DNA of 47,700 nt from a virus, in IMG/VR virus record IMGVR_UViG_3300032240_002806, positions 1-47,700 of that record, one strand, 5' to 3'. Shown here piece after piece: positions 1 to 47,700 of this stretch. Under the pieces are notes generated by a model, which saw only the letters and a list, made by a program, of their open reading frames with translations, was not told the DNA's origin and did no database searches. Every line of letters starts with the position of its first letter. The first letter of the stretch is position 1. The translations under genes and the position numbers were made by a program.

Positions 1-153
1 AAATTATTAGACCCAAGAAAACTACAGTCAACAGTTGAAAGTATATTTGTGTCATCAATGTCACAAAAAACAAATATTGCTCAAAAAGTTAATGCATCGT
101 CCCAAGACGCTAGTATGGGAATCTCTTCGTATTCATCATCTTTAGACCGATAA
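1..153 (+). CDS. 3' end of an upstream gene (partial, unknown)
   Basis: Frame 1 is open from the first base to a TAA at 151-153 and encodes the last 50 residues of a protein that begins outside the window. The tail is polar and Ser-rich and ends in SSYSSSLDR. A 47-base gap separates it from the next gene on the same strand, which starts a giant tail/baseplate protein, so a structural role is plausible from context only. No family is recognisable from this fragment. Confidence 0.6.
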   Translation, partial: KLLDPRKLQSTVESIFVSSMSQKTNIAQKVNASSQDASMGISSYSSSLDR

Positions 154-175
154 CTTCTAAAAAATAACATTTTGT

Positions 176-183
176 CTATTTAT
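176..183 (+). promoter_or_regulatory. CTATTTAT motif upstream of the 1647-aa gene
   Basis: The octamer CTATTTAT lies 17 bases before the ATG at 201, in the gap after the upstream stop codon. The same octamer, or GTATTTAT, recurs in front of several other genes here (21182, 22148, 24491, 31242, 43545). A phage-specific promoter element is possible; in such AT-rich DNA chance is the alternative. Confidence 0.3.
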
Positions 184-200
184 TGATATAAGTTTTATAA

Positions 201-3200
201 ATGGCAGATAACCCAAATTCAGCAAACAATTCATCTAACGTAAGTCCACTAAGTTTTTTTGGGTCTGCCCAATTTAGAAATGTTTTAGTTGCAAAAAATT
301 TAAAGCCTTACGAAACTGCAGGTTCTTATTCTTACGATGTTAAGAATCAAAATTATCCTATAGTTTTTGGTGAAAAAGTTCCTGTAGATACACCAAATGT
401 GTCTTTAAATTTATTTGAAAACGCAAGGGCTGCGACAATAGTAAATATATATGGTGAGTCAACTAAAGTTGATGGTTCTGACTTAATTACTGGTACAGGA
501 GCGGTTTCATACCAACAAGCTGGTACTGGAAATGTTCAAGTTTCAAACTCGGAACAACAAGTCGGTTATAGTCAATCTGCTGCAGAGTTAGAACTTTTAA
601 GTGAATTTTATATTGATTCAGCCGCAGTTGTTAACAGATATATACCACAAGATGGATACATCTACAGTTATATCAGTACAGAAAAAATACTACCAAAAAA
701 ACAAACAGGTGGAAATGAATACCCAAATTTTGATTTTAAATCAGACGATGCTCTTGGCACGCTTCCATATTTTGATAATATATTTGCCATTAGCATCGGG
801 ACAGGGGTAATTTCTTCAGAGTCATATTTACAACAAATTTCAACAGTCTTTTTACAAGAGGCTCTACAAGAAAGAATAAGTAGAGAAATTTATAAAAATA
901 CTGTTGGTAAAGTTAATTTAGCTGCGTTTTCAGACCCATTCCAAGCTTCATTACTGGCATCAGGACAAGAACCTTTAATATATAAAAACTACTCAATTAC
1001 AGTACCTGATGGAGTTCTTGACCAAGCATCATTTTTAATTCAGAAGTTTTCTGGTACCTACATACCAACATCACCAATTGAGGGGGACTATTTTTCAGAA
1101 CCACAAAGGCAAAAAGGAACAGCTGGACAGCTAATTGATACAAAATCAAATCCAATAAATAAACCGGCAAAACCACTAAGTAATCCTTCTATTAAATTTT
1201 TAAATAATACAGGAAGCGGACAAAAAAATGTTTTATTTAATAGTTTAGGATATAATAGATTTAAACCAGAATACGAACAAAACACAACCCAAGTGGGTTT
1301 GGCAATTGATAATGTATTTGATAAAAATAATACATTAACAAATTTTTATGTTGGAGATTCTACTAATGATATATCTAAGACTACCTCACCTCCTGATTTA
1401 GTCCCAATAGATGCTTATGGAAATGTTACAAGTACAATCGTTTTTGGTCCTGACGAAGTTGGAAAAATATACGAAGGTGAACAAATAGACCAACTTTATA
1501 ATTTTGGACTTAAAACTACGATTAATAGTCCTGGCGGAGCATTCTCGGACATTGCTTTAAAAGACCCAACTGGGGGATTTTCTTGGGTTAGTTTAAAAAA
1601 TAACCAAAGTGCGGGATATTATGCAACACCTGGAGGAGGGATTGGTTCACAATCTCAAACTTATTTACAAGGAGTTGGACAGAGTCTAACAAGCTCACAG
1701 TCCACAAAATTAAAACCAAGTGCGGATTCTCCTGAGACAGGGTTTAGGGCTGGCTCAATATTAGACGAAACCCAAAGAATTATAGATTCAGCACCAGCCT
1801 CAGGTGCTAAAAGATTAGTCCATGTTGGTAATGCTATGAACCAATTATCAAAAGTCTTTAATGATGGTTATAAAGAAATGACCAAAGGCTCAAGGGTGAT
1901 GAAATTTGTAAATAAAAATGGAACACAAGTTGGGGTAGAGTATGGGAGAGTTTTTACAAAAGATATTCCTTATTTAACATATGGTAATTTACAATCAACA
2001 GTTGCAAACACAAGCGGACTTGAGACTAACGGAAATATAAGAAAATTTACTAATTCTATTGTTGATTCAACATATAACCTGAATATTGCGCCACTTGCAG
2101 GACAAGCCTCTACAAATATAAAAGACGGCAAGGTAAAGAAATACATGTTTTCAATTGAAAATTTAGCTTGGAGAGGAACTGCAGAGTTTGAATCGTTACC
2201 TGATTGTGAAAAAGGACCTAATGGAGGTAGAATAATGTGGTTCCCACCATACGATATTGCATTAGGTTCAGAACAAAGTAATCCAAAGTTTAATTCAACT
2301 AATTTTTTAGGTAGACCTGAACCTATATATACTTACGAAAATACAGAAAGAAGTTCAAGTATTTCTTGGAGTATTATTGTAGACCATCCTTCTGTTTCTA
2401 ATCTTATTGTCAAAAAAGTTTTGGAAAATACAGATGATGATACTGCAACACAAGTAGCCGCATCATTCTTTGCAGGATGTCAGAAATATGATATATATGA
2501 ATTGGCTCAAAGGTATAATACTTTAAGTAAGACAACAATAGAACAATTATATCAAGAGATACTACAAAGCAATCAAACTACTGATGAACAAAAGAAAGAT
2601 GCTTTAAATGGGGCTGGCGACAACGGAGGACAAGGAGTAACTGAATCACCAACTAATCTTTTAGGTGATTTTGTAAACAATGGATTTTATTTCCCTTATG
2701 TTTTTTCAGGTACTGAATCAACTACTAATTATACATCAATATATGAAAGTTATTATGGTAATAGAAATTCATATATTGGGGGAGAAGATAGTAATAAAAT
2801 GACGGTATTTGTTAATAATGTTCTTAATGGAAATTATAATAAGATGGTTGAACTTAGAGAACAAATAAAAAATATATTAGAAAACGAACAAGGTATTATT
2901 GAAATAACTTTTAATGGAACAAAAATACCTGGAAGGTCTGATAATGCAATTATTTCATCTGCATGGTTTGATTCTGCTGTGTTATTTTTTACAGAATCAG
3001 TTTTATCAAACAATAAAACGATTAAAAGTTATGTTGATGACGGTAAAATAGTATTTAAAAAACAAAATCTTGGTTCTGAGAATACCGTAACTGGATTAAC
3101 AACTAGCCAAGGTACAGGTAACAATATAAATTGTAATCAACCAAATGGCTCATTTAATCAGTTTTCTTTTGATTCTGCGGCTTGTAGAGCGGTTAGAATA

Positions 3201-5144
3201 TCTAATATAACTGTAAGTCCAAATAAACCGACACAATCTTCAGGGTCTGAAACTACAAGTGATGATAATATACCAAATCCTGATGCAAAAGTTGGACTTA
3301 AACCAGACCAAAGTCAAAGTCTACAAACAAAATTAAAAAACGTAAGTAAAAAAATTATAAGAGAACTTTTGACTGAATGTAATTATTTTGAAGTAATTCA
3401 ACAAACCGACAAAATAATATTTGATTCTATAAAGAATAAATTTAAATTTTTTAATCCAGCATTCCATGCTATAACTCCTGAAGGATTAAATAGTAGATTA
3501 GTATTTTTAAATCAGTGTGTAAGACCAGGAAAAACAATTCCTACTAAATCTGAAGAAAATACTGAAGCCAAAATTACTGATTCATTCAATACAAATTTTG
3601 GAACACCCCCAGTTTTAGTTTTGAGATTTGGAGATTTCTACAATACAAAAATAATTCCGAATAGTTTACAAATTTCATATGAAAATATGTGGGACTTTAA
3701 TCCTGAGGGAATAGGATTTCAACCGATGATAGCAAAAGTTACTTTAGGGTTTAGTATGATTGGTGGGCATGGACTTGCAAGACCTGTTGAAAAACTTCAA
3801 AATGCATTATCTTTTAATTATTATGCTAATACTGAAATGTATGATGAAAGAGCGGATGAAACAGAATCTACTGAAACTGTTGATAGAGCTTTAATTGAAA
3901 GTTTAAGAAATGAAGAACCAATAGTTACTGTAAATAATGTAAATGACACTAAACAAAATGAAGGTGGTACATTAGTTGGAAATATAATTTCATCACAAAG
4001 AAATGATGCTGGAATTGAAACTGGTACGACTAGGTATAATGAATTCTTTAATGGGTTTGTTGATACCACAAAAAATTATTTTACAACAATTGGTAATACA
4101 TATCAGACATTATCTAATGAATATAATTTAGGAGTTTGGGCTCAAATAAATCACGATAGGTATTACACTTACGGGTATTATGATAATGTATTCAATTACC
4201 AAGCAAGTGAACTGAACATTTTAGGTAAACAAGGTAATTGGGAAACAAGTTTAGGAGTTATAGGTAATATTATTAAGAATAACGCTGATAACGGAACAGA
4301 CACTCTAATTCAAAAAGTCAATTCCTCTCAGACAATTGATACCCAAACTAAAAATAAAATTAGAGAAAATTACAAATCATTTATAAATGATTCGCTTACT
4401 AATAATTTTACACAAGTCGCAATTTACATACAGCAGATGACCGAATCTCAACTTAATTTTACAAAATATATGGCTAAAATGGATTTAGTTGCTGACTCGG
4501 CTGACGGTAAAATTTTGGCAAATGGAGCTTCAAAATTATATGTTTTAGCGGGAACACCTGATAGTGGCTCAGATACGTTGTCACAATTTAGAAATGATTA
4601 TTTCCAAATAATGACAGATTCTATAAATTTTTATAATTACGGATTAAATAAAATATTTTTGCCTGATTCACTTACCTCAGGTAATATAACGTCATACTCT
4701 CCAATAGTACCATTCACTAATAGTAATGATACTTACGTTTATATAATTTTATCTAACATTATTCTTAATAGTTCAAAAAGAAAAGATTTTTTTGATTATT
4801 TAGTTAATGGCGCCCAAACAGAGTATAAAAGTATTGCTAGAAATTTAATAAAAGATTTTGTAGAAAATAATTGGTTATTTGAATTTACTGTTGAAAAAAA
4901 TGCGGAACAAGAGTTTTTAACCGATTTCACTACAACTACACAATATCAATCTTATATTAAGTATAATCCAACTGTTGATGGTGTAAGTGTGACCACAAGA
5001 CAAAGAGATTTTACATTTACAACTGATGCCCCATTTAATGCTGTAAACTATTATAGAAGATTATCTTTAGAAAACATATATAAAACGGTCAATACCGATA
5101 ATGACATAAACATTTTTAACGGTAAAAAACAATTTGATAATTAA
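201..5144 (+). CDS. Giant tail/baseplate structural protein (1647 aa)
   Basis: The protein has 1647 residues, is rich in Asn, Ser and Thr, and shows no signal peptide or membrane segment. I do not recognise a named family for the whole chain. A central block (about residues 650-760) contains the phrases IMWFPPYDIAL, FLGRPEPIYTYENTERS and IIVDHPSVSN. A later block (about residues 1160-1220) contains MWDFNPEGIGFQPM and a Gly-rich GGHGLARP. The stop overlaps the start of a gp53-like baseplate wedge gene by one base (TAATG), so translation is probably coupled. Its position next to gp53 and a 2078-aa hub-like protein makes a baseplate or tail-tube-proximal role the best inference. The ATG is preceded by a weak AT-rich leader without a clear Shine-Dalgarno sequence. 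Confidence 0.75.
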   Translation: MADNPNSANNSSNVSPLSFFGSAQFRNVLVAKNLKPYETAGSYSYDVKNQNYPIVFGEKVPVDTPNVSLNLFENARAATIVNIYGESTKVDGSDLITGTGAVSYQQAGTGNVQVSNSEQQVGYSQSAAELELLSEFYIDSAAVVNRYIPQDGYIYSYISTEKILPKKQTGGNEYPNFDFKSDDALGTLPYFDNIFAISIGTGVISSESYLQQISTVFLQEALQERISREIYKNTVGKVNLAAFSDPFQASLLASGQEPLIYKNYSITVPDGVLDQASFLIQKFSGTYIPTSPIEGDYFSEPQRQKGTAGQLIDTKSNPINKPAKPLSNPSIKFLNNTGSGQKNVLFNSLGYNRFKPEYEQNTTQVGLAIDNVFDKNNTLTNFYVGDSTNDISKTTSPPDLVPIDAYGNVTSTIVFGPDEVGKIYEGEQIDQLYNFGLKTTINSPGGAFSDIALKDPTGGFSWVSLKNNQSAGYYATPGGGIGSQSQTYLQGVGQSLTSSQSTKLKPSADSPETGFRAGSILDETQRIIDSAPASGAKRLVHVGNAMNQLSKVFNDGYKEMTKGSRVMKFVNKNGTQVGVEYGRVFTKDIPYLTYGNLQSTVANTSGLETNGNIRKFTNSIVDSTYNLNIAPLAGQASTNIKDGKVKKYMFSIENLAWRGTAEFESLPDCEKGPNGGRIMWFPPYDIALGSEQSNPKFNSTNFLGRPEPIYTYENTERSSSISWSIIVDHPSVSNLIVKKVLENTDDDTATQVAASFFAGCQKYDIYELAQRYNTLSKTTIEQLYQEILQSNQTTDEQKKDALNGAGDNGGQGVTESPTNLLGDFVNNGFYFPYVFSGTESTTNYTSIYESYYGNRNSYIGGEDSNKMTVFVNNVLNGNYNKMVELREQIKNILENEQGIIEITFNGTKIPGRSDNAIISSAWFDSAVLFFTESVLSNNKTIKSYVDDGKIVFKKQNLGSENTVTGLTTSQGTGNNINCNQPNGSFNQFSFDSAACRAVRISNITVSPNKPTQSSGSETTSDDNIPNPDAKVGLKPDQSQSLQTKLKNVSKKIIRELLTECNYFEVIQQTDKIIFDSIKNKFKFFNPAFHAITPEGLNSRLVFLNQCVRPGKTIPTKSEENTEAKITDSFNTNFGTPPVLVLRFGDFYNTKIIPNSLQISYENMWDFNPEGIGFQPMIAKVTLGFSMIGGHGLARPVEKLQNALSFNYYANTEMYDERADETESTETVDRALIESLRNEEPIVTVNNVNDTKQNEGGTLVGNIISSQRNDAGIETGTTRYNEFFNGFVDTTKNYFTTIGNTYQTLSNEYNLGVWAQINHDRYYTYGYYDNVFNYQASELNILGKQGNWETSLGVIGNIIKNNADNGTDTLIQKVNSSQTIDTQTKNKIRENYKSFINDSLTNNFTQVAIYIQQMTESQLNFTKYMAKMDLVADSADGKILANGASKLYVLAGTPDSGSDTLSQFRNDYFQIMTDSINFYNYGLNKIFLPDSLTSGNITSYSPIVPFTNSNDTYVYIILSNIILNSSKRKDFFDYLVNGAQTEYKSIARNLIKDFVENNWLFEFTVEKNAEQEFLTDFTTTTQYQSYIKYNPTVDGVSVTTRQRDFTFTTDAPFNAVNYYRRLSLENIYKTVNTDNDINIFNGKKQFDN

Positions 5145-5467
5145 TGCCATTTCAATATTATAATAGATACAATAATTTAATAGTTAATGGTAGTCAAATT
5201 AATATACCATATGTAACACTGCCGCCAAAAAGCACCGATAAAATGTACATTTATAGAGTTGGTGTTTCTAGGTTAGATAAAGTGTCCCAAACTTATTATG
5301 GTTCACCTTACTTTGGTTGGCTAATTTTACAAGCTAATCCTGAATATGGCGGTTCTGAGGTTAATATACCTAATGATACAACACTTAAAATACCCTTTCC
5401 TTTAACGGCATCTCTTTTAGATTATAAGACAGCACTTCAAACACATTTCTATTATTATGGCAAGTAG
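5144..5467 (+). CDS. gp53-like baseplate wedge protein (LysM-like fold)
   Basis: This 107-residue protein carries the pattern expected of the T4 gp53/LysM-like baseplate family: an RLDKVSQTYYGSPYFGWLILQAN core (D, YYG, W and N at conserved spacing, residues about 44-66), followed by NPEYGGSEVNIPNDTTLKIP, where the 'IP..T.LKIP' ending is the usual LysM strand. T4 gp53 is longer (196 aa), so this is a compact version. Known gp53 joins neighbouring wedges into the hexagonal baseplate. The start ATG overlaps the previous stop by one base, and the 3' end overlaps the next gene by 11 bases, which suggests coupled translation of three baseplate proteins. Confidence 0.75.
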   Translation: MPFQYYNRYNNLIVNGSQINIPYVTLPPKSTDKMYIYRVGVSRLDKVSQTYYGSPYFGWLILQANPEYGGSEVNIPNDTTLKIPFPLTASLLDYKTALQTHFYYYGK

Positions 5468-8400
5468 TTCTAAAAGAGTAATATACAATAAAGCATTTGA
5501 TAATGTTGTTGTAATTGACCCAAATAAGATTATTAATGAAAATGGATTTCCTGAAGATAGAAATGTTGAACAAGAAAACTTGGTTATGTATGCAAATTTG
5601 GAATGTAATATACAACCAAGAAGCAGATTACTTTCAGGAGAGGATTCTCAAACACTAGAAACAGTTGGTATCGCTAAAATAAATTTCTTGAAACCAAATG
5701 ACCAAGATTATTTAACAACTAATTGGACAGAATTACAGAGTGAATACTCTAATCCAAATACAATTAATAGTGAGTTACTTGGTATTACAAATATCACTTA
5801 TAGAGCTTCACAGGATTTTACACCCCAAGTTAATATAACATTAGAAGATATAAGAGGTAGAGCTTTATTTGAATCAGGAGATGAATCAATATATTCAGCA
5901 TTTTTTAATCTACCGTACCCAACTTTTTATTTAACTTTAAAAGGATATTATGGTAAAGCGGTTAGAATGCCATTAATCCTACAAAAATTTTTAGCATCGT
6001 TAGACCAAACTTCAGGTAATTTTATTATTAATCTTTCTTTTATTGGGTATAAATTTAATGTATTAAATGACATTACTTTAGGTTATCTATTATCAGTGCC
6101 ATTAATGTATCAAAGACAACTTAACCAAAGTGTCCAAGTTGACCCAAATGGACCTGAACAAGCTTCAGTTGACCAATTAAATGGTAATGATGTTAGGATT
6201 CAATCCTCATTCGGCACTGAAGGTAGGGACACCATTAATCAAGTTTATTCAAAATACAAAGAATTAGGATTAGTTGAACAAAATTTTCCTAATTTAACAA
6301 TATATGAATTGGTATCAAGACTACAAAATTTTGAAAAAAACTACCAAGAATTATTAGGCCAAGTGTCAACAAAACCAATAACTGATGCTAAAGAATTTGA
6401 TAATCTTTTAACAAATTATGCTCAAATAATATTTTTCTCAAAAAACCCTCTATCGTGGAAAGAAGAGTTTTTGGACACAAAAAAATATTATGTAATTTTA
6501 GATAAAGGTAATAGATATAAAGTTTACACTTATAATAAAACCATTTTTGATAGTTTAAAATTTGACGATGCAATAAATAAGTTAAAAACTTTAATTAATG
6601 ATAATAACGATACTTTAGACAAAGCCCCAACATTTGGAACAAAAAATAATGGTGATAGACAAATACCTGTTAATATAAAATTTTCATCAATTGCTGCCAC
6701 ACCATATTATTTACCTAATCCTGCAACTATTGATGTTTTAGAAACTGCTAAAGAAAGGTTCGCCACTAAATCACCAACTAACTCACAATTAAATATAATT
6801 GCAACGGAGTTAAGAAATTTAGATGACACTAGAATAAAAATTGAACAATTAAGGAGTCAATCTGACCCACCAAAAAATCCAGTTGAAATTCCTTTCTTAT
6901 TTAGATTTGATGGAGATGGATTTTTTTTGGATGAAATAAATAAGATTAAGAAAAGTTTAAGTGTTCAATCGGAAGATATTGAGAGAAATATTACGGCTGA
7001 AATTAATGAAATCATTAAATCAGACAAAGGTATTGGTTTTGAACCAAATATTAGAAATATTTTAGCTGTAATTTATGCATCAACAGATGCTTTTTTAAGA
7101 ATGTTGGATAAAGTTCACAAAAAAGCTTTTGATGCTAGAAATAATAATAAGAAAAAACAAGCGGTAATTACTGACATTAAACAAGAACCTAATGCACCAG
7201 TTTATCCTTGGCCTGAATATGATAAAAGAATATTGGTTGATGGAGAACCAAAATATGATTTGAGGTACCCTGGTGACCCGGATTACATTAATGAAACTGG
7301 TGCAGATGACTACGAATCGTGGCCTGAGGTGGAGTTTGTTGAGGAGTTTCAAAAGGCGTATTTGGAAAGGTTACCTAAAAATATTAATTCTAGTTCTGCG
7401 GTTAGTGATGCAAACTCAATTAATAGATTATTGATTTCGGCATTTGATACACCAAGTAATATCTCATATTCTTTTTTACAAAAAACTCCTTTTTTATATG
7501 AAATGTGGGAAAGAGTACAAGCTATTTGTCATTACCAAGGGTTCTCAAGACTAAGCAAGTATGGGGATATTTTAAATTTTTTAGAAGCATTTGAGGCTAG
7601 TAATATAAAAATTGCAATTGGAACTAGTAGTCCTGAATTAATTGATTTTTTAAAAGAATATAAATTTACCCCTGATAATTTCCTACAATTTTTATCTCAA
7701 AATACACCAAAGTCATATGAATTATTATCAAGAGGAATTTATACTACAAGTTATTTAAAAAATGATTTAAATAATAATTCTAAATTTCTTTCACAAGAAT
7801 TACCTGAAGTAGTTGCGTCTATAGTTACAGAAAATAAACCATCGGAAGTTGAGGGTACTATTAGTAAATATTTAAAATCAACTGATAAAAATTCTTTATA
7901 TTTTACCGATATATTACCGTTTGCGTCGGAAGAATGGAATAAAGACCAACTTTTTCAAGGAAACAATAACCACACGATTGATAAAGTTTTTAGAACTGAA
8001 AAATCACTTTTTTATAATTTAAAGACAAAAAAACTTGTAAATTATACTTCAGATTTTGCATTAGATGGAAGGGGGGATAACGACAAGAACAGACCATTTA
8101 ATTATTTTGTAAGTACAAGTTTAGAAATTCCTTATGAAAATGTTAAAAATAACATGGCTGGTTTTTTTAGCGGACGAGTGTCTGAACCAAAAAAATCATC
8201 ATATACTGAAGGAAGAGTAACGTTCTACACTGGTGAATATGATACCAAATCAATCACTACGTCTATGTTAAATACTCCATCGTTTATACGGGCAATACAG
8301 AATGGGGTTAAAAATGATAGGAGCGGTTCATCCAGTCCTTATATACAGGCAGGATATTTGTTTTTAAACAGTTTACCTTTAACTAATTTAAAATGGCCTT

Positions 8401-11400
8401 ACAGAAATTCTGATGATACCACCAACAGTTATATTGCCCCAACATTTAAAAAATATGGAGCGGTTCACAGTGTTCCAAAAATGTGGGCGGCTAAGATAGG
8501 AAGTATTTGGCATAGATATAAAACTTGGATTGAAAATGATATTGATATTCTAAATGGGGTACTTGGTGACTTTGACCAAAATTTAAACTACGACCCCGAG
8601 AATTCAGACCCGACAAAAATGTATAAGTTTACCTCAAGTACAGAAAACTTTACAATTAAACTTTCGGCAACAGAAGTTGATACTAATTTACATAATAATG
8701 ACATTATAAATGTTGGATTTTACCCAAGATTATTAAATGACTTTTTTTATTTTTTAAATGGTAGAAGTCTTTATAGTGATGATACTAAGATTCAAGAATC
8801 AATACAATTAGAAATAGATAACGGGAATTTAATTTTGATTTCAAATAAAAACTCACAGTTAAATTTAGAAAAGGGATATGACCCAAATAATCCGGACAAC
8901 TGGCTTTGGTACTCAACCTTTAGTGTTCTATTTAAAAACATTAATCCTGTTACTGATGGTAATAATCTAAATTATTATTATTCAGCCCCTTCATTTGGTT
9001 CACAATACAGTCAAGTTAGAAGCGAATGCTTACCCCAAGGAACATTAACAACACCAATATATGGAAATCAATATGTGTTTAATGGCTCCGTAAGATTATT
9101 ATGGGGAGGAACTCATTTTGGATATATGCCAACAATTAATAGATTTAGTCCACCGGACCAATATATTTCTTGGACAAGAAACAATGAGTGGGCGTGGAAT
9201 TTATTTTTAAATTCAAATAATGAAAGTGGCCAACTAGATTATGTGGAAGATTTATTTGGAGTGTTTACCTATGAAGAGTTATCTTTATTTGAAAATGAGT
9301 TTTTAAATTTCTGTCAATCAGAACAAAGAACTACTTCTAAGTTTAACATTCAGTCAATTATAAAAAATTCAATACAAGTAAGTTTTGACGATTTTAATGA
9401 CAAAGATTCAAATGCGCTCTTAGAGAAATTTCAAAAAACCCAACAATTAAATTTTAATTCAAGTATTAACACTTATATAAATGAAAATATTTTATATCAA
9501 AAAGGTAATCCAACTAATTTTGATTATAGAATCTTTAGTTATTTTTCAACTAATCCATTAAAGGGTGTTGATGAGGGGGTATTAAATTACATTGATAATA
9601 CTCCAAATTCTGTCCCATACACAAGTAACACACAATCTTTTTTACAATCACAAATAGATTATCCGGATGCTTGGAAAACACTTAAAACATATGTTGGATT
9701 TTCTTCATTAAGTGGTGTGGGATATTATGGAAACAGTTCAGTTATTACTGACTTTTTTCCTGATATGAATATTGCATTTAATTCTGAAAATATTATAAAA
9801 TTTGCCAGCGTAATTAAAATTTACGCTACTCAAAAGTACCTAAAGAATGTTACAAATAAAGAAGAATTTTCTGTAGTTATGACTCAGTTCATTGATGAAA
9901 TGAATAGTTTAAGAGATTTAGTATTTGATGGAATGTACACTAAATTACAATATTCACTTCAGACTGTTAAAAATACTACAACAAATGAGGACAATTCAAA
10001 AACAACTGGAGAATCAACTAAATTTGAGTATTATTATTTGTTTAAAGCAATTAATGACAAATGGATTTCTGCTAATAACTACAACAAAGAAACTATGTTT
10101 GAGGACATACTTCTATTAGATAGAGGTAGTAAGAACCTAGGAGGTAAAGTTATTGTTGATATTTTTTCAATAATATCAGATTTAAGAGATAACCCTAATA
10201 TGACAATTCATAATCTTACTGATAAAATTGTCAGGAACCATCACTTTTTACCATACAATTTACCAAGTTATTTAAACTTTTATGGGGCTCCAAATGCTGG
10301 TGACGGAAGAAATGATGAAAATGAAGAATCTTTCGCCGATTCTATGTTTGGTACTTTTACTGAAGTTGATTATTCAAAGTCTAAACCAAAATTGGTTTGT
10401 TATTATGCCGAAACTGGCTCCGAACAACTTAATGTGATTAATATTAAAAATGGTTTTAATGATGATAGTTGGAATTTTGAACAGTCAACAAATAATCCGG
10501 TAGTTGAAGATTTATCATTAAAAGAAAATAAAAATGATTGGGCCCTATCAAATAAACCTGTAGGAATTGTTGCGGACTTTGGAGTTCAAAATCAAGGAAT
10601 ATTTCAAACAATACAAGTATCTCAAGATTTAGGTAAAGCTACTTCTGAATCATTAAAGGCTGATTATGAATTAGGAAATGTTATGAGGGGTACAAATACC
10701 CTAACACAAAGTGTGAGTTTATTAAAAATATACAAAACTAGAGCATATAAGACAACAATTACTATGATGGGTAATATGATGATGCAACCAATGATGTATG
10801 TGCTAATAAAACATATGCCATTATTTGCTGGTCCATATTTAATAACTGAGGTTGAACATGTAATTGCTCCTGGTAGTTTTACTACTAAAGTTGTTGGAAC
10901 AAGACAAAAAACTTATACTCCTCCAGTTGAGAATAAATTATTGGAAACAATTAAAAGTCAGTTTGTTACTAAATTAATTAATAATTTGACAACTAAGAGA
11001 GAAAATCAAAAAAGACTTGAGACAAATACTATTCAGGCTAGAGGTAATGTTGCAAATGCAATTAGTCCAAATTATTCACCTACAGCAAATCCAATTTGTA
11101 CAGTTAGTGTTAGTTATAGTTCATTCTCAGCAGTTACTACCCCATCCAAGAGCCAAACACCTGTTAGAAATATGTTTGATTCAATCTTAGATAAAGTAAG
11201 AGGACTTAATTCTGGAAGTAATTCAGGCGATTCAATGACCTACATTGTACATACTTTATTCTATATTAAATCTTATAAAGGAACATCTTTTGAATATTAT
11301 GGAAATAATGTTCCATTAATACCACTTTCTCCAGGTACTCCAAAATGGGGAGGAGACTTGAGTAAGTTCTTTAATAACGAATATATGTGTATGACTGGAC

Positions 11401-11693
11401 CATCAAACACAACTGAATCTTACGCAACTTTCCCTACTTTAGATAATTGTATAGAATTTACGTATACCAAATATAAAAACGTATTTAAAGATTCTGCAAA
11501 TAATGTATCTTCAGAAAATATATTTGTAAGCGGATTCACAAGAACATGGATTGAAAAATTCCCATATGATAAAACAAGTACCACCACAAATTTATATGAT
11601 ACATTTAAAACCGCAAATCCGAGCGAATATAATGAATTGGAAAGAAAGGTAAGAGAATCCTACAATTTAGTTAAAGCAAGATTAACTGGTTAA
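5457..11693 (+). CDS. Giant baseplate/hub-like tail protein (2078 aa)
   Basis: The chain has 2078 residues with no signal peptide or clear membrane helix. Early residues (about 115-190) read like a tail-protein beta domain. Near the C-terminus (about residues 1755-1820) is a Met-rich strand (MMGNMMMQPMMYVLI) followed by GPYLITEVEHVIAPGSF and TKVVGTRQ. That resembles the end of phage hub proteins of the gpD/gp27 type, in which a 'V..V.H.I.pG.f.T.l.G.R' strand closes a beta barrel. The last ~180 residues form a separate module (SMTYIVHTLFYIKSY to the end) with a helical FPTLDNCIEFTYTKYKNVF stretch. That could be a cell-wall-directed domain of glucosaminidase type, but I see no convincing catalytic motif. 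It starts inside the gp53-like gene. The hub assignment is inference; the structural role is firmer. Confidence 0.65.
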   Translation: MASSSKRVIYNKAFDNVVVIDPNKIINENGFPEDRNVEQENLVMYANLECNIQPRSRLLSGEDSQTLETVGIAKINFLKPNDQDYLTTNWTELQSEYSNPNTINSELLGITNITYRASQDFTPQVNITLEDIRGRALFESGDESIYSAFFNLPYPTFYLTLKGYYGKAVRMPLILQKFLASLDQTSGNFIINLSFIGYKFNVLNDITLGYLLSVPLMYQRQLNQSVQVDPNGPEQASVDQLNGNDVRIQSSFGTEGRDTINQVYSKYKELGLVEQNFPNLTIYELVSRLQNFEKNYQELLGQVSTKPITDAKEFDNLLTNYAQIIFFSKNPLSWKEEFLDTKKYYVILDKGNRYKVYTYNKTIFDSLKFDDAINKLKTLINDNNDTLDKAPTFGTKNNGDRQIPVNIKFSSIAATPYYLPNPATIDVLETAKERFATKSPTNSQLNIIATELRNLDDTRIKIEQLRSQSDPPKNPVEIPFLFRFDGDGFFLDEINKIKKSLSVQSEDIERNITAEINEIIKSDKGIGFEPNIRNILAVIYASTDAFLRMLDKVHKKAFDARNNNKKKQAVITDIKQEPNAPVYPWPEYDKRILVDGEPKYDLRYPGDPDYINETGADDYESWPEVEFVEEFQKAYLERLPKNINSSSAVSDANSINRLLISAFDTPSNISYSFLQKTPFLYEMWERVQAICHYQGFSRLSKYGDILNFLEAFEASNIKIAIGTSSPELIDFLKEYKFTPDNFLQFLSQNTPKSYELLSRGIYTTSYLKNDLNNNSKFLSQELPEVVASIVTENKPSEVEGTISKYLKSTDKNSLYFTDILPFASEEWNKDQLFQGNNNHTIDKVFRTEKSLFYNLKTKKLVNYTSDFALDGRGDNDKNRPFNYFVSTSLEIPYENVKNNMAGFFSGRVSEPKKSSYTEGRVTFYTGEYDTKSITTSMLNTPSFIRAIQNGVKNDRSGSSSPYIQAGYLFLNSLPLTNLKWPYRNSDDTTNSYIAPTFKKYGAVHSVPKMWAAKIGSIWHRYKTWIENDIDILNGVLGDFDQNLNYDPENSDPTKMYKFTSSTENFTIKLSATEVDTNLHNNDIINVGFYPRLLNDFFYFLNGRSLYSDDTKIQESIQLEIDNGNLILISNKNSQLNLEKGYDPNNPDNWLWYSTFSVLFKNINPVTDGNNLNYYYSAPSFGSQYSQVRSECLPQGTLTTPIYGNQYVFNGSVRLLWGGTHFGYMPTINRFSPPDQYISWTRNNEWAWNLFLNSNNESGQLDYVEDLFGVFTYEELSLFENEFLNFCQSEQRTTSKFNIQSIIKNSIQVSFDDFNDKDSNALLEKFQKTQQLNFNSSINTYINENILYQKGNPTNFDYRIFSYFSTNPLKGVDEGVLNYIDNTPNSVPYTSNTQSFLQSQIDYPDAWKTLKTYVGFSSLSGVGYYGNSSVITDFFPDMNIAFNSENIIKFASVIKIYATQKYLKNVTNKEEFSVVMTQFIDEMNSLRDLVFDGMYTKLQYSLQTVKNTTTNEDNSKTTGESTKFEYYYLFKAINDKWISANNYNKETMFEDILLLDRGSKNLGGKVIVDIFSIISDLRDNPNMTIHNLTDKIVRNHHFLPYNLPSYLNFYGAPNAGDGRNDENEESFADSMFGTFTEVDYSKSKPKLVCYYAETGSEQLNVINIKNGFNDDSWNFEQSTNNPVVEDLSLKENKNDWALSNKPVGIVADFGVQNQGIFQTIQVSQDLGKATSESLKADYELGNVMRGTNTLTQSVSLLKIYKTRAYKTTITMMGNMMMQPMMYVLIKHMPLFAGPYLITEVEHVIAPGSFTTKVVGTRQKTYTPPVENKLLETIKSQFVTKLINNLTTKRENQKRLETNTIQARGNVANAISPNYSPTANPICTVSVSYSSFSAVTTPSKSQTPVRNMFDSILDKVRGLNSGSNSGDSMTYIVHTLFYIKSYKGTSFEYYGNNVPLIPLSPGTPKWGGDLSKFFNNEYMCMTGPSNTTESYATFPTLDNCIEFTYTKYKNVFKDSANNVSSENIFVSGFTRTWIEKFPYDKTSTTTNLYDTFKTANPSEYNELERKVRESYNLVKARLTG

Positions 11694-11733
11694 TTTTATC
11701 AATAAGCACTATATTTATATATAAATTAATACT

Positions 11734-11958
11734 ATGGACGTAAAACAAATCTTAGACAACTACTTAGGTCGTCAAACAAGAATTACAGAAAGAGATGCCG
11801 GTAATGGGTTTAAAGAAGTTTGTGACCTTGATACTGGTGATTGTTATACAATTAGGATGAAAGATGGTTTGATTGAAAGAGTAGATAATACTTATAATTC
11901 AAACAGAAAAATTAATGTTGAGACCAAATCAGGTATAAAGCAACTTTTAAACGGATAA
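11734..11958 (+). CDS. Small hypothetical protein (74 aa)
   Basis: A 74-residue protein that starts MDVKQILDNYLGR, has two cysteines (EVCDLDTGDCYTIR), and ends in a short basic segment with GIKQLLNG. No family is recognised. The helical start followed by ITE at residues 17-19 faintly resembles the leaders of the 11963 and 21182 genes. It follows a 40-base AT-rich gap and is only 4 bases from the next gene, so the two probably form a pair. Cys spacing and beta-like pattern suggest a small folded domain; function is unknown. Confidence 0.6.
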   Translation: MDVKQILDNYLGRQTRITERDAGNGFKEVCDLDTGDCYTIRMKDGLIERVDNTYNSNRKINVETKSGIKQLLNG

Positions 11959-11962
11959 TTAA

Positions 11963-12625
11963 ATGGATATTTCTAACACAATTCTTGAAGAACTTAATAG
12001 ATATAATAAAATTAATAATTATATATCTGAGCAAGCCCTTGACGCACCTCCTGCGGATGTTCCAGCACCTGGCGGTGATGAACCACCCACACCTGAAGCG
12101 GCTCCACCGGCAGAACCAGGAGCAACACCGACACCCGCAGCGGAGACCACTCCAGAACCTGTAGATGTTGCAAATGACCCGGATGTTGAAAAAATTGGTG
12201 ATGAAGGAGAAGAAGAGACTGGTTCTGAAGAACTTGAAATTACTGACTTAGTTAAGTCACAACAAAACATTGAGTCAAAACAAGAAGAATATTTTAACAA
12301 TTTATTTGGACAATTATCTAATTTGGAACAAAAACTTTCAGAGATGGATAATGTTATGTCAAAACTTAATGAACTTGAGGCTAAAATTGAAAAATACAGA
12401 CCAAAGACACCTGAAGAAAAACTTGAATTGAGAAGCATTGACTCAGGTCCATTTAATCAAAAACTTACTGATTTCTTTGTTGATAAACAACAAGATATGG
12501 AAAAATCAGGAAAAAATGAATATGTTTTAACTACAGATGAGGTTGAAGATTATACTCCAGCAGAAATTAAAGGAACTTTTAACAACTACGGAGAAGAGGG
12601 AGATTTTAAAGAACTTAAATATTAA
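11963..12625 (+). CDS. Pro/Ala-rich coiled-coil protein with a leader-like N-terminus (220 aa)
   Basis: Residues 3-20 form a short amphipathic helix (ISNTILEELNRYNKINNY) followed by ISE at 21-23. Residues 27-65 are a Pro/Ala/Glu linker and residues 66-85 are acidic. Residues 86-150 have heptad-like Leu/Met spacing (NNLFGQLSNLEQKL, MSKLNELEAKIEKY), a likely coiled coil. The C-terminus is acidic. This architecture would fit an assembly or scaffold-like protein or an internal head protein, but no family is recognised. The N-terminal segment closely parallels that of the flavodoxin-like protein at 21182. It lies directly before the promoter of the replication cassette. The linker makes a local GC-rich island in otherwise AT-rich DNA. 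Confidence 0.65.
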   Translation: MDISNTILEELNRYNKINNYISEQALDAPPADVPAPGGDEPPTPEAAPPAEPGATPTPAAETTPEPVDVANDPDVEKIGDEGEEETGSEELEITDLVKSQQNIESKQEEYFNNLFGQLSNLEQKLSEMDNVMSKLNELEAKIEKYRPKTPEEKLELRSIDSGPFNQKLTDFFVDKQQDMEKSGKNEYVLTTDEVEDYTPAEIKGTFNNYGEEGDFKELKY

Positions 12626-12636
12626 TAGATACGATA

Positions 12637-12668
12637 TTTGACTTTTACGGCTGGCACACTTACTTTTG
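12637..12668 (+). promoter_or_regulatory. Bacteroidota-type promoter before the SSB gene
   Basis: TTTG at 12637-12640 is separated by 20 bases from TACTTTTG at 12661-12668. This matches the Bacteroidota primary sigma consensus TTTG/TAnnTTTG at the usual spacing, with every specified position correct. Transcription would start a few bases downstream, giving a leader of roughly 20 bases before the ATG at 12694. It is the clearest host-type promoter in the window and would allow the replication cassette to be expressed by unmodified host RNA polymerase. Confidence 0.7.
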
Positions 12669-12693
12669 TTTATTAACTTTTAAATTATATTTT

Positions 12694-13527
12694 ATGGCGA
12701 CAAATTCTTTAGATGCTGTTCTCGCTCAGTATGAAAAAGCGAAATCAAACACAGGTGGTAGTAAAATCTCACAAGAAGACCGAATGAAGAAGTACTTCGC
12801 GGCAATTCTACCACAAGGAAAATCAACAGGACAAAAGAGACTTAGAGTCCTACCTACAACTGACGGTTCATCTCCGTTTAAAGAAGTATGGTTTCATGAA
12901 GTACAAGTGGCTGGAAAATGGAATAAAATCTATGACCCAGGTAAAAACGACAACGAGCGTTCACCACTTAATGAGATTCACGATGAACTTATGTTGACAG
13001 GTAAGGCTTCCGATAAGGAACTTGCAAAACAATATAAGGCACGTAAATTCTACATCGTTAAAGTGATTGACAAAGACGCACCTGAGGACGGAGTAAAGTT
13101 CTGGCGTTTCAAGCACAACTACAAAAACGAAGGCATTCTTGACAAAATCATTCCGATTTGGAGAGCCAAAGGTGACATTACTGACCCTGAAAAAGGACGT
13201 GACTTGATTTTGGAACTCACAAAGGCGAAGACTCCAAAAGGTATTGAGTATACAATTATCCAAACTGTTATGTATGATGACCCAGCTCCACTTCACGAAG
13301 ACAAAGAAACTATGGACTCTTGGGTTAAAGATGAACTCACTTGGAAAGATGTTTATTCTAAAAAGCCTGTAGAATACTTGGAAGCGATTGCTCGTGGTGA
13401 AACTCCACGTTGGTCTTCTGAACTTGGTAAATATGTTTACGGTGATGAGTCTGGTGAAATGACTATGGGTGGAACAATCTCCGACCCACAATCCGGAGAT
13501 GAACCTGATGGTGACCTACCATTCTAA
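12694..13527 (+). CDS. gp32-like single-stranded DNA-binding protein
   Basis: The 277-residue protein fits the T4 gp32 family in length (T4: 301 aa), context and layout: a basic N-terminus (about residues 1-50), a core with RLRVLPT, ARKFYIVKVIDKDAP and GVKFWRFKHNYK (beta strands with aromatic and basic residues), and an acidic C-terminal tail. It would coat single-stranded DNA during replication and recombination and load partners such as UvsX. There are no cysteines, so the zinc site of T4 gp32 is missing. The final residues DGDLPF look like the tip of bacterial SSB (DDDIPF in E. coli), which docks replication partners. Arg is mostly CGT here, unlike neighbouring structural genes, suggesting selection for high expression. 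It has its own promoter and a terminator. Confidence 0.85.
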   Translation: MATNSLDAVLAQYEKAKSNTGGSKISQEDRMKKYFAAILPQGKSTGQKRLRVLPTTDGSSPFKEVWFHEVQVAGKWNKIYDPGKNDNERSPLNEIHDELMLTGKASDKELAKQYKARKFYIVKVIDKDAPEDGVKFWRFKHNYKNEGILDKIIPIWRAKGDITDPEKGRDLILELTKAKTPKGIEYTIIQTVMYDDPAPLHEDKETMDSWVKDELTWKDVYSKKPVEYLEAIARGETPRWSSELGKYVYGDESGEMTMGGTISDPQSGDEPDGDLPF

Positions 13528-13546
13528 TTTAAAAAAATATTAATCA

Positions 13547-13575
13547 AACTACCCCTGAAATATGGGGTGGTTTTT
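13547..13575 (+). terminator. Intrinsic terminator after the SSB gene
   Basis: AACTACCCC at 13547-13555 pairs with GGGGTGGTT at 13564-13572 (nine pairs, one T-G wobble, loop of 8), followed by a short T run to 13575. It lies 20 bases after the SSB stop and would give a short, abundant SSB transcript, with read-through feeding uvsX and the genes beyond. Confidence 0.8.
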
Positions 13576-13588
13576 AATACATTTAAAA

Positions 13589-13813
13589 ATGTCAAATCAA
13601 GAAAAAATTTCTCAAAAATTCTATGAGGCTCTTATGAGCAAATATGCTTCAGAGATGAACGAAGCTGAGGCAACGCTTTTGGTCTATTTTAATAATCCTG
13701 TTGGAATTGGAGAACATCCACAACACCTTGAAGAAATGGACAAGATGGTTGAAAAACTTGCAAATGCGAAAGATAAAAGCGAAGCATTACAACAATTTTA
13801 TAAATACAACTAA
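13589..13813 (+). CDS. Small acidic helical protein before uvsX (74 aa)
   Basis: I place the start at ATG 13589 (MSNQEKISQKFYEAL) because the upstream in-frame ATG at 13562 lies inside the terminator hairpin and would add an unlikely MGWFLIHLK leader. The 74-residue product is largely helical and charged, with one short hydrophobic strand (ATLLVYFNNPVG) in the middle. No family is recognised. It sits between SSB and UvsX and ends 2 bases before uvsX, so a role in replication or recombination, for example as a loader or regulator, is possible from position alone. Confidence 0.65.
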   Translation: MSNQEKISQKFYEALMSKYASEMNEAEATLLVYFNNPVGIGEHPQHLEEMDKMVEKLANAKDKSEALQQFYKYN

Positions 13814-13815
13814 TT

Positions 13816-14802
13816 ATGGCATTAAAGAAAAAAGAATTTTCATTAGATGCAATTAAGGACAAGTACTCCACAAAGACCAAATATAAGGATGAATCATTCT
13901 ACAATTGTGGAGAAGCGTTTATGGATGCTTGTGGATTACCTGGACCAATTTTAGGTGGCATTAATATGTTTTTGGGGCATTCAAATACGTCAAAAACAAC
14001 TGCAATGATTTTAGCGGCAGCTGATGCTCAGAAAAAAGGTCATTTACCGGTTTTTATTATTACCGAAAAAAAATGGAGTTGGGAACATGCTATTGAACTA
14101 GGACTACAAGCTGAAAAAAATGAGTTTGGGGAGTATGATGGAATGTTTATTTTTAATGACTCTTTTGATGTTATTGAGCAGGCAACTGATTTCATAAATC
14201 AAATTCTGGACGCTCAAGAAAAGGGTGATATTCCTTATAATATTTTATTTTTGTGGGACAGTATTGGAAGTATTCCATGTCAAATGACATTTGACGGCAA
14301 GGGTGGAGGTATGCATTCGGCTAAAGTATTAGCGGATAAGATAGGTATGGGTATCCACTCAAGAATATCAAAATCAAAAAAAGAAGATTATCCATACTAT
14401 AATACTTTAGTAATTTTAAACCAACCTTGGGTAGAATTACCTGATAACCCATTTGGACAACCTGAAATACGTGCAAAAGGAGGGACAGCAGTTTGGTTAG
14501 CAAGTAGTTTAGTTTTTTTATTTGGTAATCAAAAAAAGGCGGGTATAAGCCATATTGACGCAACCAAAAACGGACGTAAAGTTTCTTTTGCAATTAGAAC
14601 TAAAGTTTCAATTTTAAAAAACCATGTAAATGGTCTTGGGTATAAGGATGGTAAAATAATTGCCGTACCTCATGGATATATTACAGATACAAAAGAAGCT
14701 TTGGAAAAATATAAAAAAGATTACTCAGATTATTGGGTCCAAAAACTTGGAGATTCTAACTATTCTTTAGATGAGTCACAAGATGATTCTGAAGATGAAT
14801 AA
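13816..14802 (+). CDS. uvsX: UvsX-like RecA-family recombinase
   Basis: This 328-residue protein forms filaments on ssDNA and drives strand exchange and recombination-dependent replication. The Walker A motif is GHSNTSKT at residues 54-61, with Ser where RecA has the last Gly; T4 UvsX also deviates there (GPSKSFKS). The catalytic Glu is probably E84 (FIITEKKW). Walker B is NILFLWDS ending at D148-S149. A Gly-rich loop (residues 157-165) and RAKGGTAVWLASS correspond to the L1/L2 DNA-binding region. The C-terminus is acidic (DESQDDSEDE), as is common in RecA-type proteins. It follows the 74-aa gene by 2 bases. It is shorter than T4 UvsX (about 390 aa). Confidence 0.88.
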   Translation: MALKKKEFSLDAIKDKYSTKTKYKDESFYNCGEAFMDACGLPGPILGGINMFLGHSNTSKTTAMILAAADAQKKGHLPVFIITEKKWSWEHAIELGLQAEKNEFGEYDGMFIFNDSFDVIEQATDFINQILDAQEKGDIPYNILFLWDSIGSIPCQMTFDGKGGGMHSAKVLADKIGMGIHSRISKSKKEDYPYYNTLVILNQPWVELPDNPFGQPEIRAKGGTAVWLASSLVFLFGNQKKAGISHIDATKNGRKVSFAIRTKVSILKNHVNGLGYKDGKIIAVPHGYITDTKEALEKYKKDYSDYWVQKLGDSNYSLDESQDDSEDE

Positions 14803-14841
14803 AAGTAACAAAATTTTGTCAAAAGATTTAATTTAAAATCT

Positions 14842-15843
14842 GTGAAAAAGACTCTCCTTATTGACGGTAATAACCTCTTTAAAATTGGTTTCCACGGTGT
14901 AAAAGATTATTTCCACAATGGAAACCATATTGGAGGTCTTTTTCATTTTATTAATACTCTTAGAAAATTTATTGACGAGCACAATTTTGATAAGGTAATT
15001 GTGTTTTGGGACGGAGAAGACTCAAGGTCAAAAAGAGAAATTCTATATCCAAGTTACAAACAGAATAGAAAACTATCTTTTGAAGAACCAATCTATCTGT
15101 CATATCTATACCAAAAAAACAGAGTTAAACAATACTTGGAGGAAATGTATGTCCGACAACTTGAAGTCCAAGGAATTGAAGCAGATGACCTTATGGCTGA
15201 ATACTGCAGAATATCTGAGAATGAAAAGAAACTAATATTCTCTTCTGACAAAGATTTGACTCAGCTCATCTCTGAAAAAGTTTCACTTTATTCACCTTCA
15301 CTTAGAACAACATATGAAAATGGGGACAAAATCAAGTTTAATGATTTTGAATTTCCACATGAAAATGTCCTAACATTGAAGATAATGATGGGTGATAAGT
15401 CAGATAATATACAAGGGATTCAATCTCTTGGGGAAAAGACACTCGTTAAATTTTTTCCTGAAGTTTTGGAAAGAAAAGTTACCTACCAAGAAATTCTTGA
15501 GAAGGCTGAACTATTGTTGAAAGAACAAAAAGATAACCAAACTTTAAAAAATATTTTGACTGGTAAGACAAAATCAGGTATATTTGAAAAAGAGTATTAT
15601 GAGATTAATGAAAAGATTGTGGATTTGTCTAACCCTCTTTTGAATGAAGAGGCAATTGAACAAGTGAAACTTATCTTTTCTGAGAACATGGATACTGAAG
15701 GTAGGAGTTATAAAAACCTAATCAAGTTTATGGTGGATGATGGGATTTTTAAGTTTCTACCAAAAACGGACGACGCATGGACATATTTTATTACACCATT
15801 TTTAAAGTTAACAAGAAAAGAAAAAAGTAAAAAAACAAAGTAA
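14842..15843 (+). CDS. 5'-3' exonuclease / RNase H-like FEN nuclease
   Basis: The 333-residue protein has the acidic-residue layout of FEN-family nucleases such as T4 RNase H: LLIDGNN (D8), VFWDGEDSRSKR (D57), GIEADDLMA (E113, D115, D116), FSSDKDL (D136, D138) and MMGDKSDNIQGI (D185, D188), followed by a helix-hairpin-helix (LGEKTLVKFFPEV). It would remove RNA primers and 5' flaps from lagging-strand fragments and joins UvsX and helicase in the cassette. The start is GTG at 14842, giving MKKTLLIDGNN, which places D8 at the expected distance from the N-terminus. T4 RNase H has 305 residues. The C-terminus is strongly basic. Confidence 0.88.
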   Translation: MKKTLLIDGNNLFKIGFHGVKDYFHNGNHIGGLFHFINTLRKFIDEHNFDKVIVFWDGEDSRSKREILYPSYKQNRKLSFEEPIYLSYLYQKNRVKQYLEEMYVRQLEVQGIEADDLMAEYCRISENEKKLIFSSDKDLTQLISEKVSLYSPSLRTTYENGDKIKFNDFEFPHENVLTLKIMMGDKSDNIQGIQSLGEKTLVKFFPEVLERKVTYQEILEKAELLLKEQKDNQTLKNILTGKTKSGIFEKEYYEINEKIVDLSNPLLNEEAIEQVKLIFSENMDTEGRSYKNLIKFMVDDGIFKFLPKTDDAWTYFITPFLKLTRKEKSKKTK

Positions 15844-15851
15844 AATTCTTT

Positions 15852-16307
15852 ATGAAAGAGCAAAATGCAGATTTAACAAAGTTGGAGTTTTTGATGACTG
15901 TGAATGACAACTTTATTGTACAACGTTATTTTAACGTGAAGGACTACAACTCAAAAGCTAAAAATTCAGTAGAGCTTTTGGAATTACTAGATGAGTTTGT
16001 TGGTAATATGAAACAACACCTAAAGATGAAGAGTGTTTCATATATGTCTGACAACCAATTTGAAATTATGGAAAACCCCGAGGTTCTTGAAACATCTTTC
16101 ACAGATGGACCAGAGGTGTTTAATTTGTATCTAAAATACAATGGTAATGTTATGTACCACTACACTTTTGATGCTAAACCATACCCCCCAAAAATTAGAT
16201 ATACAGTAGATATCCGACCATATCTTAAAGGGGTTTTGTCTAATTTGACCGAAGTATTTTCTTCTAAAAATTTAACTTACGATTTGATGGGATACTCACT
16301 AGTCTAA
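15852..16307 (+). CDS. Hypothetical protein between exonuclease and helicase (151 aa)
   Basis: A 151-residue soluble protein of mixed alpha/beta character. N-terminal half: FLMTVNDNFIVQRYF then helices (SVELLELLDEFVGNMKQHL). C-terminal half: strands (VFNLYLKYNGNVMYHYTF, IRYTVDIRPYLKGVL). No catalytic motif or family is recognised. It starts 8 bases after the exonuclease stop and its stop codon overlaps the left arm of an inverted repeat that ends one base before the helicase start. By position it could be a helicase loader or accessory factor, as T4 gp59 acts with gp41, but there is no sequence support for that. Confidence 0.7.
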   Translation: MKEQNADLTKLEFLMTVNDNFIVQRYFNVKDYNSKAKNSVELLELLDEFVGNMKQHLKMKSVSYMSDNQFEIMENPEVLETSFTDGPEVFNLYLKYNGNVMYHYTFDAKPYPPKIRYTVDIRPYLKGVLSNLTEVFSSKNLTYDLMGYSLV

Positions 16308-16331
16308 TAATATTTAATAAAAAAAGACTAG
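16299..16331 (+). promoter_or_regulatory. Inverted repeat abutting the helicase start codon
   Basis: CTAGTCT at 16299-16305 and AGACTAG at 16325-16331 are perfect 7-base complements with a 19-base AT-rich loop. The left arm includes the first base of the upstream TAA stop, and the right arm ends one base before the ATG at 16333. A hairpin in the mRNA would cover the initiation region, so translational control or coupling to upstream translation is possible. Confidence 0.4.
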
Positions 16332-16332
16332 A

Positions 16333-17703
16333 ATGGCTGACAAAAATTTTGACTACTTAGGAGGTACCTTCCAACAACAACTTATCAATCAGATAATAAT
16401 TGATAAAAACTTTTCTCACTCTATATTGGATGTACTTGAGGCAAATTATTTTGAAAACAAGTATTACAAAATCATCATACAAATGATTAAAGAATACTAC
16501 AAAAAGTTTGATTGTGCCCCCACCTATGACACATTACATCAAATTATCAAGTCAGAGATTACCCAAGAGTTGATGCTAAAAATCACTTTGGATACAATTA
16601 ATGAAATTAAAAATGTATCTGAAGAAGGGTCACTTTTTGTCCAAGAAAAGGCTCTAAAATTCTGTAAGCAACAAGAGCTTCAGAAGGTAATGGGAAAGGC
16701 TCAAAAGATTATTGATGGAGGAGAGTTTGAAAACTATGACACCCTTGAAGAGATGGTAAGAGAAGCTCTTCAAGTTGGTGTTATAGAGAAAGATACAGGC
16801 GATGTTTTTGAAAACTTGGACCAAGTTCTCCAAGAAGATTATCGTCATCCAATTCCAATGGGAATTCCAGGTATTGACAATTTATTGAAAGGTGGACTTG
16901 CAAAAGGCGAAATCGGGGTTATACTTGCACCAACAGGTGTCGGTAAAACAAGTTTGACAACAAAGATTGCAAACCACGCCTTCAATATGGGATTCAATGT
17001 GTTACAGATATTCTTTGAGGACAACCCAAAGATTATCCAAAGAAAACACTTCACCCTTTGGACTGGAATCGCACCTGACCTTCTTGGTGACCACAAAGAA
17101 GAAGTTATGAAGAAAGTAACTGAAGTTCAAGATAAAATGAAAAACAGACTTATTCTTAAAAAACTTCCATCAGATACTTTGACTATGGGTCAAATTAAGA
17201 ATCAACTTAGAAAGATGATTGCTGATGGGATTAAGATTGATGTAATTATCTTGGACTATATTGATTGTGTAACACCTGAGAAGATGATGGATGATGAATG
17301 GAAAAGTGAGGGTTCAGTAATGAGAGCATTTGAAGCAATGTGTCACGAGTTACACATTGCAGGTTGGACAGCAACTCAAGGAAATAGAAGTTCAATCTCA
17401 TCTGAAGTTGTTACTACTGACCAAATGGGAGGTTCAATTAAGAAAGCTCAAGTAGGTCACGTTATTATATCGGTTGCTAAAACATTACAACAAAAGGAAC
17501 TCAAACTTGCAACAATTGCTATCACCAAATCACGTATCGGTAAAGACGGGGTAATCTTTGAAAACTGTAAATTTGATAATGAACTACTTGTAATTGACAC
17601 AGAAAGTTCTATGACAATGTTAGGATTTGAAGAAAACAAAGAACAAAAAAATAGAGATAGAATTCGTGAAATTCTAGACAGAAAGAAACAACAAACAGTA
17701 TAA
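16333..17703 (+). CDS. Replicative DNA helicase (DnaB/T4 gp41 family)
   Basis: The 456-residue protein is close in length to T4 gp41 (475 aa). The N-terminal ~170 residues are helical (LINQIIIDKNFSHSILDVL...), as in the DnaB N-domain. The RecA-like ATPase domain has Walker A APTGVGKTS (K205), a DnaB-style ILDYIDCV Walker B (D308), WTATQGNRSS (sensor-like Gln), then QVGHVIISVAKT and TKSRIGKDG with the likely arginine finger region. It would form a hexamer on the lagging-strand template and unwind the fork. It lies between the 151-aa protein and nrdB in the replication cassette. Stop TAA at 17703 is followed by a 25-base gap to nrdB. Confidence 0.9.
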   Translation: MADKNFDYLGGTFQQQLINQIIIDKNFSHSILDVLEANYFENKYYKIIIQMIKEYYKKFDCAPTYDTLHQIIKSEITQELMLKITLDTINEIKNVSEEGSLFVQEKALKFCKQQELQKVMGKAQKIIDGGEFENYDTLEEMVREALQVGVIEKDTGDVFENLDQVLQEDYRHPIPMGIPGIDNLLKGGLAKGEIGVILAPTGVGKTSLTTKIANHAFNMGFNVLQIFFEDNPKIIQRKHFTLWTGIAPDLLGDHKEEVMKKVTEVQDKMKNRLILKKLPSDTLTMGQIKNQLRKMIADGIKIDVIILDYIDCVTPEKMMDDEWKSEGSVMRAFEAMCHELHIAGWTATQGNRSSISSEVVTTDQMGGSIKKAQVGHVIISVAKTLQQKELKLATIAITKSRIGKDGVIFENCKFDNELLVIDTESSMTMLGFEENKEQKNRDRIREILDRKKQQTV

Positions 17704-17715
17704 TTATTAAAAAAT

Positions 17716-17720
17716 AGGAG
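17716..17720 (+). promoter_or_regulatory. Strong Shine-Dalgarno for nrdB
   Basis: AGGAG at 17716-17720 lies 8 bases before the ATG at 17729. Most starts in this window have only AT-rich leaders, so this canonical ribosome-binding site stands out and fits high NrdB expression. Confidence 0.6.
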
Positions 17721-17728
17721 CATTTATT

Positions 17729-18676
17729 ATGGAAAAAATATTGGTAGAAAATCCAAATCGTTTCGTTATATTTCCAATTGAACACAACGACATATGGGAA
17801 TTTTATAAAATGCACCAAGCAGCATTTTGGACGGCTGAAGAGGTGGATTTGTCGGGTGACATTCGTGATTGGGAGAACCTTTCAGATAATGAACAATACT
17901 TTGTTAAAAATGTATTGTCATTTTTCGCAGCATCAGATGGAATTGTTAACGAAAACTTGGCTGAAAATTTCTACCGAGAAGTACAATATCCTGAAGCAAA
18001 ATTCTTTTACGGAATGCAACTGGCAATGGAGAATATCCACAGTCTAATGTATTCACTTTTGATTGATACATATGTGTCAAATCCAAATGAAAAAGATGAA
18101 TGTTTTCACGCAATTGATAGACTTCCTGCGGTTCAAAAGAAAGCAAAGTGGGCTCTTGACTGGATTACAAACGCATCATTCCAAGAAAGACTTGTGGCAT
18201 TTGCGGCTGTTGAAGGAATCTTTTTCTCAGGTTCATTCTGTTCAATCTTTTGGTTGAAATCAAGAGGAATCATGCAAGGGTTGTGTAACGCAAATTCACT
18301 TATATTTAAAGATGAAAATCTTCACTGCGACTTTGCAATTCACCTTGTAAACAATCACTGCGAAAACAAACCAAGTGAAAAGAGAATTAAGGAAATTCTT
18401 CTTTCAGCACTTGAGATTGAAAAAGAATTTATTACTGAATCATTACCTGTTTCACTTATTGGTATGAACTCAAATCTTATGAAACAATATCTTGAGTTTG
18501 TTGTTGATGGACTTCTTGTTAAATTTGGATGTAAAAAACATTTTAATGTTGAACAACCATTTAAATTTATGGAACAAATCGCAGTTGAAACAAAGGGTAA
18601 TTTCTTTGAGTCAAGGACTGTTGAGTATCAGAAAGCAAAGTTGAACGAAACATTGTCCTTTACGGATGACTTTTAA
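17729..18676 (+). CDS. nrdB: Ribonucleotide reductase class Ia small subunit (beta)
   Basis: The 315-residue protein holds the diiron-tyrosyl radical site of class I ribonucleotide reductase. Visible ligands: D70 (FFAASDG), E101 and H104 ([10 protein letters not shown]), E162 ([10 protein letters not shown]), E196 and H199 ([10 protein letters not shown]). The radical tyrosine is Y108, three residues after the spacing E-x-x-H-x-x-x-Y as in E. coli Y122. It pairs with the NrdA encoded 19 bases downstream to make dNTPs for phage replication. T4 NrdB is longer (388 aa); this is a short form like many bacterial ones. A canonical AGGAG precedes it. The full ligand set implies an active enzyme. Confidence 0.93.
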
Positions 18677-18695
18677 TTGATTATTTTATAAAACT

Positions 18696-21128
18696 ATGAT
18701 GTCACTAAAAATTAAAAAACGTAGTGGGGAAGATGCGTCTTTTAACCCACAGAAAATATATAATAGAATTAAAAGAGCCGCTAAAGGTTTAAACATTAAT
18801 TCTGATGAGATTTTTATTAAGGTAATCACCTCAGTCCCAACTGAAGGCGAAATTACCACAAAAGAACTTGATAAATTAATTTATGAGATTGCGGCAGCAT
18901 TTACTGGAAGTCACCACGACTATTCAAGACTTGCATCCTCAGTTGCAATTTCTGCTTATCATAAAGAGACCAATGAAAGTTTCTCAAGCACTATGATGGA
19001 ACTTTACAAAGAAGGTATTGTTAATCAGGAGTTTATAAATATGATTAGTAGTTATGGACCATCTAATGTTGATGAAGTTATCAATCACGATAATGATTAT
19101 AACTTTGACTACTTTGCATGGAGGTCTTTGCAAGAGATGTATCTTTTGAAACTACCAAGTGGTAAAACAATTGAACGTCCACAACATATGTATATGCGTG
19201 TTGCGATATGGGTCACTAAATCATTTGAGCAAGCCGTTGAATATTATAAGTCACTTTCAAGTCAGCTTATTTCACCGGCAACGCCAATTATGATTAATGC
19301 TGGTACAAAAATTCCACAACTTGCCTCTTGTGTTTTACATTATAATGATGCGGATTCTAGAGAAGGTCTTTTGAATACGATGAAAGATATTTCAACATAT
19401 TCATCAGACGCTGCTGGTATTGGTCTTTCTATGTCAAATATTCGTAGTAAAGAAAGTCGTATTTCTTCTTCAGGAGGATTTGCTGGTGGACTTTTGAAGT
19501 ACTTAAAAATTGTTAATGAATCACTTAGATTTTTTAATCAACAAGGTCGTCGTCCTGGCTCTGCCGCAATTTACTTGGAACCTTGGCACAAAGATATTTT
19601 TGACCTTTTGGATATTAAAAAGAATACGGGAGCCGAGGAATTAAGAGCCCGTGATTTGTTCACAGCACTTTGGATTCCTGATAATTTTATGAAGGCCGTA
19701 AAAAATAACGATGATTGGTATTTGTTTTGTCCTAATGACATTAAAAAGGCGGGTGTTAAACCCCTACAAGAATGTTACGGTGATGAATACGAAGAAAACT
19801 ATAACAAAGCTGTCGCTCTTGGAATTGGTAAAAAGACTAAAGCCCAAGAAATATGGTCTAAGATTATTGAATCACAAATTGAGACTGGCGTTCCATATCT
19901 TTGCTCAAAGGACAATGCGAACAAAAAGACAAACCATCAAAACATCGGTGTAATCAAACAGTCAAATCTTTGTAATGAGATTTATCAATATACAGATGAA
20001 AATACAACAGCTATTTGTACATTGTCATCAATGGTGCTAAAGAATTTCATCAAAGACGGAGAATTTAACCATCAATTATTATATGAAGAAACTCGTAAAG
20101 TCGTAAGAGCCCTCAACAAAGTTGTAGATATCAACAACTACTCAACTGAAAAAGGAAACAAGGGAGGACGTGAACAAAGGGCAATCGCAATTGGAACTCA
20201 AGGACTTGCCGACGTATTCTATTTGATGGATTACATCTTTACATCTGACGAAGCCAAGAAACTCAATAAAGAGATTTTTGAAACAATTTATTTCGCGGCA
20301 ATTACGGAAAGCTGTCGTTTATGTAAGTCAGAAGAATATAAACCATATGATTTCTTTAACGGCTCGCCAATGTCAGAAGGAGTATTCCAATTTGATATGT
20401 GGGGTCTGAAAGAAGAAGATTTATCGGGAAGATGGAATTGGAATTCATTAAAAGAAGAAGTTAGAGATTATGGTGTTTGTAACTCTTTATTCGCAGCTCA
20501 AATGCCTGTTGCATCTTCAGCTAAGATTACAGGTTCATATGAAATGACAGAACCTGCTCACTCAGCTATTTTTAACAGAAGAGTTGTTGGTGGAGAGATT
20601 ATGATTGTTAACAAGTATTTGATTAATGATTTTGAGAAGCTTGGTATATGGGGAGAGGACCTAAAGAATGAAATTATCCTTAATGAAGGTTCTATTCAGG
20701 GAATTAATTTTAACAACTATCTTGACACGGAAGATAAACACTATAATAAAAAAGTTAAAAGAATTGAGCACCTTATTCCAAAGTATAGAACAATATGGGA
20801 AATTTCTCAGAAAGAATTGATTGAAATGGCTGCAGACAGAGCTCCTTTTATTGACCAATCACAATCAATGAACATTTATATGGGTAATCCAACACTTTCA
20901 AAAATTTCATCATCTCACTTCTATGGTTGGGAAAAAGGATTAAAAACACTTTGTTACTATGTTAGAACAAAGGCAATTTCAACAGGAGCGAAACACTTGG
21001 CAATTGATACTTCAAAAATTACAAAGCCAATTGTAACACCTGAACCACCAAAGGTAGATTACTCACATTTAAATTTACCACCAAAACCTGAAAATAGTGA
21101 ATTTGATTGTTTTGGATGTTCATCCTAA
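18696..21128 (+). CDS. nrdA: Ribonucleotide reductase class Ia large subunit (alpha)
   Basis: The 810-residue catalytic subunit reduces ribonucleoside diphosphates. Residues 1-95 look like an ATP-cone (IKKRSGEDASFNPQKIYNRI...), the allosteric activity domain. Active-site residues are present: C212 (QLASCVLHY), C426 and E428 (SNLCNEIYQ), C441 (AICTLSS), the radical-transfer pair Y754-Y755 (TLCYYVRTKA), and the C-terminal redox pair C805/C808 (DCFGCSS). The start has two adjacent ATGs (MMSLK). Arginine is often CGT, as in the SSB gene. It is longer than T4 NrdA (754 aa). A strong terminator begins 5 bases after its stop and closes the replication/nucleotide cassette. Confidence 0.95.
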   Translation: MMSLKIKKRSGEDASFNPQKIYNRIKRAAKGLNINSDEIFIKVITSVPTEGEITTKELDKLIYEIAAAFTGSHHDYSRLASSVAISAYHKETNESFSSTMMELYKEGIVNQEFINMISSYGPSNVDEVINHDNDYNFDYFAWRSLQEMYLLKLPSGKTIERPQHMYMRVAIWVTKSFEQAVEYYKSLSSQLISPATPIMINAGTKIPQLASCVLHYNDADSREGLLNTMKDISTYSSDAAGIGLSMSNIRSKESRISSSGGFAGGLLKYLKIVNESLRFFNQQGRRPGSAAIYLEPWHKDIFDLLDIKKNTGAEELRARDLFTALWIPDNFMKAVKNNDDWYLFCPNDIKKAGVKPLQECYGDEYEENYNKAVALGIGKKTKAQEIWSKIIESQIETGVPYLCSKDNANKKTNHQNIGVIKQSNLCNEIYQYTDENTTAICTLSSMVLKNFIKDGEFNHQLLYEETRKVVRALNKVVDINNYSTEKGNKGGREQRAIAIGTQGLADVFYLMDYIFTSDEAKKLNKEIFETIYFAAITESCRLCKSEEYKPYDFFNGSPMSEGVFQFDMWGLKEEDLSGRWNWNSLKEEVRDYGVCNSLFAAQMPVASSAKITGSYEMTEPAHSAIFNRRVVGGEIMIVNKYLINDFEKLGIWGEDLKNEIILNEGSIQGINFNNYLDTEDKHYNKKVKRIEHLIPKYRTIWEISQKELIEMAADRAPFIDQSQSMNIYMGNPTLSKISSSHFYGWEKGLKTLCYYVRTKAISTGAKHLAIDTSKITKPIVTPEPPKVDYSHLNLPPKPENSEFDCFGCSS

Positions 21129-21132
21129 TAAT

Positions 21133-21159
21133 AATCCCGATATTGTATCGGGATTTTTT
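21133..21159 (+). terminator. Strong intrinsic terminator after nrdA
   Basis: AATCCCGATA at 21133-21142 pairs perfectly with TATCGGGATT at 21146-21155 around a 3-base TTG loop, followed by a T run to 21159. Ten perfect pairs plus the T tract make this the clearest terminator in the window. It separates the nucleotide-metabolism genes from the flavodoxin-like and baseplate genes. Confidence 0.9.
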
Positions 21160-21169
21160 ATTTCAAATA

Positions 21170-21177
21170 GTATTTAT
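21170..21177 (+). promoter_or_regulatory. GTATTTAT motif before the flavodoxin-like gene
   Basis: TAGTATTTATTAATATG runs into the start codon at 21182, and a nearly identical stretch precedes the gp25-like gene at 22148. It lies just after the nrdA terminator, where a new promoter would be expected, but it is only 4 bases from the ATG, so it could equally be a translation-initiation feature. Confidence 0.3.
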
Positions 21178-21181
21178 TAAT

Positions 21182-21949
21182 ATGTCTAATATTATACAAG
21201 AAGAAATTCAGAAAATAAAAAAAATGATGCTTTTGGAAGATTTAGTCCAAGAGGATGGTGTAAAAAAATTAAAACAAACTTTAGACATTTTAAAAAATAA
21301 GAAAAAAGTCTTATTGTTAAGTTGTTCAAACAGGTATAATTGGGATGATAAAAACATTGATACTCCTAAATCAAAAATACTTGCAATGTATTTGAATGAG
21401 GAACTTGGAGATAAATCAGTCTTTATTGATGTTCCCGAACTTAAAATATTTCCTTGTGAGGGTAATGTATCAAGAGAAGATGGGAATAGTTGTGGTCTTT
21501 TGAAAGCTTTACTTAAAGATGATAAAAAAAATCCTTCAGGATATCACAGATGTTGGGCTAGTTTAAATAATAAATCAGATGAACTTTGGAAAATATCTAA
21601 AGAACTATTTGAGTCAGATGCTGTCATATTTTTTAGTTCAGTAAGATGGGGACAAGCAAATATGTTTTATCAAAATCTAATTGAAAGATTAACTTGGATT
21701 GAGAATAGACATAATACTTTAGGTGAAAAAAATATAGTTGAAGGTATTGAAACAGGTTTTATTTGTGTTGGGCAAAACTGGAATGGTGAAAATGTAACTG
21801 AAACTCAAATGGAGGTTCACAAATTTTATGGATTTGAACCAAATAAAAAACTATATTGGAATTGGCAATACACAACAGATGTTAATGACGAAAGCAAATC
21901 TTCTTACAAAAAATCCCACAAAAAATTCATTGACGATATGGAACTATGA
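21182..21949 (+). CDS. Flavodoxin-fold NAD(P)H/FMN reductase-like protein with an N-terminal leader
   Basis: I place the start at ATG 21182, because the longer reading frame from 21107 overlaps nrdA and the terminator. The 255-residue product has a leader-like helix (IIQEEIQKIKKMM, then LLE at 17-19), then a flavodoxin fold: strand KKVLLLSCSNR with a Ser-rich phosphate loop near SKILAMYL, FIDVPELKIFPCEG, DAVIFFSSVRWGQANMFYQNLIERL (the flavin-contacting strand-loop-helix of NAD(P)H-dependent FMN reductases), and ETGFICVGQNW. It may move electrons through FMN, perhaps linked to ribonucleotide reductase upstream, but it is beyond a terminator. The leader resembles that of the 11963 protein and T4 capsid-targeting sequences. 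Enzyme activity is inferred from the fold only. Confidence 0.75.
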   Translation: MSNIIQEEIQKIKKMMLLEDLVQEDGVKKLKQTLDILKNKKKVLLLSCSNRYNWDDKNIDTPKSKILAMYLNEELGDKSVFIDVPELKIFPCEGNVSREDGNSCGLLKALLKDDKKNPSGYHRCWASLNNKSDELWKISKELFESDAVIFFSSVRWGQANMFYQNLIERLTWIENRHNTLGEKNIVEGIETGFICVGQNWNGENVTETQMEVHKFYGFEPNKKLYWNWQYTTDVNDESKSSYKKSHKKFIDDMEL

Positions 21950-22121
21950 GGTTGGGTATTATAAGTATACCTCAAAACAAAAACCAATTGTGGATTGCTT
22001 AAATTACTATCCAATAAACGAGGTTATAACCGAGTATTTACTAAAACAAGAATTTGTGGAATTTGAATATGACAATCATATTCCAAAAACTATTGATGGT
22101 AAAATTATTGTTTTGATATAA
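21930..22121 (+). CDS. Doubtful small ORF (about 43-63 aa)
   Basis: The frame is open from 21828 to a TAA at 22121. A 97-residue version from ATG 21828 would overlap the previous gene by 122 bases, so I mark a TTG start at 21930 (63 aa); a GTG at 21990 would give 43 aa. The C-terminal part (CLNYYPINEVITEYLLKQEF, then FEYDNHIPKTIDGKIIVLI) looks like a real protein and otherwise the 198 bases before the gp25-like gene are empty. An ATG overlapping the upstream stop (21946) yields only 18 codons. No family is recognised. Confidence 0.35.
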   Translation: MTIWNYEVGYYKYTSKQKPIVDCLNYYPINEVITEYLLKQEFVEFEYDNHIPKTIDGKIIVLI

Positions 22122-22134
22122 ATTTAATATTTTA

Positions 22135-22142
22135 GTATTTAT
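22135..22142 (+). promoter_or_regulatory. GTATTTAT motif before the gp25-like gene
   Basis: TAGTATTTATTTGATATG leads into the ATG at 22148 and is almost the same as the stretch before 21182. It marks the start of the second baseplate block. Distance to the ATG is 5 bases. Promoter or initiation element; evidence is recurrence only. Confidence 0.3.
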
Positions 22143-22147
22143 TTGAT

Positions 22148-22591
22148 ATGGCAAACGGTAAAACATATGGTGTAACATTTCCATTTAGGGATTCATTTGA
22201 TGGAAAGTATTTAGACCTAACAGATTATGAGGATGAAGAGATAAGAAGTTCTTTAATTCATTTACTTTTAACAAGAAAAGGGGCTAGATATTTTTTACCT
22301 GATTTTGGAACTAGACTATATGAATATATTTTTGAACCTTTGGACGGACCAACATTTAACCAAATTGAAGCTGAAATTAGAAATTCTGTTCAAACCTATA
22401 TTCCAAATTTGCAAATAAATAATATTGCAGTTTATCCGGCAATTGATGATGAACCAGGTGGCTCCGAAGCGGTAAAAACTTTTGACATGCCGGGAAGAGC
22501 GTCTGTAGAATATACTGCAAAAGTTAGAATTGATTATACAATAACAAATAACGTATTTAATTCTAGTGACTTTATAATTATTAATTTATAA
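22148..22591 (+). CDS. gp25-like baseplate wedge protein
   Basis: The 147-residue protein matches the GPW/gp25 family: an N-terminal strand with FPFRDSFDGKYLDLTDYEDEEIRSSLIHLLLTRKGAR, then FLPDFGTRLYEYIFEPLD, a helix (FNQIEAEIRNSVQTYIP) and final strands. The EEIRSSL...LLLTRKGARYFLPDFGTRL pattern corresponds to the gp25 core ('I...i..lL.T..GeR...P.fG..l'). T4 gp25 has 132 residues. It is part of the baseplate wedge and contacts the first sheath ring to start sheath assembly. It is directly followed by a gp6-like gene after 3 bases; these two are also wedge partners in T4. Confidence 0.88.
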   Translation: MANGKTYGVTFPFRDSFDGKYLDLTDYEDEEIRSSLIHLLLTRKGARYFLPDFGTRLYEYIFEPLDGPTFNQIEAEIRNSVQTYIPNLQINNIAVYPAIDDEPGGSEAVKTFDMPGRASVEYTAKVRIDYTITNNVFNSSDFIIINL

Positions 22592-22594
22592 GAA

Positions 22595-24433
22595 ATGGCA
22601 AACAAACAAATTTCATATACTACAAGGGATTTTCAAAGTATAAGAGCTGAACTTATAAATTTTACAAAAACTTATTATCCTGAGCTTGTCGCAAACTTTA
22701 ATGATGCCGCAATATTCAGCGTTTTTATGGATTTAAATGCTGCGGTTACGGATAATCTACACTATCATATTGATAGAAGTTTACAAGAAACAGTCCTACA
22801 ATATGCGCAACAAAGGTCATCAGTTTTTAATATTGCAAGAACATATGGGTTAAAAATTCCAGGACAAAGACCATCAGTTGCATTATGTGAGTTCTCAATT
22901 GTAGTACCAGTTCTTGGAGATAAGGAAGATATTAGATATTGTGGTATATTAAGAAGAGGTAGTCAAGTACAAGGTGCTGGACAAATCTTTGAACTAGTTA
23001 ATGATATTGATTTTGCATCAGATTATAGTTCCGAAGGATATCCGAATAAGAAAAAAATTCCAAATTTTGATGCAAATAACCAACTTGTAAGTTATACAAT
23101 AGTTAAACGAGAGGCGGTTGTTAACGGAATTACAAAAGTTTTTAGAAAAACAATTACAGATGCTGAATCTAGACCTTTCTATGAGGTATTTTTACCTGAG
23201 AAGAATGTGTTGGGAGTAACAAGTGTCCTATTAAAAGACGGTATTAATTATACAAATGTTCCTTCAGTCCAAGAATTTTTAGGAACAACTAATAGATGGT
23301 ATGAAGTACAAGCTCTTGCCGAAGATAGGATTTTTGTAGAAGACCCTACAAAACCATCAGATACGCCTGGTATTAAAGTTGGTAAATATTTTCAAACAAA
23401 TACAAGATTTATTACTGAATTTACCCCTGAAGGATTTTTAAAAATGACATTCGGAGGAGGTAATACATCTACTGATGAATTATTAAGAGAATTTGCAAGA
23501 AATGGAACACCATTAGATTTGGCAAAGTATCAAAATAATTTTTCTCTTGGGTCAGTTTTAAAGGCAAATTCAACCCTGTTCGTTCAATATAGAATTGGAG
23601 GCGGACTTGGAAGTAATTTAGGTGTAGGGGTTATTAAAAGTATTGGAACTGTTAATTTTGTAGTGACTGGACCAGTGAGTAATATTAATACTTCGGTGAT
23701 TAATTCACTTTCTTGTATAAATGTGACTGCGGCAATTGGAGGGGCTAATATACCAACAACTGAGGAGGTTAGAAATTATACTACTTTTAATTTTGCTGCT
23801 CAAAATAGAGCAGTTACAATTAACGATTATGAGGCATTACTTCGTAAAATGCCGTCTAATTTTGGAGCACCAGCTAAAGTTGCAATATCAGAGGAAGATA
23901 ATAAAATAAAAATAAGTGTACTTTCTTATGATACTAATGGTAAATTAATTCCTGTAATATCTGATACTTTAAAAAATAATATTGCAAATTATTTGTCAAA
24001 TTATAGAATGATAAATGATTATATATTTGTTACTTCGGCAAATGTAATTGACCTAACTTTTGATATTTCATTAGTATTAGATGCAACACAAAATCAAGGG
24101 GTAGTAATATCAAATGTTATTGTTTTAGTTGAGAATTTTATGAGTCCTGTTAACAGAGAAATGGGACAAAATGTTAATATATCAGACATAAGAAGAATAA
24201 TTCAATCTGAAAACGGAGTTATAGCAATATCGGATATATCAATATTCAATAACGTAGGAGGTCAGTATTCATCAAGTGAGACATCTCAAAGATATATTGA
24301 TTCTGCAACTAGACAAATTGAATTAATTGATGATACAATTTTTGCTGAACCAACTCAAATATATCAGGTTAGATTTCCTGGACAAGATGTTAGAATAAGA
24401 GTTAAAAACCTATCAACGGTGAACTTCTCTTAA
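22595..24433 (+). CDS. gp6/baseplate J-like wedge protein
   Basis: The 612-residue protein fits the T4 gp6/baseplate J family (T4 gp6: 660 aa). The N-terminus reads ISYTTRDFQSIRAELINF, then YPELVANFNDAAIFSVFMDLNAAVTDNLHYHIDRSLQE, the typical opening of gp6-like proteins. Later regions include GGGLGSNLGVGVIKSIG, PTTEEVRNYTTFNFAAQNRAVTINDYEALL (the conserved J-like 't.ee.r......raVt..Dye.l') and MSPVNREMGQNVNISDI. gp6 dimers form the ring that joins the wedges of the baseplate. Location next to gp25 supports the call. Confidence 0.88.
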   Translation: MANKQISYTTRDFQSIRAELINFTKTYYPELVANFNDAAIFSVFMDLNAAVTDNLHYHIDRSLQETVLQYAQQRSSVFNIARTYGLKIPGQRPSVALCEFSIVVPVLGDKEDIRYCGILRRGSQVQGAGQIFELVNDIDFASDYSSEGYPNKKKIPNFDANNQLVSYTIVKREAVVNGITKVFRKTITDAESRPFYEVFLPEKNVLGVTSVLLKDGINYTNVPSVQEFLGTTNRWYEVQALAEDRIFVEDPTKPSDTPGIKVGKYFQTNTRFITEFTPEGFLKMTFGGGNTSTDELLREFARNGTPLDLAKYQNNFSLGSVLKANSTLFVQYRIGGGLGSNLGVGVIKSIGTVNFVVTGPVSNINTSVINSLSCINVTAAIGGANIPTTEEVRNYTTFNFAAQNRAVTINDYEALLRKMPSNFGAPAKVAISEEDNKIKISVLSYDTNGKLIPVISDTLKNNIANYLSNYRMINDYIFVTSANVIDLTFDISLVLDATQNQGVVISNVIVLVENFMSPVNREMGQNVNISDIRRIIQSENGVIAISDISIFNNVGGQYSSSETSQRYIDSATRQIELIDDTIFAEPTQIYQVRFPGQDVRIRVKNLSTVNFS

Positions 24434-24468
24434 TAGTCTTTCATTTATTTTTTTAAAATTTCACTTAC

Positions 24469-24489
24469 ACTATTTATAAAAAAAATAGT
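24469..24489 (+). promoter_or_regulatory. Hairpin and CTATTTAT motif abutting the 2252-aa start codon
   Basis: ACTATTT at 24469-24475 and AAATAGT at 24483-24489 are perfect 7-base complements around a 7-base loop (ATAAAAA). The right arm ends one base before the ATG at 24491. The left arm contains the CTATTTAT octamer (24470-24477) seen before other genes. The same one-base spacing occurs in the inverted repeat before the helicase gene. Confidence 0.4.
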
Positions 24490-24490
24490 T

Positions 24491-27400
24491 ATGCCCAATT
24501 CTTATAGAATAAGGACACAAGTAGGTGTTGATAAAGTTTTACAAGTAAATTTAGACCAAGATTACGATACATTAGAAGTACTTTCTATGGCAATTTTTCC
24601 AAATGATGTCTACACAAGGAATTGTGCAGACTTTGGAGTTGTGTGTGGTAGAGTGTTTGCAAATAAAGGATTAGGTTTAGTAAATGCTAGAGTTTCAATA
24701 TTCATTCCGATTGACCAAATTGATGAAAGTGACCCAATAATCTCAACTTTATATCCCTATAAAGGATTTGAAGATTTTAATGAGGATGGTTATAAATATA
24801 ATTTATTACCCTATTCGCCTTCTCATTCAGGACACGTGCCCGTTGGCACTTTCCCTGATAGAATTGATGCTCTTACCAACCCAAGTGTGATTGAAGTTTA
24901 TGATAAGTATTATAAATTTACGGCAAAGACAAATGACGCTGGTGACTACATGATTTTTGGAATACCTGTTGGTGAATATAATTTATTCATGCAAGTTGAC
25001 TTATCGGATATTGGAGAATTTTCGCTAACACCCCAAGATTTAGTAAGAATGGGACTTGCAACTGAAAATCAAATTGATGGAACTAAGTTTAAATTTTCTG
25101 AAAATTATAGTGAGTTACCTCAAATTGTCACTTTAAAAAAAATTGTTCAAATTGCACCATTTTATGGTCAAGATGGAATTTGCCAACATTACATAACACG
25201 AACTGATTTTGATATTACTTCAGAGGCAAATGTTGAAATTATACCAACTTCAGTTTTTATTGGTTCATTAATATCTGCAAAGGATAAGAAAAAATTAAAA
25301 AGAAGATGCCGAGTACCTTCTAAACAAGGATGGCTTTGTGATATGATATCAGGTCCTGGTCAAATTGAGGCAATTAGACATACAGTATTTAGCGATGACC
25401 AAGGATTCCCTGTTTTAGAACAATATAGACTCCAAAATGATGGTAAATTAATTGACGAAAATGGAGCTTGGATGGTAGAACTACCAATGAATTTAGACTA
25501 CGTTTATACAGATGAAAATGGGCTTAGACAAATATCACCTGATGGCAGCGTTGGTGTACCAATAAGGGCTAGATACAGGTTTAAGATTAAATGGCAACAA
25601 TCACCATCACTCAGAGAAGAAAATAAAAGAGCATATTTTTTAGTTCCAAATATTAAAGAACAAGGATGGGTAGATAATACCGACCCAAATTATTCTTTTT
25701 TTACCACACAAACTTTTACTCTTCCACACGTTACTCCGGCTAATAATGAACCACCTAGTTCAGGACCGTTTGATTATGTGTTACCTACGACAGATTATTA
25801 TTATAATTTTCAAGATTCTGTTAATATTTCATCTTATGTTGTTCTAGTGGATGGAATAGAAAGACCCGACATGAAGGATACTATTCCTATGAATCTCCTT
25901 CAGTCAAGTGTTGTTGCAATAAGATATACATTAATTGACCCTTTATTGGATGCGACGTTTATCGTCCAAAGACTTGGAGAATCTGAGTTTAAAATGCAAA
26001 GTTCCTATGCTTTCAGTATTAGCTGGTCGGATTATGGAACACCTGATATGGTACAAGAGGCGGTTAATTGCGAAGACAGATTCTATGAATTTCAATATAA
26101 CAAAGTTTATACTGTATCACAATTAATTGATAGATATTCAAATAGATATTTTCCACAAAAATCAATTCAAATTAAACACGTAACAGACAATAAATGCGAA
26201 GGGCAATTTAATACATTTCCTACTAATGATGTCTATTATAGATATGATTTTCTTTTTATAGCAATTAATTTTATATTGTCAATTTTCAAGCCGACTATGA
26301 TTTCGCTTGTAATATTTCTTCACGTATTGGCATTTCTTTGGCCTGTATTCGCGGCAGTTCTTATTTTAGTATGGGGAATTCAACAACTAGTTTATGGCAT
26401 ATGTAGGTTACTTGAAAGAATAAATTTAAGAGATAAGCCATGTAATCAACCAAAACCATTAGCCGATTTATTAAAAAATCCTTTTAAGAATATTGCAGTA
26501 CCTTTATTTTTATATACTGAAGACGGTTGCGAAAGATGTAGGTGTAAAGTTGATGACCAAGAATTAGATGAGGCAAATAATCAGGTATTGTATGATTTAG
26601 TAGTGAATCAAGAACAAATTGACTCTGTTAATGTATCTTATTTGGCGGATGTTGCTTTAATATCATCATATAATGTTTTAACAAATAATGCATATAGTAC
26701 TTATACACCATCTTACATAAATAATGATTTACAATATGCCGATGCTGTAGGAGTAATGTTAGCCGGTAATGGAGCCAATGACTATAAAACCAGAAAACTT
26801 CCATTATGGAGAGGTAATATAAATGGTGTGAATACTACCATACTCTCAACTCAACTAACTTTTCCTGAAAGATTAAATTTATTTAATACCAAAGCTAAGT
26901 ATTTTGACAATTTAACTGTAAATGAAGGTTCAGATAGTCAAGAAGATAGAGTATTTCGTAGCATAAGTCCAGGTAATACTGGATGGAATCAAGTTAAAGT
27001 AACATGGAATCCTGATGTTAATGACACCGATACCATATTTCACTTTGACAATTTAATAGTTCTACTTGTTGATAATACAGGATTCACTAAAGGAGATATA
27101 TTAACATTCCAAAATCCAGATGATTCTTTAGACCCTAATGTGAATGTTGCATTAGGTAGAAAAAGTTATCCTGGAATTGCAACAGTGAGATATGCAAACC
27201 CAAATACCTCACAGCCTGATATCCCACTTAAAGTGACATTTTATGACATGACTGGGGCTTACCCAAATAATTCAGGGGTAGTTGGAATCGGGCCTGGCGG
27301 TGTAGTGTTGAGTCAATTACAGTCATCATCTGGAGATTTGGAAAGGTCATGTTATCCAATGGATATAGAGTATTTCCAAGTAATTAAAGAAATGTCTTAT

Positions 27401-30400
27401 CAGGATTTTAGATACTATACAAATACTGCACCCCCAATTTCAGATAGTGATAAAAGGTTTTCGTTACCTTGGAGATTTTTAAGGTCAGACACTACACCAT
27501 TAAAAACATCGGATACAATTATTAATGGAACACCGACTTTTGGTAATGGAATGGGAGTTTATAGAACTTACCAGGTAAACCCTGCCGAGCAAACTTGTTA
27601 TGATGCTTGTTTTAGTGTAACAACTCATCCTGTTGGAAACTATGATGTTGTTAGGTCATTTACACCAAGTCCAAATGTTGAACCAATACCATTTGAGGAT
27701 AGACCTGACCCTAATTTAAGAATCATTTTTTTGCAAAGAGGTGTTGACCCAAATGGTCCTGATATTAATATCAGATATGATTTAAGAAGATATTTTGGGT
27801 TAAATAATGCTTATAGTTTACCACCAACACTTGATTTGGGTTTACCACTTGGACCATCTTATGACATTACAGGGGAATGTATAGTTGAGGGAAGGTTTAA
27901 ACCTAATCAACCAATATTACCGGGTGGAGATGAAAATATTGGATTTGACGCTGCAAATTCTACTGGATGGTTAATGGAAGGAAAGATTACAAGTTATGGA
28001 ATTAATGGAAGACCAAATATAGATAGTAATTATCAATTTAAGGCGGTTCTTTCTGAAAATCAAATTATTAATCCTTTTGATACTGATTCAATATCCCCAT
28101 TAATGGAATCGGAACAAGATTATATAGATGATTATGACTTGTTTAATAATCCATATTTAACACCAATTAACGATGGGAATTATAGTATAAGGGTTTTCGC
28201 GAAATGGGTTGGAACTGTTGACAATCAAATCCACGCATTATCATTTATATTGAAAGATTATACTGATGGAACTGAAGAAATTTTGGATGAAGTTGACGGT
28301 AGTGTAGTTGTATCTTATTATGACCGTACTTTTGATTTACTTTTAAAAGGAGGGCATCAATATAGGTTAATGGCTTCAAATAATACATCTGGAACTATTA
28401 CATTTTTTGCTGACGAATTACAGTGGGTTACGGAGAATACATTTGGACTTAAATTACCAAAACACAATGAAATACAGAATAATTATAACTTAACAAATAG
28501 AGGAACCATATTTTTTCCAAGTCAATTCTTTAAATACGAATCAACGGAATTTACAGGATTTACTACCACTATGCCAACATATTATTCGGCACTAGATGAA
28601 GATACTGTATATTTTTCATCAACTCAAGACCATAGATGGAGACCGTATGGGGGAGCCACAATTTCACCTAATTTTATTGACAATACCAATAGTTTTGGAA
28701 ATCCGATAGGAATAAAAGGTAATTATGGGGATTTAATTAGAAATGTGTACACACAGGTATTAGTACCCAAAAATCCTTCTTCTGATGGATTTAGAATTCC
28801 ATGTTCTTTTAGTTACCTACAAGGAAGTAATATGCCATTAACTTGTGGCAACGAGCCATCAGTTGCAATTTCAACAGATAATTCACATGGATGTGATTGT
28901 AATGAACAAAATCAAGATAGAGTGTGTGCGGGATGTTGTAGATATAGGGTAGAGATGAGAAACAAACTACATGTTTATCATGATTATTATTATGCGTCAT
29001 CTGCAAATGAGGTTGGTTCATATTGGGGTCTAGAATATGTTGAAGGTGGTTCTGCAATGGGGGGTAATTTTACTTTAGATAGGGACTATTCACAAAATTT
29101 ATATGGTGATACGGTTAATTGTGTTTACAGTGACCCCTCCGGACAAGGAATTTTCAGTGATAATAATGACCCAACATGGGCCGGTGGAGGAGGAAATTGT
29201 ACGGACTGTGATAGTCTCAATGGGGGTAATCACATTAGATTAATTGACGTAAGTTTTAACACTCAGTACCTATCTCCAGTTTATGCTGTATTTCCTAATG
29301 CCGACCCAGACCCTGGATTTCAGCAATACTTTAATTCAATTGAAGAAGCTAGAAAATATTGGTACGTCAATCCAAATCATACTATTGAAATTAATAATGC
29401 TTATAGAAATGTATTTAGAACTGATAGATTACCAAGCTCAGACACGCCTCAAACTGACAATAATGGTAATGGATATTTGTTGCATCAAAACAATGGGTTT
29501 TCAATCTATAGAGTTGCAAGCGGATGTACTTTTCAGCAATTAGGAGGAGGTGTTATAGAAACGCCACCTATTAGTGACGTAACTTATAATGATTTACCTG
29601 GCGGGGAAGATAGCCCAATAGCAAATGTTGCAAGGTCTCTTAGTGAGTGTTATTATGCAGTTGACTTAAATAGTTATTATACTGACTCCGATAATAATCC
29701 TATGATTTATGATGAAGGGGGTAGAGGTTATAGTAGGCAAGATGCTGATGTAGGAGCGGATTGGATTTGGTTTAGAAGGAATAGAGGATGTTATAATTTT
29801 GTATCAAAACCACTTGCATCACTATTCCCACACCCAATACCAGGTGACCCGGAAGGTAAATTTTATTGGGATATTGCATCTATTATTGAATGGATACAAA
29901 GATTAAAATTAACATTTGCCCAATGTTTTGAAATCTTCTCACATACGTTTTCAAATAACTGGATAAATGGAACGTTATATGCATTTCCTTTCCAAAACCA
30001 AACAATTTTTGACGACCAAAATTTACCAATTAGAAGATTTTGTAGAGATGTAATATACTTTCATAATCCATTAAACAATTATTATTATAGAAGTAGTCCA
30101 TGGAATGGTACTGACTTTGTTGGTAGACCAATGACAGAAAATGATGATAGAGGTAATAAAAGGAATCTATTATATCCGACAACTATTATGGATATGGGAC
30201 CAAAAAATTCATATATACAAGAACTTGTATATTCTGACGAATATGATGGATATATTGTTAATAGAATACCCAGCACGACATACCAAGATACCACAGATTT
30301 GTTGAATCTTTTTGTGTTGAGCCGTCTTATAGATGCTAACTTTTTACAATTATTAATACCATTACCTGTGGACGAAGGTGGTAATGAGGAAGGTTCTGAT

Positions 30401-31249
30401 GACCCATCTATTGGAGCTATGTTTGCAAATCTTAGATGGAAAAATGGAGAAGTTTATGCATTAAATCTTTTACCTGGACTTATTGATGCGGACTACGCTC
30501 AGATGATATCCATAAATTCTGAGTTTGGAGTTAACGAATATTCTCCTGAGACATATACAAACAATGACATATTTTTTGGTAAAGATGAAGGTGTGCCTGG
30601 GCAACCATTCATATTAGGATTTAATAAAGGTGGAGTCCAAAGAATAACCCGTTCTAACAGACCAGTATTTGCAATATATATGAGCGGGGACAATCAATTA
30701 AGAGATTATATAACTCCAAGAAGAACAATATGGGATGACCACGCTAATTTTGGGGCAATAGTTGATTCTAATTTTACAGATATAGGAACTAAAAGTCAGG
30801 TGGTTCCATTCTATCAATGGAATGTGTTCCATGATAGAGCTCTAGACCCAAGCGTGTTTGGGTATCAATCAAACAATTTTATTACAGAATTTGATTCTAA
30901 TGAATACACAAATAGTGCAACATTTCCTAATGGATTTTTTAATCACAAATACCAAACTTTAGACAGGTTAAATTCTGATTCTGAATATTTTATACCTGAT
31001 GGGAATGATACTTTTTATTATAAAGGTTATCTTATTAATTATGAAATTGTTCTAGACTCAAGTGGTAATCCGGTAGTTGACCAATATAATAATCCTATAA
31101 GAGTGGCCACATATAAAGCCCCACAAAATACTAATAACAGATATACTTTTGGGGCTCCATTTCATTTTTATTTTGGATTAGTACAAGGCGGAACCGCAAT
31201 GGACCTATTTATACAGAAATACGTTGATACAAATATAGTTTATGAGTGA
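24491..31249 (+). CDS. Giant tail/baseplate protein with carboxypeptidase-regulatory-like domain and hydrophobic hairpin (2252 aa)
   Basis: The gene follows gp25- and gp6-like genes, the place of gp7 in T4, but at 2252 residues it is about twice the size of T4 gp7 (1032 aa). Residues about 48-175 look like a carboxypeptidase-regulatory/transthyretin-type beta domain: CGRVFANKGLGLVNARVSIF, then TNDAGDYMIFGIPVGEYNLF. Residues about 586-640 are strongly hydrophobic (DFLFIAINFILSIF, a KPTM turn, then ISLVIFLHVLAFLW and FAAVLILVWGIQ), like two membrane helices. Cys clusters follow: CERCRC at 680-685 and CDC...CAGCC from 1468. The rest is Asn/Tyr/Pro-rich beta-type sequence. Its stop overlaps the next gene by 8 bases. 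A wedge or host-facing tail role is inferred. Confidence 0.7.
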   Translation: MPNSYRIRTQVGVDKVLQVNLDQDYDTLEVLSMAIFPNDVYTRNCADFGVVCGRVFANKGLGLVNARVSIFIPIDQIDESDPIISTLYPYKGFEDFNEDGYKYNLLPYSPSHSGHVPVGTFPDRIDALTNPSVIEVYDKYYKFTAKTNDAGDYMIFGIPVGEYNLFMQVDLSDIGEFSLTPQDLVRMGLATENQIDGTKFKFSENYSELPQIVTLKKIVQIAPFYGQDGICQHYITRTDFDITSEANVEIIPTSVFIGSLISAKDKKKLKRRCRVPSKQGWLCDMISGPGQIEAIRHTVFSDDQGFPVLEQYRLQNDGKLIDENGAWMVELPMNLDYVYTDENGLRQISPDGSVGVPIRARYRFKIKWQQSPSLREENKRAYFLVPNIKEQGWVDNTDPNYSFFTTQTFTLPHVTPANNEPPSSGPFDYVLPTTDYYYNFQDSVNISSYVVLVDGIERPDMKDTIPMNLLQSSVVAIRYTLIDPLLDATFIVQRLGESEFKMQSSYAFSISWSDYGTPDMVQEAVNCEDRFYEFQYNKVYTVSQLIDRYSNRYFPQKSIQIKHVTDNKCEGQFNTFPTNDVYYRYDFLFIAINFILSIFKPTMISLVIFLHVLAFLWPVFAAVLILVWGIQQLVYGICRLLERINLRDKPCNQPKPLADLLKNPFKNIAVPLFLYTEDGCERCRCKVDDQELDEANNQVLYDLVVNQEQIDSVNVSYLADVALISSYNVLTNNAYSTYTPSYINNDLQYADAVGVMLAGNGANDYKTRKLPLWRGNINGVNTTILSTQLTFPERLNLFNTKAKYFDNLTVNEGSDSQEDRVFRSISPGNTGWNQVKVTWNPDVNDTDTIFHFDNLIVLLVDNTGFTKGDILTFQNPDDSLDPNVNVALGRKSYPGIATVRYANPNTSQPDIPLKVTFYDMTGAYPNNSGVVGIGPGGVVLSQLQSSSGDLERSCYPMDIEYFQVIKEMSYQDFRYYTNTAPPISDSDKRFSLPWRFLRSDTTPLKTSDTIINGTPTFGNGMGVYRTYQVNPAEQTCYDACFSVTTHPVGNYDVVRSFTPSPNVEPIPFEDRPDPNLRIIFLQRGVDPNGPDINIRYDLRRYFGLNNAYSLPPTLDLGLPLGPSYDITGECIVEGRFKPNQPILPGGDENIGFDAANSTGWLMEGKITSYGINGRPNIDSNYQFKAVLSENQIINPFDTDSISPLMESEQDYIDDYDLFNNPYLTPINDGNYSIRVFAKWVGTVDNQIHALSFILKDYTDGTEEILDEVDGSVVVSYYDRTFDLLLKGGHQYRLMASNNTSGTITFFADELQWVTENTFGLKLPKHNEIQNNYNLTNRGTIFFPSQFFKYESTEFTGFTTTMPTYYSALDEDTVYFSSTQDHRWRPYGGATISPNFIDNTNSFGNPIGIKGNYGDLIRNVYTQVLVPKNPSSDGFRIPCSFSYLQGSNMPLTCGNEPSVAISTDNSHGCDCNEQNQDRVCAGCCRYRVEMRNKLHVYHDYYYASSANEVGSYWGLEYVEGGSAMGGNFTLDRDYSQNLYGDTVNCVYSDPSGQGIFSDNNDPTWAGGGGNCTDCDSLNGGNHIRLIDVSFNTQYLSPVYAVFPNADPDPGFQQYFNSIEEARKYWYVNPNHTIEINNAYRNVFRTDRLPSSDTPQTDNNGNGYLLHQNNGFSIYRVASGCTFQQLGGGVIETPPISDVTYNDLPGGEDSPIANVARSLSECYYAVDLNSYYTDSDNNPMIYDEGGRGYSRQDADVGADWIWFRRNRGCYNFVSKPLASLFPHPIPGDPEGKFYWDIASIIEWIQRLKLTFAQCFEIFSHTFSNNWINGTLYAFPFQNQTIFDDQNLPIRRFCRDVIYFHNPLNNYYYRSSPWNGTDFVGRPMTENDDRGNKRNLLYPTTIMDMGPKNSYIQELVYSDEYDGYIVNRIPSTTYQDTTDLLNLFVLSRLIDANFLQLLIPLPVDEGGNEEGSDDPSIGAMFANLRWKNGEVYALNLLPGLIDADYAQMISINSEFGVNEYSPETYTNNDIFFGKDEGVPGQPFILGFNKGGVQRITRSNRPVFAIYMSGDNQLRDYITPRRTIWDDHANFGAIVDSNFTDIGTKSQVVPFYQWNVFHDRALDPSVFGYQSNNFITEFDSNEYTNSATFPNGFFNHKYQTLDRLNSDSEYFIPDGNDTFYYKGYLINYEIVLDSSGNPVVDQYNNPIRVATYKAPQNTNNRYTFGAPFHFYFGLVQGGTAMDLFIQKYVDTNIVYE
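31205..31212 (+). promoter_or_regulatory. CTATTTAT motif before the 594-aa gene
   Basis: The octamer lies within the end of the 2252-aa gene, 29 bases before the ATG at 31242, about the same distance as for the copy before 43545. Being inside a coding region, it may be fortuitous. Confidence 0.2.
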
Positions 31250-33026
31250 TTTAGGTAAGATAGAATTTGTTAAAGGTAGTTTGAGATATAAACAAGCTCC
31301 CGAGAAATCAATACAACTTTCAATACCTTTAGGTGGTAAACTTAAAGAATTGGATGAGTATAATAGAACTGTTAGTATAAATTTAGCTCAAGTTTATGAC
31401 GATGAAAGACAAAAATCAACTTTGTTTTTACCATCATGTAAATTCCAACTAATTTTCTCTAACGCATTATCAGGCGTTTCCCAAACTCCTGATAATCCAT
31501 ATGGACCGTTTAATAATAATTTATATTACATAAATGCCGAACAATATAAAAAACTACAAGTACAAAATAACGATGCTGTGATACCATGGGGAGGTTTACC
31601 ACAATACAATGAATTTAATTTTATAAGAACTGATTTAAATGTTGACGGATATACATCGGGATTGAGCAAACATATTAATGGACAGGCACAACTTGCCTCA
31701 TATTATAATTGGTTTTTTTATATTACCTACGCCGCTGAAAGTAATAATTTAAAAACTTTACAATATCAGTTTGGTGATGGGCAAACAATTACATGGCAAC
31801 CAATAAATGGTATACCTTTTATAATGAATAAAATAAATGTAGATGGTAAGACATTTTGGCAATTTACTTGTCCATTTAAACATAATTTACAGGTTGGTGA
31901 ATATGTTTATTTACCAAGTGTTACAGTCGTTAACGCATCATCTACGGTACAAGCAAATAGAAATAGATTTGAGGTGTATAGTTTAGGTAATGGTTTCTAT
32001 GGTTCCGAGGAAACTATTTTTAATATTTTAGATATTAATTTTTATGAAACCTCAGTATCATTTTTTGAATCAAAAACTGGATTGTTTTTTAGAATTGTTG
32101 ATATTGATAACCCTACTGAATCACAATCAAAATATTATGTAAGGCGACATAAAGTTTTAACAAGATATACTGACGCGATAATAACTAATTCTGGATTTGA
32201 ACAAAACGCATTTAGAACTGTTAAAAAATGGGAAAGTGCTGATTTAACACCAAATCAAAAATCAAGAATTTCAGTAAAAGAGGATTCACAATCTTATAAC
32301 GTTTCATTTAACAACACCATTAACATAAATGGATTAAGAGATAATTTAAATAGACCATTAACTGAGTTATTTTTTACTGTAACAAACAGAGGATTTTTTG
32401 GATATTTTAATCCCCAAACCAATCAAGGTAATGCATTAAAAGAAGGATGGAAATTTAATATTTCAAATGTGACAACTGCTTGGTGGGAAAGAGCAAATAT
32501 TAACTCAAATACCACAATACCTGCTGATAATTTTGGAAGTAATGGAAGAACTTTTTATAGAAATAGATTTTTAAATCCAAATCAATTTATTAATGGTGAT
32601 TTATGTGAATGGAATGACCTAACCCAAAGGGAAACTGTATTATCGGATTGTTATCACAAATTTGTTTTTAATCCTGAAGTTTTCAATATAAACACAAGTG
32701 TTACTAATCCTTTAGGATATTATTATAAACCTTTTTTTAGTATGAAGATAAAAGATTTTTCAGATTACGTAGAAGAGGGCTCAAAAGAAACTACTGACGG
32801 GATACCAGATTATGCTTTTTATTCTAATTATAATAATACGTTTTATTGGAGAGATTTATATCCATATGGATTTATTGACTCAGATGGAAATGGTACCAAT
32901 TTTCCATTTATGAATGGAAGACATTATCCGTATGACAATTTTATTTTTAGAATAATACCTGAAGGAACCAACATTTCAATAAACACAGTAGCAGTACAAG
33001 ACCCAATAGTAGATGGATGTGAATAA
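31242..33026 (+). CDS. Tail/baseplate protein (594 aa)
   Basis: A 594-residue protein of mostly beta character with many aromatic residues and no signal peptide or membrane segment. Recognisable stretches are YYNWFFYITYAAESN, LQYQFGDGQTITWQP and a C-terminal block with YYYKPFFSMKIKDFSDYV and FPFMNGRHYPYDNFIFRI. Its place two genes after gp6-like suggests a baseplate wedge protein in the role of T4 gp8, but no motif proves it. It overlaps the preceding gene by 8 bases and the next gene starts 14 bases before its stop, so translation is probably coupled through this string. Confidence 0.65.
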   Translation: MSDLGKIEFVKGSLRYKQAPEKSIQLSIPLGGKLKELDEYNRTVSINLAQVYDDERQKSTLFLPSCKFQLIFSNALSGVSQTPDNPYGPFNNNLYYINAEQYKKLQVQNNDAVIPWGGLPQYNEFNFIRTDLNVDGYTSGLSKHINGQAQLASYYNWFFYITYAAESNNLKTLQYQFGDGQTITWQPINGIPFIMNKINVDGKTFWQFTCPFKHNLQVGEYVYLPSVTVVNASSTVQANRNRFEVYSLGNGFYGSEETIFNILDINFYETSVSFFESKTGLFFRIVDIDNPTESQSKYYVRRHKVLTRYTDAIITNSGFEQNAFRTVKKWESADLTPNQKSRISVKEDSQSYNVSFNNTININGLRDNLNRPLTELFFTVTNRGFFGYFNPQTNQGNALKEGWKFNISNVTTAWWERANINSNTTIPADNFGSNGRTFYRNRFLNPNQFINGDLCEWNDLTQRETVLSDCYHKFVFNPEVFNINTSVTNPLGYYYKPFFSMKIKDFSDYVEEGSKETTDGIPDYAFYSNYNNTFYWRDLYPYGFIDSDGNGTNFPFMNGRHYPYDNFIFRIIPEGTNISINTVAVQDPIVDGCE

Positions 33027-34068
33027 AATTAAAATATTAGATACTGACTTAACTAAAGGAATTGTAGTTCCAATTGGAATGAATTGGGATTTTTTAGACA
33101 GAGAGTCTTCAATTTTAGATGAGCAGCAAAACATAGTTGACCAAGTTATTGGCCAACCAACCAACTATGAGTTATCAAGATTCTCACATGACGCAACTGG
33201 GCAAGGATTTAGTAGGTTAACTTATAGATTTAATTTTGCTTCAACTATAGAGGGTCCATGGGAGAATAGTTATTTATCTAAATTCACTGACACTCAAGTT
33301 AGATATGCGACCGACGCATTTAATAAATCCTTTTTTAAATTGGATTTTTATAACTCAATGGACCCAAAAACACAAAAAAATTATCTGACAGTTATTCTCC
33401 CAACAAGGATGAGCACAAGTATTCTTGAGTCTACATGTACTGAATATTTTTTTACTTTTTTAATGGATGGTAAATTAACTTATACTGATTGTTGTAATAA
33501 TGAAAAAATATTAAATGTTATTCCTGGAATACCAGGACTGTCCCCAACAAGAAGAATTTGTGTTAAATTAGGGACACAGGCAGTTTTTAGTTATTTGGAT
33601 TTAGACAGAGATGGACTACTTTATATAAGATATTTTATAACAGTAGATTTTCCAAATGGAAGTGGAGGAAAATTTGCAATCTCAGAAATAGGACCTTGTT
33701 CATGTGATACAGGACTTCCATCAACTGAATCAACATCAAGACCACTTGTTACTCCTACAATACTATTAGACCATACTGGAAATAAAGAAGGGTTTTATCT
33801 TCATTGGTTTGAAGATGTTACAGTAACTAATATTACAACTTTTTATATGACAGCTAAGTTTTTTAACGCGGCTACAGGTCAGTATATAAAATTTATAAAT
33901 GAACCACAAACTAGCTATTCAAATTTATATAGAATACCAAATAAAGATTTCTATTATATTGTTAATTTGGATTATAACGCAAAAACTTATCAAATCATAA
34001 GCACCCAAACAGATAATGCTACTGACGAAATAACTTGGGCTGAATATATTAACCCTCCTATTGGATAA
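33013..34068 (+). CDS. Tail/baseplate protein (351 aa)
   Basis: A 351-residue protein with an N-terminal segment (KIKILDTDLTKGIVVPIGMNWDFLD) and beta-rich remainder. Cys residues group in the middle (ESTCTEYFF, YTDCCNNEK, RRICVKLG, GPCSCDTG), unusual for a cytoplasmic phage protein and suggestive of a compact or disulfide-bonded virion domain. The C-terminal third (from residue about 240: PTILLDHTGNKEGFYLHWFED) could be an Ig-like or lectin-like domain. No family is recognised. It shares 14 bases with the gene before it and one base with the gene after it (TAATG). Confidence 0.65.
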   Translation: MDVNKIKILDTDLTKGIVVPIGMNWDFLDRESSILDEQQNIVDQVIGQPTNYELSRFSHDATGQGFSRLTYRFNFASTIEGPWENSYLSKFTDTQVRYATDAFNKSFFKLDFYNSMDPKTQKNYLTVILPTRMSTSILESTCTEYFFTFLMDGKLTYTDCCNNEKILNVIPGIPGLSPTRRICVKLGTQAVFSYLDLDRDGLLYIRYFITVDFPNGSGGKFAISEIGPCSCDTGLPSTESTSRPLVTPTILLDHTGNKEGFYLHWFEDVTVTNITTFYMTAKFFNAATGQYIKFINEPQTSYSNLYRIPNKDFYYIVNLDYNAKTYQIISTQTDNATDEITWAEYINPPIG

Positions 34069-35471
34069 TGGAAACTTTTAAAATTAAAATATCACCTGAA
34101 GTTTTAAGAAACGAACTTACGACTCAAACTTATAGTGGAAATACTTTTGGTTATTACAGCGGATTGTCTTATGTTCTAAGTTCAGGTACTGTTAATTTGG
34201 GTACTTGGAGAAGTGGTAATCCCGCAGATAAAGGAAATTTAGGTGCCGATTACCCACTTTCACTTAATTCTGAATATTTTTATATCTGTAAAACGGCAAG
34301 TACCAATTTTAATTGGTCTAATTATTTATTAAACGTAAAAACAGGTTCCACAATATCCTTTATATATGAAAATCTTAAATTTGAATTATTAACCACTGGA
34401 ATACCTATTAGTGCAAATAAGTGGGTCACTTTCCCAATTAGTGCCGTCACAGTACCAACAATATTACCTAATTTTAGAAATGTTGAATTATCAATAACCC
34501 AACCCGACACATCTCAATTAATAGATTTATCAATACCTATTTTACTTAAACAGGATTATGAAGATATAGGATATTATTCACCATTTGACGGATATATCTC
34601 TCAACTTTTTGAAGATGTTAATTTTACTTTTACCGCAAGTACTGCGGCTCCTTTTGATGTTTTAATATACAATACATCTAAGAGTGGAACAACTTATTTA
34701 AAGAATACAACATACCGAGTTGATTGGGGGGATTTTACACCTATTGAAAATGTTGAGGTGTATATTCCAGAGTCCGTACTTCATTCTTATGTTGATATTG
34801 GAGTTAATACTGGTTATACAATATCTCTTACAGGATATACGACGATTGGTTTGTATGTTATTAGGAAAAATATACAAATACCATTTGTAGATATTCCTAA
34901 TACTAACCCTTATGGTACAATATCATTTATATCTAATAATAATTCTTGGTCAGCAACTCCATCCTCTCAGAATTTTATAGGAATAATGGATTCTGAGAAT
35001 ACTATAGAGGCACAATCTAGTTGGAATTTTGTAGACGTTCCATATATTGTTTCAGGATTTACTCAGTCTAGACTTGAAGAATTAAAAGTTTATGGAACAA
35101 ATCCATATATTAATGATTTGGTAATTAATTTGCCTGATGGTACTACAGGAGTAGTCAATTCGCAAAGTCCTGAGTATACAGGATATACAATTAACAATCA
35201 GAGCTATATTGATTTTTCTGCTGGAACTAGTGTATTTGTTGCTCAATCATATGGATTCTCAGAAGTTAATATAACTGCAACAACAATTACTAAATTGGAA
35301 TATCTAATGAATGTAATTGAGCAGCCAATAATCCAATCAAATGTATTTATTGAAAGAGGAAAAATATCAGGAATGGAGAATTTTAGGAGAATTGGTGAAG
35401 TTAATAATACGGGTTCATTAAAAACTTATGGCTATAAGTTTTTTGATGTTAGAAATTATAATGATATTTAA
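34068..35471 (+). CDS. Tail protein with a PKD-like domain (467 aa)
   Basis: A 467-residue beta-rich protein. Around residues 205-265 the sequence resembles a PKD domain: TYRVDWGDFTPIENVEV with the WGD core, then VLHSYVDIG and YTISLTGYTTIGLYVI ('W.DG ... H.Y...G.Y.v.l'). The C-terminal segment (VFIERGKISGMENFRRIGEVNNTG and a final FFDVRNYNDI) looks like a conserved structural ending. PKD domains are extracellular binding or spacer modules, fitting a tail appendage. It starts by one-base overlap with the previous stop. No enzyme motif was seen. Confidence 0.65.
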   Translation: METFKIKISPEVLRNELTTQTYSGNTFGYYSGLSYVLSSGTVNLGTWRSGNPADKGNLGADYPLSLNSEYFYICKTASTNFNWSNYLLNVKTGSTISFIYENLKFELLTTGIPISANKWVTFPISAVTVPTILPNFRNVELSITQPDTSQLIDLSIPILLKQDYEDIGYYSPFDGYISQLFEDVNFTFTASTAAPFDVLIYNTSKSGTTYLKNTTYRVDWGDFTPIENVEVYIPESVLHSYVDIGVNTGYTISLTGYTTIGLYVIRKNIQIPFVDIPNTNPYGTISFISNNNSWSATPSSQNFIGIMDSENTIEAQSSWNFVDVPYIVSGFTQSRLEELKVYGTNPYINDLVINLPDGTTGVVNSQSPEYTGYTINNQSYIDFSAGTSVFVAQSYGFSEVNITATTITKLEYLMNVIEQPIIQSNVFIERGKISGMENFRRIGEVNNTGSLKTYGYKFFDVRNYNDI

Positions 35472-35492
35472 TAAATTTTAAAAAGAAAAAGT

Positions 35493-36404
35493 GTGGCAAC
35501 AGGAAATTATGGAATAGTAAGACCGGCAGATGTAAGTCCGGAAGATGTGGACATAATATTACATTACGTACCATCAAGAGACCAAAGCTCGGATTTTAGT
35601 TTAACAAGATTAGACTCACAGCAATATTTAAGACCTTATTATAGTAATGCTAATATAGGTGGTGGTGATACCGAATTATTGGGCGGATTATATAATTTAA
35701 CATTGCCTGCTGACCAGTTTAACGCACTTGGAATATATACACTATATTTTAGACCCTCTCAAATTAGAACTAAGATTAATGATTGTGGAGTATTATCCTC
35801 CTCACCAAATATTAAAGGAATTATTATAAATTTACAAGATGTCCCCTCAAACTATAGAAATAAATTTATAAACCAAGGACTTGCAGGATTTAGAATAGAA
35901 TATTTAAATGACGACGGAACAAAAATCCCTAATTTTTATAGAATTGTAACATCATCATTTTATTGTGAACCAGTTACCCAAAACTTAACCAATACATTAC
36001 AAAAAGCCGTAAGATATAGATATTCAGAAGGTACTACTAATTTGATGTTCTTAACTCTCACTCCTTCATCATCACCAACTACAAAACCAAATGCGACACC
36101 ATTTATTGGTAATCCAAATCAAAATATTATCATAACCAATACTTTCTTTAATCCAACAATAGTTGAAGTTGAAATTGTTGAGCACGACGCATCCACTCTT
36201 GCTATTGCTCTTTACGGTAATCAGACCAAATCAATTGAAGACGGTATTTACACTCTATATGACTCAAATAACAACATTTACAGACAATATAACCTTTATG
36301 TTATACGTGACCAATTTAATGAATTGTTATATGAAGTTAGACAAGACAGAATTAACAATATTGATTTCAGTAAAAATTTCCAAAACATAATAACAATACA
36401 GTAA
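35493..36404 (+). CDS. Tail protein (303 aa), GTG start
   Basis: The start is GTG at 35493 (MATGNYGIVRPADVSPED), the only in-frame start near the 5' end; a purine-rich AAAAAGAAAAA precedes it. The 303-residue product is beta-rich. It includes YTLYFRPSQIRTKINDCGVL, IIINLQDVPSNY and FRIEYLNDDGTKIPNFYRIVTSSFYCEP, then a Ser/Thr/Pro-rich spacer (TLTPSSSPTTKPNATP) and a C-terminal domain with IEDGIYTLYDSNNNIYRQYNLYVIR. No family is recognised; context says tail. The next gene begins 1 base after its stop. Confidence 0.65.
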   Translation: MATGNYGIVRPADVSPEDVDIILHYVPSRDQSSDFSLTRLDSQQYLRPYYSNANIGGGDTELLGGLYNLTLPADQFNALGIYTLYFRPSQIRTKINDCGVLSSSPNIKGIIINLQDVPSNYRNKFINQGLAGFRIEYLNDDGTKIPNFYRIVTSSFYCEPVTQNLTNTLQKAVRYRYSEGTTNLMFLTLTPSSSPTTKPNATPFIGNPNQNIIITNTFFNPTIVEVEIVEHDASTLAIALYGNQTKSIEDGIYTLYDSNNNIYRQYNLYVIRDQFNELLYEVRQDRINNIDFSKNFQNIITIQ

Positions 36405-36405
36405 G

Positions 36406-39354
36406 ATGTCATATACTTGTCCTCCTCAGAAACGATTATCTGAAAGTAGTATTTTTGATAATATAGTCGGATTACAAGTAATCCAAGGGGGAGGACTTAC
36501 GCAAGGTAATTTCCAGCTGACAACATCTACAACTGAAAAAAGTAATAGATTTTTTGATACTGGAAAATTCTCACAACCTTATACTTTAGACAATTTAAGT
36601 ATATTATCAACTGTACAAGCTAAAGTAATTAATGAAGTTAATTTTAGAATATTTCCTAATTTTGATGAAACTAATGTTTTAAATTTTGTCGCTTACGGAC
36701 CTTTAAGTAAAAGATTTTCAGCCGCGGTTTTAAATATCATTAACCACTTCCCAGCGGCTATAGAATCTTCACAAATAAGACTTGATTATACTACAGGTAA
36801 TACTGCATTTAATATTAGTTATGATTCTTCTGAGGATTTTACTTTTTTACAATTAGACGCCTCAACAGTCAAAAATCCTTTTTCAGTTGATTTTTCAAAA
36901 AGAGCGTCAATAAATTTATCATCATTAGAGTTTGAAGTATCTAAATACAGAAATTTTACGTCATATTATACAAGTTATATATTAGATACGCCAAATGGTA
37001 ATTTTAGTGTGGTGGATATGACAGGAACTACTTCGGTAACTGCCGGAACCCTATCAATATTAGTTAAAGGAAATCCATTTAGCGGGGCCACAAGTACAAG
37101 ACAATTACTGGTAATTAGACCAAATGATTTTACAGTTAATGAAGTTTTTAATTTAGAACTTGATGAGGTAGAAGAATTATTACTTAATAGGACTTCATAT
37201 CCAATTTATACATCCGAATTTCAAGTTAAAACAGAATCATCCGACGGAAATGATTTCATTAAATACCAAGCCGTGACTTGGCCACTTGATGGTTCGTGGA
37301 ATATTGATATTAAAACACCGGCATTTACAAAGTATCTCCAAAGTTTGGATGAGATAGGAAAGAGTTATGATTTAAATCAAACTGATTTACTATCTAGATT
37401 TTATACTACAGAATCATTAAAGGAATTTGATACGATTGACGGTAAAGTTAATAAGACATTAAAAATATATGGAAGAAGTTTTGATGAAAGTAAAAAATAT
37501 GCCGATTCAATCTCTCACATGGTTTCAGTTAATTATAATGTTGGTGACGATGTTCCATCAAAATTATTAACAAATGTTGCGGAAACTTTAGGGTGGAAGA
37601 CAAATATATCCCCTGTACAAAGCGATGGATTCTTATCTACACTGTACCAACAAAATTCTAGTAATTTTCTTGGACTCTCAAGTGGAGTTTCCACTGATGA
37701 ATTAAATTATCAGTATTATAGAAACCTAATATTAAATTCGGCTTATCTGTTCAAGTCAAAAGGAACAAGAAGAGCTGTAGAATTTTTAATGAATAATATA
37801 GGTGCTCCTGAGGCTCTTTTTGAATTTAATGAACATGTTTATTTAGCTGGAGGAAAATATCCTATTTCTAATTTTAATGCATTATATACGACAATTACGG
37901 GAGGAACTTTTACAAGTTCTTTACCAGCGTTAGACCCAAATAATACCTATAGATTTAATGGTGCCCCCTACACGGCTTTTACATCTTCAACATCAATAGT
38001 TGATGTTACTTTAACAAGGGAAGATTATCCTATAGATTCAGAGGGGTATCCCAAAGTACCGCAAGACAATGATAGTTTTTATTTCCAAAAAGGTTCTGGA
38101 TGGTTTGAGTCCACCCCACAACACAGAAGTCCCGAGATAATAGACTCAACTGGAAGTGTTTTTACAGGTAATAGTCCATCAGTTCAGACCTCACTTGAAC
38201 CTTTTAGTTATGGTGAAAAATATTTAAATAGATTTAGATATTTTCCTTATTTAGGTGATGGATTTGAATTACAAAAAACAATTGATAATAAAAAATCTTG
38301 GATTGATGGGCAATTTTTAAGAAAAAATTCCGCAGGTAACTTTGACGCTTACTACCAAGTTGCTGATGATAGATTATTATTAAATGTAAAAAATGTTGAT
38401 TTATTTTTAAATCCGGCTCAAGCATTGGTATATGATGTATGGTATATGTCTAATACACAAAACTACCCAATTCCATATAGTGGTATTACAAAATTACCTG
38501 AAACAGAAAATCCATTCATATTTGAAAATTATGACTCAACCGTTATTAATCCAAAACCACAGATAAAAGATTTTTTTGAATTTAAGGAAACGTTTTGGAG
38601 AAATATGATTAACGTTAGACACAGACAAGAAGCCTCTGACGGTAAAACTGGAGGATACCCAACTCTTCAGAACATTTACTACAAATATCTTACAATGTAC
38701 AATGATGTTGGTATTGAGAATAATAATTTTTCATATTCGGCAATGACCAAATACATTAATGGTATTGGTGATTTTTGGATTAGACTTGTTGAGCAATTTA
38801 TACCGGCAAGTACTATTTGGAATACAGGAACTAGAATAGAAAATTCAATATTCCATAGACAAAAGTTTGTATATAGAATGCAAAGAGGATGTTTACCCGT
38901 AGATTTTAATATACTTGGACCACAGGTATTTGGAGGATTTGCCCCAAATGACTGTAACACCACTGATGTTACAGTTAATTTAACTTACGATTCAAACGAG
39001 ATACAATTCCAAATAGGTGCAATTTTAAATCAAGTTGATTGTGGAAATACTTTACCATTTGTAATATCACTACAGTATGGATTTGAGCTAATTATTGTAA
39101 AAAATTCTCAAACTTATACATTGCAATATAGTAATCCTTCAGTTTACCAAGGGTCTAATTATATTATTAATAGTACTGATTGGAATGATTTTATATTACA
39201 AGGTATCGGATTTCTAATGGATGAGTTTACAAATATTAGTGTTACTGCTAATTATGAAAATAATATACTTACATTACAGTCACAAGATTGTATTCAGATA
39301 CAATCTATAGATTTTAATTTACAATTTATAAACGTTCAATTTGGTTGTCTTTAA
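36406..39354 (+). CDS. Large tail protein with a gpI-like helical segment (982 aa)
   Basis: The 982-residue protein has a beta-rich N-terminal half, then helices around residues 325-480. There the stretch NLILNSAYLFKSKGTRRAV and EFLMNNIGAPEALFEFNE is reminiscent of the 'kGT..a...l...lG' segment of P2 gpI-type tail proteins, which link baseplate to fibres. A block at 730-820 (FWRNMINVRHRQEASDGKTGGYPTL, FWIRLVEQFIPASTIWNTGTRIEN) appears to be a second conserved module. The C-terminal ~130 residues, after a short Cys-containing linker (FAPNDCNTTD), form another beta domain with paired Cys. The gpI resemblance is weak. The gene sits just before the SprB-repeat and fibre genes, as a connector would. 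Confidence 0.65.
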   Translation: MSYTCPPQKRLSESSIFDNIVGLQVIQGGGLTQGNFQLTTSTTEKSNRFFDTGKFSQPYTLDNLSILSTVQAKVINEVNFRIFPNFDETNVLNFVAYGPLSKRFSAAVLNIINHFPAAIESSQIRLDYTTGNTAFNISYDSSEDFTFLQLDASTVKNPFSVDFSKRASINLSSLEFEVSKYRNFTSYYTSYILDTPNGNFSVVDMTGTTSVTAGTLSILVKGNPFSGATSTRQLLVIRPNDFTVNEVFNLELDEVEELLLNRTSYPIYTSEFQVKTESSDGNDFIKYQAVTWPLDGSWNIDIKTPAFTKYLQSLDEIGKSYDLNQTDLLSRFYTTESLKEFDTIDGKVNKTLKIYGRSFDESKKYADSISHMVSVNYNVGDDVPSKLLTNVAETLGWKTNISPVQSDGFLSTLYQQNSSNFLGLSSGVSTDELNYQYYRNLILNSAYLFKSKGTRRAVEFLMNNIGAPEALFEFNEHVYLAGGKYPISNFNALYTTITGGTFTSSLPALDPNNTYRFNGAPYTAFTSSTSIVDVTLTREDYPIDSEGYPKVPQDNDSFYFQKGSGWFESTPQHRSPEIIDSTGSVFTGNSPSVQTSLEPFSYGEKYLNRFRYFPYLGDGFELQKTIDNKKSWIDGQFLRKNSAGNFDAYYQVADDRLLLNVKNVDLFLNPAQALVYDVWYMSNTQNYPIPYSGITKLPETENPFIFENYDSTVINPKPQIKDFFEFKETFWRNMINVRHRQEASDGKTGGYPTLQNIYYKYLTMYNDVGIENNNFSYSAMTKYINGIGDFWIRLVEQFIPASTIWNTGTRIENSIFHRQKFVYRMQRGCLPVDFNILGPQVFGGFAPNDCNTTDVTVNLTYDSNEIQFQIGAILNQVDCGNTLPFVISLQYGFELIIVKNSQTYTLQYSNPSVYQGSNYIINSTDWNDFILQGIGFLMDEFTNISVTANYENNILTLQSQDCIQIQSIDFNLQFINVQFGCL

Positions 39355-39357
39355 TAA

Positions 39358-41547
39358 ATGGGTTTAATTAATTATAGTTATATATTAACTGGAGATTGTG
39401 GTAACACTTCGTCAGGTGCAATTTCTTTAAGTTTTACTGCGACTTCACCACCTGTCTATATAACGTGGACTAATCCTATTTCAGGATTAACATTTTCATC
39501 TCAAACCTTAACTGAAAGTCCTTATTTTGTTAATGGATTAAGTGGAGGGAGTTATAGTTTCACATTAACCGATACTGATAACCCTTCTGGACAACAAGGT
39601 GTTAATTTTTTTGTAACAACATCAAGTACTATAAATGTTAATACTGTAACTGATTGTAATTGTGGACAACCAAATGGGATAATTTTATTTAGTAGCCCCC
39701 AAGTCTATGGTAGTAGTAAATTTACGTTATATGACATCAATAATAATTTTGTAAAAAGTGCCACAACTACAAATTCTACTTTTGCATTTTCTAGTTTATT
39801 TCCAAATTTATATTATGCGACTTTGGAAGATTCTGGAGGTTGCATCGGGACAAGTGAGGTTGTTATAGTTAAAGATAGTCTAACCTTTGATTTTGGTTTA
39901 TATACTGTAGATAGCCCATTTTGTCAAGCCGGAAGAGGTCAGATACACGTAACAGGAATGACAGGAGTACCACCATATACCTATCAATGGACAAGAAATA
40001 TTCCTTCAACATACAATGTAACAACAAGCTCAACAACTTTAAGTGTTACAGGATTAACTTCTGGAAGTTATGGTGTAACTATAACTGATGCCTCAGGGTG
40101 TCAAAAAACAGTTAATACTGTTGTTAATCCATCACCACAATTAGGATTAATAAATTATGTTGCCCAAAGCCCTTCATGTTTTAATGGTAACGGAGCACTA
40201 ACTTTTAGTTTTTCAGGAGGAGCGGCTCCATATTATTATCTTTTAAGTAATGGTGACTATCAAATAATATTATCTAACCAAGTTACTTTTACTGGATTAA
40301 GTTCAGGTAACTATACTTTAAATGTTACTGATTCGGCACTTTGTACTACAACTACTAATGCAACATTACTTTCGCCAAACACATTTACTGTATTAAGTAC
40401 TTATAAAAATGATGCAAATTGTATTAGATTAGGTACAATTACTGTAAATTTAGAAGGTGGTACTTCTCCTTATTTTTATAGTTTATCTGGAAGTAATGGA
40501 ACTTTAATTAATCAAAATTCACTTATAAAATCCACCAGTTTTCCTTCTTTAAGTCCCGGAGATTATTATTTATCAATAAGAGACAGTAAAAGTGCTTGTA
40601 CGTACACTGAAAACATTACAATTGAAAATTTATATAATTTTGATATTACAACATCAGCAACTTCTACAAACTGCGGAGGAAGTGATGGAACCGTAACCGT
40701 AACCACCTCAAATCCATCAAGAGATGACTTACAATTCACATATTCATTATCTAATGGGATGACATCCACTCAAACAACTACAGCTAGTTATACTTTCTCA
40801 TCATTATCATCAGGATTTTACACACTTTCAGTTACAGACCAATTCGGATGTATTAGAACGGAAAATATTTATATACAACCTTCCGAATTAGTTTCAGTAC
40901 TTCTTTACCCAACAAGTTGCAATGAAGGTAGTTCTGGAACAATCACTGCGTTAATAAAAGACGCTGACGGGCCTTTTGATTTAACTTGGAGTGAAAATGT
41001 TAATGGACAAACAGGAATTTTTGTTACAGGATTAACCGCTGGAACCTACACACTTACAATATCTAACAATCAAGGATGTGTACAATCAACAAACACAACT
41101 GTTTCTTGTAATCCTTTAAGTGCGTCAAACTATACTGTAAAATTTAAAAACGGAAATATTAATAATATTCAGTCTAGCAAATTTACATTAAAAAATATGA
41201 TGTATTCAGGATATACATCATTAGTCTCAAATGCAACAAATTGCTCTTTAAGTAGTGCCACTTTTTCATTTAAAGTGAATATTGCAGGAATTGATTATCA
41301 GTTTCCTTTTTATTTTACTCAGTCATTTAATAATATTCCCGATTTAGGATATTTTGCAAGTACAATTGAAAGTGCTGTTTTAACCATACCAAATATAGTA
41401 AGTTGTATTGTTGACGCTAATACAAATGCCATAAGTATAGTTTCATCAGAGTCTGGAGGATATAGGGATGAAACTATAAGTTTTACAATTATTATAGATT
41501 TTAAAATTAATTGTACTTCAGTTAATGGAGTGATATGCACACCTTAA
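39358..41547 (+). CDS. SprB-repeat (Ig-like) tail adhesin (729 aa)
   Basis: About seven consecutive Ig-like units of roughly 80 residues fill residues 1-583, each built as 'C....G.i.v...GG..PY.Y......L..G.Y.vtvtD..GC'. The clearest, from residue 188, reads CQAGRGQIHVTG, PPYTYQW, LTSGSYGVTITDASGCQ. This matches the SprB repeat of the flavobacterial gliding adhesin SprB and related surface proteins; the first two units are more diverged. A different C-terminal domain covers residues 584-729. There is no signal peptide or secretion-type C-terminal signal, consistent with a virion part rather than a secreted adhesin. It would extend from the tail as a string of beta-sandwich domains for host contact. 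It starts 3 bases after the previous stop. Confidence 0.75.
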   Translation: MGLINYSYILTGDCGNTSSGAISLSFTATSPPVYITWTNPISGLTFSSQTLTESPYFVNGLSGGSYSFTLTDTDNPSGQQGVNFFVTTSSTINVNTVTDCNCGQPNGIILFSSPQVYGSSKFTLYDINNNFVKSATTTNSTFAFSSLFPNLYYATLEDSGGCIGTSEVVIVKDSLTFDFGLYTVDSPFCQAGRGQIHVTGMTGVPPYTYQWTRNIPSTYNVTTSSTTLSVTGLTSGSYGVTITDASGCQKTVNTVVNPSPQLGLINYVAQSPSCFNGNGALTFSFSGGAAPYYYLLSNGDYQIILSNQVTFTGLSSGNYTLNVTDSALCTTTTNATLLSPNTFTVLSTYKNDANCIRLGTITVNLEGGTSPYFYSLSGSNGTLINQNSLIKSTSFPSLSPGDYYLSIRDSKSACTYTENITIENLYNFDITTSATSTNCGGSDGTVTVTTSNPSRDDLQFTYSLSNGMTSTQTTTASYTFSSLSSGFYTLSVTDQFGCIRTENIYIQPSELVSVLLYPTSCNEGSSGTITALIKDADGPFDLTWSENVNGQTGIFVTGLTAGTYTLTISNNQGCVQSTNTTVSCNPLSASNYTVKFKNGNINNIQSSKFTLKNMMYSGYTSLVSNATNCSLSSATFSFKVNIAGIDYQFPFYFTQSFNNIPDLGYFASTIESAVLTIPNIVSCIVDANTNAISIVSSESGGYRDETISFTIIIDFKINCTSVNGVICTP

Positions 41548-41599
41548 TAAGTGCACCGGAGTATTAAGATATGTAAGTTCAAAGTATTTAATAGTATAG

Positions 41600-42565
41600 A
41601 TGAGTCAAGTTACTATAAATACCATTAGTGGTCAGTCACCTTATGTAATTTATATATGTGATGGATTTGGGTTAAACTGTAAACAAGTTTATTCTGGTTC
41701 AACAACAGTTCCCCCACCCCTAACTTTTGATTTACCATCAGAATTAACGCATAGTCCAACAGTAATTGTAAGGATTATTGACGCTTTAGGATGTCAAGAA
41801 GACCAATCTTTTAGTTGTATAACCCCAACACCAACAAATACCCAAACCCTAACACCAAGTATTACCCCAACTATTACGCCTTCAAATACTGTAACCCCAA
41901 GCATAACACCAAGTTATGTTGCCCCCACCCCAACACCAACACCAAGTATTACGTCAACAATTACTCCAACACCTTCAATTACTCCTTCTACTACTCCACA
42001 GCCACAACAAGTTGCATTAATTATTGTTGAACCTTTTTCTGCCTCAACTGGTATTGGTCAATATATGAATAGTGTCGGCAGTAAGTTTAAAGGGTTTACA
42101 AACGGAACCTCACCTTCAACTAGCTCAACGACATTTAATATTGAGATGAATAATTACTTGAATTTTAGCGGTTGGTCTAACAATGAAATGTATTGGATTG
42201 GAATTGGTATCTCAACATCCTCATCAGGTTTTGATGGTGCTGGAAATCCAAGATTACTAAATAATTTTTATACTACAGGGATAATGCAAAACTCATTGGG
42301 TGACAAAGCTTGGTATACAATTATGATACCAACAGCTCAAACTCAAGGGTATATACAGAAACAAATAGGGATAAGCCAAGGGGACTCCCATTCTTTTACA
42401 AATGTATATCCTGATTCATTTATTTATTCAAATACTTTTACATATTCTGGGTACAATTTTAACAGAACAACTTACAGAGTTTACACAACATTCCCATCAA
42501 CCGAGTTTCTTTTAGATAATACACAATATCCCATAACCTTTAAAGGCATATGGGTAGGATTATAA
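41600..42565 (+). CDS. Tail protein with a Thr/Pro linker (321 aa)
   Basis: Residues 1-73 form an Ig/SprB-like unit that again ends in a D-x-x-GC motif (RIIDALGCQEDQSF). Residues about 75-135 are a low-complexity linker of TPTPT, TPSIT and TPSNT units. Residues 136-321 are a separate globular domain rich in Ser, Gly, Tyr and Phe, with VALIIVEPFSASTG, MYWIGIGIST and YPITFKGIWVGL. The shape is a receptor-binding tip on a flexible stalk. Thr/Pro linkers are common in surface proteins and could be glycosylation targets in Bacteroidota. A 52-base gap with AAGTATTTAATAG precedes the gene. No family is known to me for the C-terminal domain. Confidence 0.65.
   Translation: MSQVTINTISGQSPYVIYICDGFGLNCKQVYSGSTTVPPPLTFDLPSELTHSPTVIVRIIDALGCQEDQSFSCITPTPTNTQTLTPSITPTITPSNTVTPSITPSYVAPTPTPTPSITSTITPTPSITPSTTPQPQQVALIIVEPFSASTGIGQYMNSVGSKFKGFTNGTSPSTSSTTFNIEMNNYLNFSGWSNNEMYWIGIGISTSSSGFDGAGNPRLLNNFYTTGIMQNSLGDKAWYTIMIPTAQTQGYIQKQIGISQGDSHSFTNVYPDSFIYSNTFTYSGYNFNRTTYRVYTTFPSTEFLLDNTQYPITFKGIWVGL
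41822..42004 (+). repeat. Thr/Pro-coding low-complexity repeat
   Basis: The DNA is a degenerate array of ACNCCA/CCAAGTATTAC units coding for TP, TPS and TPSIT blocks within the 321-aa tail gene. Near-identical short units make it prone to length change by slippage or recombination. Confidence 0.7.
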
Positions 42566-42568
42566 ACT

Positions 42569-43498
42569 ATGTCACAATTACCATATAAAAATCCAATAAG
42601 TCCAGTACAAACTGTAGGAACTCCTTCAGTATCTAATACTGCATTATATGGAACCCATTTTAGTATTTATGGTGTTGGTGGTTTTATGGAGGTTTATAAT
42701 GTGTCGGACCTTTATTACACTGTACCATCAGGAACTTATGGAACAATAGAGTATAGTGGTAATACGATACCTATTAATTTTTCTAAAGGGAGTGGTACTA
42801 CCTTTTCTGTTGATACATTAATTCTTAATTCTGATAACATTTCATCAGGTAGAAGAAGACTTGGAATGCTTGCCTATGTTTACGAGACTGACCAAATATA
42901 TCAGTTTAATATTGATAATTATGATAGTTTGTGGGCATCGGCAACGGCTTCAACTGGAACTGTTATAACAAATCAATTTGGGACAATTGTAAGAGCTGAC
43001 TCGTCTGAAAATACTAGTTTTATTTCATATTGGACTTCAAATGCTGTTGAAGGAATAAGTGGTGCCACAAGCTCAACTGCGGTTTGGAAAAAACTTGCAA
43101 CAGGTGGAGGAGGTGGAGGAAGCGGAATAACAGGAGGAACCTTCAACATCAACACAGGTGACCTTAACCTTAATTCAACAGGCGGAACAATAACTATACC
43201 TGGATTTTTATATGGTTCGGGTACAACCAATACAATTCCAAAATATCAAACATCAGATGGGTTTACAGATAGCCAAATATTTGATAATGGAACTTCAGTT
43301 GGTATTGGAACCACATCTCCTGACTCAAGTGCAATACTTGATTTAAGTGCGACAACCAAAGGGTTTTTACCCCCAAGAATGACCGAGACAGAGAGACTTG
43401 CAATCGTATCTCCAACAATTGGACTTATGGTTTACCAAACAGATGAACCCGATGGAGTATATGTTTATAAAGCTTCAGGTTGGATTCAGATGATATGA
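42569..43498 (+). CDS. Tail fibre protein (309 aa)
   Basis: The 309-residue protein opens with a beta-rich segment (MSQLPYKNPISPVQTVGTPS), has a Gly-rich hinge (TGGGGGGSGITGG, about residue 178) and then fibre-like Thr/Gly repeats (TGDLNLNSTGGTITIPGF). The C-terminus (about 245-309) carries GIGTTSPDSSAILDLSATTKG, FLPPRMTETERLAI, PTIGLMVYQTDEPDGVYVYK and a final SGWIQMI. This ending is common in Bacteroidota surface and phage fibre proteins and recurs in the next gene. It probably forms the trimer tip or cap of a fibre. It begins 3 bases after the previous stop. It likely contacts the host surface; the receptor is unknown. Confidence 0.75.
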   Translation: MSQLPYKNPISPVQTVGTPSVSNTALYGTHFSIYGVGGFMEVYNVSDLYYTVPSGTYGTIEYSGNTIPINFSKGSGTTFSVDTLILNSDNISSGRRRLGMLAYVYETDQIYQFNIDNYDSLWASATASTGTVITNQFGTIVRADSSENTSFISYWTSNAVEGISGATSSTAVWKKLATGGGGGGSGITGGTFNINTGDLNLNSTGGTITIPGFLYGSGTTNTIPKYQTSDGFTDSQIFDNGTSVGIGTTSPDSSAILDLSATTKGFLPPRMTETERLAIVSPTIGLMVYQTDEPDGVYVYKASGWIQMI

Positions 43499-43507
43499 TA
43501 CTTCTTA

Positions 43508-43515
43508 CTATTTAT
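43508..43515 (+). promoter_or_regulatory. CTATTTAT motif before the 384-aa fibre gene
   Basis: The octamer lies in the 46-base gap after the first fibre gene, 29 bases before the ATG at 43545. This gap is one of the larger ones in the tail block, so an additional promoter here is plausible. Confidence 0.3.
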
Positions 43516-43544
43516 ATGTAAGATAATTTTCTTAAAATTTTATA

Positions 43545-44699
43545 ATGTCAGACATTTCAAGCCAGTTAATTAAAGATAGTTACAATTATGTTTTACAATC
43601 TGACTTATCAACTGGAGTAGTATATAGAATTGGAGGAACAATTCCTGTTAACCCTATTTTCCAATCGGGACTTACGGTTAATAGCGGTTTCACGTATTCA
43701 AATGGAACTGAAGGTGTTGGATATGCTCTTTTAACTGATGGAACAGGTTATGCTTATTGGGCTCCTGTATCTGCGGCAACTCCTTCTTCAGGTGTTACAA
43801 GTGTAACGGCAACAAATGGATTATCAGGTAATGTTACAACAGGTGCGGTTACAATAGTTAATACGGCACCTGACCAAACCGTAACTATAAGTGGTGGAAC
43901 AGGTATAACAACAGGAGGAACATACCCAAACTTTACAATAGTAAACTCGGCTCCAGATAGAACTGTTACAATTTCAGGAGGTACAGGTATAACGACAGGT
44001 GGAACATATCCAAACTTCACATTAGTTAACTCGGCTCCTGATAGAACGGTAACTATTACAGGTGGAACAAGTATTCAAATTACAGGAACTTATCCCGACT
44101 TTGGTGTAAATTATACAGGGGCGACTACAATACAAGGTATCACGGGGATAACTGGAACTAGCGGAGTATCGGCAAGCACAACTGATTATGTTACAACAAT
44201 AATTAACACCGCGCCTGACCAAATTGTGACAATTAGTGGGGGTACGGGAATTACAACTGGAGGGACATATCCAAACTTTACATTAGTTAACTCATTACCT
44301 GATAGAACAGTTACAATTACAGGTGGAACCAATATTCAAATCACAGGAACATATCCTGATTTTGGTGTAAACTTTACGGGAACAACAACAGGAGGAACCG
44401 TTAGTGGTGATTATCTTCCATTAAGTGGGGGAACTGTAACAGGAGGAACAATATTCCAAAGCGGATTAACAGCAAATACATTTTATTCTTCAGGTCAAGT
44501 TGGTGTTGGAACATCAAATCCAAACGCTGCTGCTATTATAGAAATAGCATCAACAACTCAAGGTGTTTTATTTCCAAGAATGACAAAGGTACAAAGAGAT
44601 GCAATTACTTCTACACCTATTGGACTTATGCTTTTTGTAACTGACGATAATGAAGGTTTGTATATTTATAAAACAAGTGGATGGGTTCAAATAATTTAA
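43545..44699 (+). CDS. Repeat-rich tail fibre protein (384 aa)
   Basis: The 384-residue protein has a short N-terminal part, a shaft of five 28-residue repeats (residues 106-189 and 221-276; units begin N-[TS]-[AL]-PD-[QR] and hold VTISGGTGITTGGTYPNF or VTITGGT.IQITGTYPDF), a GTTTGG hinge, and a C-terminal tip paralogous to that of the previous gene: GVGTSNPNAAAIIEIASTTQG, PRMTKVQRDAI, PIGLMLFVTDDNEGLYIYK, SGWVQII. The repeated Thr/Gly strands suggest a beta-helical trimeric shaft. A stretch of 31 residues separates repeat groups three and four. The next fibre gene begins 3 bases after its stop. Confidence 0.8.
   Translation: MSDISSQLIKDSYNYVLQSDLSTGVVYRIGGTIPVNPIFQSGLTVNSGFTYSNGTEGVGYALLTDGTGYAYWAPVSAATPSSGVTSVTATNGLSGNVTTGAVTIVNTAPDQTVTISGGTGITTGGTYPNFTIVNSAPDRTVTISGGTGITTGGTYPNFTLVNSAPDRTVTITGGTSIQITGTYPDFGVNYTGATTIQGITGITGTSGVSASTTDYVTTIINTAPDQIVTISGGTGITTGGTYPNFTLVNSLPDRTVTITGGTNIQITGTYPDFGVNFTGTTTGGTVSGDYLPLSGGTVTGGTIFQSGLTANTFYSSGQVGVGTSNPNAAAIIEIASTTQGVLFPRMTKVQRDAITSTPIGLMLFVTDDNEGLYIYKTSGWVQII
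43860..44372 (+). repeat. Five 84-base coding repeats in the fibre shaft
   Basis: Units lie at 43860-43943, 43944-44027, 44028-44111, 44205-44288 and 44289-44372. Two types occur: ISGGTGITTGG and ITGGT.IQITG. The order A-A-B-spacer-A-B suggests duplication of an A-B pair. Such repeats can expand or contract by recombination and change fibre length. Confidence 0.85.
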
Positions 44700-44702
44700 G
44701 AA

Positions 44703-47700
44703 ATGGCGAATAACGGAATATATTATAGTTCAGGTAATACTTTAAATTTTACAACAAACAACACAACTTGGGCAACGCTTACAAGTGGTGGAACATTTGT
44801 AATGAATACTGTATCGGGTGGAACTTATTTGAATTTACCATCCACAACATTTACAGGAGGAACTGTAACAGGTGCAACTAATTTTACAGGAGGTTTAACC
44901 GCAAACACAATATCTGCAACAACATATTATAACTTACCATATTCAGGCACTGTTAATGGTGGGGGAACAACAAATTATGTTTCTAAATGGACGGGGTCAA
45001 CAGGTCTTGGTGATAGTCAAATATATGATAACGGAACTTTTGTTGGTATTGGGGCCACCGCTCAAACTTATAGTGAAATATTAAAAGTATCAGGTAACGG
45101 AGGTATTGTAAGTAATTCGTATACATTTGTAGGCCACACTAAAAATAGTTTAGCGATTGCTGATGGTAATTATATTAATTGGCAAAGTGGTGGTAATGAA
45201 ATTGCAATAGGCTCAGGTCAACCTTTAATAAATAGTACGGGTACCTACAATATCGCAATTGGTTATGACGCATTAAATAAAAACACCTCTGGATTTGATA
45301 ATGTTGCCATAGGTAATACTTCCTTAGATGATAACACTTCAGGAGTTGAAAACGTCGGTATCGGTCACGGCACATTATCCAGCAACCAAGCAGGCCAAGG
45401 AAATGTTTCATTAGGATATCATGCGGGGTCTGGAATTACTTCAGGAAGTTATAATGTTTTTTTAGGGTACAAAGCCGGAGGTAATGAAACAACTGGAAAT
45501 AATAGATTATTTATCGCAAACACATACGAAAAAACTTTAATTTACGGAGAGTTTGATAATAATAAAGTCGGTATAAATACAACAACACCAATAGCCGATT
45601 TAGATGTTAGTGGTAATACTAGAATTGAGGGTTCGTTAACTGCAAATACAATATCTGCAACAACTTATTATAACTTACCTTATTCGGGTACCGTCAATGG
45701 AGGAGGGACAACAAACTTTGTCTCAAAATGGACAGGGTCAACAGAACTAGGTGATAGTCAAATATATGATGACGGAACTCAAGTTTATATAGGTAGTCAA
45801 ATTTTAAATTCGCTTTTTAGTGTTGCAGGTACAATAGGAGTTAATGAGTTTCAAATACAGGCAACTGCGAATAGTTTAGCAATAACTAGTGCGGATTTTT
45901 CTTCTTGGGGAACTGGAGGTGGTGAAATTGCTATTGGTTCTGGAGGCCCGTTATACGCAAGTATCGGTGCGGGCAATGTTGCGATAGGTCAAGATTCCTC
46001 AAAGTATAACACCGAAGGTGATGATAATGTTGCAATTGGAAAAAGGTCTTTATATTCAAATGATACAGGAGATGGTAATGTTGCAGTTGGGTATAATGCT
46101 GGTTCAGATATAACAAGTGGAAATTATAATGTTTTTATTGGTTATGAAGCGGGTTTAGGTTCAGGAGACAATAGTGATAGATTATATGTTGGAAACACTA
46201 GTGGAAAAACATTAATTTATGGTGAATTTGATAATAATAAAGTCGGTATAAATACAGCATTACCAATTGCGGCTTTAGATGTTAGTGGAGATACGAGAAT
46301 TGCCGGAGCATTAACTGCCAACACAATATCTGCAACAACATATTATAATCTACCATCGGCAACATTTACCGGAGGAACTGTAACAGGACCAACAATTTTT
46401 ACAAGTGGGTTAACCGCAAACACATTAAATGTTACTGGTAATACTAGTCTTGCAAATACAACTGGAACAACCTTCTATACCAACTATATTGACTTTAATA
46501 CTGGAACAACAAATCCATCTCAAACAGGAGGTAGAGTATTTTTTGACAATACCTCAAAGGCGTTATCTTATTACGATATTGCAAATAATTTGGTCCCAAT
46601 TGCTATGGGACAACAACTCTATACAAGGGTATGGAACGCAACAGGTATTCAAATTGATAAGGGTAAGGTGATTGCAATCACTGGAACTTCAAATAATTTA
46701 CCAAGTGCAATATTAGCCCGTAATGTTCATTTAATTACTTCAGCAAGACCTATTGGACTTGCGGCTGAAAACATACCAAACGGTAGTGAAGGACTTGTTT
46801 TAAATAATGGTATTTTAAGTGGAATAACACTTAACACATTTTTAAATGGTGATACCTTATATCTTTCAGATACAGTTCCTGGAGGTTATGTTTCATCAAC
46901 TTCTTCATTAGCCTTCACCGCAAGAACAAATGAGATTGGATATGTTCTTCAAACAGGTACAACTACAGGTAAGATTTATGTAAATATCAATAATGAAGAT
47001 AGTAATTTATCTTTAACAGATATTGAAAGGAATATCTTGGAGGGTAATGTTATTTCAAGCGGAGTTTACCAATACACAGGAATGACCCAAGGTACAGGAC
47101 AAACTATAAATGTTGCACTTGCAAAAGGATGGGTAGTTAAAAATACATATGAATACGCAACACTACCTGACGTTACTAATGTTATTTATAGTGGAGGAAC
47201 AAACATACCTTTAACGTATTTGAATAGTGCGGATGCGACGTACATTTTACTTACAAGTGGAGCGACAATTTTACAACAAACAACATTTCCAACGACTCAA
47301 CAAAGAAGAGAAAATATACTTCTTGGTAAGGTAGTTCACCCAAATAGAAGTACAATCACATCAATTAACCAAACGGTTGACTTTGATGTATCTCCTATGG
47401 CAGCACTTCGTGACTTGTGGACACCATTAAAATTAATTAATCAGGGTGTTATTGTTTCATATTATAGTGCGGGTACGATGAGCATTCAGACATCTGCCGG
47501 AACATTATGGGGTAATGGTATTGGGTGGACGACGAATCAATTAAATCCTGATAGTATTTCCATTTCAGGAACATCACCAACCACATTTCAATATCGTTCA
47601 AGATTAGGTCCTATTACAGGTTCAACTGGGTTACCGGCTGCACCAACAGGTAATACAACAACAATTGATTCTCACCACTATGACTTAAATGGTAGTATTG
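44703..47700 (+). CDS. Large tail fibre protein with head-type repeats (partial, 3' end outside)
   Basis: The frame is open from ATG 44703 to the window end without a stop, giving at least 999 residues. It starts MANNGIYYSSGNTLNF and contains two long internal repeats that share LTANTISATTYYNLPYSG, GTVNGGGTTN, VSKWTGST.LGDSQIYD, then a run of YadA-head-like 'N.AIG..AL..NT.G..N' units (NIAIGYDALNKNTSG, NVAIGNTSL, NVFLGYKAG; NVAIGQDSS, NVAIGKRSL, NVFIGYEAG), and KTLIYGEFDNNKVGIN. A third LTANTISATTYYNLP follows. Beyond residue ~620 is a different domain (GKVIAITGTSNNLPSAILARN, RPIGLAAENIPNGSEGLVL, RTNEIGYVLQTGTTTGKIYV). The repeats suggest a trimeric beta-roll shaft; the later domain may be the tip. 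It is the last and largest of three consecutive fibre genes. Confidence 0.8.
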   Translation, partial: MANNGIYYSSGNTLNFTTNNTTWATLTSGGTFVMNTVSGGTYLNLPSTTFTGGTVTGATNFTGGLTANTISATTYYNLPYSGTVNGGGTTNYVSKWTGSTGLGDSQIYDNGTFVGIGATAQTYSEILKVSGNGGIVSNSYTFVGHTKNSLAIADGNYINWQSGGNEIAIGSGQPLINSTGTYNIAIGYDALNKNTSGFDNVAIGNTSLDDNTSGVENVGIGHGTLSSNQAGQGNVSLGYHAGSGITSGSYNVFLGYKAGGNETTGNNRLFIANTYEKTLIYGEFDNNKVGINTTTPIADLDVSGNTRIEGSLTANTISATTYYNLPYSGTVNGGGTTNFVSKWTGSTELGDSQIYDDGTQVYIGSQILNSLFSVAGTIGVNEFQIQATANSLAITSADFSSWGTGGGEIAIGSGGPLYASIGAGNVAIGQDSSKYNTEGDDNVAIGKRSLYSNDTGDGNVAVGYNAGSDITSGNYNVFIGYEAGLGSGDNSDRLYVGNTSGKTLIYGEFDNNKVGINTALPIAALDVSGDTRIAGALTANTISATTYYNLPSATFTGGTVTGPTIFTSGLTANTLNVTGNTSLANTTGTTFYTNYIDFNTGTTNPSQTGGRVFFDNTSKALSYYDIANNLVPIAMGQQLYTRVWNATGIQIDKGKVIAITGTSNNLPSAILARNVHLITSARPIGLAAENIPNGSEGLVLNNGILSGITLNTFLNGDTLYLSDTVPGGYVSSTSSLAFTARTNEIGYVLQTGTTTGKIYVNINNEDSNLSLTDIERNILEGNVISSGVYQYTGMTQGTGQTINVALAKGWVVKNTYEYATLPDVTNVIYSGGTNIPLTYLNSADATYILLTSGATILQQTTFPTTQQRRENILLGKVVHPNRSTITSINQTVDFDVSPMAALRDLWTPLKLINQGVIVSYYSAGTMSIQTSAGTLWGNGIGWTTNQLNPDSISISGTSPTTFQYRSRLGPITGSTGLPAAPTGNTTTIDSHHYDLNGSI
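44895..46350 (+). repeat. Long internal duplication in the large fibre gene
   Basis: The segment starting TTAACCGCAAACACAATATC at 44895 recurs at 45636 and again, shortened, at 46311. Period is 741 and then 675 bases (247 and 225 codons). The first two copies each include the LPYSG...KWTGST block, a set of 'NVAIG' units and KTLIYGEFDNNKVGIN. Divergence between copies is modest at the protein level, so the duplication is old enough to have diverged but still alignable. Confidence 0.75.

Follow-up and report, generated by a model that had tools for sequence, protein, structure and literature searches.

A seven-unit SprB-type protein with a phage-specific cap, encoded in the baseplate block of a T4-like phage, as a probable attachment arm

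How does a protein composed of repeats named after the gliding adhesin SprB come to be encoded in the tail region of a virus, and what would it do there? The window analysed here, the whole stretch of 47,700 nucleotides (47.7 kb), is part of the genome of a T4-like phage. The ribonucleotide reductase large subunit that it encodes is nearest to those of Tenacibaculum and Cellulophaga phages (approximately 40% identity, with the next group at approximately 29%), and its gp6-like wedge protein matched only six phage records, four of which belong to Flavobacterium phage immuto. A Shine-Dalgarno-like motif was found at 2 of the 25 starts checked; weak use of this motif is usual for Bacteroidota. 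Based on the ribonucleotide reductase, the baseplate relatives and the weak Shine-Dalgarno use, the window likely derives from a large phage that infects Bacteroidota.

The gene in question, referred to below as the arm gene, and its setting are as follows.

22148..22591 (+): gp25-like baseplate wedge subunit (phrog_261, 1.5e-17)
22595..24433 (+): gp6-like baseplate wedge subunit (phrog_219, 1.6e-18; Flavobacterium phage immuto baseplate wedge protein, 9e-41)
36406..39354 (+): wedge-like gene of 982 aa in the gp7/gpI position, upstream neighbour of the arm gene (hhalign to proteins near gp6)
39358..41547 (+): arm gene, seven SprB-type units, 729 aa, ATG start (PF13573; host-only profile; colinear homologues)
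41600..42565 (+): downstream gene, product of 321 aa containing a Thr/Pro-rich TPTPT linker; joined to the arm C-terminus in contig L029
44703..47699 (+): tail spike/virion structural protein, cut by the window end (phrog_6002, 1.4e-25; phrog_4636 tail spike, 2.6e-22)

The gp25- and gp6-like genes on the 5' side and the spike-like gene on the 3' side form a T4-like baseplate block around the arm gene, in agreement with the initial annotation, which had placed it within a tail block. Its place inside a block that also holds gp25, gp6, the wedge-like neighbour and a spike is what would be expected of a baseplate or tail-fibre component. Three very large proteins of the window (24491-31249, 201-5144 and 5457-11693; 2252, 1647 and 2078 aa) gave no PHROG match. 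Another gene of the tail block, 34068-35471, is variable in length: its product, which aligns over its last 188 residues, has 467 aa here and 846 aa in both of the nearest relatives.

The initial annotation counted about seven SprB-like units, and the number proved to be exactly seven. A host-only profile of 250 units, all from cellular Bacteroidota proteins and not fully independent of the phage set because these cellular units were picked with a profile of phage units, resolves seven back-to-back domains at aa 8-97, 92-184, 179-268, 264-351, 345-436, 428-519 and 511-596. The best of 2000 shuffles of the arm protein reached 11.4 bits with this profile, and none of the other ORFs of the window scored above 4.6 bits. 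The units, with their host-only profile scores, and the segment that follows them are listed below.

39379..39642 (+): unit 1, divergent, without the second cysteine; aa 8-95; 16.9 bits; PF13573 0.3, Ig_J 0.003
39643..39903 (+): unit 2, divergent; aa 96-182; 17.5 bits; no Pfam match alone
39904..40158 (+): unit 3; aa 183-267; 51.5 bits; PF13573 5.4e-4
40159..40401 (+): unit 4; aa 268-348; 57.1 bits; PF13573 2e-7, 30.9 bits, above cut-off
40402..40653 (+): unit 5; aa 349-432; 36.8 bits; PF13573 6.7e-6
40654..40899 (+): unit 6; aa 433-514; 38.2 bits; PKD_4 0.01; AF2 pLDDT approximately 93, all beta
40900..41109 (+): unit 7; aa 515-584; 45.3 bits; PF13573 0.011
41110..41538 (+): C-terminal cap module, not an SprB unit; aa 585-727, approximately 143 aa; kept in 71 of 75 homologues; no Pfam match

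The arm protein thus consists of seven Ig-like units of the SprB/PKD kind in direct succession, closed by a cap. PF13573 (SprB repeat) matches the whole protein at E=6.7e-10 with 38.9 bits (cut-off 28) over five stretches, and none of 14 control genomes searched with the same model gave a match. Taken unit by unit, the PF13573 match was clear in units 3, 4 and 5 (5e-4, 2e-7 and 7e-6; unit 4 alone above the cut-off), weak in units 1, 6 and 7 (0.3, 0.8 and 0.01) and absent in unit 2; under Pfam's own model, units 1, 2 and 6 are divergent. The first cysteine and the cysteine of the 'GC' motif in units 3-6, as well as Cys629 and Cys719 of the cap, are 98-100% conserved. In addition, among 54 non-redundant proteins the members of the pairs Cys521/Cys584 and Cys683/Cys727 are jointly present or absent, and each pair may represent a single evolutionary event. 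This conservation and covariation would fit disulphides, and the parity of the total cysteine number is not kept among the homologues.

The predicted fold agrees with an Ig-like assignment. An AF2 model of units 6-7 and the cap, computed with 23 sequences, has a pLDDT of 76 and a pTM of 0.55, with unit 6 above 90 and a low-confidence stretch before the cap; a model of the whole protein with four close sequences (pLDDT 53) was discarded. Among solved structures, the best Foldseek match is the grappling hook protein of the Bacteroidota member Aureispira, an adhesin (4e-6), and the lambda central tail fibre was matched at 1.6e-4, while no solved tail-fibre structure matches the whole arm protein over its full length. 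Among viral models, the match is a UniProt entry labelled 'SprB repeat' (2.4e-26). The nearest cellular units are found in Saprospiraceae, Flavobacteriaceae, Chitinophagales and others, and by structure and sequence the units also fall among phage Ig-like domains (T5 decoration protein, Hoc, lambda gpJ). The label 'SprB-type' holds insofar as these are PF13573-type units; the link to gliding adhesins that it implied is misleading, since PF13573 is a short motif of very many Bacteroidota surface proteins.

The initial annotation also stated that signals for type IX export are missing, and this is borne out. No NCBIfam sorting domain matches the arm protein, its N-terminus (MGLINYSYILTGDC) does not have the form of a signal peptide, and direct reading of the sequence (MGLINYSYILTGDCGNTSSG) finds no charged plus hydrophobic signal segment. 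Matches to Por_Secre_tail inside the units were short, internal and below the cut-off, and were rejected as a sorting domain. Secretion of SprB needs a TIGR04131 domain (PMC5682007); with this type of sorting domain absent, the arm protein is not an SprB adhesin.

The initial annotation overlooked the cap, the approximately 140 residues after the seventh unit, which form a separate conserved module. In fact, the C-terminal 150 residues or so of the upstream 982-aa protein (38893-39351) are homologous to it (hhalign P=1e-7), and the relationship persists when only distant phages are compared (P=4.6e-10). By comparison, the best of 60 column shuffles gave P=0.055, and other families of the block gave 0.01 or worse. 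A genome scan with two cap peptides from close relatives found no cellular relatives, a hint that the cap may be phage-only among the sequences seen here, and neither the cap nor the 982-aa protein had a relative among the named phages searched. The presence of one module in two adjacent structural proteins suggests that it could serve as a docking site between them.

The 982-aa protein itself has no named family, no Pfam match and no match to T4 gp7; profiles of the families of the block likewise found no match among T4 proteins. Its residues 300-480 match proteins of 1265-1400 aa, unnamed themselves, that are encoded two or three genes downstream of gp6 in immuto, Mel-JY01 and LR756508 (hhalign P=5e-6, 5e-6 and 1e-4, respectively), and a motif containing KGT is common to all of them. 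This suggests a wedge role of the gp7/gpI type. A PDB match of the 982-aa profile to PHIKZ129 was set aside at E=0.1.

The same arrangement recurs widely. Scans of viral contigs yielded 3 close relatives, then 19, and in the end a relative of units 3-4 in at least 294 contigs, of which 80 were fetched. In all, 75 distinct viral proteins were compared. The 22 homologues that were aligned are colinear over all seven units and the cap; the cap is present in 71 of the 75, and two of the four capless proteins are short ORFs (376 and 567 aa). In 72 of the 75, the arm gene directly follows the 982-aa gene. A second survey was seeded from the 982-aa gene to avoid selecting on SprB, and a full-length arm homologue came next at all 19 loci with a readable following gene, some of the loci being near-copies of one another; four loci end before that gene. 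In a distant contig (L061), the gene after the 982-type gene encodes a 1760-aa protein with a PF13573 match.

Based on these results, the arm protein is probably a conserved, baseplate-proximal component of the virion that serves host attachment, alone or via tip modules. The seven Bacteroidota-type Ig-like units, closed by the phage-specific cap, would form a semi-rigid arm anchored at the baseplate or close to it, either via the wedge-like 982-aa protein or next to it. The arm would reach outwards and attach reversibly to glycans or proteins of the host surface, by itself or by holding tips; among relatives, fusions occur at either end of the arm protein.

Because the sequence matches include head decoration proteins (T5, Hoc) and a neck whisker protein, the position in the virion is inferred from gene order. 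A different location is therefore worth weighing, in which the arm is a Hoc-like or whisker-like decoration of the capsid or collar with weak, non-essential sticking to glycans or particles. The Hoc-like family phrog_3945 matches approximately 60 aa of unit 3 (5e-7), the T5 decoration protein and Hoc are matched at 7e-4 and 0.07, the neck whisker protein 9occ is matched with a profile at 6e-4, and the whisker gene of T4 also comes after the baseplate block. However, these matches to decoration proteins are generic Ig-domain matches of short length, and two features point to the baseplate: the wedge-like gene lies directly next to the arm gene in 72 of 75 cases, and the two proteins share the cap module. 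No match to a Hoc capsid-binding domain was seen in the arm protein. We consider a head or neck location doubtful.

What follows the cap differs from phage to phage. Among the 71 capped homologues, 36 stop at the cap, 6 extend past it by 10-100 aa and 29 by more than 100 aa. These C-terminal extensions, present beyond the cap in approximately 40%, are interchangeable and mostly follow Thr/Pro linkers of the TPTPT type; they contain DUF285 repeats (L057, 2.3e-46), small cysteine-bearing domains (L006) or other segments without a Pfam name. The arm protein of the window terminates immediately beyond the cap; in its two nearest relatives (90% identity), another 280-381 residues follow. In two relatives, the array is fused behind a large vWA-domain protein, giving chains of 2340 and 2944 aa (L029:3933-10955 and L030:1863-10697) that join vWA domains, Thr/Pro linkers and the arm. 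The 2340-aa protein matches both the arm gene and the 41600 gene of the window, and this fusion of the arm in front of the 41600 counterpart suggests that the two proteins of the window work together. In the baseplate arm proposed here, the tips would thus be fused after the cap in relatives and supplied in the window as a separate protein, the linker-bearing product of the 41600 gene, and the vWA protein of the two relatives would stand in front of the arm.

Several further observations concern the same region. The C-terminal extension of one homologue (L082:5464-8649) contains a Hint/intein-like stretch (CFIKGTKITLASG), recognised by reading alone and with no Pfam match. The near relative G001 encodes a second SprB-bearing protein of 809 aa downstream in the same tail region (50977-53406, minus strand; L062:10977-13406), which maps beyond the window end, and several other relatives have at least two. 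Within 42569-44699 of the window, the genes at 42569 and 43545 have C-terminal modules that recur in G001 in genes of a different arrangement, resembling fibre-module shuffling.

The exchange of tips raises a variant of the attachment arm, not exclusive of it, in which the units are only a passive Ig stalk, with all binding left to the tips and the neighbouring spikes. The recurrent C-terminal extensions on Thr/Pro linkers and the spike-like genes that follow the arm gene are in its favour. The 36 of 71 capped homologues that end at the cap count against it, although the next gene could supply their tip, and we regard a purely passive role as unlikely.

The origin of the units bears on the remaining alternative. 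A unit tree was computed from 91 phage units of 13 divergent phages and 80 cellular units. For each of positions 1, 2, 3, 4 and 7, a single branch separates the units of the 13 phages from the rest of the tree, and positions 5 and 6 need two changes. A tree with all phage units constrained to one clade reached a higher likelihood than the freely searched one and was not rejected (p-AU 0.957); the free quick tree, which scatters phage units among host units with 8 changes, was consequently dismissed as a search failure. With 81 columns, the tree shows neither one origin nor several, nor the direction of the original transfer. The grouping of unit positions with their counterparts across divergent phages nevertheless indicates that the array is older than this phage group. 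The proposal that the gene had been captured from a host is thus unsupported for any recent event: the cap (71 of 75), the synteny (72 of 75) and the position-wise grouping speak against it, and the GC content of the arm gene equals that of the window. The arm gene is most likely an old phage gene, a conserved and syntenic core gene, and not a fresh copy of SprB.

A host-derived adhesin mimic, whose host-type units would bind SprB-like filaments or the gliding/type IX machinery, appears very unlikely: the units do belong to the same family as Bacteroidota surface adhesins, Flavobacterium mutants in the gliding machinery are phage-resistant (PMC5682007) and this machinery is a suspected phage receptor in F. 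columnare (PMC7345892), but the unit positions are old and phage-wide and the sorting domain needed by SprB is absent. From the resistance of the mutants and the suspected role of the machinery, gliding adhesins are possible receptors. One further reading makes the arm a functional equivalent of the adhesin filaments of the host: its units would engage the mobile adhesins of the surface, or the carriers of these adhesins, bound virions would be moved along by the gliding cell itself, and the fixed seven-unit array would have been kept for this purpose. This is a speculation to which we give hardly any weight.

If the attachment arm is read correctly, the family represents a widespread, so far undescribed adhesion arm in phages probably infecting Bacteroidota (at least 294 viral contigs). 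It would be a candidate means by which phages recognise gliding bacteria, for which few phage receptors have been identified, and its anatomy (the fixed seven-unit array, the cap in common with the wedge-like neighbour and the exchangeable extensions) is testable. It also follows that a phage protein labelled 'SprB' in a database need not be a captured gliding adhesin.

Compared to PF13573 adhesins of Bacteroidota, the arm protein has the same unit length, paired cysteines, the signatures GGxPPYxYxW and GLxAGxYxVTVTDxxGC and a whole-protein score above the cut-off; it differs in having neither signal peptide nor type IX sorting domain, and in its seven fixed positions and phage cap, whereas SprB adhesins have long variable arrays. 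A phage-encoded protein of 1670 aa in the 642-kb record LR756502.1 (L008:13819-18831) similarly contains tandem SprB units (14 matches), but its start resembles a signal peptide and a type IX type B sorting domain is present (2.4e-13); this phage record thus encodes an export-type adhesin with many SprB units. T5 pb10, T4 Hoc and other phage Ig-like domains share with the arm an Ig-like fold (predicted here) on a virion protein and weak sequence matches; pb10 and Hoc, however, are head proteins of few domains, and the matches are limited to one or two arm units. A clear relative is A0A6J5LD72 (714 aa, uncultured Caudovirales, UniProt 'SprB repeat'), with 40% identity over the modelled part. 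This entry and A0A6J5LDA4 are annotated by domain only; in the literature searched, we found no description of the cap, synteny or tips of such 'SprB repeat' phage proteins and no paper linking SprB, phage, virion and Bacteroidetes. The BACON proteins of crAss-like phages (PMC10136315) also carry Bacteroidota-type Ig-like repeats, are tail-proximal and are thought to bind the host surface. They belong to another domain family and phage group, and BACON was absent among the Pfam matches of the whole arm protein and of its single units; the arm differs further in its fixed unit number and in the cap shared with the wedge-like protein. The BACON repeats in crAss-like phage tail proteins are the closest precedent, and the arm protein would, by this comparison, be a phage Ig-like repeat fibre.
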